From positions 1 to 54,087 of the IMG/VR virus record IMGVR_UViG_3300046777_000758: a DNA stretch of 54,087 nt, one strand, 5' to 3'. Origin of the DNA: a virus. The notes beneath the pieces are model-generated. The model made no database searches, was not told the origin of the DNA, and worked only from the letters and a program-made list of their open reading frames with translations. Shown piece by piece: positions 1-54,087 of the stretch (the first letter of the stretch is position 1; each line of letters opens with the position of its first letter). The position numbers were made by a program, and so were the translations under genes.

Positions 1-130
1 TTGGGCAGAGTTCAGTCTATCAGTTACGAATTAGATTCCACGCTCATAAATTAGATTTCTTTTAAATCTTTTAATGAGTCGTTTATTGAGCCGATTATAA
101 GATCGAGATTTGGATCCGGTGTAGCTTATA

Positions 131-154
131 AACAACGTTATCAATAACATTGTT
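131..154. repeat. 24-bp near-perfect inverted repeat
   Basis: AACAACGTTAT and ATAACATTGTT form 11-bp arms with one mismatch around a 2-base centre (CA). The very short centre suggests a protein-binding dyad rather than an RNA hairpin. It sits inside the GATC cluster of the non-coding region. Confidence 0.6.
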
Positions 155-196
155 GATCAGCTTAAAGTCCAGGTTATTTTTTGATCACGCGATCCC

Positions 197-269
197 GTGT
201 AATTTTACCAAATTCGCCAACCAATTAACCGCTGTGTAATTTTAGCAATTTAGCAACCTAATTCACACC
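197..269. repeat. Two degenerate direct repeats, about 37 bp period
   Basis: Both copies begin GTGTAATTTTA (197 and 234) and continue with a similar CAA/AATT-rich segment. A weaker third stretch follows at about 274-300. Identity is roughly 75 percent by eye. They could be iteron-like or packaging-related, or only low-complexity AT-rich drift. Confidence 0.45.
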
Positions 270-367
270 ACGCATTTTATTAGCCAATTTACCAAAAATT
301 TTAATATATTTTTTCTGAGCTATTGCTAAGCTGCTAACATTACTAAAAAGGTAAATGATTTGACTTA

Positions 368-1177
368 TTATGCCGGCCTAGCATTATCCATAAGGAATTG
401 CATAAGAGTTCCTGTGTATTTCATTCTTCCTAAATGCGTAAGTTCAATTGTTGGGTCTGTCCAAATGTCCCCATTAATTTTTTGCCAATAACGACAGAAA
501 CCGTAATCTTCAGAAAGAAATCTTTTATCTTCATCTACATATGAATTAAATAATGCATATGAGTAGTTTCTTTCTTCATCATTTAGCAGGCCGGTATCGT
601 CATCATATTTCAATTCGGGATACGCCTCAAATAGTTTTTCAAAGGCACTTCTTTTAATCATCATAAAACCTGTCCCGGCATCGTGAACAGATATTGCACC
701 ATTTTCTACAACAATTTTGTCTTCTCCAAACCTAACCGGATTAACAACAAATCTTGTACTCAAAGACAATAGTTGATCCTTATCTGCACCTTTTTGAGCA
801 GCTTTGGAAACCTTTTCCCAATTTATTTCCTTTATTGGATAAGCACCAGTTACAATTTCTTTATCGTGCCATAACATTTTCAAAATATCATCAGGATTAA
901 AACCTAAATCAACATCAATAAAAATCAAATGCGTAAACTCTTTATGGGCCATAAACTTTGCTACAAGTTGATTTCTAGCTCTAGAAATTAACGAATCAGA
1001 TAGCGTACTCACAGAGAATTTAAGACCGATATCTTTAAATCCAATCGCTGTCTTTATAAATGACATAAAGAATGGTTCAGTAATTTGTTGATCATAACAA
1101 GGCAAAGCAAAAAGTGGATGCCATTCCTTTATTTGATCAGATGTTATTTCAATTTCTTGTTCTTGTGTTTGAATCAT
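368..1177 (-). CDS. GT-A fold glycosyltransferase-like protein
   Basis: This is probably a nucleotide-sugar-dependent glycosyltransferase of GT-A type. The central segment SRARNQLVAKFM is followed by a beta strand ending in the D-V-D triad of FIDVDLGF. That triad is the usual metal and nucleotide-sugar site of such enzymes. The segment VTGAYPIK follows, as in many aquatic phage glycosyltransferases. I start at the ATG at 1177 (269 aa). A TTG six codons upstream lies inside the terminator T-run, while a TATACT box sits 7 nt before the ATG, which suggests a leaderless start. It is the last gene before the non-coding region and is insulated from the terminase operon by a terminator. The acceptor (modified DNA, virion protein or host glycan) is unknown. 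Confidence 0.75.
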   Translation of the reverse strand: MIQTQEQEIEITSDQIKEWHPLFALPCYDQQITEPFFMSFIKTAIGFKDIGLKFSVSTLSDSLISRARNQLVAKFMAHKEFTHLIFIDVDLGFNPDDILKMLWHDKEIVTGAYPIKEINWEKVSKAAQKGADKDQLLSLSTRFVVNPVRFGEDKIVVENGAISVHDAGTGFMMIKRSAFEKLFEAYPELKYDDDTGLLNDEERNYSYALFNSYVDEDKRFLSEDYGFCRYWQKINGDIWTDPTIELTHLGRMKYTGTLMQFLMDNARPA

Positions 1178-1190
1178 AAAAGAAAGTATA
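1178..1190 (-). promoter_or_regulatory. Putative leaderless promoter, TATACT box
   Basis: On the minus strand TATACT (1190-1185) is followed by 7 nt and then the ATG at 1177. No Shine-Dalgarno sequence is present. The box starts just after the T-run of the upstream terminator, so terminator and promoter are back to back. Confidence 0.4.
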
Positions 1191-1191
1191 C

Positions 1192-1229
1192 ACAAAAAAA
1201 AGCCCCCATGCCTTTCAGCACAGGGGCTT
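1192..1229 (-). terminator. Rho-independent terminator after the terminase operon
   Basis: On the minus strand AAGCCCCTGTGC pairs with GCATGGGGGCTT around the loop TGAAAG (G-U pairs included), followed by an uninterrupted run of T. It lies directly downstream of the gene ending at 1248, which fits the end of the terminase transcript. Confidence 0.9.
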
Positions 1230-1247
1230 TATAAGTAATTTTAAAAA

Positions 1248-1586
1248 TTACTTTGTGGTCTTTGTCTTATCCTTTGGTGTAACTGATGTTACAGTGTTTG
1301 CAGTAACAGAAGTCTTTGCGTTCTTATCCTGCGTAGCCTTAAAGAAAAGCTTGCTCTCAAGTGCATCAAAACGGATAACAATATTGTAACCCAACTTCTT
1401 AGCCTGAGCACGAATTCTCTGTTGCATTGAATTATACGCCTTACCCTTTTCAATACCAGTAATGCAAAACTTTTCGCCAGTCTTTACTGATTCATTAAGA
1501 GCATCAATAATCATTTGCAATTCTTCAGACACTCTGCCTGAGCGAGAAATCTCTGGAAAATTTTCTACTTTCTGAATGCTAATCAT
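1248..1586 (-). CDS. Small basic hypothetical protein
   Basis: I do not recognise a family with certainty. The 112-aa product has a compact middle part with a helix SEELQMIIDALNESV, a stretch GIEKGKAYNSMQQRIRAQ that looks like a basic helix, and a Thr/Lys-rich C-terminal tail that is probably disordered. A nucleic-acid-binding role is possible but is a guess. I chose the ATG at 1586 because AAAGGA lies at good spacing upstream. An in-frame ATG at 1658, also preceded by AAGG, would give 136 aa. The gene follows the terminase genes and is closed by the strong terminator at 1192-1229, so it is probably the last gene of that transcript. Confidence 0.6.
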   Translation of the reverse strand: MISIQKVENFPEISRSGRVSEELQMIIDALNESVKTGEKFCITGIEKGKAYNSMQQRIRAQAKKLGYNIVIRFDALESKLFFKATQDKNAKTSVTANTVTSVTPKDKTKTTK

Positions 1587-1733
1587 TTTAATCTTTCCTT
1601 TGTTTGTAGGGAATTTATTTGGTTGAAATGGCGTTTCCATTTCGTTGAAAATTATCATAGCACCGCCTTTTGGGTGATGTAGTCGGTTTGGCAACTTTTT
1701 TTAAAAAATCTTTTTGACTGAGTTATTTAACAA

Positions 1734-1934
1734 CTAAAATGTTGATACATTACTGTCGGCATTTTTATTAGCAGATTGCTCGTATTCTGCAACCAAATTC
1801 TGCAACTTTTGCACAGCCATTTTATTAACAGTTAATTCAAAATTTAAATTCATAATCTGCCTATTCAACTCGTTAATAATTTCATCAACTGTCACTTGCA
1901 TTTTTGTATCTTTATTTAGATCATATCTATCCAT
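1734..1934 (-). CDS. Small coiled-coil protein
   Basis: This is a 66-aa, mostly helical product with regularly spaced hydrophobic residues, for example in VDEIINELNRQIMNLNFEL, so it is probably a short coiled coil. No enzymatic motif is seen. Its start overlaps the last codons of the large terminase gene by 19 nt, which suggests coupled translation. An internal ATG (MQVTVDEI) would give 55 aa. A structural or packaging-accessory role is inferred only from its position. Confidence 0.6.
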   Translation of the reverse strand: MDRYDLNKDTKMQVTVDEIINELNRQIMNLNFELTVNKMAVQKLQNLVAEYEQSANKNADSNVSTF

Positions 1935-3646
1935 CTCTCAGCACCACCAATCTCTCTCCTATCTGTGTCTTCAAAGATTTGAAGATCTCTATTATACATT
2001 TTCACAGAAGAAAATTCTTCAAATTCATCATCCATTTCAAATATCGGACTTGGAGCCAATACTTCAATTTCAACTTCAGAATCAATTGCAGCCATACTCA
2101 TAGCATTAAACACAGCACCGGCCAATGCATCAGCCAAGTCTTTAGAACCAGTTGCAGGGTGATCAATTTTGTTATTTCCAAACAACTTCAATTTAAGAAG
2201 TTCTTCTTCAACCAATAATTCATTCCAATATCCACGCAAACGAGTGTCATACATACAAGACATTAAAGTGTCGTAATCAGTCTTTTTAACGCTATGAAAA
2301 TCTGAATTGATTCCCATATTTCTCAAACTCTGAATCATTTCAATAGATTGCCAACGGTCAAATGTAACTAATCCAACATCAAACTTTCTATGCAAATCAA
2401 CAATCATTTGTCTAATTGAAGCAAAGTTGATTTCATTACCAACAGACGCTTCCCAAGAGTGAACAAGATCGACATTAATAATGGGAAGCATTTCTATACC
2501 CATTGATGTTTTAATTTCCTTAAAGCCTGCACAATGTGCCATACAAAGAGCAGCCCTATCTCGTTTCAAAGCCAAGTCAACGTGGATAAATCTTGTATGT
2601 CCATCTTTATTATTAAACCAAGGTTTAAACATACCTTCTTCATCAACCGGGTCTTCTCTATACATAAATGCTTTTCTAACTAAATCAGCATCTCTAAAAT
2701 AAGCGTCTTCCATATTCGGTGGTTCACATTCAAATCTTGCTCTTGCTTGAATCGGATTACGAACATATTCTGATTCTAAATCCTCTCTCTTAATCGTAGG
2801 ATTAACTTCCCAAGTAGCAGCTTTCATTGACCAAGTTTTTGGCTCACCATTATTTCTAGAATCAAAATATCTTTGTTGAATAAAGTCACCTTTATAACGA
2901 GGGAATGACAAAAGAATAACTTTACCTACTTCCGGGAAACGAGACATAACAGATAACTTACTCATATTATAAATTGCAGAAGCAGAACCTTTTGATCTTG
3001 TTTCTCCTTTTAATTCCACATCAGTTTTAAAAGCAGCAATTTCGTCAAGAATAATTGTCATAACTTCATAACCTTCCCAACCTTCACTTTCAGAGTGACC
3101 AGAGAAACATCTAACAGGTCTACTAAAAAAGAATATTTCTGAAACTCTTGGTTCAAACCCAACATCATTAAAGAATGGTGAACCTAACAATAAGTTTTTA
3201 AAAGGTTCAAAGAAAACTCTTTGTGCTTGCTGTGCGTTAACAGCAAGGTTAAGCAAGTCAATATAAACACCATTTGCTTTACCGTAATAGCTTAACGGAT
3301 CTCTAAGACAATGCATAAGGTAAGCTGTATAAGCCATAGAAATTCTGGCACAATGGTCTTTACCAGATCCTTTACCTAACATGCAAATCACTTCATTATC
3401 TGTATACTTATCGTAATATGCAGATCCCGCTTCTTCACCCATCAAATTAATTAATGTATGTTTTTTAAAGATTTGTGTAGAATGTCGTACAATTTCCAAT
3501 TGAATAGGCGATAATGGTGGTAACCCAAGATATTTCCTATCTTGAACAAATACTTCAATCGGAACAGGTTCTTGAGAAAATTCTTCTTTTTTTAATAACC
3601 TTTCAAAATCCGAAAATTCTAAATTCATTCCGATAAAGTCAGACAT
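1916..3646 (-). CDS. terL: Terminase large subunit
   Basis: This is the ATP-driven DNA packaging motor with headful or cos-type nuclease, acting at the portal. At 576 aa it has the full usual length. The ATPase domain shows a Walker A-like GKGSGKD at residues 91-97 and a Walker B ending IILDE, with D201 and E202. The RNase H-like nuclease domain has candidate metal ligands D357 (HVDLAL), D430 (VTFDRW) and D503/D506 in KDLADAL. The start overlaps the stop of the small terminase gene by 8 nt. The nuclease and ATPase signatures make the identification firm. The packaging strategy cannot be told from the sequence alone. Confidence 0.95.
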   Translation of the reverse strand: MSDFIGMNLEFSDFERLLKKEEFSQEPVPIEVFVQDRKYLGLPPLSPIQLEIVRHSTQIFKKHTLINLMGEEAGSAYYDKYTDNEVICMLGKGSGKDHCARISMAYTAYLMHCLRDPLSYYGKANGVYIDLLNLAVNAQQAQRVFFEPFKNLLLGSPFFNDVGFEPRVSEIFFFSRPVRCFSGHSESEGWEGYEVMTIILDEIAAFKTDVELKGETRSKGSASAIYNMSKLSVMSRFPEVGKVILLSFPRYKGDFIQQRYFDSRNNGEPKTWSMKAATWEVNPTIKREDLESEYVRNPIQARARFECEPPNMEDAYFRDADLVRKAFMYREDPVDEEGMFKPWFNNKDGHTRFIHVDLALKRDRAALCMAHCAGFKEIKTSMGIEMLPIINVDLVHSWEASVGNEINFASIRQMIVDLHRKFDVGLVTFDRWQSIEMIQSLRNMGINSDFHSVKKTDYDTLMSCMYDTRLRGYWNELLVEEELLKLKLFGNNKIDHPATGSKDLADALAGAVFNAMSMAAIDSEVEIEVLAPSPIFEMDDEFEEFSSVKMYNRDLQIFEDTDRREIGGAERWIDMI

Positions 3647-4304
3647 TGTTTACCCCTTTATCGGAGTCATTTTCCGTCTCAAATTGTGAGGCTTTATGGG
3701 GGCCGGTTTCCGTTTCAAATTGTGGAGAGTTAACAATTTCTGCATCTTCAATGTCATCATCATTTGATGACATAATGTCAAATGCAACAGAGAGTTCTCT
3801 ACGAACTTCATCTGCAATCTCTGGGTATTTAGAAATAACATCTCTAAGGACTCTGGAAAGGATTTGGTTTACATTCTCAGCCTTCTGCATTCGTGCAATG
3901 TAATCAGAATCTCCGTTTGTCCCGCCCATCAACTTGTGAAGTTGAGCCTTCTTGTTTGCAATATCAGCAGCCAATTTCAAAGCTTGGATTCTTGCCGGGA
4001 CCATTCCGTGATCAGTTGCAATGTTTACTGTTTCCCAAGCTTCTTTGCTTAACTGATCAAACTCTTGTAGAGCCTTAATTGTATTAAATTGTATTCTTTC
4101 AAGGAAGTATGGATCTTCCTCTGCCTGCCTATTAAGCAGTTTCTTATATTCGTTTATATAATCTTTAGCTTCTGTTATCTTGATTGATAGCAGGGTAGCT
4201 ATTTCGTGGTATGAGTAGCCTTTGACATATAATTGACCAGCATCTTCAATGCTTCTAATTTTGTCAATAATTGTCTTTTCTACAACTGGTTCAATATCTG
4301 ACAT
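3639..4304 (-). CDS. terS: Probable terminase small subunit
   Basis: The product is a 221-aa protein with an N-terminal helix-turn-helix-like segment (YSYHEIATLLSI, about residues 30-41), a long helical middle that could oligomerise, and an acidic C-terminal tail in which QFETE occurs twice. This layout and its position just upstream of terL, overlapping it by 8 nt, fit a small terminase that recognises the packaging site. The sequence itself is not a strong family match that I can see. The ATG at 4304 is preferred over an upstream start at 4340, which would overlap the preceding gene further. Even so it overlaps the end of the glycosyltransferase gene by 25 nt. Confidence 0.7.
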   Translation of the reverse strand: MSDIEPVVEKTIIDKIRSIEDAGQLYVKGYSYHEIATLLSIKITEAKDYINEYKKLLNRQAEEDPYFLERIQFNTIKALQEFDQLSKEAWETVNIATDHGMVPARIQALKLAADIANKKAQLHKLMGGTNGDSDYIARMQKAENVNQILSRVLRDVISKYPEIADEVRRELSVAFDIMSSNDDDIEDAEIVNSPQFETETGPHKASQFETENDSDKGVNNV

Positions 4305-5347
4305 ATTCTTTGATAGTATCCTTCTATAGCATAGTCCCAAGTCATATACTTGAAAACTTCTACTACATTTCTGTATGTTTCATTTGCATATTTTTCATAA
4401 TTGCATGTTACATCTAACATTTTATCACATAAGTCTTGAAAGTTTGGCTTCATCCATTCTCCATTACCATTGTATAACCCAAAAAGACCTTCTGATGACC
4501 ATTCAAAATCTAATGGGATTGATAAATGAGCGTATTCACTACAAGCTGTGCCTGATGTGCAAATAGTTGGAATTGCTTTTGCAATTGATTGGAATGGAAG
4601 CCAACCCCAACCTTCTCCACTTGTAGGATAAACTAAACAATCAACTTGATCATATAAACTTGCCAAATCATTATCTGATAAATCATCTTCAATGACTTCA
4701 ATGCAAGGGTGTTTTGAAATAGAAGTCATATTGGGTGTATTTTTAAATAAGCGAGCGTCTGGCTCACCCATTGATTTGTATATTAATTTATATCTATCAT
4801 CATTTCCAAACAACTCTACATAGGCATCAACAGTCATTTGAGAATTTTTTCTTGTTGATGGTGAACCAATGCTAAGAAATGTGAACGGTGTATTCTTTCT
4901 TCTTAATATTGGATTATATAAATATTCATCAATGCCAAGACTAAAAGAATAGACAGGAACCGTAACACCAGAGTCAATAAAAGATTTTTTAATAAAATCA
5001 GAAGTAGTCCAAATCTCATCCATTGCGTTCATATTATCAACCCATTCTTTTGGAATTCTTGTTGTCTCCCAGTATGAGAACCCAATATTGTAACCATTAC
5101 TAATTTTATAATTAAATGGCAATGTATTATTTATAACAATGTCATTACTATCGCAATTAATAATGCCAGGGTCATATATTGATTGACTTATTAAGTTAAA
5201 AACTGAAATCGGGATAGGACTGTCACCAGTAAATATTTGACTATTTAGCCCCTTTTTATAAAGCCGTGATGAAATTTGTTCTGCTGATGTTTTATAACCT
5301 TCATTTTGTGAAGCAGATTTGTTATAGTTCCATAAAATTTTTTTCAT
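4280..5347 (-). CDS. GT-B glycosyltransferase
   Basis: This is a 355-aa glycosyltransferase of the GT-B fold (glycosyltransferase group 1/4 type). The C-terminal donor domain holds LVYPTSGEGWGWLPFQS, the family signature around the conserved E-x7-E region, then TICTSGTACSEY. The N-terminal half carries the acceptor-domain pattern DEIWTTSDFIKKSF. It is related in layout to the protein at 12946-14253, which shares the DEIW and EGxGxxPxQ signatures. AAGGAA precedes the ATG. The acceptor is unknown: virion glycoprotein, modified DNA base or host surface glycan are possible. Confidence 0.85.
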   Translation of the reverse strand: MKKILWNYNKSASQNEGYKTSAEQISSRLYKKGLNSQIFTGDSPIPISVFNLISQSIYDPGIINCDSNDIVINNTLPFNYKISNGYNIGFSYWETTRIPKEWVDNMNAMDEIWTTSDFIKKSFIDSGVTVPVYSFSLGIDEYLYNPILRRKNTPFTFLSIGSPSTRKNSQMTVDAYVELFGNDDRYKLIYKSMGEPDARLFKNTPNMTSISKHPCIEVIEDDLSDNDLASLYDQVDCLVYPTSGEGWGWLPFQSIAKAIPTICTSGTACSEYAHLSIPLDFEWSSEGLFGLYNGNGEWMKPNFQDLCDKMLDVTCNYEKYANETYRNVVEVFKYMTWDYAIEGYYQRICQILNQL

Positions 5348-5360
5348 AAATTCCTTAATA

Positions 5361-5390
5361 ACAAAAAGCCCCGCTTTTGATGCGGGGCCT
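5361..5390 (-). terminator. Rho-independent terminator after the 28-codon gene
   Basis: On the minus strand GCCCCGC pairs with GCGGGGC around a 7-nt loop (ATCAAAA) and is followed by TTTTTGTT. It separates the micro-cistron at 5407-5493 from the glycosyltransferase gene starting at 5347. Confidence 0.9.
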
Positions 5391-5406
5391 TCTGTATTGT
5401 TTAATA

Positions 5407-5493
5407 TTACTCAGAAACAACTCTGTAAATTGCAATCTTATCGTTCTTTGCAAAAAGAACCAGTGTTTCCTTGATTTTCTGTGGTGCGTTCAT
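5407..5493 (-). CDS. 28-aa micro-protein or small-RNA locus
   Basis: An ATG-initiated frame of 28 codons (beginning MNAPQKIKETLV, ending YRVVSE) occupies the gap between two larger genes. A TATTAT box preceded by TGA lies exactly 6 nt upstream of the ATG, and a strong terminator follows the stop by 17 nt. That predicts a transcript of about 130 nt encoding just this peptide. The peptide alternates basic and hydrophobic residues and has no motif I know. The locus may act as a small protein or as a regulatory RNA. No Shine-Dalgarno sequence is present, which fits leaderless translation. Confidence 0.5.
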   Translation of the reverse strand: MNAPQKIKETLVLFAKNDKIAIYRVVSE

Positions 5494-5510
5494 ATTGATA
5501 TAATATCACA
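5494..5510 (-). promoter_or_regulatory. Putative extended -10 promoter of the 28-codon gene
   Basis: On the minus strand TGATATTAT (a TGN-TATTAT extended -10) is followed by ATCAAT and then the ATG. The 6-nt spacing predicts transcription starting at or next to the start codon. Confidence 0.45.
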
Positions 5511-5553
5511 TTATTAATAAGTTATTGTTCGTTTGTTTTTATTAATATAAAAA

Positions 5554-6321
5554 TTAGTCTTCTTTTACAAAACCTAATTTATCTCCGTCTTTTTCAGCAA
5601 AAGAATTTAGAGTATCGTAATCATAACCATGCATTTTTGTGAAAACAAGTCTATAGTTATACCATCCCCTAACGCCTTCCCAAAACTTCTGATCTGTTTC
5701 AGCTGCTAAATCAACCAATTCTTCACTTGTCAAAAGAAAAGTAAGAACACCTAATGGCATATAAACAACGCTGTTGTAAGTTTTATCTTTGTCAGATGCA
5801 TACTCTGCAAGTATGTCTTGATACTGCTTAATGACTCTTGCTACACCATCACCGGCATAATAATCGACTTGACCATGTGCATTTCTAATTCTAGGGCAGT
5901 AATCATCAACAGGAGTAACTGTTCCAAATGTTCTACAAACCATCGGTCTATATCCATAGATAGTGCAACCACCCTTGTAGAATACACAATGACGATCTGT
6001 CTCTCCATTCATTTCCCAATTTGGATCATGCATTGCTTCTTTCAAAGATTCAATCATTGATTCCATCCATTCATTGGCAAACTGCTCACCCTTATCTTCC
6101 ATCTTCAAATAGAATTCTTGTGTAATTTTGAAAGCAATATTTGCACATTCTGCAAGAGGAATTCTTAATCCAATCTTGCAACATTTACCTGAACCAAGAC
6201 ACTTGTATTCAGTATTATTCTGCTTTGCTTCAATCACTCTAACTTGATTGTAAATCATATCAAGTTTTCCAAATGTTGAAATATCTTTAGCAGTTACGCT
6301 TCTTCTCATTTCTTTCTTCAT
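5554..6321 (-). CDS. YkgJ-family CxxCxxCC-type cluster-binding protein
   Basis: The 255-aa product matches the YkgJ family of zinc- or iron-chelating proteins. It has C41, the GKCC pair C47/C48, C59, then C112, C119 and the typical CTIYGYRPMVCR segment with C129, and C142. These cysteines probably hold a zinc ion or an Fe-S cluster. The biochemical role of the family is poorly known; some members are annotated as oxidoreductase-like. It overlaps the helix-turn-helix gene at 6318 by 4 nt and follows the RuvC-like gene, so it probably belongs to the recombination operon. Why a phage keeps it is unclear. Confidence 0.8.
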   Translation of the reverse strand: MKKEMRRSVTAKDISTFGKLDMIYNQVRVIEAKQNNTEYKCLGSGKCCKIGLRIPLAECANIAFKITQEFYLKMEDKGEQFANEWMESMIESLKEAMHDPNWEMNGETDRHCVFYKGGCTIYGYRPMVCRTFGTVTPVDDYCPRIRNAHGQVDYYAGDGVARVIKQYQDILAEYASDKDKTYNSVVYMPLGVLTFLLTSEELVDLAAETDQKFWEGVRGWYNYRLVFTKMHGYDYDTLNSFAEKDGDKLGFVKED

Positions 6322-6614
6322 TTTAACTTACCTTTCTTTTTAAGTTCATTCTGCTTTCGCATTTCTTTTCTTCTTTGCTCTACCAATTTTTGAGCAGGAG
6401 ACTTTGGAGCTTTTGTTCTGCCAGCAGAAAGGTTTCTTCCCTTTCCTCTATATTTAAGCAAATCATATTTTTTACACCAGTTATAAATGGTCTGAGGGCT
6501 GGTTTTTATATTGTAATTCTTATCAAGAAGTTTTACGATATCAGTAAGATTCATTCTTTTAGCAACATAATGTTCGTATAGAAATGTCTTGTCTTTGTAA
6601 GGCTCAAGCGCCAT
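6318..6614 (-). CDS. Small helix-turn-helix DNA-binding protein
   Basis: The 98-aa basic protein contains a helix-turn-helix of resolvase or transposase-repressor style: NLTDIVKLLDKNYNI followed by TSPQTIYNWCKKYDLL. The C-terminal third is very rich in Lys and Arg. The ATG at 6614 is chosen because GGTGG precedes it and it overlaps the end of the RuvC-like gene by 11 nt, typical of coupled phage genes. It could be a transcription regulator or a DNA-targeting partner of the RuvC-like nuclease. Neither role is proven. Confidence 0.7.
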   Translation of the reverse strand: MALEPYKDKTFLYEHYVAKRMNLTDIVKLLDKNYNIKTSPQTIYNWCKKYDLLKYRGKGRNLSAGRTKAPKSPAQKLVEQRRKEMRKQNELKKKGKLK

Positions 6615-7185
6615 CTTTACCACCAGTTTTGTAATACCATAGAGCAATGCCTAATGCATCAATGATATCATCATCATCAAGTCCAGGTGTATCATCTCCA
6701 TAGGCAATTGAAACAATATTCCTGACTCGCTCTTTTCTTTCATTCTTCATTTTAATCTGGATAGAACCTTTTTTACCATTCTTCTCTAAGTCTGCTTTAT
6801 CCTGTTTAGTAAGGTTCTTATACCCAATTGATGGTTTCCAACTTAATGGATTGATATCTCTAGTCTTAATCCCGGCTTCATGCAATATCCCCCATGTAAA
6901 CCCAATTACATAAGAAATAATACGGCTTGATTGAAAGTTCTGAACATAGACGGCCTGCTCAATAGCAGCAACATCTGGCTTATATTCTTTGATAACATTT
7001 GTTATTTCAGAGTGTATTCTTGCAAATTTTTCAGACTCAGTTTTATCTTTTTTAAGATCTATCTTGCCTGTTGCAATTACAGTCTTATCTTTAGAAATAA
7101 CAGCCCAAGCTAGAGAGTGAGATGCCGGGTCTATGCCAATGACTCTCTCCCAATTGTTGCTACTTACGATGTTTTTTAAACTCAC
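6604..7185 (-). CDS. RuvC-like Holliday junction resolvase
   Basis: This is probably an RNase H-fold endonuclease that resolves branched DNA during recombination and before packaging. At 193 aa it is slightly longer than bacterial RuvC. The acidic catalytic set is visible: D19 in VIGIDPASHSLAW, E76 in AAIEQ, and the DDDDIIDALGIA segment with D173/D176 near the C terminus. The start is a GTG at 7185 with no Shine-Dalgarno sequence, but a TATACT box lies 6 nt upstream, suggesting a leaderless mRNA. It heads a run of overlapping genes (helix-turn-helix, YkgJ-type). Confidence 0.88.
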   Translation of the reverse strand: MSLKNIVSSNNWERVIGIDPASHSLAWAVISKDKTVIATGKIDLKKDKTESEKFARIHSEITNVIKEYKPDVAAIEQAVYVQNFQSSRIISYVIGFTWGILHEAGIKTRDINPLSWKPSIGYKNLTKQDKADLEKNGKKGSIQIKMKNERKERVRNIVSIAYGDDTPGLDDDDIIDALGIALWYYKTGGKDGA

Positions 7186-7197
7186 TTATATAGTATA
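7186..7197 (-). promoter_or_regulatory. Putative leaderless promoter of the RuvC-like gene
   Basis: On the minus strand TATACT is followed by ATATAA and then the GTG start. The spacing matches TANNNT-N6-RTG, the arrangement known for leaderless actinobacterial genes. Confidence 0.4.
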
Positions 7198-7203
7198 GCC
7201 TAA

Positions 7204-7515
7204 TTAATTCATTTCTCGTCTTAGTTTTTCTTCATCCCATCCCCAGCCAACAAGTCTTTGTATGTATCTTTCAGTCTTGCACTGCTCACATATTTCCTCA
7301 TCATTATAAGATGAAAGAACAGTTGTACAACCTTCAGTTTCACAAACTCTTTTTCTTGTTTTATTGCCTTTTTTTCTGTAGTAATTCTCTAATAACTTTT
7401 TATTAGTTATTACTTTACGACATTCTGGAGAGCAATAAATAGTGTTATATACTTTTGCTATAAATTCTTTTTTACAATCACCGTTTTGACATATTCTTAA
7501 TTCGCTATCAAACAT
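7204..7515 (-). CDS. Double zinc-ribbon protein
   Basis: The 103-aa product has two cysteine quartets: C9, C14, C28, C32 and C58, C63, C76, C79. Each probably holds one zinc ion. The first module (C-x4-C, then YCSPECR) resembles the N-terminal module of the metallophosphoesterase at 24640-25806. I start at the ATG at 7515, which overlaps the end of the Cas4-like gene and has GGGGA just before it. A start at 7554 would overlap that gene by 47 nt. DNA or RNA binding is likely but unproven. Its position next to nuclease genes suggests a recombination or host-takeover role. Confidence 0.7.
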   Translation of the reverse strand: MFDSELRICQNGDCKKEFIAKVYNTIYCSPECRKVITNKKLLENYYRKKGNKTRKRVCETEGCTTVLSSYNDEEICEQCKTERYIQRLVGWGWDEEKLRREMN

Positions 7516-8227
7516 TCCCCGACCAGCATTTATCAGCCAAAGCGCAATCTGCACATTTGGCTGAACTACGCTTATAAGGCTGAGTAGGGATTTCTTGCTT
7601 TAAGTAAGCTTCGTAAATTCCCCTGTATTTTTTAAACAACTTATCAATAAACTCATCATCTCGTTCAATAAAAATTGGTAAAATTTCTTGATTATTTTTA
7701 TTCTCATATATTACCAAACCAGAAGGAAGATCCAAACATCTCATATAGATTTGCGCCTGTCTAAAGTGATCATCTTTTGGCTTATTATGAAGTTTTCTAT
7801 AATGAAATCCTTCATTTGAAATTGATTTTAGTTCGATTAGTTTATGACCATCAAGATCAATTATACCATCAGCAGTTCCCTCAATTGGCGGGTCTTCGTG
7901 TGTTACAGGAATTTCTTCTGCAACTAGGATGCCAATATCTCTCAGATAACTATAAAGCCGATCATGAACTGCATGACCATTATCAAAAATTCTATATGTC
8001 TGAGGGAGAAATGTTGTTGTCATCTCTGTCCCCTGAAACAGATAGTACCAATACCTAGCGCATTGATTTGTGTAACTAGGGTGAAATCCCCCTACTTTTT
8101 TAACAACAGGGCTGTTACGCTTTTCTAGGTGGTCATCAATGGACTTTAACAAGTCCTGCACAATGTCATCACCGGACTTTTTGATAACTTCTTTTTTAGG
8201 AGTTTTAAGGGCATTTAAAGATTTCAA
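7508..8227 (-). CDS. Cas4/RecB-like PD-(D/E)XK nuclease with Fe-S cluster
   Basis: The 239-aa protein shows the Cas4 / RecB-family plan. C56 (TNQCARYW) opens the Fe-S cluster, and GTADGIID (D120) and IELKS (E132, K134) supply the catalytic D-ExK set. A Q-rich helix with HFRQAQIY follows, and C225, C228 and C234 (CADCALADKC) close the cluster. This is the architecture of 4Fe-4S exonucleases used in recombination and end processing. No cas1, cas2 or CRISPR array is present, so a phage recombination or DNA-degradation exonuclease is the better reading. The start is a TTG preceded by AAAGGTGA. Confidence 0.85.
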   Translation of the reverse strand: MKSLNALKTPKKEVIKKSGDDIVQDLLKSIDDHLEKRNSPVVKKVGGFHPSYTNQCARYWYYLFQGTEMTTTFLPQTYRIFDNGHAVHDRLYSYLRDIGILVAEEIPVTHEDPPIEGTADGIIDLDGHKLIELKSISNEGFHYRKLHNKPKDDHFRQAQIYMRCLDLPSGLVIYENKNNQEILPIFIERDDEFIDKLFKKYRGIYEAYLKQEIPTQPYKRSSAKCADCALADKCWSGNV

Positions 8228-8542
8228 TTAATTCACCTTTGATGCCAATTTAAGAACATTAATATTCTCAGCCAAAGCCTCATACATTGTCTTCCAAATG
8301 TCATTTACAATCTTATCTTCTTCACTCATCATACTTGACCGCCTTTTAAATGCTTGTGATTTAATAATCATCTGTGTTCTATAAGCAGCCAATAAGTTGG
8401 CATATTTAATTGCTTGTAAGCCTACATAGTGATTTGGATTATCAATTATATCCTGCACTATTCCCATACATTCAATAAATTCTTTTGATCTATCACCCAT
8501 ATGCTGAGCAATAAAATCAACATCAACAATAATATTGGTCAT
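8228..8542 (-). CDS. Helical hypothetical protein
   Basis: I do not recognise this 104-aa product. It looks all-helical, with a basic middle (IKSQAFKRRSSMM) and amphipathic helices on both sides. It lies between the DpdA-like gene and the Cas4-like nuclease, with no gap to either, so it belongs to that operon. A recombination-accessory role like that of small mediator proteins is conceivable from size, helical content and context. There is no motif to support it. Confidence 0.6.
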   Translation of the reverse strand: MTNIIVDVDFIAQHMGDRSKEFIECMGIVQDIIDNPNHYVGLQAIKYANLLAAYRTQMIIKSQAFKRRSSMMSEEDKIVNDIWKTMYEALAENINVLKLASKVN

Positions 8543-8543
8543 T

Positions 8544-9314
8544 TTATTTCTTTCTTGATTCCTTGACTGTTTCAGCCCATTTCATTGCCCATGTATGACA
8601 ATCTCCACATGATATTGCTTTTTCGTGTGGTGTACCGCATAAATAAACATTTTTCCATCCAGCAGCTCTGCCTGTAAAAGACCAAGCCATTGAATCAGAT
8701 GACACCAGTTTATCACCAAAAAGTGACAAACCATCTTTCTTTAGTCCAAAACCATGCATTTTAATTCCATAATTATACAGTTCAGTAACTAATTCATTAA
8801 CACCATTGACATTTGCTCTACGACAAAAAGAACCCATGCCAACAGTTTCATATTTTCTTAAATCTACGCCATATTCTTGATACATTTGTAAGTGTTTTAA
8901 ATAATCTGATGGTTCCCAACCTTGTAATACAGGAATTATTGGAAGATTATGCCCTAACTCTTTAAGTTCTAAAAAATTTTCGCATGATAATCTTTGATGC
9001 TCTTCAACAGTTTTACCTGTTTTAGCCATCATATGAGGTTCACACATCCAATCCTGTGGAGAAGCCCAATCCATCATGCCAATTTCTTCAGTTATTTTAT
9101 ATAATTCATCAACATATTGTTGTGGAGTTGTAACCCATTTGTCATATAAAGACAATTCAGTAAAACCACCACTATCACAAGACCATCTAGTTAAAGATTT
9201 TTTAAGTTTCTTATATTTACGGATGCGCCTAACTGAGACGAACAATGGGGTTGTATTTTGTTTTCCCCATAACCAAGATGGATTATTAGTCCCTACATAA
9301 AATTGAAATGACAC
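8544..9314 (-). CDS. dpdA: DpdA-like DNA 7-deazaguanine transglycosylase
   Basis: This is a 256-aa member of the tRNA-guanine transglycosylase superfamily, of the phage DpdA type. Such enzymes exchange guanine in DNA for a 7-deazaguanine, which protects phage DNA from restriction. Visible signatures are CDSGGF with D47 (substrate-recognition Asp), PQDWMCEP, PVLQGW, GMGSFCRR, HGFGLK and SSDS with D207 (candidate nucleophile). A zinc site follows from C226, C236, C239 and H240. The start is GTG with AGAGGA upstream. No queC, queD, queE or folE is seen in the window, so the preQ0-type precursor must come from the host or from genes outside. It is adjacent to three DNA methyltransferase genes. 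Confidence 0.85.
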   Translation of the reverse strand: MSFQFYVGTNNPSWLWGKQNTTPLFVSVRRIRKYKKLKKSLTRWSCDSGGFTELSLYDKWVTTPQQYVDELYKITEEIGMMDWASPQDWMCEPHMMAKTGKTVEEHQRLSCENFLELKELGHNLPIIPVLQGWEPSDYLKHLQMYQEYGVDLRKYETVGMGSFCRRANVNGVNELVTELYNYGIKMHGFGLKKDGLSLFGDKLVSSDSMAWSFTGRAAGWKNVYLCGTPHEKAISCGDCHTWAMKWAETVKESRKK

Positions 9315-9317
9315 TAA

Positions 9318-10718
9318 TTATCCTCTGATGAGTTTAGCGAGTTCTTTACCAATCCACTCTGCTACAGGTGATGCAATTGCGTTTCCACACATTTTGTATC
9401 TATTGGTATCAGCAATCTTCTTACCAGTATAATCAACGGCTGTGTGATTGTCAGGGAAACCCATTAATCTTTCACATTCAATAGGAGTTAACCTTCTTAA
9501 AATTAATTCAGGAGTCATTACACCATGCTGGGATATTGTATCAAGAGTATAAGAAGGATCGCCTTCATCTCCAAAGCCTTTTCCTTGTGGACCGGCCTTA
9601 TCTGATCTACCAATAATTGTTCCTTGAATTGGGATAGCAATATGATCTGCTGAGTCAATACCAATACGCAATGTCCTATAGATATCTTCATTTAACTCAT
9701 TGTTATAGCCATCATAAGAATAGACAATCGGCTTTTCAATCCCAACAAGAGGCACTTGTCCACCACCAGTTCCCATTCTATGCTTAAGAGTTGGAACAAT
9801 ATCGTCATCGTAAACACGAACATCATTTACTCTTGTGCCATCAACAACAAGAACGGTTGCTCTTGATTCTCCAGTATTATCAAAACCATTAAGCGTTGGG
9901 GCTACTGCATTATCAACCCATGATTCATCATCGTTAACATTTTGCGCTCTCTTAGCTTTAACAAAAGGCTCAAGAACAAAGTTCATCTCTGGTCTTTTAT
10001 AATCAGATGCAGAAAGACTTACTCCTCCTTCTGACCACTTTCCATGTCCTGTTTTTCCATACCAGATAGCTTCATTAACGCTACTCTCAGCAGTTCTGGC
10101 AGACTGTTTCCTTTTCTTTCTGCCCTTCTTAATATCCCCATTGCTGTCTTCGGGGACAGGTAATATTTTTCCTCTACTTCGTTCAATGGTTGAAGAGTCC
10201 CAGCAAGCGATGACAAAGATTCTTCTTCTGCGTTGTGCGACTCCGAACCATTGTGCATCCAAGATGTGCCATTCAATTCCCAATGCCCCGATGTTAGCCA
10301 TTTGGTTGATGACTTCTGCGAAATCTTCTCCCTTATTACTTGTGAGGGCGCCTGGTACATTTTCCCAGATTGCCCATTTTGGAAATTCTCCATTTGTTGC
10401 TTCTCTCATTTCTCTAATTATTCTTATACCTTCAAAGTATAATCCTGAACGATCTCCATCCAGACCTGAACGCTTACCTGCTACAGATAAGTCTTGACAT
10501 GGTGAACCGAATGATATTAAATCAACCGGTGGTAAATCTGCACCATTTACATCTCTTACATCTTCAAATTTTGGAACATCCGGCCAATGCCTTTTAAGAA
10601 CACTTTGACAATGCTTATCCCATTCAACTTGGAATGAGCAGTCCCAACCAGCAGAATCAAATCCTAAGTCAAAACCACCTACTCCAGCGAACAGGCTTCC
10701 ATATGTTAATTTTTTCAT
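9318..10718 (-). CDS. DNA cytosine-5 methyltransferase, full length
   Basis: This is a 466-aa C5-cytosine methyltransferase. Motif I is SLFAGVGGFDLGF, motif IV GSPCQDLSVAGKR has the catalytic C74, motif VI has E119-N120, and motif VIII is QRRRRIFVI (162-170). The C-terminal motifs are RRLTPIECERLMGFP and GNAIASPVAEWIG. Between motifs VIII and IX lies a long target-recognition region of about 220 residues. The enzyme methylates a sequence I cannot predict. No cognate restriction enzyme is nearby, so it most likely shields phage DNA. Its ATG overlaps the stop of the next methyltransferase gene by 4 nt. Confidence 0.95.
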   Translation of the reverse strand: MKKLTYGSLFAGVGGFDLGFDSAGWDCSFQVEWDKHCQSVLKRHWPDVPKFEDVRDVNGADLPPVDLISFGSPCQDLSVAGKRSGLDGDRSGLYFEGIRIIREMREATNGEFPKWAIWENVPGALTSNKGEDFAEVINQMANIGALGIEWHILDAQWFGVAQRRRRIFVIACWDSSTIERSRGKILPVPEDSNGDIKKGRKKRKQSARTAESSVNEAIWYGKTGHGKWSEGGVSLSASDYKRPEMNFVLEPFVKAKRAQNVNDDESWVDNAVAPTLNGFDNTGESRATVLVVDGTRVNDVRVYDDDIVPTLKHRMGTGGGQVPLVGIEKPIVYSYDGYNNELNEDIYRTLRIGIDSADHIAIPIQGTIIGRSDKAGPQGKGFGDEGDPSYTLDTISQHGVMTPELILRRLTPIECERLMGFPDNHTAVDYTGKKIADTNRYKMCGNAIASPVAEWIGKELAKLIRG

Positions 10719-11353
10719 TTTTTACCTTCTATAATTGAATTCATAATTTCAAGACCTAAAGCATAAGGTATTCGTGATCTATCTTTTGCACCTTTAATTC
10801 CTTGTGTACCAGTCATTGAACCTCTAGGTGCAGAGACATGGCATGGGTCACCATTTTTACAAGCAGTACGAGGTGTCCAATTTAAAACTTCACCCCATAA
10901 GTCTGTAGGCTTCATTCTTTCTTCTCCATATGAACAATATGTAACTGTATTTCTAGGCAACCCCTGAACAGCAGGAAGTTTGCGTAAGAGTCCTCTTGGA
11001 TTTTCAATAAGATAGCCATAAGTTGGTTTTAATTCCTCTATTAACTTTCTAACATGAGTTACGAGTTCTTGACTTTTTAATGCCATTTCTGTCTTTGGAA
11101 TATAACCACCTTTTCCACCTCCCCAATGATAACCGATAGATGCAACACTAAAAGCTGTGCATGGTGGTGAAGCCCAAATAAAATCCGGAGTACCATACTT
11201 CTCAAGTAACCATTCACTTGTGATATCAAACATATCAACAGTATGCGTTGCTTTGAATTCAGGATTTAATTCAAATGAAATAACTGTGTGACCAGCATCT
11301 GCGAAAGCCTGCGTTGATGAACCAGTTCCTGCAAAGAAATCAAATATGAGCAT
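10715..11353 (-). CDS. Second, short cytosine-5 methyltransferase-like protein
   Basis: This 212-aa protein has the front half of a C5-cytosine methyltransferase: FDFFAGTGSSTQAF for SAM binding, ASPPCTAFS with C65, and LIENP with E117-N118. The usual QRRRR motif and a large target-recognition domain are missing. It is less than half the length of its neighbour, so it may be a compact phage methylase or a subunit working with another protein. Its last codons overlap the full-length C5 methyltransferase, and its start abuts the Dam-like gene. The modification chemistry is uncertain. The substrate is probably cytosine in DNA. Confidence 0.8.
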   Translation of the reverse strand: MLIFDFFAGTGSSTQAFADAGHTVISFELNPEFKATHTVDMFDITSEWLLEKYGTPDFIWASPPCTAFSVASIGYHWGGGKGGYIPKTEMALKSQELVTHVRKLIEELKPTYGYLIENPRGLLRKLPAVQGLPRNTVTYCSYGEERMKPTDLWGEVLNWTPRTACKNGDPCHVSAPRGSMTGTQGIKGAKDRSRIPYALGLEIMNSIIEGKK

Positions 11354-11748
11354 TACTTTCCTTTAAATACGATAACTGCGGATGGGAAAGGAGCATTATA
11401 TATCGCTCCTTGGAATCTTAGCCTACCTTTGATAAAACGAATTTCATCGGCTTCCATCACATAAGTATGCCACCATTTCGTGTCGGTACGGCTAGGAATT
11501 AGAAAAACAGATGTTTTTCCTTTCTCTTGCTCTAAAACAGCCTTCTCTAACCATTTTGCAATTATGTTTCCATATGGGGGATTTACAAAGTTGCATTTAC
11601 CCCATTCAATCAATAAACCATCAAACTGAGGGTCTGGAGGACATGGATCGAAATCAAAATTAAATTCTTCATTTAGCTTTTGATAAAACAACTCTGGAGT
11701 TTTCCAGTTATCTTTATGTGATGTAAAATGAACACGATTCTTATTCAT
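11353..11748 (-). CDS. Phage-type DNA N6-adenine methyltransferase
   Basis: The 131-aa product matches the phage Dam family. It has WKTPELFYQKLNEEF, the FDPCPP segment, the catalytic NPPY (58-61 counted from the upstream in-frame GTG), SRTDTKWWH and RFIKGRLRFQG followed by APFPSAVIVF. Members of this family methylate adenine, often in GATC. The cluster of GATC sites at 101-194 makes that target interesting here. I prefer the ATG at 11748 over the GTG at 11754. It belongs to the same modification operon as the two C5 methyltransferases and the DpdA-like gene. Confidence 0.9.
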   Translation of the reverse strand: MNKNRVHFTSHKDNWKTPELFYQKLNEEFNFDFDPCPPDPQFDGLLIEWGKCNFVNPPYGNIIAKWLEKAVLEQEKGKTSVFLIPSRTDTKWWHTYVMEADEIRFIKGRLRFQGAIYNAPFPSAVIVFKGK

Positions 11749-12040
11749 AATCACTATCTTTAATTAGCTCTTTGAAGACATGCCATTCAATAATGGCAAC
11801 CTTAACATCAGAATCTTCACCTAGAACCACTGAGATACAAGGATACTTATGATTTTGTTTCCAAGCATCTTTTCTCATTTTAATCCACGCTGTTCTTGTG
11901 AGGGTGAAAGAGGCACCATTATGTTTGTAGTCTAGCAGGAATTCATGGAATTCTGCATCGCCTTTCTTAAAGCCTCTGCCTGAGTTTTTTACAGGCTTTG
12001 CTTTATCTTTTTTAATTTCTTCTTTTTCTGTTCTTTTCAT
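11741..12040 (-). CDS. Possible PD-(D/E)XK resolvase-like nuclease
   Basis: This 99-aa protein has a basic N terminus, then GDAEFHEFLLDYKHNG, which contains a D-x-K pair (DYK) after an upstream acidic residue. SFTLTRTAWIKMRKDAW follows, and then a strand ending SVVLGEDSDVKVAIIEW. The order acidic residue, D-x-K, Ser/Thr loop and helix resembles small archaeal-Hjc-type or VRR-like nucleases found in phages. The resemblance is at motif level only. It overlaps the Dam-like gene by a few nucleotides, so it could act in recombination or as part of the DNA-modification group. Confidence 0.5.
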   Translation of the reverse strand: MKRTEKEEIKKDKAKPVKNSGRGFKKGDAEFHEFLLDYKHNGASFTLTRTAWIKMRKDAWKQNHKYPCISVVLGEDSDVKVAIIEWHVFKELIKDSDYE

Positions 12041-12043
12041 CTA

Positions 12044-12463
12044 TTAATCCTCTATAAGTTTATTAATATAATAATATTTATTATAAAATTCTTTATTAAT
12101 AATCTCAGCCATTTCATTTAAAAGGCTGGAACCAGATTCTCTGTATATATCAGTAACATCATTCATTGGAGAATTTTTATTTAAATCTTTAATAGCCCTT
12201 CTCCCATACTTATAATAATATATGCATCTTTCATGGTTCAAATGCATTAATTGTTTTTTAATTAATAAAAAATTAAGTCCACCAAAATTATATTTTGTAT
12301 ATCCAATTCTATAACTAAAACATGGAATTTGTTGGTTTATTACATCATATATAAATATACATTTATCATAAATTTTAAAACGAAAAACTCCTGTGTAAAA
12401 ATCTTCTGATGTTCTACCAAACCCAAACATATTTATTTTAAAAATTTTATTTATAATGGCCAT
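12044..12463 (-). CDS. AT-rich hypothetical protein
   Basis: I recognise no family in this 139-aa product. It is strikingly rich in Ile, Tyr, Asn and Lys, and its DNA is clearly more AT-rich than its neighbours. That could mean recent acquisition or relaxed selection. A central segment FSYRIGYTKYNFGGLNF suggests beta structure, and the C-terminal half is helical and basic. It overlaps the end of the pyrimidine-dimer-glycosylase-type gene by 13 nt and therefore is probably expressed with it. Confidence 0.55.
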   Translation of the reverse strand: MAIINKIFKINMFGFGRTSEDFYTGVFRFKIYDKCIFIYDVINQQIPCFSYRIGYTKYNFGGLNFLLIKKQLMHLNHERCIYYYKYGRRAIKDLNKNSPMNDVTDIYRESGSSLLNEMAEIINKEFYNKYYYINKLIED

Positions 12464-12897
12464 ACATACTCAGGTTCTTCAATCGGTTGTTCATTAACAT
12501 CATCAAATTTATCATAGTACCAATCCCATTGTTTCCAAGATAGTTTGAGTCTATGAGACTTATGAATATCTTCACGACCAAACCAATCTGGCATTACTAG
12601 CTTATCATAGTTTACAATCTCAAACTGCATCGTGTTGTTATAACCACGCTTAATCCACTCTTCTACGGAGATATTGAAATACAACTTCATTGCTTCCTCA
12701 TAACCTCTCCACATACGAGTTACAACATGTTTTTCCCATCCATAATAGAATGTTCCATCTTTCTTTATCTTTGGCTTCGCACGACCTAGAAGGACATTTA
12801 AAACCTGATGTGTCTCTACACGCTGCTTTCCAAGTCTTTTATAATCAAGAACTTGAAGTGATTCTCTGAAATCCGGATATGGTAAAAATGTTTGCAT
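12451..12897 (-). CDS. MSMEG_6728-type protein of the pyrimidine dimer DNA glycosylase family
   Basis: The 148-aa product fits the family related to T4 endonuclease V that is common in actinobacteria and their phages. It begins MQTFLPYPDFRESLQVLDYKRLGKQR, as members do, then VVTRMWRGYEEAMKLY, EWIKRGY, an HKSHRLKL segment and a final EYVWPL. The family is linked to repair of UV-damaged DNA, but members of this subgroup are largely untested. The gene starts with ATG after AGGGAG and follows a possible extended -10 promoter at 12926-12934, so it may head a new transcript running into the DNA-modification genes. Confidence 0.8.
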   Translation of the reverse strand: MQTFLPYPDFRESLQVLDYKRLGKQRVETHQVLNVLLGRAKPKIKKDGTFYYGWEKHVVTRMWRGYEEAMKLYFNISVEEWIKRGYNNTMQFEIVNYDKLVMPDWFGREDIHKSHRLKLSWKQWDWYYDKFDDVNEQPIEEPEYVWPL

Positions 12898-12925
12898 ATG
12901 CGCTCCCTATGTAGTTGGTGCGAAA

Positions 12926-12934
12926 AATATACCA
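12926..12934 (-). promoter_or_regulatory. Putative extended -10 promoter before the repair/modification genes
   Basis: On the minus strand TGGTATATT (TGN-TATATT) lies about 28 nt before the ATG at 12897. No -35 box is obvious. The start that follows has a good Shine-Dalgarno sequence (AGGGAG). Confidence 0.35.
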
Positions 12935-12945
12935 CAACAATTTAA

Positions 12946-14253
12946 TTAGGGGCTGTAGAAGGGGTCAATTTCTTTTATCTCATCTCTGTAGAAGGGGTCA
13001 ATTTCTTTTATTTCGTCTTCTGTTGCTCTTCTAAAGACCCCAGATGTAATGAGCGATAGAACTGATGTATTTGGAACTTGAAAAATCCTGTTATCTTTAT
13101 CAAATCTAAATCCATTGTGTGTTGCATAAGCACCTTGACCTGTGTAATACACATATGGATCTTCAGTTTTTTTAAATTTCTTAGATGGCTTTAGCATCCC
13201 TATGCCGACCCTTTTTATCAAACTGTTAATCATTTCGTCACACTTTGTTTGCCAATTATATTCATTATAAACATCATTTGCTTGCTCATAAAAATAATTA
13301 CATTGATCTTCAAAATTATCTACAGCATTTTTCATTAAATAAAGAAGTGAATCATATTCAGCGAGAACAACTTCTCCATAGTGATATCCAGTATGCTGCG
13401 TTTTCCCAAATTTTGATTCAATAACATTACCACCAAGATATTTTTCATAAGAACACCAGCGACCTGTTGAAATTGTTGGCATTCCAGTAGCAAGAGCCTG
13501 AAGTGGAATAAAACCAAACCCTTCTCCTTCAGATGGATAAATTAGAATATCGTGAGAGTAAAATAAATCAACCATATCTTTTTGAGATAAAGTTTCATAT
13601 ATTCTACTTATATTGCCATCAGTATATCGTCTATCTAATTGCTCAATAGAAAATATAGGAGTTCTTTCAGTCCCATGATGTTTAAATGTTATTTCAACAT
13701 TTGAATTATTCTTAAACAACTCTAAGAACGCCTTTTCAACAAGATCCGCTCTCTTTCTTGGACTATCAGAATCAACATGTAGAAATCTAATCTTGTTACC
13801 TTTGCCTCTACGCTTTGGCTTCCACATATCATCAATACCATGTTCAAAAACATATGTAGGAGTTGTAACTCCTGAATTAACTACAGCGTCTTGAGCAAAA
13901 TAATTGCCTACCCAAATTTCATCAGCCTGATTCATTGAATCAATCCAATGAGGCCATACCTTAGTTGCCTCTAAATGAGTACCATAAATCTTGTATTGGT
14001 GATCATAAAATTTCTTAAAGTCCGGGCTTCTAAGATTTGTCATTGTCTTCTGGTTATACCATTCAGGTTCCATATAAAACATCTGAATCGGTGCTTCAGG
14101 AGAATTTTGTACAGCCCTCATCTTTTTATTACGATAAGTAAACTGATTAAAATGTTTTGTTATTCTGTTATAACCATAGGCATAACCAAATATATCAACC
14201 GCATCTTTAACATGCTGGTCTGTGTGTAAAGAAAATATTAGTTCGTCAGTCAT
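12946..14253 (-). CDS. GT-B glycosyltransferase with repeated C-terminal tail
   Basis: This is a 435-aa GT-B glycosyltransferase. The acceptor half has ADEIWVGNYFAQDAV, and the donor half has ILIYPSEGEGFGFIPLQAL and then GMPTISTG, the nucleotide-sugar-binding signature. The C-terminal 90 residues are extra compared with the protein at 4280-5347 and end in two copies of an 11-residue unit, EIKEIDPFYRD. I start at ATG 14253, where TAATG overlaps the stop of the small membrane gene; a TTG three codons upstream is less likely. Its target is unknown. Being next to recA and upstream of the DNA-modification genes makes modified DNA one option. Confidence 0.85.
   Translation of the reverse strand: MTDELIFSLHTDQHVKDAVDIFGYAYGYNRITKHFNQFTYRNKKMRAVQNSPEAPIQMFYMEPEWYNQKTMTNLRSPDFKKFYDHQYKIYGTHLEATKVWPHWIDSMNQADEIWVGNYFAQDAVVNSGVTTPTYVFEHGIDDMWKPKRRGKGNKIRFLHVDSDSPRKRADLVEKAFLELFKNNSNVEITFKHHGTERTPIFSIEQLDRRYTDGNISRIYETLSQKDMVDLFYSHDILIYPSEGEGFGFIPLQALATGMPTISTGRWCSYEKYLGGNVIESKFGKTQHTGYHYGEVVLAEYDSLLYLMKNAVDNFEDQCNYFYEQANDVYNEYNWQTKCDEMINSLIKRVGIGMLKPSKKFKKTEDPYVYYTGQGAYATHNGFRFDKDNRIFQVPNTSVLSLITSGVFRRATEDEIKEIDPFYRDEIKEIDPFYSP
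12953..13011. repeat. Tandem repeat, 33-nt period, at the 3' end of the glycosyltransferase gene
   Basis: A 26-bp unit (plus strand CTGTAGAAGGGGTCAATTTC and the next six bases) occurs at 12953-12978 and again at 12986-13011. In protein it is the doubled EIKEIDPFY. The exact match suggests recent slippage or duplication. Confidence 0.9.
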
Positions 14254-14375
14254 TATTCCCAAAAGTAACCATCGTCTTCAGCTTTTCCAATTGAATTAGC
14301 AATCATGCCAAGAATAGCGACTGTAAGACCCGTTACTGTGATAAACCCAAATACTAATTTCATCAAGATCTTCAT
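14253..14375 (-). CDS. 40-aa single-pass membrane protein
   Basis: A 40-codon frame starts at ATG 14375, overlapping the recA stop as ATGA, and ends with a TAA that overlaps the next start. This tight packing on both sides argues that it is real. The product has a short basic N terminus (MKILMK), a hydrophobic span of about 20 residues (LVFGFITVTGLTVAILGMIA) and a polar acidic tail. That is a typical single transmembrane protein. A superinfection-exclusion, membrane-anchor or holin-like role is possible; none is supported by a motif. Confidence 0.6.
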   Translation of the reverse strand: MKILMKLVFGFITVTGLTVAILGMIANSIGKAEDDGYFWE

Positions 14376-15286
14376 CCTAATATTTTAGCACTAATTTCCT
14401 TAATCTGTTCATCGGTAAGCTCAATCTTTCCCATACCATTCCACTTCTGTTCTCCATAGAAGAACCAAGCTCCTCTGCGTTCAATTACATTCATCTCAAT
14501 GGCAATGTCAAGCAATTCACGATACTTGTCAATCATACCCTCTTGAGGGAGAACATAATATTGACCATGAGTGCCAATACTAGGGATCTGCTTTGTCTTT
14601 TCAATTGTCCAAGTAACCTTCTGAGAGGTGATCATGTTTGTATCATCTCTTTCCATTTCCTTAGAAGACATGGAAAGGAACAACTTAACAATGTTATGCA
14701 TATTATGATGAACTGTATTGCCCATCTTTGCTTTTGTTACTGCATACATTCCTGACAGATCAATTGTCTGGTGAGCAACAAAGATCATCATGTTTCTCTC
14801 TTTATGGAGATAATTAACGAGCTTCTGCAAAAGGAACCCCTGTGAACGAGATTGAAGCCCCATTGCCTTACCGCCCTCTGGCTTGTCATAAAACTCTTCC
14901 TTGATGATGTTAGAAAGAGAGTCAAACAAGAAGATATGCTTTTCTTCTTCATGGGTGAGGTATGGATGGATATTCTTCAGAATGTCTTCAACTACTGTTG
15001 ATTGAATAACTACAATGTCATCAATATCAATACCGCACTTGGCAGCGTATTCTTCATTGAATGAATATTCTGAGTCAACGATGACCGGTCTAAAACCTCT
15101 GCTCTGCGCTTCAGCCAAAATACGGAAACACATTGTTGACTTACCTACTGATGGAGTACCCCAAAATAAATGAGTTGCCCCTGTGTTAAGACCTCCACCT
15201 AACGCACGATTAAGCCCAACACTGGGGGTTGGGATAACCTCATGCACTGGCATATGGTCGCCTTTTCTTTTATCTACTACTAGCAT
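14372..15286 (-). CDS. recA: RecA-like recombinase
   Basis: This is a 304-aa RecA/UvsX-type strand-exchange ATPase. Walker A is GTPSVGKST at 43-51, preceded by the Gly-rich entry LNRALGGGLNTGATHLFWG. Walker B is IFLFDSLSN and a polar loop, VAHQTIDLS, follows. The C-terminal segment IERRGAWFFYGEQKWNGMGK mirrors the GAWY region of bacterial RecA. The protein is a little shorter than bacterial RecA and lacks its acidic tail. It is the natural partner of the RuvC-like and Cas4-like nucleases further down. GGAAA lies before the ATG. Confidence 0.9.
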   Translation of the reverse strand: MLVVDKRKGDHMPVHEVIPTPSVGLNRALGGGLNTGATHLFWGTPSVGKSTMCFRILAEAQSRGFRPVIVDSEYSFNEEYAAKCGIDIDDIVVIQSTVVEDILKNIHPYLTHEEEKHIFLFDSLSNIIKEEFYDKPEGGKAMGLQSRSQGFLLQKLVNYLHKERNMMIFVAHQTIDLSGMYAVTKAKMGNTVHHNMHNIVKLFLSMSSKEMERDDTNMITSQKVTWTIEKTKQIPSIGTHGQYYVLPQEGMIDKYRELLDIAIEMNVIERRGAWFFYGEQKWNGMGKIELTDEQIKEISAKILG

Positions 15287-15287
15287 T

Positions 15288-15776
15288 TTATTTCCTTTCC
15301 AATACTATTAATCTTCTTTTATTATGAGGAGTGAAACCGGGTGTTTCAACATCACAAATTTCAAAATGCATTACTGTTATCAACTTCTTATTAGTTGCTT
15401 TCATCATCATCTCTACTTGCTGAACACTTGGGTCATGGTCTATTGAATGTTCTAGAATTAAAACCTTACAGCGATCGGCTAAACTCATAAAAGCATTCCA
15501 TTCGCTTTCATCACTACCCTCAATTTCAAGACCCAATGCTATCACACCGCAGTCTTCTATGTCGTAATAATAAGGCTCTTTTACCCATTCAGCAACAGTT
15601 CCATGATAAGAATTATCCATTGAACCAAGAGGGTCAATTGCAGTAACATTATCCCAATCAATTGTGTGCTTATAAGCTCCTACATCAATAATTCCGGTAA
15701 CATCTTTTAGGTAATATTCACAGATATAATGCCTTATTTTATACTGACTTGTTAAAAGATATTCCCATCTATCCAT
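15288..15776 (-). CDS. Rossmann-fold SAM methyltransferase-like protein
   Basis: The 162-aa product has a Rossmann-type start, GIIDVGAYKHTIDW followed by VTAIDPLG, similar to the SAM-binding motif I and post-I acidic residue of class I methyltransferases. Later strands (CGVIALGLEIEG, KVLILEHS) keep the alternating pattern. The protein is short and the glycine loop is poor, so it may bind a nucleotide-type ligand without being an active methylase. It overlaps the next SAM-fold gene by one base. The pair sits between dnaE and recA, an unexpected place for such enzymes. Confidence 0.55.
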   Translation of the reverse strand: MDRWEYLLTSQYKIRHYICEYYLKDVTGIIDVGAYKHTIDWDNVTAIDPLGSMDNSYHGTVAEWVKEPYYYDIEDCGVIALGLEIEGSDESEWNAFMSLADRCKVLILEHSIDHDPSVQQVEMMMKATNKKLITVMHFEICDVETPGFTPHNKRRLIVLERK

Positions 15777-16369
15777 TACAAACCAACTCTTGGCATAATC
15801 AATGCTGTACCACAGCCAATTGGGAAATTAACAATATCGTGTCCATTATCTCTAGCCCAATCTACTGAAGCATGATACGAACCAATTGGGGGATGATTAC
15901 CATCTGAAGGATTAAAGGTATCGTGTACCGTAATAGCCCATTTATTACCATTCATTCTGGCTCCGTAGTTAGACAAATCCTTATAGATTTGGTCATATGA
16001 ATGATCAGCATCAACATGTAAATAATCAATATTATTAAATAAATCTACTGCATCATCTGTTAAAGCCTTGATACGAAGAATTTCTGGATAATTATCAATC
16101 CCGCCTTCATAATTTGGTCTACCCCAAGGGCCGATATCTGCATCAACAAGTGAAATATCAATTCCATAGATAAGATTTTCAGCAATTAAATCCTGTTGTG
16201 CCTTATACATCATTTTGGGAACAAAACCAGCACCAGATCCAAGACATACACATCGTGACGCTTTTAGCACATATGGTAATCCATAATAGAAGAAACCCAT
16301 TCCGGGGTTTTTCCCCTCAGCGCCATGTGACTCCGACCATTTTGTAGTGGCAATGATTTCATCAAACAT
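15776..16369 (-). CDS. Class I methyltransferase-like protein
   Basis: The 197-aa product resembles the methyltransferase / cephalosporin-hydroxylase-type Rossmann family often found with glycan genes. SAM-binding motif I is CVCLGSGAGFVPKM, followed by IYGIDISLVDAD. The characteristic YLHVDADHSYDQIYKDL and ITVHDTFNPSDGNHPP supply acidic and His residues for a metal or substrate. The substrate is unknown. Because three glycosyltransferases are encoded in this window, sugar modification is plausible. The start overlaps the dnaE stop by 8 nt, so it is translated from the replication transcript. Confidence 0.7.
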   Translation of the reverse strand: MFDEIIATTKWSESHGAEGKNPGMGFFYYGLPYVLKASRCVCLGSGAGFVPKMMYKAQQDLIAENLIYGIDISLVDADIGPWGRPNYEGGIDNYPEILRIKALTDDAVDLFNNIDYLHVDADHSYDQIYKDLSNYGARMNGNKWAITVHDTFNPSDGNHPPIGSYHASVDWARDNGHDIVNFPIGCGTALIMPRVGL

Positions 16370-19300
16370 CTTTCTTCAATCCTTTCATCTCAATGTATCT
16401 ATCAATCGGTATCATCGCTCGCTCATTTTCAATCTTGTATGAGTCCAATCTTGTCAGCGTTTTCTTGTCCTCAATCTTAGCAAGTTTTGCAGCATACCAT
16501 GTGTTCTTCTTGATGATATTTTTCAACTTTCCGAACACAGCCGGGAATACCACAATCTTAAAAATTTGTTTTCCATCCCAGCAATATAGGTTTGCCATAT
16601 CCTTACCAGCCTGTGTTGTGAAGAACCTTGTATGGAAGATATACAACAGCGTTTTCTCATTGTCAGCATCTCCCAACCCCGATGGATACAGCCACCCATA
16701 ATCATGCTCAAAGCCCTTAGACCTCAACTTAATGAACTCATGCAATGGTGAATCAATATAATTAAAAGCGTCACTAAAGGCATGAAGCGTTCGGTCACCA
16801 ATAAGGGCATAGAGATAGTCTCTGACGGCCACCTCTGTATCACGCTCTGCAAACACCGTAGCCGAGCCTGAGGCATCTTCAAATTCAATTCGGAGGTATT
16901 GTGGTGTTTTCTTAGTAGAACGCACCACAGCCTTAACCAGCGTCAATGGAGAGTTGATTTCGTGGAAGTTCACTATGTCCTCTACGAATTCATCCATCTC
17001 GTTCTTATCCGATGCAATGGTGATAGGGAATCCTAAGATTGGTAGATAGTATCTTTCGTGTTCGTATTGTGATTCAAACCCGATTGATTTAAATGCACCT
17101 ACCTTTTCTAAGTTTTCCTTAACATTAACTCTTACCGCTTTCTTAGTGCATTTATTTGTAAATTCATCATATGAGTTAAATGGTCGTTTAGCAATAATCT
17201 CGTCAATGGCAGTTCTACCACAAGCTTGAACATTGCTAAGACCAAATCTAATTCCCTCAATTCCGTCTTCCTTACCAATTGTAAAGTATTCATCTGACTC
17301 ATTGATATCAGGAGGAAGGATCTTAACCCCAAGTCTTTGGGCTTCCATAAGATAAGCAGTAATCTTGTCTGTTGTATCTTCATTGCAAAGCAATGCCCAT
17401 GTGAATTCAAGAGGATAATAAATCTTTAACCACATTGTCTGATATGTGAGCATTGAGTAAGCAACGGCGTGAGATTTGTTAAACATATAGAGTGCAGCCA
17501 TTTCAAACTCACTCCAAATCTTTTCTGCTTTTTCTCTTGTGATGTAGTTGTTATTAACAAACTTTTCTTTATATTCAGCAAAGCCAGCAGAGTCTCTCTT
17601 CTTGCCAATAATCTTACGAAGTTTATCTGCCTCTGACCAAGAGAAATCGGCAAGCAACACAGCCATTTGCATTAATTGCTCTTGAAAGATGACTGTTCCG
17701 TAAGTTTCTTTTAAGATATCTTCCACTACTGGGTGAGGATAACGAGGCTTCTTTTCACCCTTTTTGCAATCAATATATGTTTTGCCCTGAGAAAGCAAAG
17801 CGCCTGGTCTTACAAGAGCGTTGCTAACAACCAAGTCATTGAAGTTATCAATGCCCATTCGTTCAATAAGATTCCTGTATGCAGCGGCATCAGCTTGGAA
17901 TACACCGACTGTGTTACCGTTGGCAATACTTTCATAAACTTTATCATCATCCAATTTAAGGGATTCATTTGTAACATCAACTCCTGTTCTTTCTTTAATT
18001 TTACTAATACAATCTTTAATTACAGAAACTGTTTTTAGACCTAAAACGTCAATTTTAATTAAGCCTACTGCTTCTGCATCTTCCATATCAAAGGCTGTTA
18101 CAACCGATCTAACACCGGCATTAACATCTTTTCTAGTTTCTACTGGGCATACATCAGTCAATGGGATACTTGAAACAACCATGCCAGCAGCATGAATTCC
18201 TGCATTTCGAATACGGCCTTCCAATTGTTTAGACAATTTAGTTACATCAGGATATTTTGATGTGAAAATCTTTCCTTTTTCCGATGACTCAAGTTCTTCA
18301 ATTGTCTCAAAGTATGGAGTGATTGCATTAATCTCTTGGAATGGTACTTGATAAACTCTAGAAACATCTTTAACAGCAGACTTTGGCTTATATGTTCCGT
18401 AAGTGGTAATAGCAGCAACATTATCGTGCCCCCATCTATCACGAAGATAGTTTCTTACTTCATGCCTGCGCTTATCTTCAAAGTCCAAGTCAATGTCTGG
18501 ATAGTCATTACGATCAGGATTAATAAAGCGAGCAAACAATAGACTGTATTTAATAGGATCTACTTTTGAAATATCCAACAAATATGCCAAGATACTTCCA
18601 CCAACAGAACCACGACCTGTTCCACGACCAATATTATTTTGGTCTGCCCATTTAACCAAGTCCCAAACAATCAAGAAGTAGTCTGAGAAACCTAATTGTT
18701 TAATAATTCCTAATTCTTCATCAAGCCTGTCTTTATATTCTTGACCAAGCCCCCTATTCTGCAATTCAAATTCAGTTATTTCACGCAGATATTCATCTGA
18801 ATTAAATAACTTAGAATACTTTGGCAAAAGATTTGTTCTCTTAACAACTCTTGCAGAACATTTTTCAGCTACTTCAATTGTATTTTCTAAGAATGATGTA
18901 TTACCGTATCCGGCATCTTGAAACCAACTAAATACAGAATCAGCATCTGCTACATATGGATTGATTTCATCAAATCGCAAAGAACGATTTGGATACATTT
19001 TATTAATTTTATCTACAACAGATGCACTTGGGTCATTAATAATATGGCTATTCTCTTTTGCCAATCTTTCTTCTGCTGCTCCCATGCTTGGATACTGAGA
19101 TACCATCAACAAAACTTCTTCACAACCTCTATCTTCATGAGTAGGGAAGTGACAGTCTGCTGTTGCAACAACCTTTTTACCAAAGTGCTCAGCAAGATTA
19201 ATTAGCCCATCATTAATATGCTTGGGGTTCCAAGCCTGAATTTCAAAATAGAAATCATCCTTGAATATCTTTACGAATCTCTCAGACAACTGTTCTGCTC

Positions 19301-19757
19301 TGGCGTAGTTTTTATTATCAATAGCTTTTGAGATTGCGCTTCCCATACAGCCTGACAAAGCAATAATGTCATCATCAACAAGGCTTTCAAGCAAATCAAA
19401 GTCCATTCTTGGCTTATAATAAAAGTTATCTGTCCAGCCTGTTCTTGACGCTTTAAATAACTTCTGCAAGCCTTCATTATTTTTAGCCAATAGAATCAAA
19501 TGGTATCGCTCATGCTTACCATCGCCATCAGAACCGACAGACGGAACAAAATATGCTTCAATGCCAAACAAAGGTCTTACATTTTGTTTATCACAAGCAT
19601 CTTGGAATTTGAGAACACCACCCATTGTCCCATGATCAGTTATTGCTGCTGCAAATTGTCCGTTACGACTAGATGTTCTAGCGATTTCTTCTGGTGTTGA
19701 CATTCCATCTAGTAACGAATATTCTGAATGGCAGTGCAAATGCACAAAGTTAGTCAT
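16362..19757 (-). CDS. dnaE: DNA polymerase III alpha subunit (DnaE type)
   Basis: This is a 1131-aa C-family replicase of nearly bacterial length. The N-terminal PHP domain keeps its metal ligands: H6-L-H8-C-H10, then SLLDG, ITDHGTMGG and ATADCH. The polymerase core has the catalytic pair D423/D425 in PDIDLDF (420-426), with IGRGTGRGSVGGS before it, and the third Asp, D570, in IKIDVLGL. The finger and beta-binding regions appear complete, and an OB-like domain follows (LVKAVVRSTKKTPQYLRIEF). No separate proofreading exonuclease is seen. In mycobacterial DnaE1 the PHP domain proofreads, which could apply here. The ATG overlaps the HAD gene by 8 nt. Confidence 0.95.
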   Translation of the reverse strand: MTNFVHLHCHSEYSLLDGMSTPEEIARTSSRNGQFAAAITDHGTMGGVLKFQDACDKQNVRPLFGIEAYFVPSVGSDGDGKHERYHLILLAKNNEGLQKLFKASRTGWTDNFYYKPRMDFDLLESLVDDDIIALSGCMGSAISKAIDNKNYARAEQLSERFVKIFKDDFYFEIQAWNPKHINDGLINLAEHFGKKVVATADCHFPTHEDRGCEEVLLMVSQYPSMGAAEERLAKENSHIINDPSASVVDKINKMYPNRSLRFDEINPYVADADSVFSWFQDAGYGNTSFLENTIEVAEKCSARVVKRTNLLPKYSKLFNSDEYLREITEFELQNRGLGQEYKDRLDEELGIIKQLGFSDYFLIVWDLVKWADQNNIGRGTGRGSVGGSILAYLLDISKVDPIKYSLLFARFINPDRNDYPDIDLDFEDKRRHEVRNYLRDRWGHDNVAAITTYGTYKPKSAVKDVSRVYQVPFQEINAITPYFETIEELESSEKGKIFTSKYPDVTKLSKQLEGRIRNAGIHAAGMVVSSIPLTDVCPVETRKDVNAGVRSVVTAFDMEDAEAVGLIKIDVLGLKTVSVIKDCISKIKERTGVDVTNESLKLDDDKVYESIANGNTVGVFQADAAAYRNLIERMGIDNFNDLVVSNALVRPGALLSQGKTYIDCKKGEKKPRYPHPVVEDILKETYGTVIFQEQLMQMAVLLADFSWSEADKLRKIIGKKRDSAGFAEYKEKFVNNNYITREKAEKIWSEFEMAALYMFNKSHAVAYSMLTYQTMWLKIYYPLEFTWALLCNEDTTDKITAYLMEAQRLGVKILPPDINESDEYFTIGKEDGIEGIRFGLSNVQACGRTAIDEIIAKRPFNSYDEFTNKCTKKAVRVNVKENLEKVGAFKSIGFESQYEHERYYLPILGFPITIASDKNEMDEFVEDIVNFHEINSPLTLVKAVVRSTKKTPQYLRIEFEDASGSATVFAERDTEVAVRDYLYALIGDRTLHAFSDAFNYIDSPLHEFIKLRSKGFEHDYGWLYPSGLGDADNEKTLLYIFHTRFFTTQAGKDMANLYCWDGKQIFKIVVFPAVFGKLKNIIKKNTWYAAKLAKIEDKKTLTRLDSYKIENERAMIPIDRYIEMKGLKKDV

Positions 19758-20322
19758 TAATTTCCAATTCTAAAAGACTGCCGATTGTAGGCAGTTTGTC
19801 CCAATATTTTTTATTGTACCATGCTTTTCTGAGATAGGCGTTGTTGCCCTCTTCAAGAAGTGTGATTACTTCATTGGGATTATCTTCAACAACGAAAGCA
19901 GGTTTTAAATCATTAATAATATTATGCTTCTCACCCATCTTGCAGAAAATAGGCTTCATTGTTCCGATTCTCCACTCATCAAGCCATTGCTCTGTTACTT
20001 CTATTGATGCAGGAGTTCTTCTTGCCGTTACAATGTAAACATCACTACCTTGTGAAAACCATTTATTAACTTGATGCCAAGCATCTTGAAAAGGCTTTAG
20101 ATTTCTCCAAAACAATTGTGTTGACATTATCTCATCTGATAACTCACACTCATGATGTGTTGTTAACCAATCTGAATAGTCATAATCAAAATGGCCTCGT
20201 TCTTCAAGTTCTATATTTAGTGCTTCGCCAATATCTGCGATTACACCGTCTAAGTCTAAAGCTATTACTTTACTCATAACATGAAGGTTTGGGGAGTAGT
20301 TTTCACTACTCCCCTCACTCAT
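19750..20322 (-). CDS. HAD-family phosphatase, 5'-nucleotidase-like
   Basis: The 190-aa product is a HAD-superfamily hydrolase. Motif I is ALDLDGVIAD, motif II lies in YIVTARRT, and KPAFVVEDNPNEV supplies the distal acidic residues. It resembles deoxyribonucleotidases that act on dNMPs, so it may adjust nucleotide pools. AGAAAGG precedes ATGATG at 20325/20322, which supports the start given. However the next 14 codons are encoded by a perfect hairpin (20291-20314), and the HAD fold begins at ATG 20277. A start there would give 175 aa but has no Shine-Dalgarno sequence. It is coupled to dnaE by overlap. Confidence 0.8.
   Translation of the reverse strand: MSEGSSENYSPNLHVMSKVIALDLDGVIADIGEALNIELEERGHFDYDYSDWLTTHHECELSDEIMSTQLFWRNLKPFQDAWHQVNKWFSQGSDVYIVTARRTPASIEVTEQWLDEWRIGTMKPIFCKMGEKHNIINDLKPAFVVEDNPNEVITLLEEGNNAYLRKAWYNKKYWDKLPTIGSLLELEIND
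20291..20314 (-). promoter_or_regulatory. Perfect RNA hairpin with GAAA tetraloop
   Basis: On the minus strand GGGGAGTAGT and ACTACTCCCC are perfect 10-bp arms around GAAA, a stabilising GNRA loop. No T-run follows, so it is not a standard terminator. It lies 14 nt before ATG 20277 and just inside the frame opened at 20322. RNA processing, stability control or translation control of the HAD-dnaE genes are possible. Confidence 0.7.
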
Positions 20323-20335
20323 CATACCTTTCTAA

Positions 20336-20983
20336 TTACCACTCGTCTTTTGAAATTTCACCAGTGGTGAAAAAGCGTTCTTGCTTATCGTAAGGCAATG
20401 TTAGATAAACATTGTCAAGATCATGCATTGGCAATTCCAAGATTTCCTTAGATGTTTGCGAAACGCCTAGTGGAATAAGGCTATAGTTGGTATCTGAAGC
20501 ACCTGAACCTTGACGAGAATACTTATAGTCTCTATCGGTAATTGAACCGAATTCCTTTGCGTACTCAATCAAGATTGCTCCGATATGACGCTGATTAAAA
20601 GTTGTGTCAATAATTCGTGGTTCCCAAACGCCCGGCTCAACTTCAACAGCAACATTAATTACCAAGTGAGTCTTTGGCTTCCAAGCCTTATCCTTATAAA
20701 CCTGCTCTGAACCCCAACAACGGAATCCAAACTTTTCAATCTGTGCAGTTGAAGCAGCTCTCCACTTCCAGTTAATAGGTGAAGTAATAACTGGAACCAT
20801 AATGCCAGTTCCATACTTCTCATCATAACCACTAGCATCTTCAGTTAGCTCTTGACGGAATCTAACCTTAACTGATTCTCCAGCGCCGATTGTTAAATAT
20901 TTCTTTGTGCCAGTCTTGTTTGCGCCCGGTGCTGGTGCAACGGTCTTTTCCAACTCTGACAGTGTTTTTACTGATTTAAACAT
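20336..20983 (-). CDS. Possible phage single-stranded DNA-binding protein
   Basis: The product is 215 aa, rich in beta-type segments after a short helical N terminus: KKYLTIGAGESVKVRFRQEL, THLVINVAVEV and EPRIIDTTFNQRH. The C terminus is polar and acidic (TTGEISKDEW), as is common in ssDNA-binding proteins. It lies between the primase and the HAD-dnaE genes, where phages often keep their ssDNA-binding protein. There is no decisive motif, so the call rests on context and composition. The start has a very strong Shine-Dalgarno sequence (AGGAAGG), predicting abundant protein, which also fits an ssDNA-binding role. Confidence 0.5.
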   Translation of the reverse strand: MFKSVKTLSELEKTVAPAPGANKTGTKKYLTIGAGESVKVRFRQELTEDASGYDEKYGTGIMVPVITSPINWKWRAASTAQIEKFGFRCWGSEQVYKDKAWKPKTHLVINVAVEVEPGVWEPRIIDTTFNQRHIGAILIEYAKEFGSITDRDYKYSRQGSGASDTNYSLIPLGVSQTSKEILELPMHDLDNVYLTLPYDKQERFFTTGEISKDEW

Positions 20984-20995
20984 TTTATACCTTCC

Positions 20996-21940
20996 TTATA
21001 TATGTATTTGTTTGTTTGTTAATGTAATTTTAATTTCATCTTCTGTCATATCCCCTGCATCCTTACGGTCTTCGGGGAGTTTGACAGTGTAGAGTTCTTT
21101 TCCTCTACAGGCATCCAGTATATCATGCTTCATTTGCTCTCCAGCCTCATCGTTGTCAGAAAAAATAGTGATGGAATCAAAATATCTTCTGAGCATCTTG
21201 TATTGATAATCTGACACTCTTGAACCAAGAGTAGCAACAACATTGGGAAATCCGGCTTGATGAATAAACATTGCATCAACACTTCCTTCCACAACTATGC
21301 ATGAGTCATACTGTTTTGCGTTTTGAATATTAAACAGTACATCGGCCCTTTTGAAGCCCTTGTTATAAAGATAGCGTGGTTCTTGTTCACTACTGGTTGC
21401 ACGACCAATAAACCCAACTAACTTATATTGTGCATCCCTAACAGGGATTACAACTCTTTCTTTTAGATTAGAAAAACCAATCTCAAAATGTTCCATTGTT
21501 TCATATGAAAGACCTCTTTCTGTGAATGTTCTAAGTTTTAGAATATCATCATCGCTCTCATAATCAATTTCAATATCTGAAATGTTTAACTGATCCTTTT
21601 CACCCTCCTCATAATTCAAGTCTCTTTCAAGAGTATTCTGCAAGGCTTGATGATCTAGCTTTATGTCTTTAGTAAATGGCTTACCAGTCACCTGCTTATA
21701 CAGTTGTCTGAAGTTACCTTTCTTACCGCATGATGGATTAAAGCACTGCCATAGGCCGGTCTTTATGTTGATATAAAATGCTGGACTATGTAGATTCTTA
21801 TGGAAAGGGCAAAAGATATTTACTTCATTCATGCCCTCGCTATGGACATGAATATTGTAGTTATCAAATAACTCTCTTATATTTTTTTCTAAATTACTTG
21901 ATGAAATGTAACTTGAATTTGAAAATGTTTGATTTCGCAT
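20996..21940 (-). CDS. DnaG-type primase
   Basis: The 314-aa product has the core of a bacterial-type primase. The N-terminal zinc ribbon shows C44, H47, C66 and C71 (CPFHKN and CFNPSCGKKG). The catalytic TOPRIM domain carries E219 in VVEGSVDAM, TLGS, then D262 and D264 in FSDNDEAG and the KDAGDM motif. It is about half the length of DnaG and lacks the C-terminal helicase-interaction domain, so contact with the helicase must use other surfaces. It overlaps the preceding small gene by 47 nt and is two genes after the DnaB-like helicase. Confidence 0.92.
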   Translation of the reverse strand: MRNQTFSNSSYISSSNLEKNIRELFDNYNIHVHSEGMNEVNIFCPFHKNLHSPAFYINIKTGLWQCFNPSCGKKGNFRQLYKQVTGKPFTKDIKLDHQALQNTLERDLNYEEGEKDQLNISDIEIDYESDDDILKLRTFTERGLSYETMEHFEIGFSNLKERVVIPVRDAQYKLVGFIGRATSSEQEPRYLYNKGFKRADVLFNIQNAKQYDSCIVVEGSVDAMFIHQAGFPNVVATLGSRVSDYQYKMLRRYFDSITIFSDNDEAGEQMKHDILDACRGKELYTVKLPEDRKDAGDMTEDEIKITLTNKQIHI

Positions 21941-22070
21941 CGTAATCCGTTACCAACTTTGTTTTTGTAAAATTACCATGAACAGATTTCCATTCATCCT
22001 CTATCCATGATCTTAGCCTTACAATTGTTTCAATATCTTGCGCTTCTCCTGCAATATACTTCTTTGGCAT
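21894..22070 (-). CDS. Small hypothetical protein between helicase and primase
   Basis: The 58-aa product begins MPKKYIAGEAQ and contains TIVRLRSWIEDEWKSVHGNF. It has no known motif. The ATG at 22070 is chosen because GGGAG precedes it and its TAATG overlaps the helicase stop. An upstream start at 22115 would overlap the helicase by 46 nt. It sits between the helicase and primase genes and overlaps the latter by 47 nt. A role as loader or linker between helicase and primase is conceivable but unsupported. Confidence 0.55.
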   Translation of the reverse strand: MPKKYIAGEAQDIETIVRLRSWIEDEWKSVHGNFTKTKLVTDYDAKSNIFKFKLHFIK

Positions 22071-23287
22071 TACAGCTCCCATTCTTCGCTCCATTTTCCT
22101 GTTTCTAGGTTCCATCTTAAATAGAAACCAAATTGTGTTGATCTTCTTACTTTTCTTGATACTACTTGAAATACATCTGAGTTGTATTCACGATGAATTG
22201 CTAATACTAGGTCGGCATCGTAAGCCAATTGCTTACTCCATGCAACCTCTTCAAGTTCGGGTGGTCTTTCAGCATGACCATCAGTCATTGTTACTGCTGC
22301 TACGTCAATGATTGGTATTCCATTCTTAACCGCAATACGCTTGAATGCTTTAGACAAGTTCTTAGCTTTTTCTGTTTCATTCTTAGCACCACTAGCGTCA
22401 TCAAATAGTCCATGATAGTCAAGGATTACCATGTCGGGATGATATTGGTCAATCTTAGCCTGAACCATGTTTTGGTCAGCAGTCTCAAGACCCTCTGAAG
22501 TAACCAAGTAGATTGGATGTTTACCTTCAAATGTTTTCTCAGCCCATTTTTCATAACTGTCAACAATGCCTCTGTTGGCTTTAACAAGGTCTGTATTTGT
22601 AAAGTGACCCTCACCATTGTTTAACAATGTGTCCAGTCTCTGCCCCTCTTGCTGTTTATTCATTTCCAATGAAATGATGAGTGGTCTATAACCTGCTCTC
22701 CATGCATTGGCAGCGAACAAACGAGCAATGAAACTCTTTCCAACACCTGTCCAACCTAAAAGGATAACAAAGTCACCCGGTTGCCAACCACCAAAAGATT
22801 TATCAAGAACGCTAATGCCACTTGGAATTCCTGGTATATCCCTAGCCTCTTGCTTGGATCTCTCACGCAAATCTCCAGCTCTGTCTTTCCATTCTCCAAC
22901 CAAATCTGTGTCTTTAAGACTGCTGGAAAATTTATACAACTGAGATGTTGATTGCATGAGGTATGCCATTGCATCTTTTGGTCCCATATCTTTCAATAGG
23001 TTATTAGCCTTTGAAATAATCTGTCTTGTCTGATACGAAAGCGATTCTTTTTTCGCTTCATCAACATAATAAGTTAATGGTTCAGGCGTATTGATAAATT
23101 CAAAGTCTGGATAGTGATGCTTTACAGTATCTTTAGATGGTGTCTTTTTGTACTCATCATAATGCTGTACAACAAAGTTCCAAATATCACGATACTCAAC
23201 AAAGACATTTTCAATGCCCTCATTTACAGCACTAACATAATCACCAGAATTAAGTAAGGAGTTTATTACCCTTAACTCATAATTCAT
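22070..23287 (-). CDS. DnaB-like replicative helicase
   Basis: This is a 405-aa RecA-fold helicase. Walker A is GWTGVGKS (178-185), preceded by SFGGWQPGDFVIL. Further motifs are LIISLEMN, then VILDYHGLF with the Walker B D290, and a late arginine-rich RKVRRSTQ. The first 120 residues are helical and resemble the N-terminal domain of DnaB, including a possible collar for primase contact. It should form a hexamer that unwinds the fork for the DnaE-type polymerase. It overlaps the genes on both sides, consistent with a tightly packed replication operon. Confidence 0.9.
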   Translation of the reverse strand: MNYELRVINSLLNSGDYVSAVNEGIENVFVEYRDIWNFVVQHYDEYKKTPSKDTVKHHYPDFEFINTPEPLTYYVDEAKKESLSYQTRQIISKANNLLKDMGPKDAMAYLMQSTSQLYKFSSSLKDTDLVGEWKDRAGDLRERSKQEARDIPGIPSGISVLDKSFGGWQPGDFVILLGWTGVGKSFIARLFAANAWRAGYRPLIISLEMNKQQEGQRLDTLLNNGEGHFTNTDLVKANRGIVDSYEKWAEKTFEGKHPIYLVTSEGLETADQNMVQAKIDQYHPDMVILDYHGLFDDASGAKNETEKAKNLSKAFKRIAVKNGIPIIDVAAVTMTDGHAERPPELEEVAWSKQLAYDADLVLAIHREYNSDVFQVVSRKVRRSTQFGFYLRWNLETGKWSEEWEL

Positions 23288-23585
23288 CGTTCATTCTCTT
23301 TCTTGTTTGTTCCAATATTTCTTTAAATCTACTATCAGACTTGCTATCAAATTGCACTCTATCTATGTGAGTTTTAGATTCAATTGCAAAATCAAATACT
23401 AAAACAGGTCCATTCTTGCCTTTGACAAAAGACTCAATAGCCTTAAACAATATTTCTGATTCATAAAATTCAGAAATTGCTTTAGCAACTGGCTCTTGTC
23501 TTGGTGAGTCTGGAATAAATAATTTATTGTGCTTTTTGCAACAATCTTGAAAGTGTTGAATCGTCTGTTCTCCAGTTACTTTCAT
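23277..23585 (-). CDS. Hypothetical protein upstream of the helicase
   Basis: The 102-aa product has no motif I recognise. A strand VLVFDFAIES lies in the middle, with charged helices around it. The ATG at 23585 is preceded by AAAGAAGAAG and still overlaps the WhiB-like gene by 62 nt. A start at 23645 would overlap by 122 nt and is less likely. The overlap with both neighbours shows it is part of the replication operon. Confidence 0.55.
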   Translation of the reverse strand: MKVTGEQTIQHFQDCCKKHNKLFIPDSPRQEPVAKAISEFYESEILFKAIESFVKGKNGPVLVFDFAIESKTHIDRVQFDSKSDSRFKEILEQTRKRMNDEL

Positions 23586-23826
23586 CTTCTTCTTTTGCTC
23601 TTTCCCAGATAGCAGATAGGTAATCATACTCTGAAATACCGGCAACCACTCCTGTAAAATAGTAATCTTTTTCTAAAATAGTCATTAAACATTCTTTTCT
23701 AACTGTACATCTTGCACAGCCTTCTTTTGCATATTCAATGTCATTAATATCGTAAGATAGCCATCTGTTTGCAAACTTATCATTTGCACAGATTGCTCTA
23801 TCTTTCCAATTATTTAGACGCTTCAT
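23524..23826 (-). CDS. WhiB-like Fe-S transcription factor
   Basis: This 100-aa protein shows the WhiB pattern. Four cysteines occur as C13, C37-x2-C40-x5-C46 (GCARCTVRKEC), which should hold a 4Fe-4S cluster. They are followed by the turn VVAGIS, which corresponds to the G-[VI]-W-G-G turn of the family. WhiB proteins are confined to Actinobacteria and their phages, so this is strong host evidence. The usual C-terminal basic tail is replaced by an acidic stretch (ERAKEEDESN), which may alter DNA or sigma-factor binding. It could redirect host transcription or block host WhiB function. Confidence 0.85.
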   Translation of the reverse strand: MKRLNNWKDRAICANDKFANRWLSYDINDIEYAKEGCARCTVRKECLMTILEKDYYFTGVVAGISEYDYLSAIWERAKEEDESNWRTDDSTLSRLLQKAQ

Positions 23827-24013
23827 CGTCTAATTCTTTGAGCTTTGCTTCAATCTGCATATCGATTGAATCCCAAAGCTTTTTCCAAGCATCTTCATCA
23901 TCTAGTGATACAGCCATTGTCTTGGCACCCGCATCAAGTCTTAGTGACTCGTAGTTTCCAAGATTCTTGGTGATTCCAAGAGATGCCCAAATTTCAACTT
24001 TATCTTCTGCCAT
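23810..24013 (-). CDS. Small hypothetical protein upstream of the WhiB-like gene
   Basis: The 67-aa acidic product reads MAEDKVEIWASLG at its start and contains LGNYESLRLDAGAK in the middle, which looks like a small beta domain, then a helical acidic tail. I know no defined function for it. GAGGA lies before the ATG and the gene overlaps the WhiB-like gene by 17 nt, so the two are probably translated together. It could be a partner or modulator of the regulator. Confidence 0.6.
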   Translation of the reverse strand: MAEDKVEIWASLGITKNLGNYESLRLDAGAKTMAVSLDDEDAWKKLWDSIDMQIEAKLKELDDEASK

Positions 24014-24019
24014 AATTCC

Positions 24020-24454
24020 TCAGAATTTTAATTTTACTTTCTGTTCTATTGACTTAATTTTTGAATTAATGTCTTCTTTTTTATTTTGTGCTGGTCTTCC
24101 CGGCACTCTAGTATTAAAGAATTCAATCATCTCATAAATGTCTGATTCTTCATAGTAGCGCCAGTTTTCATAGCTTTTATACTTTTCACCAAATTTGTTT
24201 GGTGAAGGTATAAGATTTTTTTTCTCATACTTTCTTAGGGTATCAGATCTTTTCTCTACAATCTTCGCAACTTCTCCAACCGTATAAAGACGGAGAAGCA
24301 GAATTTCGCATTGCTCGTATGGTATCAGAATCAATTCGCCATTATCTAGTCTTTCGGCAAAAATTTTATTGGAATTTTTACTTATTTTTTTCAATTTAAC
24401 GATGGTGTCTGAATACCTATAGAACTTATTCAGTACTGGTTTTCTTGTTAACAT
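24020..24454 (-). CDS. MerR-like helix-turn-helix protein
   Basis: The 144-aa product has a MerR-type winged helix in its middle: LYTVGEVAKIVEKRSDTLRK, YEKKNLIPSP and WRYYEESDIYEMI. The first 50 residues form an extra beta-rich segment rich in Lys, and the C terminus is a basic coiled coil (EDINSKIKSIEQKVKLKF). The placing of the helix-turn-helix in the centre rather than at the N terminus is unusual for MerR. It probably regulates early phage transcription or works with host RNA polymerase. It overlaps the zinc-ribbon gene by 29 nt. Confidence 0.75.
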   Translation of the reverse strand: MLTRKPVLNKFYRYSDTIVKLKKISKNSNKIFAERLDNGELILIPYEQCEILLLRLYTVGEVAKIVEKRSDTLRKYEKKNLIPSPNKFGEKYKSYENWRYYEESDIYEMIEFFNTRVPGRPAQNKKEDINSKIKSIEQKVKLKF

Positions 24455-24638
24455 TTACAACAATCTTTTCCTGATTTAGCTTCTCCAGAAATTGATTTAG
24501 TCGATCAACCTCAATATCTTTTGTATCACTGCATATTACACATGTAACATCAATGTAGTAGGTTCCATATGCATAATACGGATCTCCAATAAATTTTAGA
24601 CCTCCACACTTTTTGCATTTAAGTTTTCTACTATTCAT
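24426..24638 (-). CDS. Zinc-ribbon protein
   Basis: The 70-aa product has two CxxC knuckles, C8-C11 (CKKC) and C33-C36 (CVIC), spaced by 21 residues, which makes a plain zinc ribbon. The C-terminal half is helical. Such small ribbons commonly bind nucleic acid or RNA polymerase. It lies directly after the metallophosphoesterase (one-base gap) and before the MerR-like gene, which suggests a regulatory group. No closer function is visible. Confidence 0.7.
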   Translation of the reverse strand: MNSRKLKCKKCGGLKFIGDPYYAYGTYYIDVTCVICSDTKDIEVDRLNQFLEKLNQEKIVVNVNKKTSTE

Positions 24639-24639
24639 A

Positions 24640-25806
24640 TCAGTCCAGCCAGCATGTATATTCAGCAGTTACAATCCCCTTTTCTGGGTGAACAAACATC
24701 AATGGTTGTGAGGCTTTACCGATAGCAGCAAGGCTTTCCATTGCATAGGTATTTGTAGATTCAGGACTACCTGAGATACGGCATTGAACACTATTGAATG
24801 TCATCTTAGTAGGTGTATGGAAATGTCCAAAATAAACATCATCAAAGTCTTCTTCAATAGCTCCGACTTTCCATCCATAGATTTTCTTCTGGAAAGAATA
24901 CAGGGTTGAGAGACTACCAAACTGATCACCATGAATTAACAATGACTTATAGTTTCCAATTGTATCAATTGCATACCAGTTTCTTTCTCCACGACCATCT
25001 GGAATGACGAACTTAATTCTTTTTTCATTCTCAAACATAAGTTGAACAATTCGATAGAGCATTCTATCGCCATTTGTTTCTGGGTCATGATCTCTACGAG
25101 CTCTGCCACCGATAGAGCCATGATTACCAATGACTCCAACGAATGTAACAGTCTCAAAATTTTCTAACATCTTTGTCAAGAAGTTCTTAATAATTCTTGG
25201 ACCATCAACTGTAATTTGTCTATACAAACCACCGTCAACTAGGAAGCTTTGACCGGGGAAGATTAACTCTCCTTCAACAATGTCACCTAATGCCCATACA
25301 TGTAAATGCTTAACTGGATGTTCTGCTCTTTGAATTTCTGTAAGTCTAATTACAGTATCAGCATATTGCTCAATTCTTTTTTCACATATTTCAGAATTAT
25401 ATGTAGGTGTTACTTTTGCCAACTGCCAGTCTGCAATTACAGCAACAGCAACTTCTTCTGAGTGCTTTCTCTTATCCTTTACTGGAGGTGGAACTCTATC
25501 AATCTTATTATCTTTGATATCTTCCTTAACAGCACGATAAACAGCATCTGCAATTGCATCTTGCTTTGTCTTGACTTTTTCGTACTCTTGCAAAAGCTTT
25601 GCATACGAAACTTTCAATTCAGATTCAGTTGTCGGTGCTTTGCCAACAATAGGATTTACTGGCACATCTACCAATCCATTTTCTTTTCTGAACTTGCATA
25701 ATCCAAGAGAGTCAATTGACTTACGGCAACTTGGATCTGCGTATTTTTGGTTTTGGGTATTTGGTTCAAAGGTCTGATTACAGCCTTCTGCTCCACATTC
25801 TTTCAT
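24640..25806 (-). CDS. Metallophosphoesterase, Mre11/SbcD-like, with zinc-ribbon head
   Basis: The 388-aa protein has calcineurin-type metal motifs in order: IADWQL (D126), ALGDIVEGE (D175), GNHG (N228-H229), IHGDQFG (H292) and GHFH (327-330). This arrangement is that of DNA-processing phosphoesterases such as SbcD/Mre11. No Rad50/SbcC partner is seen in the window. The N-terminal 40 residues carry C4, C9 and C27 in a ribbon like that at 7204-7515 but with one cysteine replaced. AAAGGAG precedes the ATG, and a TGN-TATGAT box lies just upstream, so it probably opens the replication transcript. Confidence 0.85.
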   Translation of the reverse strand: MKECGAEGCNQTFEPNTQNQKYADPSCRKSIDSLGLCKFRKENGLVDVPVNPIVGKAPTTESELKVSYAKLLQEYEKVKTKQDAIADAVYRAVKEDIKDNKIDRVPPPVKDKRKHSEEVAVAVIADWQLAKVTPTYNSEICEKRIEQYADTVIRLTEIQRAEHPVKHLHVWALGDIVEGELIFPGQSFLVDGGLYRQITVDGPRIIKNFLTKMLENFETVTFVGVIGNHGSIGGRARRDHDPETNGDRMLYRIVQLMFENEKRIKFVIPDGRGERNWYAIDTIGNYKSLLIHGDQFGSLSTLYSFQKKIYGWKVGAIEEDFDDVYFGHFHTPTKMTFNSVQCRISGSPESTNTYAMESLAAIGKASQPLMFVHPEKGIVTAEYTCWLD

Positions 25807-25830
25807 TCGGACTCCTTTACAGTCCCGAAT

Positions 25831-25839
25831 ATCATACCA
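25831..25839 (-). promoter_or_regulatory. Putative extended -10 promoter of the replication operon
   Basis: On the minus strand TGGTATGAT lies 24 nt before the ATG at 25806, with AAAGGAG between them. No clear -35 is seen. It is in one of the few real gaps in this part of the map. Confidence 0.4.
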
Positions 25840-25847
25840 TAGGATAT

Positions 25848-26291
25848 TTAGAGATTTGGTCGCTTTAATCTATTTTCTATTGGTTTATTTTGAGCATGAT
25901 TTCTTTTTTTAGTATGAGGTTTTGTGTTTTTAACAGTCTCTCTCATCTTCTTTTTTCTTGACTCTGAGGCTTTATGCCCTTCTTTATGTACAGCGCTATG
26001 CTCGGAGTGTGTACAAAGAAATAAGTTATCTAGTCTATTGTCAATCTTTATTTCATTAATGTGGTGAACGGTTTCCCAAGGTTCTAGATAGCGACCTAAG
26101 TATTCTTCCATTACCAATCTATGCTCATACGCATAGCCGCGAATGTTTCTCGGATGATCAGTTTTAAGGACTCTTACATACCCTTTATCATCAATATATT
26201 TTCCACCTTGATAATTGGCGCTATCCTCACCGGCTGGCTGGCTGTCTGTCCACTTTACATCTTTTCTTTTAGATGCAAGTTCTCTAGGCAT
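25848..26291 (-). CDS. HNH endonuclease (homing type)
   Basis: The 147-aa product has the HNH_3 core YEHRLVMEEYLGRYLEPWE, VHHINEIKIDNRLDNL and CTHSEHSAVH. The VHH, N and H residues form the beta-beta-alpha metal site. The N-terminal part (YQGGKYIDDKGYVRVL) is the NUMOD-like strand pair that often precedes it, and the C terminus is a basic tail. It is a free-standing gene between the tail module and the replication module, a typical landing place for a homing endonuclease. No intron or split gene is seen beside it. Confidence 0.88.
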   Translation of the reverse strand: MPRELASKRKDVKWTDSQPAGEDSANYQGGKYIDDKGYVRVLKTDHPRNIRGYAYEHRLVMEEYLGRYLEPWETVHHINEIKIDNRLDNLFLCTHSEHSAVHKEGHKASESRKKKMRETVKNTKPHTKKRNHAQNKPIENRLKRPNL

Positions 26292-26293
26292 AA

Positions 26294-26980
26294 TTATGCA
26301 ATTCCACCGATATCTTCAATATAAAATTGCATTTGTCCACTTGAACCAAGAACAGTCCAACCAGTTGAGTTTGTCATATTACCAGAAGGGCCAACAGTTC
26401 TTTGTAATTCAACAAAATAACTACCATTTACCACTTGTGAGTCACCTTGAAAAACATAAGAATATGTTCCAGCTCCAAAAATAATTTCAGGTCTTATACC
26501 TAATGAATCTACTTGATCATATGTTAAATCAGTTGTAGGTTTAGCAGCTACGCTATAAAAAGCTCCTATTCCAGAACTTAAAACAAACTGAGAAACAATC
26601 GACCCTGCATTTGCAGTATTGCCTGTTCTAAATTTTATATAATAAGTACTATCTTCACCACCTGCATCTAGCTGCATAATACCAGGACATACAAATGTTA
26701 GTCTGTAATACCTAGATGAATCAAGTGTTACTCTATTATCGTAAGCTGTATTACCTGATGTTTCCTGAGTAAGAGCGATTATTTTTGTGTTAGAAAATAT
26801 TGCGCCTACGCCATTACTTACATCACCAACGCCAGTTCTAATTCTTAGAATTCCATTTGGTTTATCACTGCTAACAATTTTTACTTGGTCAATGTTTGTT
26901 GACATTTGATTAAGACGAACACTTGTAATCGGGGTTGTATCCGACCATGAAACAATTGAGTAGTTAGTATATTCAGCCAT
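26294..26980 (-). CDS. Beta-rich virion protein, probable tail component
   Basis: The 228-aa product is rich in Ser, Thr, Gly and beta-branched residues, with SSRYYRLTFVCPGIMQLDAGG and a C-terminal strand MQFYIEDIG. Composition and the position at the end of the tail module suggest a small jelly-roll or C1q-like receptor-binding or decoration protein. The N terminus (VSWSDTTPITSVRLNQMSTN) looks like an attachment segment. No catalytic motif is seen. A TATAAT box 8 nt before its ATG suggests separate, perhaps leaderless, transcription. Confidence 0.65.
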   Translation of the reverse strand: MAEYTNYSIVSWSDTTPITSVRLNQMSTNIDQVKIVSSDKPNGILRIRTGVGDVSNGVGAIFSNTKIIALTQETSGNTAYDNRVTLDSSRYYRLTFVCPGIMQLDAGGEDSTYYIKFRTGNTANAGSIVSQFVLSSGIGAFYSVAAKPTTDLTYDQVDSLGIRPEIIFGAGTYSYVFQGDSQVVNGSYFVELQRTVGPSGNMTNSTGWTVLGSSGQMQFYIEDIGGIA

Positions 26981-26994
26981 ATCTATCTATTATA
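26981..26994 (-). promoter_or_regulatory. Putative near-leaderless promoter, perfect TATAAT
   Basis: On the minus strand TATAAT is followed by AGATAGAT and then the ATG at 26980. No Shine-Dalgarno sequence is present between them. Confidence 0.4.
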
Positions 26995-28285
26995 CATCCT
27001 CTAGAGCCTGTAATCTAGCCTCTAAAGCGTCTATTTTAGTCATCAACATTTTAATACCAGCAGTCAAAATAGGTGTTATTTTTGAATAATCAACTTGCTG
27101 ATGTTTTGGAGTACCATCTTCATTTATTCCATCCTTTTCACCAGATACTGCATATGGAATAATTTCCTGAATTTCGTGAGCAATAAAACCATGCGACCAT
27201 TGATCAGGGTCAGATACCCAATTAAATTTAACTGGTTTTAACTTATTCAAAATTTCTTCTATATTTGAAATAATTTCAATATTTGTTTTTAATCTATAAT
27301 CAGAACCTGTATTGTAAGCTACTGCTGTATTTGATACAGTAATACTTGCAATTGTAGAACCTTTTCTTCTAAAAGTAAGAACATCCTGTGCAACATTATT
27401 ATTTGTAGTTTCATTTAAAACAAGACATGAACCCGGTCTAGTAAATGTTGCAAATCCAGAATTTGATAACCAACCTCCAGATGAATTAGCACCACCAGTT
27501 GATTGGTTTTCGCTAGTGCCAATACCAGCACTTGTAGTAACAAAAAGTTGATCAATGTTTGCTTCACCTGTAATATTTAAATAACTAGACAAGACACCAG
27601 AAGCTTCTAGAGATGTGGTTTTATTTGCTCCATCAATGTCACTTGTTAATGTAATTCCATTAGAATCAATTAACACATCATAATAATAATCAGGAGTAAG
27701 AAAACCAGCAGGGGTATATGTATGCAGGTTCATCACTCCATTGCTATAGAGTGATGAATAATTGGCATTAAGAGTTGGAGTTTGTCCAGCATATATAGCA
27801 GTATTGCTTAATGTCCATCCTGCAATTGTTCCAGTGTTTGAAACAATTGTTCCTCGCACTGTTGCATTCCCAAATTCTGCAAACCCATTTGAATGGATTG
27901 ACCATCCAGATGTATTTGCTACATAGTTATTACTACTAATAACATTATTAATTAATACAATATTTGCAGACAATTCTTTTGCAGTAATTGTATTTGAAGC
28001 AATCTCATTTGCCGTAATAGCATTAGCCTGTATTCGAATGCCTCTAGGATTTAGCACCCTGTCTTCAATAGCGTCAACTATAAAACTTTTAAGACTTTCA
28101 AGGTTTCTTTCCTGCATATTTCTTCTTACAGAACCCGGAGAGCCTAGCGGATACACAACAAAATCTGACATTGAGTACTTTGTATAATCAATTAATGAAG
28201 ATGTAAGGCCATCATGTTTATGACCGATATCTCTTTTAAAAATAACTTGATTTTCATTAATATTAATCTTTGGATCAATTGCCAT
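26990..28285 (-). CDS. Tail fibre or spike with S74 intramolecular chaperone
   Basis: The 431-aa product ends in a peptidase S74 domain: SDYRLK with S328 and K333 as the autocleavage dyad, followed by LKPVKFNWV, HGFIAHEIQEIIPYAVSG and a C-terminal coiled coil LMTKIDALEARLQALE. This domain helps trimeric beta-helical fibres fold and then cuts itself off. The middle contains short repeated strands typical of such fibres. I use the ATG at 28285 because GGAAGGTGG precedes it and it overlaps the upstream stop. A start at 28357 would overlap the hub gene by 73 nt. It is a strong receptor-binding candidate. Confidence 0.88.
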   Translation of the reverse strand: MAIDPKININENQVIFKRDIGHKHDGLTSSLIDYTKYSMSDFVVYPLGSPGSVRRNMQERNLESLKSFIVDAIEDRVLNPRGIRIQANAITANEIASNTITAKELSANIVLINNVISSNNYVANTSGWSIHSNGFAEFGNATVRGTIVSNTGTIAGWTLSNTAIYAGQTPTLNANYSSLYSNGVMNLHTYTPAGFLTPDYYYDVLIDSNGITLTSDIDGANKTTSLEASGVLSSYLNITGEANIDQLFVTTSAGIGTSENQSTGGANSSGGWLSNSGFATFTRPGSCLVLNETTNNNVAQDVLTFRRKGSTIASITVSNTAVAYNTGSDYRLKTNIEIISNIEEILNKLKPVKFNWVSDPDQWSHGFIAHEIQEIIPYAVSGEKDGINEDGTPKHQQVDYSKITPILTAGIKMLMTKIDALEARLQALEDV

Positions 28286-31200
28286 TAAACCACCTTCCTT
28301 AATGTAAGACTCTGAGTTAACGTATCTCCATACCCAAATTCTTGAGATATAACCCAATAATCCTGATTTGTAATATCAAAAGCATCAAAAGACGATATTC
28401 TAATTCTATCACCTAATTGAATTTTTGGTACACACATTGTATTTATTGTAATAATTGGAACAGGTTCACTCATTTTTTCAATTATAAAAGAAGCAAGTTG
28501 TTGAGCATGTTCTTCTGTTGTAATATATGGGCTTTCAATTACTAATTCTTTTAATCCATATTTACGAACATTTTCTGATATTGATTCCTTTTTCTCAGTT
28601 ATCTGTGCATTATTTAATGTTGCAACTACTGGCACTCCATAAATTGCAAAAGAAGATTCTATATTTGATCTAGGATCTTCGCCCTGAACATATATGTGAC
28701 TATCGTATGCAACATTAGAAGAAGCAGCAATTATTAATCTTGCTGTATATGGGTTGCTTTCAAATTTAACAATATCAATTGTATTAGGTTCATCATCAAC
28801 AATGCCTGTTGCTATTGGGAACAGTACTGTAGCAGCTGGTTTTTTATCATATGTAACTTCATAATATCTAGCCTCTCTAATTTTTGTATTATTAGCCGCA
28901 ACATTTCCAAGAATTGGAGTTCCAAACTTTCCTCTCTCAACATTCAAGAAGTAGTTTTCACTCTTAGAACCATATCTGACGATTTCAGTTTGATCATCTT
29001 TTGTAAAAGCAAGATAACCAACATTAGGAAAAACAGGGTTGCTAGTTGTTGATACATGAATTCCTGTATCTGAAGTTAGGATATTTGTTACAAGTCTTAC
29101 AACGCCTAAAGTAGTTTTATCGTTCAATGACCATAAAATTTCTGAATCATTAGAAAGCTTGCTAACCGATGATATTTTGACAACAACCTTATTTGTCTGT
29201 AATTGAACATTCAAATTTCCGTCAACAATGTTAGTTGAATCACTAAAAGTATATTGAATATTAGCATGCTGATCTATTGTAGTTTCAAAAAATCTATTAT
29301 AATGCTCATACCTTGCGTAACTTTCTTCATCAATATAAAACCTTCCTAAATCTGCTAATGTAATTTCATCAATAGCACCTCGAATATGTTCTTGCTCTGA
29401 ATAAATAAATGGGAATGTAGCAGTATATGCTATTTTTGAAGATATATATCGCTCTTTAATTTCATCATTTGTTAAACAATTTTTATATATGGCAAACTCA
29501 TCAATAATAAATTCCCTAGTTGTAGAAGGGGCATTTTCTGTACCAGCACTAAATGATGCACCCCTTCCTCCAATCGTCAAATCAGATGAATTTAGAACGA
29601 CATTACCATTTACAGTATCAGTATCTTTTAAATCTCCATTTATATAATATGACAAAAGATTTGTATTTGCATTATAAGTTACTGCAATATAATAAAATTC
29701 AGACTGAAGCAAGTCTGTTGTGTCCGAAACAGATGCAGTTGTTGTTGTAGGGCCTGTGGTTTTTATCTTAAAACCATGACTTGAATTGTCGTTATAAAAA
29801 AATTCAAAACCATTTGCTGGGTTACTATTTGCCCATGATGATAGGTACTCTCCATCGCCAGTTGAGAAATGACCATCATTAAATTTAGCAACTAATTCAA
29901 TTGTAAAATCTTCTTCAGTTATGGCTATTGAATTATGATTTGGAACTCTTATATATGCACCATCAATCAATAAAATTCCCTTATTGCCATCTCCAGATTG
30001 AATTTCACTTGAATAATTCAATTGAGCATTAGCCTGTATAAAAGCATCGTTTTGATGGTGATTTTCTGCTATATCATCTCTAGAATATGAAGATGGTACA
30101 GTACCAGTTAAGTTTCTTGAACCCAAGCCATCTCTTGCGACAACAGATCTAAAACGAGATGCCGGTAACAGTGTCTTTGTTGCAGAAATAAGACTATGAA
30201 GACTAATTGAAAAATTAGCATCTCCATAACCATGAAAAAATTCAATCCTCAGCCTGTATGGATTACCTGCAATCAGCGTAAGAGGAATTGACTCAATTGA
30301 TACCGATACATTTTCTTTATTAGATTCACCAATCAAAAGGTCATCAAGATATATTCTTCCACCGCCATAAGCAATATCTAAAACCAATTTTTGAGAACCA
30401 TTATTTACCGGAAAATAGTAGCCATCTATGACTCCATTAAAATACTTTGTATACGTAACTGAGTTAAGTGTGCTTTCAAAAATATAATTAACTAAATTAA
30501 CACCATATTTAATAGGAGATAAGATGTCAGTATTATCTGGAATGCTAACATCTGCTGAGTTAACTATTTTATCGGGAGCAGCATAGATAGCTTCACCTTT
30601 AATTCTTTCTTCAACTGATATATTCTTTTCAAGAACATCTGCTTTAATTGTTTTATAATTATATTCAGAGCCAGCTCTGGCACCCCAAAATCTTGCTCGT
30701 AATCCCGGCTCTAATGTTGTTGCTACACCATTTCTGTCAATTGAGTCTTCGCTGAATGAATACCTCAGAACTCCGCCAAGTTGAGATACACCTTTGCTAT
30801 ATGGAAGATTATGTATAAAGTCTGCTTTGGGAAAGTTTCTTCTCATCAAAAGATTCTGAACTGCTTCACTCATCACTTTATTTTCAAGAAGGAAGCCATT
30901 AGTCAACTTCTTTTCAGTTAAGAACTTAGACCAATCACTTGCTTGCATTGTGACGGTCATAGAACCTGTATCAGCAGTCCATTCATCAACATAGAATGTT
31001 CCCATTGCTACATATTCATATGGATCAAAATGAATTAAAGAACCAGCGGTATGAGTGTTTGCATCTGTTTGCTGAACACCTCTTTCTGTAACACTTAATG
31101 TATTTGTAGAAGTTACGGCATTACATAGAATAATTTCTCTGTTCTCTTTGTCTGGGTTTATTGTAATAATAAAATTATTACCAGAACCTCCAGATGGAAA

Positions 31201-32220
31201 AATATCCGAATTCATTACTGAGATTGTGTTTGCAGAATTGCTTAAATTTGATCTCAGTGTCGTTGTTAAAAGAGTGTCATTTGTTTTTTTAATTCTCCAT
31301 CCAGTTGAAACAGTAACTTTCAAGTCTTTCTTCATATATTTTCCATATGTAGAAGAATTGTTAAAAACACTCCAGTCTTTATTGGCATTATCCAATTTTA
31401 TTGTAATTTTAGGTGTCTGAGTACCACCGATAGGAAGACTGCTTTCATGCACATCCCTCGCTCTTGACACAGAGTAATCAATTACATAATCAGTTATATC
31501 GACTTCAAAGATTGGAGAGACTTCATGTATTCTTGCATAATCTAAACCATTTTTTGTTGAAATTATTGTTAATTCAACTCTTGTTGCAAGATAGTTTGAA
31601 GATATGGCATTAACGCTATTTAGATATATGTCTTTATAATAATCATCATCTTCAAATACAACTGTTTGATCAAGAATATCAACTAATGATGAATTTTTAA
31701 CTTTTATTCTAAAAGATTTAACTTGACCATAATACTCAGAAGTAGTTACTCTAATCTTATTAACTTTTCTTTCTTCAAATGCATATGTTATAACTGGGGA
31801 TGACGCAAAGACACCGTTTGCTTGACTTCTTGTTTTAGACCACCACCCAAATTCATAATCTCCATCAAGATTATTATCGGTATCAAGAGTTGTTGGCATA
31901 CAATGCCAACTTCCATCTGCTGTAATAATTTTCCCTTTTTTATCTAAGGCATCAGTTACAGCCCATGTAAAAGACTCTCTTTCATAGCCGTTAATGATTT
32001 GTTGCTCTGAGAAGTAGTAGCCAATTGAGCCTTCTGATTTTACAATATGAGCATCAGAGTTAGTAATATTTGCATTAGCAGTTAAAACATTTGCAAGAGT
32101 AATGTGACGACTATCTAATAAGTCAATAATAACCTTTGGTTTAACATTTTGGGCAGGAGATTGTATAGCAGAATTAAAATAATTTGATAAATTTGCTCCA
32201 TATGTATTCTTTGTTAACAT
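28285..32220 (-). CDS. Tail hub-like protein with PA14-like and LamG-like domains
   Basis: This is a 1311-aa virion protein. Roughly: residues 1-430 are beta-rich with a discoidin-like start. Residues 500-680 look PA14-like (LRARFWGARAG, then FNGVIDGYYFP and IYLDDLLIGES). Residues 745-925 look LamG/concanavalin-like (FTIELVAKFNDG, IDEFAIYKNCLTNDEIKERY). The last 120 residues (LGDRIRISSFDAFD, YGDTLTQSLTLRKV) resemble the hub part of tail proteins. PA14 and LamG domains usually bind carbohydrates, so this protein may join tail-tip structure and cell-wall binding. The domains are inserted before the hub-like end. No hydrolase motif is seen. Confidence 0.75.
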   Translation of the reverse strand: MLTKNTYGANLSNYFNSAIQSPAQNVKPKVIIDLLDSRHITLANVLTANANITNSDAHIVKSEGSIGYYFSEQQIINGYERESFTWAVTDALDKKGKIITADGSWHCMPTTLDTDNNLDGDYEFGWWSKTRSQANGVFASSPVITYAFEERKVNKIRVTTSEYYGQVKSFRIKVKNSSLVDILDQTVVFEDDDYYKDIYLNSVNAISSNYLATRVELTIISTKNGLDYARIHEVSPIFEVDITDYVIDYSVSRARDVHESSLPIGGTQTPKITIKLDNANKDWSVFNNSSTYGKYMKKDLKVTVSTGWRIKKTNDTLLTTTLRSNLSNSANTISVMNSDIFPSGGSGNNFIITINPDKENREIILCNAVTSTNTLSVTERGVQQTDANTHTAGSLIHFDPYEYVAMGTFYVDEWTADTGSMTVTMQASDWSKFLTEKKLTNGFLLENKVMSEAVQNLLMRRNFPKADFIHNLPYSKGVSQLGGVLRYSFSEDSIDRNGVATTLEPGLRARFWGARAGSEYNYKTIKADVLEKNISVEERIKGEAIYAAPDKIVNSADVSIPDNTDILSPIKYGVNLVNYIFESTLNSVTYTKYFNGVIDGYYFPVNNGSQKLVLDIAYGGGRIYLDDLLIGESNKENVSVSIESIPLTLIAGNPYRLRIEFFHGYGDANFSISLHSLISATKTLLPASRFRSVVARDGLGSRNLTGTVPSSYSRDDIAENHHQNDAFIQANAQLNYSSEIQSGDGNKGILLIDGAYIRVPNHNSIAITEEDFTIELVAKFNDGHFSTGDGEYLSSWANSNPANGFEFFYNDNSSHGFKIKTTGPTTTTASVSDTTDLLQSEFYYIAVTYNANTNLLSYYINGDLKDTDTVNGNVVLNSSDLTIGGRGASFSAGTENAPSTTREFIIDEFAIYKNCLTNDEIKERYISSKIAYTATFPFIYSEQEHIRGAIDEITLADLGRFYIDEESYARYEHYNRFFETTIDQHANIQYTFSDSTNIVDGNLNVQLQTNKVVVKISSVSKLSNDSEILWSLNDKTTLGVVRLVTNILTSDTGIHVSTTSNPVFPNVGYLAFTKDDQTEIVRYGSKSENYFLNVERGKFGTPILGNVAANNTKIREARYYEVTYDKKPAATVLFPIATGIVDDEPNTIDIVKFESNPYTARLIIAASSNVAYDSHIYVQGEDPRSNIESSFAIYGVPVVATLNNAQITEKKESISENVRKYGLKELVIESPYITTEEHAQQLASFIIEKMSEPVPIITINTMCVPKIQLGDRIRISSFDAFDITNQDYWVISQEFGYGDTLTQSLTLRKVV

Positions 32221-33209
32221 TATGCCTCTTCCAAACTTAAATTAAGTTGATACAAGTATACATCTTCCGAAAGGTATCTTCTTGACAAAGTTTCGCTATA
32301 TGTAGTGACAAATACAGTATATGTTGTTTCTGTATATGGGGTTGTGCCCGAAGCATCTAAATTTATGACTTTTAATTCATGTGCATCAGGATCTTCAGCA
32401 ATTGAACTTATGTAATCCCTGCCATGTCTAGAGTCTACGGTATCCTCCATTGCATTTGGAACATTGGCCCAGTTTATTGTAAAGTTTTTTCTACCCGAAC
32501 TTGTTGCTCTTTTATAATATCTACTTTTACGATTATTCCAATTTGAAGACTCTACAAAAACCGGTGACAAAGACTCTTCAAATGTTCTGCCATGATCTGT
32601 TAATGGTTTGCCATCAAGAATAAGAAGTGTTCTATGCGATGATGAATCAATGTATGAAGGGGAAAATCTAATTGGGGCATTTATAATTACTCTAGACTGT
32701 ATAGAGACTTGTTGTCTCATGTAACTAATCAACGTTGAATGAAAAGCAGGAATTGCAGTAATATTAGATGATGCAGATGCTTTAGCAATCTTTTTTGATG
32801 TTGGAGTTACAGTTGTTACAATATCAGCAAATGCAATAGCTGATGTAGTCTTTTTAACTGATACAGAGATATTTGAAGATACTGATACTGATGCAGAAGC
32901 GCTTGTTATTTTTTGAGTGCTTACTGATATTGTTGAAGTAACATTTACAACTGATAATACATGTAGAATCTCTGAGGGTATTGACTCAGATATTAATTCA
33001 ATTTGAATTTCAGATGCTGCTCCTATAACCTCTATTGCAGTGACACTATTAGAAGAACTTATTGAAATTGATGAAGATGCAGTAGCAACCCTAACTGCCG
33101 ATGTTGTTACATCAGAATTTATAGAGACTGTTGATTGAGCATTGGTTTGACCAATATAAAAGTCAATATCACTAAGTTTCGGACCTATCTCATAGTATTC
33201 ATCAGCCAT
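32220..33209 (-). CDS. Minor tail protein with Ser/Val/Thr-rich repeats
   Basis: The 329-aa product has two parts. Residues 20-150 are low-complexity, alternating Ser, Val, Thr and Ile (for example VSVSSNISVSVKK), probably an extended beta structure. Residues 180-329 form a domain with LLILDGKPLTDHGRTF, SRYYKRATSSGRKNFTINW and DSRHGRDYISSI. This domain is clearly paralogous to the next protein (33209-33628), which has matching ITEHNRK, RRYIKKNKKTFKLSF and GRAGRDFLKSI. The genes follow the tape measure, where distal tail proteins are usual. Confidence 0.65.
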   Translation of the reverse strand: MADEYYEIGPKLSDIDFYIGQTNAQSTVSINSDVTTSAVRVATASSSISISSSNSVTAIEVIGAASEIQIELISESIPSEILHVLSVVNVTSTISVSTQKITSASASVSVSSNISVSVKKTTSAIAFADIVTTVTPTSKKIAKASASSNITAIPAFHSTLISYMRQQVSIQSRVIINAPIRFSPSYIDSSSHRTLLILDGKPLTDHGRTFEESLSPVFVESSNWNNRKSRYYKRATSSGRKNFTINWANVPNAMEDTVDSRHGRDYISSIAEDPDAHELKVINLDASGTTPYTETTYTVFVTTYSETLSRRYLSEDVYLYQLNLSLEEA

Positions 33210-33628
33210 TATTGCTCACCAATATCTATTGTAACATCATAATATGAACAAGAATTTTCAATATCCCTTCTGACTAATTTCTCTGTATAAGAGTTAACAA
33301 AGCATGTATATGTCTCAAAATCATCTATCGGAGATAGTTTTATAGAAACTGTTACTGTACCTCTTGTGTTTGAGATAGACTTTAGAAAATCTCTTCCCGC
33401 CCTACCGTCAACAGTTTTATCTGTTCCATTTGGCAAATAGGTAAAGCTAAGTTTAAATGTCTTTTTATTCTTTTTAATATATCTTCTATTAATACCACGT
33501 GATAACTCAATAGATGAGCCAGATTGCTGTGTTTCAGTTACAATTTTACGATTATGCTCAGTTATCTGAGTGCCATTAATTGATAGAAGATGTGTCAATC
33601 CTGTTTGCTGGTTTTGTATTGCTGGCAT
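33209..33628 (-). CDS. Minor (distal) tail protein
   Basis: The 139-aa product consists of one beta-rich domain: LLSINGTQITEHNRK, RYIKKNKKTFKLSFTYLPNG and GRAGRDFLKSISNTRGTV. It is the first gene after the tape measure, the usual place of the distal tail protein. The same domain recurs at the C terminus of the next protein (32220-33209), so the two probably arose by duplication and may stack as rings at the tail tip. The exact family is not certain. The start overlaps neither neighbour by more than one base. Confidence 0.65.
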   Translation of the reverse strand: MPAIQNQQTGLTHLLSINGTQITEHNRKIVTETQQSGSSIELSRGINRRYIKKNKKTFKLSFTYLPNGTDKTVDGRAGRDFLKSISNTRGTVTVSIKLSPIDDFETYTCFVNSYTEKLVRRDIENSCSYYDVTIDIGEQ

Positions 33629-36600
33629 TATAGACCTCTGTTAATTCCTCTATATGTTGAGATTGTTGTATTGTTCAATCCAGCAGCCTTTTGATTTTGC
33701 GGGGCTACATTAATATTATAGTCTTTCATCATTGACTCAAACCAAGCCTTTTCACCAATAAAGTTGTCAACATAAATGTGAACGGTTGATGTTGAAGAAG
33801 ATTGAGGCTGAACTGGGCCGGAATAACTTGGCGACTTAGGAGCATTGAATCTCATTTGATTGAGGGCTTCAAGAGCAGAAAGACCCAAGTTCTTAACAGC
33901 GCTAGAGTTAATTACATACTCTCCACCGTGAAGCATTGCTGGAACGCCTTGTGAAGCGAATGCGCTGACGAAACCACCGTTAGCAAAACCTCTGATTAAA
34001 CCGCCATTAAAGTTTCCTCTTGGCGGTCTGATTGGATATGAATCTGGTAGTCCCAATACAAGATCACGCAATTCAGATTGTTTTGGAATTGGGACACCTT
34101 CTTGATCAAGCAATTGTGACCCCATTGTTTTTCTGGCTTCTTTTAGTGCGTTTGTAATTTTTTCTCTTCCTTTAAAAATTTCAAATCTAAGATTAACATC
34201 ATCGTAAAAATTTGGTATTGAAGCCAAGTCTTCTTCCAAAGCCTCATAAAGATACCCGTGATAGCCAACTGAACTAAAGTCCATCACATTCGCAGAACCT
34301 CCAGTTAAATATTCTTCTAGGGTAGGAACATGAACTTTAATATTGGGGTCTAAAACTTTAAATATTTCATTTAATTTATGACCTAATATAAATGAGTGAG
34401 GTGATGTTGAACCGGGGAATATATTAGTAATTCCTTTAGGTTTTAAAACTTTTTCATAAACATATGCCATTACATTAGTCAAATCAACTGAACCAGGTAT
34501 ATTGTCAGACTTTTTGAGCATATCAACTTTCAATCCGTAACCTTGCTGACTTAACCACCTTGGTAAATCATCAATGCTGAACATAAACTCAACAGTTTGA
34601 CCATAGGAACCGCTATTACCAAGTTTTCTCCACATTTCGACTGTATTACGACCAGAGTCATAAGAAGGAGATCTATGAAACAACTTTGATTCATCTTTCA
34701 TAATTTTTCCAATTACTGATTGACTAAGACCTTGTTTTGGATTATAGAGTCTTGCTTTTCTAATTGCTTGAGAAATTTGAATATTTTCAAGAATAGTTGA
34801 TCTCATCTTATTTTTAGGAACTTTTCCATTAATAAGACCTGTTAGCAGATATTGATGCATCTTATCAAAATCTAAATGGCTAAAAAATCGAGGAGGAAGA
34901 TTGTCAATATCGTCAAAGAATCCAAAATCAACAAGACCTGATTCCATAAGTTTTCTCTGGAAAACCTCATCTGGCAATCCAAAACTCTTAAACAACCTCT
35001 GAAAGTCTCTATAACCAATTGAAGGAGCGCCGATATTTGATACCCTTCTATAATTACTATTAAGCCTACTAACAATGTCTAATGCAAGATTAAACTGTTC
35101 TAGACTAGTGCCTTTTTCCATTCTGTTTCTTATTAGTCTTGAAACCCTTTCATTATAAAAATCAGGAGATGATGGCAAAAACGAATCCATTGTGCCCCAG
35201 CTACCAAATTCAAGATAATTAGTTCTACCTAGTGAGGCACTTGCCCCAATTTGATTTAATATTTGACCCTGTTCTTGTGAGAATGTTGGAATCAATCCAG
35301 AAGGCATTGGAATTCTTGTACCGGGGAAGAATTGATCAACATTTCTCAATGTAGCAACATCAGTAAGTTTATCAAGATTCTTAAGTGTTTTAATCTTTGA
35401 TGGCATTGTAAGATAGCCAGAGTTTGGTGCAAATACAGTTGTTGGACCAATTAATCCAAGACCGGCAAACAAAGCATTAAGACTTCTATCACCAGTGCTT
35501 CTATTCTTATCCATAGCCTTAGTTGCTGCGAACGCACCACCAACATATGGCAAAAGCATTTCACTAGCAGCTTTTGAATATGCAAAACCAGTTCTATAAG
35601 CTGGATTAGAGAGTGGATCTCTAGGGCTGAATTCCGTTTGTCCACTGTCAAGTTGTTGAGCCGACTTCAAACCAGCAAAGAACCCATTTCCTGAGCCATA
35701 TAGCGCTTCTTGCCCTTTCTTCTTAAAGAAACCACTAATTGATGAAAGGCCTTTTTGGAAAATATTCTTCTTACTATCTTTAATTTTCTGCTGGGCAATG
35801 TAAGTAATGCTTTGAAGATCCCAATTACTATACTTAGATTCAAACTTTCTAAAATCAGCAGCAGATGGTGTCTTAGTATTCTTTTGACCTTTTACAAGAC
35901 CGCCAGTTTCGTAACCTCTAATAAGACCACCATTAAATACTTCATCAAGTGGAATTCTATCTATTATACGGCTAGGAATTGGAGGAGGAGGAAGAACTGA
36001 TTGTGGTGATAAAGATTCATTATGAACAGTTCTCATTGTTCTCATAAAGATAGCGCCAGCAGGTGTTTCTAAGAAACGTCGGAAAGGCCAAGAAAGAAGG
36101 CGAAATGCATTTTCGTCTATGCCTGTTGATGATGCAGCCCTTCCTGCCATCCATTGCAAATCTCTCATATTTCTAGCGTTAGCGCTATAATCTTCATATG
36201 CTTTTTGCCATTCATCTGCTGACTTTGGAACCCTTCCTGCTTTCTTTGCTTCTTTAGATGCTTGCAATAATGATTTTTCACCAGCCTTGACTTTTGCTTT
36301 TGCTAAAATATCTTTTATTCTATTAAAATTGTTCAAAAATATTTCTCTATCCAACTCTGTTTGAAATATCTTTCCACCAGTTAGCATGTTTGGAAATTCT
36401 ATATTGTTTGGCCTCCAATTTGATAATGGAGGTGTGATAACTTGAACTGATGGATCTAGAAATTCCATCATTGCGCTAAGTCTGTCAGAAAGAGCATATG
36501 AATATTTTGAATAGCTCCCATTAGTAACGGTAGTAACATTGTGCTTTTTAATTATATTCATATAAACAAAAGCTAAAAGTTTTGAAACATCAATTTGATT

Positions 36601-39600
36601 AAAATCAGCCAGAGAGTAAAGACCACCAATCTGAAGATTCCTTCCACCACCAGTGCCAGCATTTGAAACAGAAAAGTTAAATGAAGCACTTGGGAATAGA
36701 GCATTTTCTGGTATAAAATCCATTTCAGGTAAGCCTAAATATTTAGCATCTGATTGTTTAGTTGCTCTCCTCATAATAGTTATCAAATAGTTGCCAATAC
36801 CATCAGCTGGATTAAGACCATAGGGTGTAAAATCAACACCTATAGCCATATTTTCTGAAAAAGTTTTTTGTAATTTTTCTAAATTTCCTTGCTTTAACAA
36901 TTCCATAAGTTGTTGTCTAACATTCAAAGGGAAGTTGTCATATTCAGATGAAAGATTTGACATCTTAAATCCGCTATAATAACCAGATTTTGATTTTTCA
37001 ATTCTATCTTTTATACTTGCTATTCTTGAATCTCTAATATATTTTATTCTTTGTTGTTCATTTACCTCATTTAATATAGCAAGATTTTCTGGTGTCAAAT
37101 TTGCAACTCTATTCCCTGTGCCAAAAGAACGTCTTATATTTCTCTTAAAAGGAATCAGGCTTGAAGCTAAATCGAATGTTTTTTCTCTTATTGAAATGCC
37201 AAGTTCGCTATAAACATCTTTTAATGCTGGGAAAACACCGCCAAACATGTTGTTAATATCGCCAAGCACACTCTTATCTCTTAAAATTTCTGGCTTTCCA
37301 AATCTTTCTCCAAAATATTCAGCAGTCTTTGAAGTATATTTTGTGCCAAAAGGGCCTTGATCTGCATAAGTATAGAATTTCTTAGGTGCTAACTTAGGAT
37401 TCTTAATTAATTTTTTAATATCAGTTATTTCATTACCAATTTTGACAGATATTGGATATTTTTCATTAATTTTATTGCTCAACTTATAATATGGATTCAA
37501 CATTGTCTTATATATTGAACGAGGAAGTGAGAATTTTTGCCTAGTTTCAAAGTCCAAACCTGATTCATACGCATTGCCAAAAAATTTTCTTACTTTTTTA
37601 CCACCATATACATCAGGCCAAGGCGGTAGAGGTTCGCCTCTAGTAATAAACTCATTTTGGATTCTCATAGCACGTTGAAATGCCATTTCTTTTTGATGAT
37701 AAAAATATTCAGGATAACTCATATCTTCAAGAAGACCACGTGAAGATGGGCGCATACCCCTTGTCTTTCTCATTAAAATGACATTCTTTAAATCTTGTAA
37801 TTCTTTATATTGTTTATATAGTTTTGGATTCTTATTAAAGAAGTTAGATTTCTTAGCCCAGTATGCATCGGCTAGTGTTTCACGACCTGCTTTAGTAAAT
37901 AATTGAGAAGTTGTTTTAAATCCAGATTGAGTCCCTGTTTTAAATTTACTAAGTCCAGATTTAATTCCAGATATTCCAACAGCAGGATCAAGACCAAGTA
38001 GAGCCAACATATCTCCACCCATATTGGTTGCCATGTATGCACCAGAACCCTCTTTTGCAATTCCAGTCTTATCAAGACCATAATAAGCCAACAAACCGCC
38101 TGGGCTTAAAATAGTTCCTTTACCAAGAATTGACCTATTCTGAGAAGCCTCTTTCATAGCTCTTTCTGAAGCAGACACTGGTATGAAGCCAGCAAGACCA
38201 AATGGCCCTCTATCTAGCCCCATTAATTCTCTATAGTCTTTTCCTGTTGTAACCATCTCCTTGGCAGCTTTTAATGTCTGACCCAAGGATGTTTGCATGA
38301 AAGGACTTGCAATCAGTTGGTTAAATAGACTTCCTTTAGCCTGTGACTCTCCAAGCCCGGCTTTACCAAGAAGGGTTGAGCCTAAAGCAACTGCAAACTC
38401 TGGAGTAAATGAAACGCCAGCAAGGAATGATGAAACACCAAGTTTTGCTGTATTTGCAACGCCAGTGGCAACTTTTCCTAATGTCTTATCCCAAAGAGAA
38501 ACTTTTGCATTTTCCGGCTTATAAGCCAAATCACTAAATGGATTTAATACCTTTCTTTGATTAGCAACATTGTATCCACTTTCTTTCATCGCCTTTATTC
38601 TGGCTGATGTTTGATCCATCATTGCTTGATAGTTATATTTGTAAACTCCTTCTTGATCAAATTTTCTAAAGTCTGCGACTGAGGATAGTTTCTTTTTACC
38701 CTTTACAAGACCACCAATTGCCAAAGATTGAAAATCTTCAAATTCCGACATGTCCTTGTATTTTTTAACAGGTTTACCATCTTTAATCCAAATAGGCTTT
38801 GAGAATGGCATAGTAATTTTATCAAAATCTTTAGATTTTTTAGTAAAATATTTAGTGTATGCCTTCTTTGCCTCTCTAGTGTTAAAACCACCACCTATTG
38901 CTCCAAAATTATAAAAAGGATTATATCCAAGCTGTGCTTCATAGGAGATATTAGGATTAAAATTTTCAGGTAAAGGTATTTCTTTTGTTTTAGATCTGTA
39001 ATTTTCAATTATCTTATTATTTTTATCATAAAGATTCTTTCTATCAAAACCATGACTTCCTGTTCCTAATGGCTTGTTATACCTAATAGTGCCAGCAGGA
39101 AAATCTGAGCCTGGTGCAATTTTTCTAATCCAACCGAATACAGCAATTCTATTTTTAACAACCATTTGCTGGAGTTTTGTTGCTTGATCCGCAGTCTCTG
39201 CAAATTGCTTTCCGCCATAATCAATCCATGTATCGTCATTTGTTCTAAGACCACCTCCCATCCAGCCATGAGTTGTGTGAACTCTGCCTTTCCAATCAGC
39301 TAGCGTACCCCAAGTTTTTCCTCTACTTGATTCTGCTAGTGCGATAGCAGTCAAATATTCTTTTGTTAGTCCTCCGTTATCTTGTTGCCATTTCCATTCT
39401 TGATATGCAGGGTCTGAACGATCCAGATTGTGTGGAATTACATAATTTCTACTAGCCTTGCCTTTAACCAAACCACCAATAGCGTAAGGCTTTGGCTTAT
39501 ATGTTCCTTGGTTAATTTGTTGCATCATTCCCCAACCATATTTCTTAACGGCTGAGTTTCTTACAACATATTCACCACCATGAAGAATTGCTGGAATGCC

Positions 39601-42600
39601 TTGTTGAATTGGGCCCTTTGTTGGACCACCCATTGCATATGGCATACCACCCTTAAAGAAACCACTTCTTCCGCTCTCATCAGTTCTTGCTTGTGCACCT
39701 GCACCCTTTGTAAATAATCTTCTGTTATTTACAATGTATGCATATACAAGTTCTGAGTTTGTTGTAATTTGATCTTTGTATCTGTTTGCAGCAACAACAG
39801 GGAAGAAGTCCTTCATACCCTCATCGTGACCACCAAGAAGAACTGCTGAGGATGCAATTGAGCTAACAATACTCTTAATTGAGGTTACAAGCTTCTTACC
39901 TTCTGCTGTGCCTCCATACTTGTCGCTAAGGTATTTATCAGAATATTGCTTAATTTTTCCAAGATCAGCATTAGCAGTTGCAATTGAAACTTTATTTCCA
40001 TCCTTAACGCCATCATTGTTATACCCCGGCTTTGTAGTACTACCTCCACCTGTTCCTGGTGTTGTATTGTTAGAACCTGCTCCAGTTGTACCTACAAGGT
40101 TCTGGTACTTATTATAAATGTCGTAAAGTTTTTGGAAAGCTGCTGATTTTGTATCAATAATAGTTGTAAGAGTATTTGTTAAACCTTGATACTTTCTTGT
40201 CAAAGCATTAATGCTTTCATCAATAGTTTTATTCCATACACCTGTTGGACCAAATGGGTTATTATCTGCCAATGTCTTTGAAATTGCAGCCAGTGATGAA
40301 GTTAACGGTCCAGTTGCATTAACTCCAAGAGATGATAGTGCACCTCTAAATGAGTCACTAAATGTTTGCCCCATGCTATTTGCAATTGCTTTTGCACCAA
40401 TAAAACCATTTCCACCCTCAATTAAATTATTCAACATAGTGTTGAATTCTTCAGCAGTCGTTGGAGGGAATTCAGTAATCTTCTTTGCAGCGTCTGTAAA
40501 CAGAGTAATCATTGAATCAAAATACTTAGATGATGTATCTTTAGCATCTTTAATTGACTGAATTAATTCATTTCTATTTTCTTCCGCAACTTCTCTAATT
40601 CTATCTTGATTAATTTGATTAATGTTTTCATTATCTTGAACTTCTTGTCTGGCAGCAGCATCAGCAATATTTCTTGCTTCATCAATCTGACCAGCGTAGA
40701 TGGCCATCGCATAACTTCTTCTGCTGTTTGTTCTATTAATAGACCTTTCAAGTTCTGCTTCTCTTAACTTGTTTTGATATTCCTGTTCTCTTGTTAGTTT
40801 TTGCTCAGCTTTTCCGACAGCCTCAATGCTCTTAATTTGATTATCATAAACAGTAAGAGCATCTTCTTTTTGCTTCTTTAATGTTTCTTGTAATATATCA
40901 ACAACATTTTTCATCGTATCTTTGATACGGTCTGCTATTTCTTGCTGTAATTCTTTTTTAATTTCTTTTATTCTGGATACTAATTTTTCAGCACCTTCTT
41001 GAGCGCCTTCATCAAAACCACTTCCTACAGAACTTGTAATTGCCTCTTGTGCATCATCAGTATCAACTTCAACACTATTTTCATCTTTACCGCCAAAAAG
41101 ATCAAGTTTACCTTTGCTCTTCTTAACTCCAATTTTTGATATCTTATCAACCGCGCCTTTTGCTTTATCAGCAACGCTATCGATACCTCTTTTAATTACA
41201 TCACCACCAGCATTAACTGCATTTGCAACAGTTCTAACTGTGCTTAAGTATGTGTCTCTTGCTGACTTTAATCCACCAAGAGCAGCATCACCTACGCCTC
41301 CCAAGAATCTTCCTAGCACCGGTATTCTTTTAACTTGTCCTAATACCCATTCAACAAAACCAAAGAACAAATCTGTTGCCTTTTCAATACCCCAAGCCCA
41401 AGCTTTCATAAAGGCTGACGGAAGTTCAAATAGAATATTAATGATTTGCTTTATTAAGAATGCGATAACTTCTATTCCAAGTTTTGCAATTCCACCAAAT
41501 ACATTGGCAAAAGCGCCAGCAAGAGCCTTTAGCGCATCACTCCATTTACCTTGGAATATGTTAACAACAAATTTAACTAGATTAACAACACCGTAAAGGT
41601 ATGGCTGAATGATATTTTCAACCAACCATTTGAACATATTTGCAACAAATTCTAATACCTTTGTAAGACCATTAAATGCATTACCTAGACCTTGCACAGC
41701 ACCTTCAGAATCCTTTGCACCATTACCAAAAGAACTAAACAAATCAATGAAAGGTCTTGCAAGAGATTCAATTGTTTGCTTTAATGTTCCAAAAATCTTC
41801 TTAAGCGTTCCAAAACCAGAAGCACCAGCTTGCTTGAACTTGTCCATGTTCTTCATTACAAGCATTACAGCAACGCCAATTGAAAGAATAATAACTCCAA
41901 TACCGGAAGCTATGAGAGTAATCTTTGTTAACTTGATTGCATTATTGACAAGACCAAATGATTTTGCAAAGCCCATAACCCCTGCTCTCATCTGTGCAAA
42001 TTTGCTTGGACCAGTTCCTGTGAAAGCAAGAGTTTCAATTGTTAAAGCTTTTTGTGCTGCTTTAGCAGCGCTTAATGCACCAGTGTATGATGTTACAGCC
42101 TTACTTGGAAGCGCTCTGATTGCTCCCATAGCAGCATCAGATTTTGCTCCTGCTGTATCAATTGCTCCTAAGATTCTTCCTCTTATTCCACCTCTAGCAA
42201 TTCCAAGCGCTCTTTCTTCAGAGATTTCACGACCACCTCTTCTAAGAATTCCACCACCCAGCGATGATGATGTTGAGGTTCTTTCAATACCAGCGGCTTC
42301 AAATGCTCTTTGTCTGAGATTAATTGCTGAACCAACATCTTCACCAGAAATTGATCTATAACCCATTGTTCTTCTGAGAATGCCAGCCCTTTGTTGGATG
42401 TTATATCTTGTACCAGAAGCACCACCTCTTCTAAGCCCCATTTGCTCCATTGCAAATTCTTCTTCGGCAAAAGCTTTTCTTGCTGCTCTGCTTACTCTGA
42501 GTGTTGGATCTTCAGCATCAATGATTCCACCTGCTGTTCTTCTTAATCTTCTTGTTGCAGCAGGACCACCTACATATTCAATTGCCTCTGCTCCAGCAAC

Positions 42601-44973
42601 GCCGGGAAGAAGACCTCTTGAAACTTTTTGAGACATTACTTCTCTTGTTAAGCCAATTGGAGCAGTTGTTTGCTTTTGCAAAACACCCGACATTGTTCCA
42701 AGTTTTTCAGCCATTTTTGCAACTGGCCCTTGACCACTTGCAAGCGTTGCAATAAATGTTGCAAACTTACCATTAGTATTTACAACAGTATCTCCAACTG
42801 CTTGCAATGGTTTTGTAAGTCTAAGCATTGCATCTCTACCAGCCAATGCTTCAACTGACATTGTTTTAAGACCTGGTATAAATCCAAATAGGACTTTACC
42901 AACGCTTCCCATTGCAAGTCTAAATTGACCAAATACGAAAATCAATGGACCAATTGCAGCAGTAAGACCTGCTACTACAAGTGCAGTAGTTGAAATTAAT
43001 TTCTTTGTTTGATCATCTAGATTAGACCAAGCATTGTAAAGTTTTGTTGAAATCTCTACAAGTTTTTCTATTGTTGGCTTTATATTAGTTAATAGATCAG
43101 CTGCAAATGTTTTAAAGTTGTTTTTAAGAATTGATAACTGTGTATCAAGAGAGCCAAGAGCTGCTTCTAATTCTCTTTGAGCAATCTGAGAAGCGTTAGC
43201 AGCACCTGCAAGTTCAATAAACATTGCTCTACCAGCCTCTGTTCCAACTTGACCAATTAAGTCTTCTCCACCTTCTCTTTGTGCTTTAAGAATTTCTTTG
43301 CTTAATTCTTTTCTAACTTCTTTTGCAGCTTTAATTTGTTCTGCTGTAACTTTTTCTGCTAAACCTTCAATTTGTTGACCTGCTGTAGCAGTTGCAATTC
43401 TTGCGATAACTCCAATATCTCTAAAGCTATTAACTAAAGGAAGATTTGCTTTACCTGCTTTGTTTGCAGAAGTAACTGCTGTGTTCGCAAAATCTTGTAA
43501 TTTTTTTTCTGCACTTATTGTTGTTGGAATTGTTTTGTCTTTTAATATGGCATCAAAAGCAGCCAACTGTGCGATAGCAACTTCCATTCTTGGACCTTGA
43601 CGAACACCAAAGACCTTTGAAAAGAACTCCATTGCGCCTTCTTGACCAGCAGCACTTTTCTTAATTTCATTAAAACCATCTACAAGTTGCTGAATGGCAT
43701 CTAAGCCAGTTCCTTTAACAAGATTAAAGTTTGTATTATATTCTTTTGATAACTGCTTAAACAATTCTGCGTTCTGTTTAGTTGGTGCAGTTAGTCTCTG
43801 CAATGAAACCTTAATTGAGTTAGCAGAAGCACCAACTTCAAAACCTGCTGCTTTCATTGGTGCAAGCAGTGCGCCTGCTTCAGTCATTGACAAACCAAAA
43901 GATGTAGCAGCAGCAGCAACTTCAGGGAATGCGTCTCCCAAGTCTTTAAGTGTTAAAGCAGTTACGTTTTCAACAGAGTTGAACAAGTTTAATTGAGCAG
44001 TTGCTGCTTTGATAGCAGCAGTTTCTCTTTCACTAAATGAAAGTCTTTTTTGCCCCGGCCCCTTTGACGCTTCCTGTTCTTGAATTGCTCTTTGTGCTTG
44101 GAAGTAAAGGCTCTGTACAAGATCTTTTGCAGCTCCAATATCCATATTGCCAAGTTTTTCAGTCTTGGCAGTAAGCTCTGTAATAAGAGCAATATTGTCC
44201 GTTGTTTGAATACCTAATTCAGCAAAGTCTCCAGCAAGACCGACTGTAAGACTCTTTGCAAGACCAAACTTTGTACTTGTTGTAGATAGTTGCTTATCCA
44301 AAGCTTGATAACTTGCAACCATCTTATCAAGTTGCACATTTTGTTCTCTAGTTGCTGACGCTAAATCAACGCCCATTTTCTTAGCAGCAGCATCAAGGTT
44401 AGGAGCAACGCTTTCAAGAACCTTATTAAGTCTTACGAATTCTCTGTCAATAGCAACAAGAGTTTGTAAGCCAACCCTGCCGAACCCCATGATTGGAGTT
44501 GTAAGACCGATGATGAGGCTTCGACCTACGAACTGTGCATCTTTACCAAGTCTCTTCTGCTCTTGCGATAATGATTTTAAATCTTCAACAAGAGCTCGTA
44601 CTCTAATTCCTTTTAAAGAAGCCTCATACGCCTTTAGGTCGGATACAGCAGCCCTTCTAAACTCTGCTGAGGCACCTGTAGCGAACTTATAAGATGTTCC
44701 AAGACCAGAAATTTCTTTTCTGACTCTGTTCATCTCATTTGTAAGAACTGCATTATTTCTTGCAAGTTCCGAAACAGATTTTGCGTGATTCTTTAATGAT
44801 GAATCTGATGAACCAATTGCAGCAGATAGCGCACGACTTCTTGCATCCAAATTTTTCATTGGATTTGTTGCACCCTGAACAGCCCTGTTCAGTTGCTGCA
44901 TTGCATTACTTAAGTTATATACCTTTTCGACACCCGAAACGGCTATACCTAATACAATATCTACATCACTCAT
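33628..44973 (-). CDS. Giant tape measure protein with Rpf-like and duplicated cargo segments
   Basis: At 3781 aa this is the tape measure of the tail. Residues 1-160 are coiled coil, and about 170-480 is the typical phage tail tape core (SMTEAGALLAPMKAAGFEVG). Hydrophobic spans occur near 655-700, 1008-1041 and 1170-1210, with a long charged coiled coil near 1350-1495. A GGEYVVRNSAVKKYG motif lies near 1795 and a variant near 3680. Residues about 1868-1945 resemble an Rpf muralytic domain, with catalytic-type E1881 (ALAES) and THGWMGGG, DDTWIDYGG, ADQATKLQQ. Two related blocks, from about 2086 and 3022, are separated by GGLVKG or GGLIRG linkers. By the usual 1.5 angstrom per residue rule a fully helical protein would span about 570 nm, but much here is globular, so the tail is probably shorter. 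Confidence 0.93.
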   Translation of the reverse strand: MSDVDIVLGIAVSGVEKVYNLSNAMQQLNRAVQGATNPMKNLDARSRALSAAIGSSDSSLKNHAKSVSELARNNAVLTNEMNRVRKEISGLGTSYKFATGASAEFRRAAVSDLKAYEASLKGIRVRALVEDLKSLSQEQKRLGKDAQFVGRSLIIGLTTPIMGFGRVGLQTLVAIDREFVRLNKVLESVAPNLDAAAKKMGVDLASATREQNVQLDKMVASYQALDKQLSTTSTKFGLAKSLTVGLAGDFAELGIQTTDNIALITELTAKTEKLGNMDIGAAKDLVQSLYFQAQRAIQEQEASKGPGQKRLSFSERETAAIKAATAQLNLFNSVENVTALTLKDLGDAFPEVAAAATSFGLSMTEAGALLAPMKAAGFEVGASANSIKVSLQRLTAPTKQNAELFKQLSKEYNTNFNLVKGTGLDAIQQLVDGFNEIKKSAAGQEGAMEFFSKVFGVRQGPRMEVAIAQLAAFDAILKDKTIPTTISAEKKLQDFANTAVTSANKAGKANLPLVNSFRDIGVIARIATATAGQQIEGLAEKVTAEQIKAAKEVRKELSKEILKAQREGGEDLIGQVGTEAGRAMFIELAGAANASQIAQRELEAALGSLDTQLSILKNNFKTFAADLLTNIKPTIEKLVEISTKLYNAWSNLDDQTKKLISTTALVVAGLTAAIGPLIFVFGQFRLAMGSVGKVLFGFIPGLKTMSVEALAGRDAMLRLTKPLQAVGDTVVNTNGKFATFIATLASGQGPVAKMAEKLGTMSGVLQKQTTAPIGLTREVMSQKVSRGLLPGVAGAEAIEYVGGPAATRRLRRTAGGIIDAEDPTLRVSRAARKAFAEEEFAMEQMGLRRGGASGTRYNIQQRAGILRRTMGYRSISGEDVGSAINLRQRAFEAAGIERTSTSSSLGGGILRRGGREISEERALGIARGGIRGRILGAIDTAGAKSDAAMGAIRALPSKAVTSYTGALSAAKAAQKALTIETLAFTGTGPSKFAQMRAGVMGFAKSFGLVNNAIKLTKITLIASGIGVIILSIGVAVMLVMKNMDKFKQAGASGFGTLKKIFGTLKQTIESLARPFIDLFSSFGNGAKDSEGAVQGLGNAFNGLTKVLEFVANMFKWLVENIIQPYLYGVVNLVKFVVNIFQGKWSDALKALAGAFANVFGGIAKLGIEVIAFLIKQIINILFELPSAFMKAWAWGIEKATDLFFGFVEWVLGQVKRIPVLGRFLGGVGDAALGGLKSARDTYLSTVRTVANAVNAGGDVIKRGIDSVADKAKGAVDKISKIGVKKSKGKLDLFGGKDENSVEVDTDDAQEAITSSVGSGFDEGAQEGAEKLVSRIKEIKKELQQEIADRIKDTMKNVVDILQETLKKQKEDALTVYDNQIKSIEAVGKAEQKLTREQEYQNKLREAELERSINRTNSRRSYAMAIYAGQIDEARNIADAAARQEVQDNENINQINQDRIREVAEENRNELIQSIKDAKDTSSKYFDSMITLFTDAAKKITEFPPTTAEEFNTMLNNLIEGGNGFIGAKAIANSMGQTFSDSFRGALSSLGVNATGPLTSSLAAISKTLADNNPFGPTGVWNKTIDESINALTRKYQGLTNTLTTIIDTKSAAFQKLYDIYNKYQNLVGTTGAGSNNTTPGTGGGSTTKPGYNNDGVKDGNKVSIATANADLGKIKQYSDKYLSDKYGGTAEGKKLVTSIKSIVSSIASSAVLLGGHDEGMKDFFPVVAANRYKDQITTNSELVYAYIVNNRRLFTKGAGAQARTDESGRSGFFKGGMPYAMGGPTKGPIQQGIPAILHGGEYVVRNSAVKKYGWGMMQQINQGTYKPKPYAIGGLVKGKASRNYVIPHNLDRSDPAYQEWKWQQDNGGLTKEYLTAIALAESSRGKTWGTLADWKGRVHTTHGWMGGGLRTNDDTWIDYGGKQFAETADQATKLQQMVVKNRIAVFGWIRKIAPGSDFPAGTIRYNKPLGTGSHGFDRKNLYDKNNKIIENYRSKTKEIPLPENFNPNISYEAQLGYNPFYNFGAIGGGFNTREAKKAYTKYFTKKSKDFDKITMPFSKPIWIKDGKPVKKYKDMSEFEDFQSLAIGGLVKGKKKLSSVADFRKFDQEGVYKYNYQAMMDQTSARIKAMKESGYNVANQRKVLNPFSDLAYKPENAKVSLWDKTLGKVATGVANTAKLGVSSFLAGVSFTPEFAVALGSTLLGKAGLGESQAKGSLFNQLIASPFMQTSLGQTLKAAKEMVTTGKDYRELMGLDRGPFGLAGFIPVSASERAMKEASQNRSILGKGTILSPGGLLAYYGLDKTGIAKEGSGAYMATNMGGDMLALLGLDPAVGISGIKSGLSKFKTGTQSGFKTTSQLFTKAGRETLADAYWAKKSNFFNKNPKLYKQYKELQDLKNVILMRKTRGMRPSSRGLLEDMSYPEYFYHQKEMAFQRAMRIQNEFITRGEPLPPWPDVYGGKKVRKFFGNAYESGLDFETRQKFSLPRSIYKTMLNPYYKLSNKINEKYPISVKIGNEITDIKKLIKNPKLAPKKFYTYADQGPFGTKYTSKTAEYFGERFGKPEILRDKSVLGDINNMFGGVFPALKDVYSELGISIREKTFDLASSLIPFKRNIRRSFGTGNRVANLTPENLAILNEVNEQQRIKYIRDSRIASIKDRIEKSKSGYYSGFKMSNLSSEYDNFPLNVRQQLMELLKQGNLEKLQKTFSENMAIGVDFTPYGLNPADGIGNYLITIMRRATKQSDAKYLGLPEMDFIPENALFPSASFNFSVSNAGTGGGRNLQIGGLYSLADFNQIDVSKLLAFVYMNIIKKHNVTTVTNGSYSKYSYALSDRLSAMMEFLDPSVQVITPPLSNWRPNNIEFPNMLTGGKIFQTELDREIFLNNFNRIKDILAKAKVKAGEKSLLQASKEAKKAGRVPKSADEWQKAYEDYSANARNMRDLQWMAGRAASSTGIDENAFRLLSWPFRRFLETPAGAIFMRTMRTVHNESLSPQSVLPPPPIPSRIIDRIPLDEVFNGGLIRGYETGGLVKGQKNTKTPSAADFRKFESKYSNWDLQSITYIAQQKIKDSKKNIFQKGLSSISGFFKKKGQEALYGSGNGFFAGLKSAQQLDSGQTEFSPRDPLSNPAYRTGFAYSKAASEMLLPYVGGAFAATKAMDKNRSTGDRSLNALFAGLGLIGPTTVFAPNSGYLTMPSKIKTLKNLDKLTDVATLRNVDQFFPGTRIPMPSGLIPTFSQEQGQILNQIGASASLGRTNYLEFGSWGTMDSFLPSSPDFYNERVSRLIRNRMEKGTSLEQFNLALDIVSRLNSNYRRVSNIGAPSIGYRDFQRLFKSFGLPDEVFQRKLMESGLVDFGFFDDIDNLPPRFFSHLDFDKMHQYLLTGLINGKVPKNKMRSTILENIQISQAIRKARLYNPKQGLSQSVIGKIMKDESKLFHRSPSYDSGRNTVEMWRKLGNSGSYGQTVEFMFSIDDLPRWLSQQGYGLKVDMLKKSDNIPGSVDLTNVMAYVYEKVLKPKGITNIFPGSTSPHSFILGHKLNEIFKVLDPNIKVHVPTLEEYLTGGSANVMDFSSVGYHGYLYEALEEDLASIPNFYDDVNLRFEIFKGREKITNALKEARKTMGSQLLDQEGVPIPKQSELRDLVLGLPDSYPIRPPRGNFNGGLIRGFANGGFVSAFASQGVPAMLHGGEYVINSSAVKNLGLSALEALNQMRFNAPKSPSYSGPVQPQSSSTSTVHIYVDNFIGEKAWFESMMKDYNINVAPQNQKAAGLNNTTISTYRGINRGL

Positions 44974-45024
44974 CTATTAGTACCTATTAAATTATCCCAT
45001 TTCATTAAGCAAAATGCAATAATC

Positions 45025-45357
45025 TTATTGAGAAAATTCAAATCCCAAACCAATTGGAATATCCATAATATTCTCACTTGTGATTGAATTATCCGGTGTT
45101 GGTTCTGGATCATACCAATCATCATCAAAGTCAACTTCACCGCCAAATGCGACAGCAGATGCTTTAATACTTTTTGAATACTCATTACCGCATGCACGAT
45201 AAAGAAGAAAAAGTTCATGAAGGAGCAAAGAATCTTCTAACTCTTCTAGATTTTTCCATGCTCCAACTTGAACAAAAACTTCTGATTCGTATTTCAATAA
45301 GGGAAGATCACCCCATGCGATTGGTTCTCCAGAACCAGAAGACCCTCCCTCTACAGG
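45025..45357 (-). CDS. Tail assembly chaperone, frameshifted C-terminal part (T-type)
   Basis: This frame is read after a -1 slip at the heptamer 45357-45363. It continues from the first chaperone as PVEGGSSGSGEPIAWGDLPL and then runs through the frame previously startable only at a TTG (45297). The joined product is 102 codons of the upstream frame plus 110 of this one, 212 aa. The linker and the EPIAWGDLP segment are typical of lambda G-T-like fusions, which help load tail-tube subunits onto the tape measure. No good start signal for independent translation is present. It lies directly before the tape measure gene, as expected. Confidence 0.85.
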   Translation of the reverse strand, partial: PVEGGSSGSGEPIAWGDLPLLKYESEVFVQVGAWKNLEELEDSLLLHELFLLYRACGNEYSKSIKASAVAFGGEVDFDDDWYDPEPTPDNSITSENIMDIPIGLGFEFSQ

Positions 45358-45662
45358 TTTGGGTCGCCACCCATAGCAACTGCCATGAGTTCTTGGAATG
45401 AACGCAAATCAAGAGCGTCTTCCAATGCTTCTTCATCAGCAGCCAACTCTGGGTCTACTTTCTTAAGCGCAATTTTGGCTGCAGCAACCATCTTGTCAAT
45501 GTCATCATCCGACAATGCACCTTCATCAGTTGCCTTCATTTCGTTTGCAACCTTCATGAATTCTCTTAGTGAACGGATTGTAAGAGGCTTAACTGTTCGT
45601 ACTTTGCCATCAGCAAAGACGATTTCTGTTCCCTTATACATATCCACATTCTTATTAGCCAT
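45351..45662 (-). CDS. Tail assembly chaperone, unshifted form (G-type)
   Basis: The 103-aa acidic, helical product ends MAVAMGGDPNL just after a slippery heptamer and is thus the short form of the tail assembly chaperone. It has LTIRSLREFMKVANEM and a helical acidic region (DEEALEDALDLRSFQELM) typical of this family. Ribosomes that do not slip terminate at the TAG at 45351. It follows the major tail protein after a hairpin and is preceded by AAGGTAGG. Together with the fused form it should chaperone tape measure and tube subunits before tail assembly. Confidence 0.88.
   Translation of the reverse strand: MANKNVDMYKGTEIVFADGKVRTVKPLTIRSLREFMKVANEMKATDEGALSDDDIDKMVAAAKIALKKVDPELAADEEALEDALDLRSFQELMAVAMGGDPNL
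45357..45363 (-). promoter_or_regulatory. -1 ribosomal frameshift site CCCAAAC
   Basis: On the minus strand C-CCA-AAC in the zero frame is a perfect X-XXY-YYZ heptamer. It is four codons before the TAG of the short chaperone (TAG begins 6 nt after it). After slipping, reading continues CCT-GTA-GAG in the -1 frame without a stop to 45025. The same arrangement produces gpG-T in lambda-like phages. Confidence 0.92.
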
Positions 45663-45697
45663 TTTAAATGAACCTACCTTTATCTATAAATAGGGAA

Positions 45698-45732
45698 AAT
45701 CCCCTGTGCAATATGATACCACACAGAGGATT
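45698..45732 (-). terminator. Hairpin between major tail protein and chaperone genes
   Basis: On the minus strand AATCCTCTGTG pairs with CACAGGGGATT (one G-U pair) around a 13-nt loop, then TTCCCTATTT. The T-run is short, so it is probably a weak terminator or attenuator that keeps the tail-tube transcript higher than what follows. A TGGTATCAT extended -10-like sequence lies in the loop (45713-45721). Confidence 0.6.
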
Positions 45733-45761
45733 GCCCAAGTACTAAAGATTACTTTTTTTGA

Positions 45762-46355
45762 TCAGGTTTGATCAATAATCTTTCCGTATTCATAGTTAGT
45801 ATCATCAGATACTGGAAGAACACGGAATGAAACTGCAAAGACTGATGCCTCTGCTCTCTTCATGCTGATTGTTGATGATTCCATTGAGATTGCTCTCTTT
45901 GTTCTGAACTTACGTGTCTTCGTTGTTGCTGCATCAGAACCAGGTGCATTACCTTCAATCTGAACAGCTTTCTCGAATGGGTACACGCTCTGTCCACCAA
46001 ACTTGAATGTTCTAGTGTTTGCACCATCAAGTGTGTTAACAATATCTGCTGTATTAGAATCACTGTTTGCGATTGTAGTGTTGTAGCTCCATGCGATTGC
46101 AAGGTTTCTCAAAGTACCTTCGGCCATAGTTGTCTTAACCATAACCTTAACTCTTGACTGAATAACCTTAGCAGCGTCACCGAACTGGTCGACTTCAATA
46201 TCAACCATATCAGGCTGCCAAGAGATTTCTACACCACCTTGAGTGTAGCCAACATCAGTAAGTTCGTCAAAGTCGGTTCCTGTCATTGCCAAGTTGGAAG
46301 CACCAACTTTAACAACTGCTTCACCGACCACAATGTTTGCTGCGTTTGTTGTCAT
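45762..46355 (-). CDS. Major tail (tube) protein
   Basis: The 197-aa product is a beta-rich protein with VGEAVVKVGASNLAM, TQGGVEISWQPDMVDIEVDQFGD and a conserved region around KAVQIEGNAPG. Length, composition and position fit a tail tube subunit: it comes after the tail terminator and just before the two chaperone frames and the tape measure. A strong Shine-Dalgarno sequence (AGGAG) precedes the ATG and a hairpin follows, both expected for a highly made protein. No sheath gene is present, so a flexible siphovirus tail is likely. Confidence 0.85.
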   Translation of the reverse strand: MTTNAANIVVGEAVVKVGASNLAMTGTDFDELTDVGYTQGGVEISWQPDMVDIEVDQFGDAAKVIQSRVKVMVKTTMAEGTLRNLAIAWSYNTTIANSDSNTADIVNTLDGANTRTFKFGGQSVYPFEKAVQIEGNAPGSDAATTKTRKFRTKRAISMESSTISMKRAEASVFAVSFRVLPVSDDTNYEYGKIIDQT

Positions 46356-46368
46356 TTTTTTCTCCTAA

Positions 46369-46563
46369 TTATTCGAGGAAGAAAATTTTCTTTCCTCTTT
46401 TATCACGCCATTTAGCGATCTTTTTTACATGGTCTGGGTGTACTTCATCTTCTTTTCTACCAATTCCCAAGCCTTTCTGCCATTCAAACTCGTAAGATTT
46501 AGAACCCATTCTGACGGTATAACCTTCAGTTTTACCTATGTATGTAATAGTAGTATACTTCAT
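46369..46563 (-). CDS. Small hypothetical protein in the tail module
   Basis: The 64-aa basic product has a small beta domain (ITYIGKTEGYTVRMGSKSYEF) and a helical part DHVKKIAKWRDKRGKKIFF. Similar short proteins are frequent between tail-completion and tail-tube genes of siphoviruses, but their function is not established. A TATGCT box preceded by TGG lies 8 nt before the ATG and no Shine-Dalgarno sequence is seen. Confidence 0.65.
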   Translation of the reverse strand: MKYTTITYIGKTEGYTVRMGSKSYEFEWQKGLGIGRKEDEVHPDHVKKIAKWRDKRGKKIFFLE

Positions 46564-46580
46564 ATCTTATTAGCATACCA
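46564..46580 (-). promoter_or_regulatory. Putative near-leaderless extended -10 promoter
   Basis: On the minus strand TGGTATGCT is followed by AATAAGAT and the ATG at 46563. The arrangement matches the other promoter-like boxes in the gaps of this window. Confidence 0.35.
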
Positions 46581-46583
46581 TAC

Positions 46584-47003
46584 CTATGCGTAAGAAGTTG
46601 AATATATCCTAAAATCTAAGTCCATTTGATACCAGCCCTCTTTTTCTAAAGGCTCAAGAATTGAAGAACCTACAAAAATTGAGGACTTAAATCTATGGTT
46701 TTCACTCTCAATACCACCAGATTGAGAAACTGTATCCCCTCTACCTAGCAAATATATAAATCTTTCAGCTATTTTAAACAATCTATCTGCGTCACTATCA
46801 TATATTGAATATCTCACATTGTCATATCTATTCCAGAATGCCTCAACTGATGGTATTGATGGATAAAAATAATAAACAACGAATGGTGGTGCTTCAGTTC
46901 CATATCCAATTACAGGAAAAAAATTCATTGTCTTTCCGGCAATAGATTGGAGTGTTGCATCGTCTTTTAAAAAATTATTAACATCATAAATACTTATTGT
47001 CAT
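46584..47003 (-). CDS. Probable tail terminator protein
   Basis: This 139-aa product, in the order connector, adaptor, neck, this gene, tail tube, occupies the usual place of the tail terminator. It has an N-terminal helix-strand pattern (YDVNNFLKDDATLQSI), then PPFVVYYFYPSIPSVEAFW and YQMDLDFRIYSTSY at the end, compatible with the small alpha-beta fold of lambda gpU-like terminators. The identification is by position and general pattern. It overlaps the preceding gene by 4 nt, with GGTGGAAG just before the ATG. Confidence 0.7.
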   Translation of the reverse strand: MTISIYDVNNFLKDDATLQSIAGKTMNFFPVIGYGTEAPPFVVYYFYPSIPSVEAFWNRYDNVRYSIYDSDADRLFKIAERFIYLLGRGDTVSQSGGIESENHRFKSSIFVGSSILEPLEKEGWYQMDLDFRIYSTSYA

Positions 47004-47542
47004 CTTCCACCAACTCTTGATCTAACATATGGCAAATCTTGTAAACCAGTAGAACCGCCTCTTGGACCAAAACCAAATCTCTTTATTGCATATTCTAAAT
47101 TTTTAATAATAAGTTCTCTTGCTTCTCGTTTTATCTCGTCTTGATGACCCGGCATTCTTGGAATTCTTGCAGACTTTAAATATGGAGGATAAGGAGGAAC
47201 AGATTCACGCCTTAGTCTCATATATCGACCATTAACAGCAGCAACTCCATACTCTCTTCTGCCCTTTAATAAAACAGCCGCAGCAATATAAGCCTCTGCA
47301 CCATTTCTAGTTTTTGAAACCTTGTCAGGAGATATTTTTAGAGAGAATCCAAGATGACCTCTCGTACTTATTTCGTAATCTAAATATCTAGAAGCTGGAA
47401 ATCTATTGTATAGATTTTGAGCAAGGTTATCTGCGCTTCTATAAAGAGCAGATTGCTGTGCGGATGCAATTCTGTTGGGGAATGTTTCAATCTTATTCAT
47501 TAATGCTTCCATTTGCTTTGTAGCATTGGAATTAATATTCAT
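47000..47542 (-). CDS. HK97 gp10-like neck or tail completion protein
   Basis: The 180-aa basic product begins MNINSNATKQMEALMNKIE and contains NRIASAQQSALYRSADNLAQ, a helix typical of HK97 gp10-type proteins, followed by a beta-rich middle and a basic C terminus. Such proteins form or stabilise the neck between the connector and the tail. I take the ATG at 47542, preceded by GAAGG. An upstream start at 47575 would overlap the adaptor gene by 32 nt. The call relies on the helix pattern plus gene order. Confidence 0.7.
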   Translation of the reverse strand: MNINSNATKQMEALMNKIETFPNRIASAQQSALYRSADNLAQNLYNRFPASRYLDYEISTRGHLGFSLKISPDKVSKTRNGAEAYIAAAVLLKGRREYGVAAVNGRYMRLRRESVPPYPPYLKSARIPRMPGHQDEIKREARELIIKNLEYAIKRFGFGPRGGSTGLQDLPYVRSRVGGR

Positions 47543-47543
47543 A

Positions 47544-47918
47544 CTAAGCACCTTCAACCACCCTTCTTGTAACAATTAATAGATGATGTAAAGCACCTTT
47601 ATATCCCATATATTTACGAATGCTTATAATTTCTAATGGGCCAACTTCCAGAACATTTCCATAGCGATCTCTAACATTTTGAATTCTATTGTTATATGTT
47701 ATATATTGAGCGTCTTGATGAGAGATATAAAATTCATATTCATCAATGTTGTCTACATATGGCTCAATTCTTCTTTCGCTTCTTTTTGCTTGAAACACAG
47801 CAGGGATAGTTGCTGACTTTGCAAAAGTTGTTGTCTTCTGTCCTGCAGCATTTGTAGAGGTTGTTCTCGCATACACATCAACTTTATGAACAAATCTTAA
47901 ATATGTTTTTGCACTCAT
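47544..47918 (-). CDS. Head-tail adaptor (stopper) protein
   Basis: The 124-aa product resembles the SPP1 gp16 / phage head-tail joining family. VHKVDVYARTTSTNAAGQKT is the usual opening strand pair with a loop, and it is followed by AVFQAKRSERRIEPY and KYMGYKGALHHLLIVTRRV. These small beta-barrels close the portal channel and bind the tail. The gene overlaps the connector gene by one base and precedes the gp10-like gene, the normal order. Confidence 0.8.
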   Translation of the reverse strand: MSAKTYLRFVHKVDVYARTTSTNAAGQKTTTFAKSATIPAVFQAKRSERRIEPYVDNIDEYEFYISHQDAQYITYNNRIQNVRDRYGNVLEVGPLEIISIRKYMGYKGALHHLLIVTRRVVEGA

Positions 47919-48829
47919 TAGACAATATAATCCATAACAAAAAGCATATAGTCCATAAGTAGAACATCTGCTTCAATATTACCTGTTGTTTCATAGAATG
48001 TATCTTTCATATAAACAGTCAGAGCATCCATTTCAACTCTTGTCATTCCATGAGCTCTATACTCATGGTCGTTGTTCATAAGGTCAGCAATTAGAATATC
48101 GCATGCTTGCTTTACATTCTCTGGGACAAATCTCCAGCCAAAATCTCCAGTAATTTGATATACAGCATCCGGGTCCCAACGACCTAAAATAAATATCTCT
48201 TCAGGTTCAGATGTTTTTTTGAATCTAATGTTATAAGTTGTATCAAAATTAAATGGTTGTTTAATTTTTTCAACTCTATCAACAGTGTCACTTAACAGAA
48301 TAAACTCATCAGATGTTCCCGGATCTTGGATAACTTCTGTCAATGTTGTTACTGGAACTGGCAATCTCAAATTAGAGTAATTATTACCGTTAATTGATAT
48401 TGTCTTATTTGGATAATATTCAAAAGACTGTCCACAATATGCTTCAACAGCATTTTTTACCCTCTTTGCCAAAGAGTCAAATTTGACAGCAAATTCATCT
48501 TCTAGTTCTGGGTGATTATCAAAAAATTCGGCAGCCGTAATGTAAGGGGTGAATACATTGATGTACTGAGACTGTGTATAGGAAGTGCCAGAAATGGTAT
48601 ATGTAAAATCGGCTCTGTAACGCCCCCCAGAATTTAAAATATAGATTCCAGAGGCTTGTTGCCCATATGTAATTGTATAAGTCCCTGTGCCTGTTCTGGT
48701 AGCGCTGGTCGGACCTGAGACAAGATCGCCAAACTCATGATATAGAGATACAGACACTGCATTTGAGGTCGGGTCAGATGGAAGAGTTAAGGTTAATGTC
48801 TTTGATGTGTTTATCTTAACTTCATCCAT
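47918..48829 (-). CDS. Head-tail connector with an added N-terminal Ig-like domain
   Basis: The 303-aa product has two parts. Residues 1-95 form a beta sandwich (LTLTLPSDPTSNAVSVSLYH, YRADFTYTISG) resembling an Ig-like domain. Residues 95-303 match a gp6-like connector: FDNHPELEDEF, helix KRVKNAVEAYCGQ and the helical end NVKQACDILIADLM. Connectors of this kind bind below the portal. The extra N-terminal domain is unusual and may project from the neck as a decoration. GGAGG lies before the ATG. Confidence 0.8.
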   Translation of the reverse strand: MDEVKINTSKTLTLTLPSDPTSNAVSVSLYHEFGDLVSGPTSATRTGTGTYTITYGQQASGIYILNSGGRYRADFTYTISGTSYTQSQYINVFTPYITAAEFFDNHPELEDEFAVKFDSLAKRVKNAVEAYCGQSFEYYPNKTISINGNNYSNLRLPVPVTTLTEVIQDPGTSDEFILLSDTVDRVEKIKQPFNFDTTYNIRFKKTSEPEEIFILGRWDPDAVYQITGDFGWRFVPENVKQACDILIADLMNNDHEYRAHGMTRVEMDALTVYMKDTFYETTGNIEADVLLMDYMLFVMDYIV

Positions 48830-48873
48830 AATACCTCCATTTTATCAGATTTTGATTATTATTACTTAATAAT

Positions 48874-49992
48874 TTAAAATCCAGAACTTTTATCATTGGT
48901 TAAAAAATTCAATAACTCAAACTGTAGTTTTGAGAACATAGTTTTAATTTTTGAAAAAACTTTAAGACCTTCAATTGTTTGATTTTCTAAAATATGATTT
49001 AAAACAATGTCAGCATTTTGAATTTTTTTATCCATATCCGATGGTACAAATTTTTCAAAAAAAGTTTCAAAATCATTTTGAATTCTTTCTTTTTCAATAT
49101 TGATAATTTCATCAACATCCCAAGCAGATGGATGCAATGTCAAAAGGGCAGACAGTGTTCCATAAGCACAATTCTTTTTTATAAAATCTTTCAATTCATC
49201 ACTATTCGGCTGAACCCCGGCAGGTCTTAATCTTGCATTTTCGTTACCTTTCAAATATTCAAAAATTTGCATATCAACCTGATTAGAGATAAATGAATCA
49301 TCAAATCCCAACTGCTCCAAAAAACTTTTTGAGTCTAATGCCATTTCTTCTGTGTTATTAAAAGGCTCATTTGCTACAGAAGACCATTCAGACAACTGTT
49401 TAAAAACTTCCGACAGAGTTCTGCCGTAAAACGGAATTGGGTTTCCATTAATAAAGTATTCTTCAATCTCTTCCGGAATTATTACATGGGCATAAACTAG
49501 ATGACCTACTGAATTGATTGAGAGAACTGGCTCATAAACAACAATTTGATCTAATGTTTTTAACATTGGCTCATCCATGTCTACTCCAACATTGTACCCA
49601 AGAGGTCCATATTTGGCATTGTCACATCTCCAATCCAAGCCATCAATAGACATTGGAATTGAATTCATAAAAACAAAAAAACCTTCATTACTATTTACTG
49701 GTTTGTTATAATATTTCCAAATTCTTTCAAATGGCTGTAGTGGAACTATTTCAAAAGTTATGCCATCGGTTGCAACTAGGTTATATTTATTAGAATATTT
49801 AAAAGGGTCAGAGAAAGCAAGTAGCAATTTCTTATCATTCATTTCAAAAATTTCAAAATCATAAAAAGCAGATGTAGCACCTACTTCTTGAGAATAAAGC
49901 ATAAAATCTTCAATGTCTGAATTCAACTTTTGTAAGATATAGAACATCTGATAATTGTTTGCTACATCATTTGTAAATTTTTGTATTTCCAT
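48874..49992 (-). CDS. Hypothetical protein between adhesin and connector genes
   Basis: I recognise no family in this 372-aa product. The first 200 residues look alpha-beta with many aromatic residues (FDFEIFEM-like strands and WKYYNKP). The last 120 are mostly helical and charged (IINIEKERIQNDFETFFEKF). No signal peptide or transmembrane span is seen. Position suggests a virion or assembly role, perhaps anchoring or folding the fibre-like proteins encoded upstream. A TATAAT box overlaps the upstream stop (50007-50012) and AGGA precedes the ATG. Confidence 0.55.
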   Translation of the reverse strand: MEIQKFTNDVANNYQMFYILQKLNSDIEDFMLYSQEVGATSAFYDFEIFEMNDKKLLLAFSDPFKYSNKYNLVATDGITFEIVPLQPFERIWKYYNKPVNSNEGFFVFMNSIPMSIDGLDWRCDNAKYGPLGYNVGVDMDEPMLKTLDQIVVYEPVLSINSVGHLVYAHVIIPEEIEEYFINGNPIPFYGRTLSEVFKQLSEWSSVANEPFNNTEEMALDSKSFLEQLGFDDSFISNQVDMQIFEYLKGNENARLRPAGVQPNSDELKDFIKKNCAYGTLSALLTLHPSAWDVDEIINIEKERIQNDFETFFEKFVPSDMDKKIQNADIVLNHILENQTIEGLKVFSKIKTMFSKLQFELLNFLTNDKSSGF

Positions 49993-50007
49993 AAAACTAT
50001 CCTATCA

Positions 50008-51051
50008 TTATACTGGTGCCCAATATTTAAATGACACCATTCCAGCAGTTCCAGACCCATTAATTGAATCTCCACCAGAACCATATCCACTAGGGGTTTC
50101 TGATGTTCCAGAACCATATGTTCCATAACCACGACCACCTTCACCACCATAATATCCATAATGAGTTGCTCCAGTACGACCAGCACCTCCAATAATGTAA
50201 TAGCCATCTGGCGATGTTATAGCGTAACCATCTCCAGACCATGCAGCTCCACCACCAGAACCCCATTGATTACAATCTTCCATTGGACCTTGTTTACCAT
50301 ATGTTTGTCCACAGCCTCTTGCTCCACCATTATATGCAAGATCTCCAGAACCCATATTTCCACCAGCATTAGAACTTGCACCTGTTCCAGCAAGACCAGC
50401 ACCACCACCACCTGCTGTCAATGTTGTAATACCAGAGCCGCTAATGCTTGATGAACCACCAGCGCTTTGTGCTCCACCACCTGCTCCAGCAGATGTGTTA
50501 ATTGTTAAACTTGTAGCACTGTTGAGAGAGTAAGAATCTTTCTTTACATATCCACCACAACCACCGCCTGCATAGCCTCCTCCACCACCACCACCAGCAA
50601 TAAATACTTCATAAATTGTTGGTACTATTGCACTTGAACCTGTTGGTGTTATTGTTTGCAGGGTTATTGAACCAGAACCTGAACTAAGTAACTCGTATGT
50701 GTATCTCTTCCATGTTGTGAATGTTGTATTTGAACTCGTAGATGTGCCTGCTGAGTTTGTAGCAACTGCTCTAACATAATAAAATGTCCCAGTTGATGTA
50801 TTTTCAGTCAAACCAGTTTGATTTGAGTATACACTTTGACTTGTACCAGTTAATCCTGTTATTGTTGCGCCATCAATCCAATTTGAGTTATCTGTACTAT
50901 ATTGAAACTTAACACTTGTTGTAGCACCATTTGGATTTACAGTTGCATTAAATGTTGCTCTATTTTGGTTAAAATTAGTAACACTATTAATTGTAATTGA
51001 TGGTGCAGAAGCCTGTGGTGCACTACTTGCTACGATTCCTAAATGCCTCAT
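50008..51051 (-). CDS. Ig/FnIII-like plus glycine-rich adhesin
   Basis: The 347-aa product joins an N-terminal beta sandwich of fibronectin-III / Ig type (residues about 15-115; FNATVNPNGATTSVKFQYS, YVRAVATNSAGTS) to a long glycine-rich domain from about 145 onward (VFIAGGGGGGGYAGGG, then many GGG and GSG runs). Glycine-rich domains of this kind in phages fold as polyglycine-II bundles and bind receptors, as in known phage adhesins. It overlaps the preceding gene by 4 nt. Its position before the connector suggests either a head-attached or a tail-attached fibre. Confidence 0.75.
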   Translation of the reverse strand: MRHLGIVASSAPQASAPSITINSVTNFNQNRATFNATVNPNGATTSVKFQYSTDNSNWIDGATITGLTGTSQSVYSNQTGLTENTSTGTFYYVRAVATNSAGTSTSSNTTFTTWKRYTYELLSSGSGSITLQTITPTGSSAIVPTIYEVFIAGGGGGGGYAGGGCGGYVKKDSYSLNSATSLTINTSAGAGGGAQSAGGSSSISGSGITTLTAGGGGAGLAGTGASSNAGGNMGSGDLAYNGGARGCGQTYGKQGPMEDCNQWGSGGGAAWSGDGYAITSPDGYYIIGGAGRTGATHYGYYGGEGGRGYGTYGSGTSETPSGYGSGGDSINGSGTAGMVSFKYWAPV

Positions 51052-51401
51052 GTCGTAATATCACCAACAACCACCCAGTTAGTTGATGTAGTTTTAATAA
51101 AACTACATGCTCCACCTGTAACTCTTATTTGTGGAGTTGCACCTGAAGATGAAGAAAAAGTTATACCACCGGGAGCCGAACTAAAAGCAACATTTGAATT
51201 TGATCTAATGAAATCAAATTGAGAACCAATTGGTAATGCATCGCTTTCAGCTGCTGTGATTGAAATATAAATTACCCCTGTGTTTGTACAATAATAAATG
51301 GAAGATGCATTACTTGAAGTTAATGCAATATTACTATTTGTTGATATTACATTTTGATATCTTTTTTCATCTCTTGATGGGTAGTGCTTAATTCCAGACA
51401 T
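51048..51401 (-). CDS. Short fibre-tip-like protein
   Basis: The 117-aa product is beta-rich and ends TSTNWVVVGDITT. This C-terminal segment matches the end of the preceding protein (ANTWVAIGDLSA at the end of 51426-52799), and both contain the run IGSQFDFI / IGTSIDIL. The two therefore share a terminal domain and probably sit in the same fibre complex. A TATAAT box lies 6 nt before the ATG, and no Shine-Dalgarno sequence is seen, so this gene may be made from its own leaderless transcript. Confidence 0.65.
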   Translation of the reverse strand: MSGIKHYPSRDEKRYQNVISTNSNIALTSSNASSIYYCTNTGVIYISITAAESDALPIGSQFDFIRSNSNVAFSSAPGGITFSSSSGATPQIRVTGGACSFIKTTSTNWVVVGDITT

Positions 51402-51413
51402 ATATATATTATA
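51402..51413 (-). promoter_or_regulatory. Putative leaderless promoter, perfect TATAAT
   Basis: On the minus strand TATAAT is followed by ATATAT and then the ATG at 51401. Transcription would begin at or beside the start codon. Confidence 0.45.
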
Positions 51414-51425
51414 CCTTTTCAGCCA

Positions 51426-52799
51426 TTAAGCCGATAAATCTCCTATTGCAACCCATGTGTTTGCAGCTCTTTTAATCAAAGTAGCAGCAGACCATTGAAG
51501 CCTTGTTTTAAGACCAGTTGATCTATTAATTGTAACACCAGAGGCTGGGACAATTGTTGTTTGACCAGCACCAACTTGGAGTATATCAATAGATGTTCCA
51601 ATTGGGAAATTAACAGTATTATCAGCAGGCACTGTTAAGTTATTTGCTGTTCCAACATTCATTTCAATCATCTTTCCGGCATCGCCTAATACAAGTGTGT
51701 AATTTGCTGTTTGAGCATTTTGTGTAACAGTTGGTAACTGTGTATACATTACTTGAGTAGCGGTAAATATCACTGAGGGGATTGACGGAGCAGGGCTTGC
51801 AGCAGGAATATATTGAAGTGTTATTGTCGTATCATTAGTTTGCCAAAAAAGTTCAATATAATCTCCAGCACTAACACTTAATACAAGGTTTACAGTCCCA
51901 ACTGCATGGCCGTCTACACCTCCATGACTTGAAACAACGCTGAATTTGGTATCAGAGGCATCAATATTTGTTCCGTTTTTCTTAAACCAAACATTTGCAT
52001 CATGGATTTGCGAATCACTGTTTGCAAATTGAATTGAGAATATAAGAGAATAAACACCAGCACTTGCAAAGTTAATACGGCTACTATTTGATAATGTAAC
52101 TCCATTATTGCTTACATCTGAGTTATTAAAAGTAACAGCATAAGCAGTATTTGCTGCAGTAGCAGTTTGATCTTGTGTTGACCAGAAAGAACCCCAATAA
52201 CCAAGAGCACCACCTGCGCCTGTAGCACCAGTATCACCTTTTGCACCAGTCGCTCCAGTTGCGCCTGTAGCACCAGTTGCACCTGCAAGTTCAATAACCG
52301 TAATTACTGGACCATTGCTTTCACCAAAGTTAAAAGTTCCACCAGCGGAACTAACTAATTTAAGAGCATAAGTGTAAGTACCAGCAGTAGGTGTATCAAT
52401 TACAGTCAAAGCAAAAGGGCTGTTTTCTGAACCAGCAGAACCTTCTGTATGAATAATATTACCAATAGCAGTTGAACCTCTATACAACTGAAGTTGAGTC
52501 CAACCACCAGCACTATTGTTTTCAATATCGCCAGTTACAAGAACTTGTACCGGGTAGCCATTTGTCGTAATGTTTACGCTAACAATTGTTGTGCCAGCAG
52601 AAGAAATGCCAGATTGTTTAGTGCCAAGTGTTTGTGCATAGTTCATTGAGCTAACTGTGCCAATAGGAACTATAGTATTAGATGCATTCTTATAAAATAG
52701 TTTTCCATCAGCATAGTTAAGCCCCAACTCACCGAATTCAAGGGATGACGGAACATTAGAAGCAGTACCTGAATTTTTTAATTTAATGGTATTAGCCAT
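51426..52799 (-). CDS. Collagen-like fibre protein with C1q-like domain
   Basis: The 457-aa product begins with a phage fibre attachment segment (LEFGELGLNYADGKLFYK). A beta domain follows, then a short collagen-like stretch of Gly-x-y triplets (GATGATGATGAKGDTGATG, near residue 175). After it comes a C1q/TNF-like domain (TAYAVTFNNSDVSNN to DYIELFWQTND) and a terminal domain shared with the 117-aa neighbour. The collagen stretch implies a trimer. It is a fibre with probable receptor- or surface-binding heads. AGGAGG precedes the ATG. Confidence 0.8.
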   Translation of the reverse strand: MANTIKLKNSGTASNVPSSLEFGELGLNYADGKLFYKNASNTIVPIGTVSSMNYAQTLGTKQSGISSAGTTIVSVNITTNGYPVQVLVTGDIENNSAGGWTQLQLYRGSTAIGNIIHTEGSAGSENSPFALTVIDTPTAGTYTYALKLVSSAGGTFNFGESNGPVITVIELAGATGATGATGATGAKGDTGATGAGGALGYWGSFWSTQDQTATAANTAYAVTFNNSDVSNNGVTLSNSSRINFASAGVYSLIFSIQFANSDSQIHDANVWFKKNGTNIDASDTKFSVVSSHGGVDGHAVGTVNLVLSVSAGDYIELFWQTNDTTITLQYIPAASPAPSIPSVIFTATQVMYTQLPTVTQNAQTANYTLVLGDAGKMIEMNVGTANNLTVPADNTVNFPIGTSIDILQVGAGQTTIVPASGVTINRSTGLKTRLQWSAATLIKRAANTWVAIGDLSA

Positions 52800-52811
52800 T
52801 ACTTCCTCCTA

Positions 52812-54086
52812 TTAGAAAGTACCGCCATCTACTGTATCACTCCAAGCAGGTACTCCACCAACAACTTTTAAGAATTGTCCAGCAGAACCAATTCCAAGTT
52901 TAGAAAGTGTATTACCAGATGAAGAATAGATTAAGTCACCAGTTGTATAGGAAGTTAATCCAGTACCACCATATGTTGAAGCAACTGCTGTGCCTTGCCA
53001 GACACCTGTTCCAATTGTCCCAACAGAAGTAAGGCTTGAGCCAGTAACTCCAGAACCCAATGTTGTTGCACTAAGAACAGATGTTCCTGCAATGTAAAAA
53101 GCCTTGCCTGTTAGAAGGTTTAAATGCTCAGATGAAGTCCAAGCATCAGTTGCATCAACCCAGTTAAATGTCTTTGTAGTTGCTCCCAAAACAGAGATAC
53201 CAGCACCATCTGCTGTTGTATCTGTTGGAGTAGCAACATTTGCAAGAACAATATTTTTGTCTTCAACAATAAGAGTTGCAGTATTAAGAGTTGTTGTATT
53301 GCCATTGACAATCAAATCTCCAGTAACTGTCAGTGTATTACCAATTGTTACATCGTCTGGCAGTCCAATTGTAACAGCCCCGGTCCAAGGCCCAGTGCCA
53401 GTACCAGAAACATTAACTTCATTTGCTGTTCCAGTAACAGAAAGAACTCCTGAGTTTGTAAAAGCAAGAGTGCCAGCAGATGAGTTATTATCTGTATATG
53501 TAACACTTATACCAGAGTGTGTTGCTGATGTAATCATTGTTGAAGCAGTATCTTCGACAGCCTCTTGCCAGTTTGAAATTTGTGAATTTGTAATTGATAT
53601 TGCAGAGTTTCCAGCAGCAGTCAAACGACCTTGACCATCAACAGTAAATGTAGCAACAGTATTTGCATTACCATAGGAGCCAGCCGTTACAGTTGTATTG
53701 TCAAGATTTAAAGTAATTGTATCTGTTGCAGAGCCTGTAGATGTTAAGCCTGTTCCACCAGCAATTGTTAATGTATCTCCAAGAGTTACTGTCTGATTTG
53801 TACCGCCATCTCCAGCGACAGTAAAAGAGCCAGAAACTGCAGCAACAGCGCTATCAACATATAACTTTGTTGCAGCATGTGTATTTGCAGTTGGGGTTGG
53901 AACAATTGTTGTTCCACTAAAAGTCTTATTACCAGTAATTGTCTGATTACCAGCAAGGCTTACATATGCGCCTGTACCAGCAATTGCTTCAACAGTGGTA
54001 GCAGTACCACCTGCTCCTCCAGTTCCTTTACCGTAATAAAGAACATCATCTACCTCGTTATATGCAAGTTCTGCATTTTCAAGTGA
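52812..54086 (-). CDS. Tail or head fibre protein, 5' end outside the window
   Basis: The frame is open to the window edge (at least 424 codons), so the start is missing; a TTG at 53624 is not the true start. The visible part has LENAELAYNEVDDVLYYGKG, ITGNKTFSGT, ATKLYVDSAVAAVSG, FTVDGQGRLTAAG and then a repetitive fibre domain with TTTLNTATLIVEDKNIVLA, FNWVDATDAW and a C-terminal GQFLKVVGGVPAWSD. These segments are common in fibre proteins of aquatic phages. It probably forms the shaft of a trimeric fibre. The reading frame matches the genes that follow, with only a short gap before the next start. Confidence 0.85.
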   Translation of the reverse strand, partial: SLENAELAYNEVDDVLYYGKGTGGAGGTATTVEAIAGTGAYVSLAGNQTITGNKTFSGTTIVPTPTANTHAATKLYVDSAVAAVSGSFTVAGDGGTNQTVTLGDTLTIAGGTGLTSTGSATDTITLNLDNTTVTAGSYGNANTVATFTVDGQGRLTAAGNSAISITNSQISNWQEAVEDTASTMITSATHSGISVTYTDNNSSAGTLAFTNSGVLSVTGTANEVNVSGTGTGPWTGAVTIGLPDDVTIGNTLTVTGDLIVNGNTTTLNTATLIVEDKNIVLANVATPTDTTADGAGISVLGATTKTFNWVDATDAWTSSEHLNLLTGKAFYIAGTSVLSATTLGSGVTGSSLTSVGTIGTGVWQGTAVASTYGGTGLTSYTTGDLIYSSSGNTLSKLGIGSAGQFLKVVGGVPAWSDTVDGGTF

Positions 54087-54087
54087 A

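What the first reader, a model, noticed from the sequence alone, without database searches (positions are those of the whole stretch)
33850..38720. Duplicated cargo-like block in the second half of the tape measure
From about residue 2086 and again from 3022 a GGLVKG linker is followed by SVADFRKF / SAADFRKF, a hydrophobic stretch and, later, a paired domain: LLAFVYMNIIKKHNV...SYALSDRL and NVMAYVYEKVLKPKG...SFILGHKL. The copies are diverged but keep order. GGLVKG, GGLIRG and two GGEYV motifs separate globular parts. This looks like a scaffold carrying effector-type domains into the cell, as in polyvalent phage proteins. A weak acetyltransferase-like pattern in the paired domain, and an ADP-ribosyltransferase-like pattern (TKYTSKTAEYFGERFG), are only hypotheses.
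Basis: partly seen in the sequence, partly recalled or inferred. Interest (0 to 1): 0.72.

Follow-up and report, generated by a model that had tools for sequence, protein, structure and literature searches.

The report
Swappable cargo slot in tape-measure protein
The ruler protein inside this phage's tail has a slot near its leading end that related phages fill with different, interchangeable protein modules (cell-wall cutters and effector-like enzymes), which suggests the tail delivers proteins as well as DNA into the bacterium.

Summary
The duplication is real. Two tandem units, residues 2086-3021 (M2) and 3022-3655 (M3), share an SxADFRK start and a C-terminal domain (E 4e-11).

Relatives show that the slot holds exchangeable cargo. 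L007 and L008 have near-identical backbones, and one carries about 706 aa of cargo that the other lacks. L014 and L063 have 99-100% identical backbones and different cargo. M2 shows eightfold lower synonymous divergence than its flanks against L002, so it was swapped recently. One leader precedes three unrelated C-terminal parts. Other slots hold an ADP-ribosyltransferase-like domain and a kinase-like domain.

The paired domain predicts as a GNAT-like acetyltransferase fold (pLDDT 74, most top Foldseek hits GNAT). Sequence profiles do not confirm this, and the CoA loop is degenerate, so activity is unproven.

Best reading: the slot, just before the tail-tip C-terminal anchor, loads effectors at the tape's leading end for injection ahead of the DNA. 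Closest precedents are MuF-effector fusions, polyvalent proteins and the TM4 muramidase TMP. A new variant; delivery is inferred.

The parts
33628..44973 (-). tape measure protein gene, 3781 aa
   Evidence: PhageMin_Tail E 1e-11; PHROG tape measure families to E 9e-32
40054..44973 (-). conserved TMP backbone, residues 1-1640, with three hydrophobic segments
   Evidence: 74% identical to L002, dN/dS 0.17
39469..39666 (-). slot entry: first HGGEYV motif and following linker, residues 1770-1835
   Evidence: present in cargo-bearing relatives and in empty-slot L008
38719..39468 (-). cargo unit M1: Rpf-type transglycosylase-like muramidase, residues 1836-2085
   Evidence: PF06737 E 4e-7, 31.0 bits against cut-off 27; PHROG transglycosylase E 1e-7
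35911..38718 (-). cargo unit M2, residues 2086-3021, preceded by GGLVKG, ends at GGLIRG
   Evidence: recently exchanged cassette (pS about 0.1 against about 0.6 in flanks)
37804..38718 (-). M2 leader: SVADFRKF start and hydrophobic stretch, residues 2086-2390, constrained
   Evidence: dN/dS 0.12 (CI 0.06-0.23) against L002
36334..36861 (-). M2 paired domain, GNAT-like fold predicted, residues 2705-2880
   Evidence: AlphaFold2 pLDDT 73.9, pTM 0.71; Foldseek
34009..35910 (-). cargo unit M3, residues 3022-3655, preceded by GGLVKG, followed by GGLIRG
35221..35910 (-). M3 leader: SAADFRKF plus about 190 aa, shared with L002, L004, L007, L012, L014, L063
   Evidence: E 1e-10 to 1e-29 from M3 to relatives outside its own cassette type, up to 1e-73 among relatives
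34174..34683 (-). M3 copy of the paired (GNAT-like) domain, residues 3431-3600
   Evidence: homologous to the M2 copy, E 2e-10 to 4e-11
33631..34008 (-). slot exit: GGLIRG/second HGGEYV motif and C-terminal anchor, residues 3656-3781
   Evidence: 74-86% identical to four relatives; dN/dS 0.07

Best explanation
The second half of this tape measure protein (TMP) is a cargo slot, not part of the ordinary ruler. The slot lies between two HGGEYV repeats, just before the conserved C-terminal anchor that in studied siphophages sits in the tail tip. In this phage it holds three units joined by GGLVKG linkers: an Rpf-type muramidase domain, then two tandem leader-plus-effector units. Each of these ends in a GNAT-like (acetyltransferase-fold) domain. 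The slot is refilled by recombination, so near-identical TMPs carry different cargo or none (shown). On infection the TMP leaves the tail before the DNA, so the slot contents come out first: the muramidase opens the wall, hydrophobic leaders may help membrane passage, and the effector domains reach the cytoplasm to modify host proteins (all inferred).
For: Slot shown by comparison. L007 and L008 have near-identical backbones (pS about 0.15, pN about 0.02), with about 706 aa of cargo present in one and absent in the other. L063 and L014 have 99-100% identical backbones over about 1,500 aa but slots with different contents. L004 and L002 have backbone pS about 0.1 but M1 and M2 at 0.6-0.7. Between window and L002, M2 has dS 0.13 against about 1.1 in both backbone ends. 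Many related TMPs have a single HGGEYV motif and no cargo, and L008 has two adjacent motifs. Leader-plus-variable-end design: one leader precedes the paired domain (window, L002, L004, L063), domain B (L007, L012) or an ART/kinase-like part (L014). Effector-type contents: L036 ADPrib_exo_Tox E 6e-5, 22.9 bits against cut-off 23.4, with R / STS / ExE motifs; muramidases in many; glycine-zipper DUF6861 in L040 above cut-off. Paired domain: predicted b-b-b-a-b-a-b core, pLDDT 74; about 45 of the top 50 PDB Foldseek rows are acetyltransferases (HAT1 prob 0.99, RimI 0.96); second BFVD hit is a 1276-aa phage RadC/JAB protein. Leader constrained (dN/dS 0.12), later parts 0.6-1.35. Delivery logic: in DT57C the TMP is a parallel trimer with its N-terminus at the head and a C-terminal fragment retained in the tip while the bulk is ejected; lambda and 80alpha show the same fragment (PMC10713586). 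TM4 TMP carries a muramidase that aids infection (PMC1796659).
Against: No experiment shows that any of this cargo enters a cell. GNAT is supported only by a predicted fold at Foldseek E 0.02. VIA-align Z tops at 6.8 and metallo-beta-lactamases score about 6. No Pfam, NCBIfam or PDB profile hit supports it, and the CoA-binding loop is degenerate, most of all in M2. The full M2 model is unusable (pLDDT 37.5). No releasing peptidase was detected. A folded cargo of about 1,884 aa in several copies would be tight in a tail tube about 4 nm wide (general knowledge). dN/dS near 1 can also mean relaxed constraint.
Confidence: 0.62

Rival explanations
1. The slot is a wall-penetration and spacer region. 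Only the muramidase unit is functional, M2 and M3 are structural ballast that lengthens the tail or fills the tip, and their variety is ordinary phage mosaicism.
For: M1 is the one confidently identified domain in the window. In TM4, deleting a 114-aa motif shortened the tail by about 20 nm, so inserted modules can count as ruler (PMC1796659). dN/dS near 1 in the middle and C-terminal parts allows weak constraint.
Against: The units are not repetitive or coiled-coil. Leaders are constrained (dN/dS 0.12). Domain B is constrained (0.12-0.22) and found across distant TMPs. An ART-like domain with R / STS / ExE motifs is an unlikely spacer. If cargo counted as ruler, L007 and L008 would need tails differing by about 100 nm.
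Confidence: 0.2
2. The units are host-recognition or tail-tip adhesion modules exposed at the tip, and they vary because host surfaces vary.
For: Rapid change and cassette exchange are typical of receptor-binding parts.
Against: Position inside a TMP between two conserved motifs. Separate tail proteins in the window match tail fibres and carry PA14 and laminin-G domains. ART-like and muramidase domains are not adhesins.
Confidence: 0.08
3. The units stay in the envelope and act there, for example as a DNA-conducting channel or as superinfection exclusion, rather than entering the cytoplasm.
For: Hydrophobic leaders, a glycine-zipper domain in L040, and the published link between such zippers in TMP C-terminal regions and membrane translocation (PMC10240207).
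Against: Does not explain nucleotide-dependent enzyme domains such as an ART. The leader hydropathy is moderate (peak 1.3-1.5).
Confidence: 0.1

Closest known systems
Mycobacteriophage TMPs with Rpf or motif-3 muramidases (TM4 gp17; PMC1796659)
   Same: Small enzyme domain embedded in a TMP; an Rpf-type domain as in M1; helps infection
   Different: Those are single short wall-cutting motifs. Here a bounded slot holds up to about 1,884 aa, with leader-effector units unrelated to wall cutting
MuF-effector fusions in phage heads (for example MuF-VIP2 ART in Microbacterium phage Percival; PMC7302621, PMC9503650)
   Same: A virion structural protein used as chassis for variable C-terminal effector enzymes, including Alt/VIP2-family ARTs
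   Different: Chassis is the tail tape measure, not a head protein; cargo lies between two motifs before a C-terminal anchor; tandem cargo units
Polyvalent proteins (Iyer et al. 2017, PMC5512222)
   Same: Multidomain injected-type proteins rich in ART, kinase, GNAT and lysozyme domains; a predicted-fold neighbour of the paired domain lies in a 1276-aa phage RadC/JAB protein
   Different: That paper never mentions tape measures. No metallopeptidase or DNA-processing domain was found here. The chassis is a TMP
Polymorphic toxins (leader plus exchangeable C-terminal toxin)
   Same: Constant leader in front of unrelated C-terminal parts; C-terminal replacement between close relatives
   Different: No dedicated immunity gene; encoded in a phage tail operon
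Tde1-type glycine-zipper T6SS effector (PMC10240207)
   Same: Glycine-zipper translocation region with homologues in TMP C-terminal regions; DUF6861 zipper in L040
   Different: Secreted by T6SS; the window's own leaders have no recognised zipper

Membership tests
Tape measure protein | PhageMin_Tail or TMP profile, long ORF in tail operon | tested here: met
   3781 aa; conserved downstream tail gene found in all 9 relatives tested
Rpf-type transglycosylase (PF06737) | Score above curated cut-off in M1 | tested here: met
   31.0 bits against 27 when scanned alone; 24.7 within the whole protein
GNAT acetyltransferase | GNAT fold | tested here: inconclusive
   Model pLDDT 74; Foldseek list dominated by GNATs, E 0.02; VIA Z up to 6.8 with unrelated folds near 6
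GNAT acetyltransferase | Sequence profile match | tested here: not met
GNAT acetyltransferase | CoA pyrophosphate loop (Q/R)xxGxG/A | tested here: not met
   M2 reads DFNQIDV at that place; L002 M3 reads RGNSIGSA, partial only
ADP-ribosyltransferase (window segment TKYTSKTAEYFGERFG) | ART profile or conserved R-S-E motifs | tested here: not met
   No hit; segment absent in L004
ADP-ribosyltransferase (relatives L035, L036) | ADPrib_exo_Tox profile and R / STS / ExE motifs | tested here: inconclusive
   E 6e-5, 22.9 bits, just under the cut-off of 23.4; all three motifs present
Polyvalent protein | Several effector domains in one virion polypeptide | tested here: inconclusive
   Muramidase plus GNAT-like in window; ART-like plus muramidase-like in L035 and L036
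Polyvalent protein | Releasing metallopeptidase or papain-like peptidase | tested here: not met
   None found by Pfam in window or relatives
Polyvalent protein | Injected with the DNA | not testable with these tools
   needs virion and infected-cell proteomics
Polymorphic toxin | Constant N-terminal part with exchangeable C-terminal domain | tested here: met
   Shared leader before three unrelated C-terminal parts
Polymorphic toxin | Adjacent immunity gene | tested here: not met
   In the window the TMP stop overlaps the next tail gene; a homologous tail gene follows in relatives

The most novel reading that the evidence does not exclude
Tape measure proteins of a large group of uncultured siphophages are a general effector-delivery chassis. 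Each virion carries several copies of swappable protein-modifying effectors, loaded at the leading end of the tape, which enter the host before the DNA and are exchanged between phages as cassettes in an arms race.
Probability: 0.4. Interest if true: 0.86.

Novelty: new variant of a known kind. Interest (0 to 1): 0.72.

Why it matters
It gives long-tailed phages a route for injecting proteins through the one protein that must leave the tail before the DNA. A survey of NAD/ADPr-network genes found only 16% of siphoviruses carry them and suggested contractile-tailed phages are better equipped to inject such proteins (PMC9503650). It supplies matched natural pairs (L007/L008, L014/L063) that make two questions directly testable: whether inserted modules count in the tail ruler, and whether slot contents enter the host. 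The conserved slot borders could also serve as a search handle for unknown phage effectors.

Tried and rejected
The whole M2 fold was attempted and is unusable (pLDDT 37.5), so only the paired domain was interpreted. Profile searches of the paired domain against PDB and Pfam gave only chance-level hits (ribosomal protein eS24, VPS13, RPW8). The phages collection (M2, M3) and a scan of species genomes with the paired domain (A1) found nothing, so the units are known only from uncultured viral contigs. PADLOC: none. Domain B profile against PDB: none. A chimeric-assembly artefact was considered and rejected: several independent contigs have the same layout with intact long frames. Metallo-beta-lactamase rows probably reflect a common sheet-helix arrangement; none appears in the 50 rows Foldseek lists. 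L043 was first counted as cargo-less; a closer look showed a long unidentified cargo, so the label counts of the tree are not used. Relatives could not be drawn for a virus record. Several first calls failed on reading frame.
Full report
What is in the window. The window is an IMG/VR virus record of 54,087 bases. ORF 33628-44973 (-) encodes a 3781-aa tape measure protein. M2 and M3 are truly related: the paired domain aligns at E 4e-11 and the SxADFRK start at E 4e-4, with profile-profile support. The middle parts are not detectably alike.

Anatomy. Two HGGEYV motifs (residues 1798 and 3682; the two copies are 60-75% identical over 20 aa in each TMP compared) bound a slot of 1,884 aa. Inside are M1, an Rpf-type transglycosylase-like muramidase (31 bits against a cut-off of 27), then M2 and M3. 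Each begins after GGLVKG, and M2 and M3 are closed by GGLIRG. After the slot comes a strongly conserved 126-aa C-terminal block.

Relatives. Scans with the TMP N-terminal region, its C-terminal block and the M3 leader gave about 40 loci. TMPs without cargo are about 1,880-2,240 aa long; those with cargo that are not cut by a contig end range from about 2,700 to 3,780. Slot sizes run from zero or 55 aa to 1,884 aa.

Cassette exchange, shown. L007 and L008 have near-identical backbones, with about 706 aa present in one and absent in the other. L063 and L014 are 99-100% identical over about 1,500 backbone residues, but in the slot the muramidase and leader differ (pS 0.4-0.65) and the C-terminal parts are unrelated. 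L004 and L002 share backbone and M3 (pS mostly 0.1-0.4) but not M1 and M2 (pS about 0.65). Conversely, window and L002 have diverged backbones (dS about 1.1) but nearly the same M2 (dS 0.13), with edges near the GGLVKG linkers. L035 and L036 share an ART-muramidase cassette (pS 0.2) while neighbouring parts are at 0.47-0.79.

Leader plus variable end. A leader of about 190 aa (SAADFRK start, moderately hydrophobic) is shared by M3 of the window, L002 and L004, and by L007, L012, L014 and L063. It is followed by the paired domain in four, by domain B in two, and by an ART-like and kinase-like part in L014. Domain B ('VHET...RDTIHFALNH') is under purifying selection (dN/dS 0.12-0.22) and occurs in eight TMPs. 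It has no known relative in Pfam or PDB. The ART-like and kinase-like readings of L014 rest on motif recognition from memory, not on a profile hit.

The paired domain. A six-sequence alignment gave a model with pLDDT 73.9 and pTM 0.71 and a b-b-b-a-b-a-b core. Most top PDB Foldseek rows are acetyltransferases (HAT1 prob 0.99; RimI 0.96), though at E 0.02. In viral models the first two are a GNAT and a RadC/JAB-domain phage protein of 1276 aa. VIA-align gives Z 6.8 for RimI with unrelated folds close behind. Sequence profiles do not support GNAT, and the CoA loop is degenerate. A GNAT-like fold is therefore likely; a working acetyltransferase is unproven.

ART. The same slot in L036 and L035 does carry an ART-like domain with R / STS / ExE motifs (22.9 bits against a cut-off of 23.4 in L036).

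Evolutionary rates. In M2 (window against L002) the leader has dN/dS 0.12, the middle 0.72 and the paired domain 0.64. In M3 (L002 against L004) the middle and paired domain have 1.08 and 1.35, with wide intervals that include 1, while the backbone has 0.11 and the C-terminal block no amino-acid change. This fits a conserved carrier with fast-changing ends; it does not prove positive selection.

How it probably works. In DT57C the TMP is a parallel trimer with its N-terminus at the head, a C-terminal fragment cleaved and kept in the tail tip, and the rest ejected; lambda and 80alpha show the same fragment (PMC10713586). By analogy the slot is the leading end. The muramidase would cut the wall first, as in TM4 (PMC1796659), leaders would help crossing, and effector domains would reach the cytoplasm. 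Every step after assembly is inferred. Whether cargo counts in tail length is open: in TM4 a 114-aa motif did.

Known or new. ART, kinase, GNAT and lysozyme are part of the repertoire of polyvalent proteins, described in a paper that does not mention tape measures (PMC5512222). MuF-ART fusions are the head counterpart (PMC7302621, PMC9503650). No paper found describes a bounded, exchangeable effector slot in a TMP; the held library is partial. I rate it a new variant of a known kind.

Host. M1's Rpf-type domain and the TMP similarity to Streptomyces and Rhodococcus phages suggest an actinobacterial host; this is inference.

Noticed in passing
[quoted passage not shown]
   Followed up: partly
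window 28285-32220 (-): 1311-aa minor tail protein with a laminin-G-like (E 1e-15) and a PA14 domain (E 8e-6), probable carbohydrate binding.
   Followed up: no
L007, L012, L016, L030, L035, L036, L039, L040 slots: Domain B ('VHET...RDTIHFALNHxVxGH...NPGSLSNLYxVDT') is a conserved, unidentified domain family in TMP slots of widely diverged phages.
   Followed up: partly
L014 TMP residues about 2843-3220: ART-like 'HQTPLRTSSSPAG' followed by a kinase-like 'DAWLGNYDAIGYNMDNLMLD...IRIDPGASM' part; no profile hit.
   Followed up: partly
L040 and L039 slots: Glycine-zipper region matching DUF6861 above its cut-off in L040, resembling the glycine-zipper translocation region of T6SS effector Tde1.
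   Followed up: partly
L043 TMP residues about 250-1950: Very long cargo (about 1,700 aa) of unidentified type, only partly matching L029.
   Followed up: no
L006 and L004: Two contigs of one metagenome whose TMP pieces overlap (end of L006, start of L004), so probably one phage.
   Followed up: no
window 32001-34000: GC skew turns slightly positive (+0.04), against negative values elsewhere.
   Followed up: no
window 12946-23287 (-): Replication and modification genes: DNA polymerase 16362-19757, DnaB-like helicase 22070-23287, UvsX-like recombinase 14372-15286, glycosyltransferase 12946-14262.
   Followed up: no
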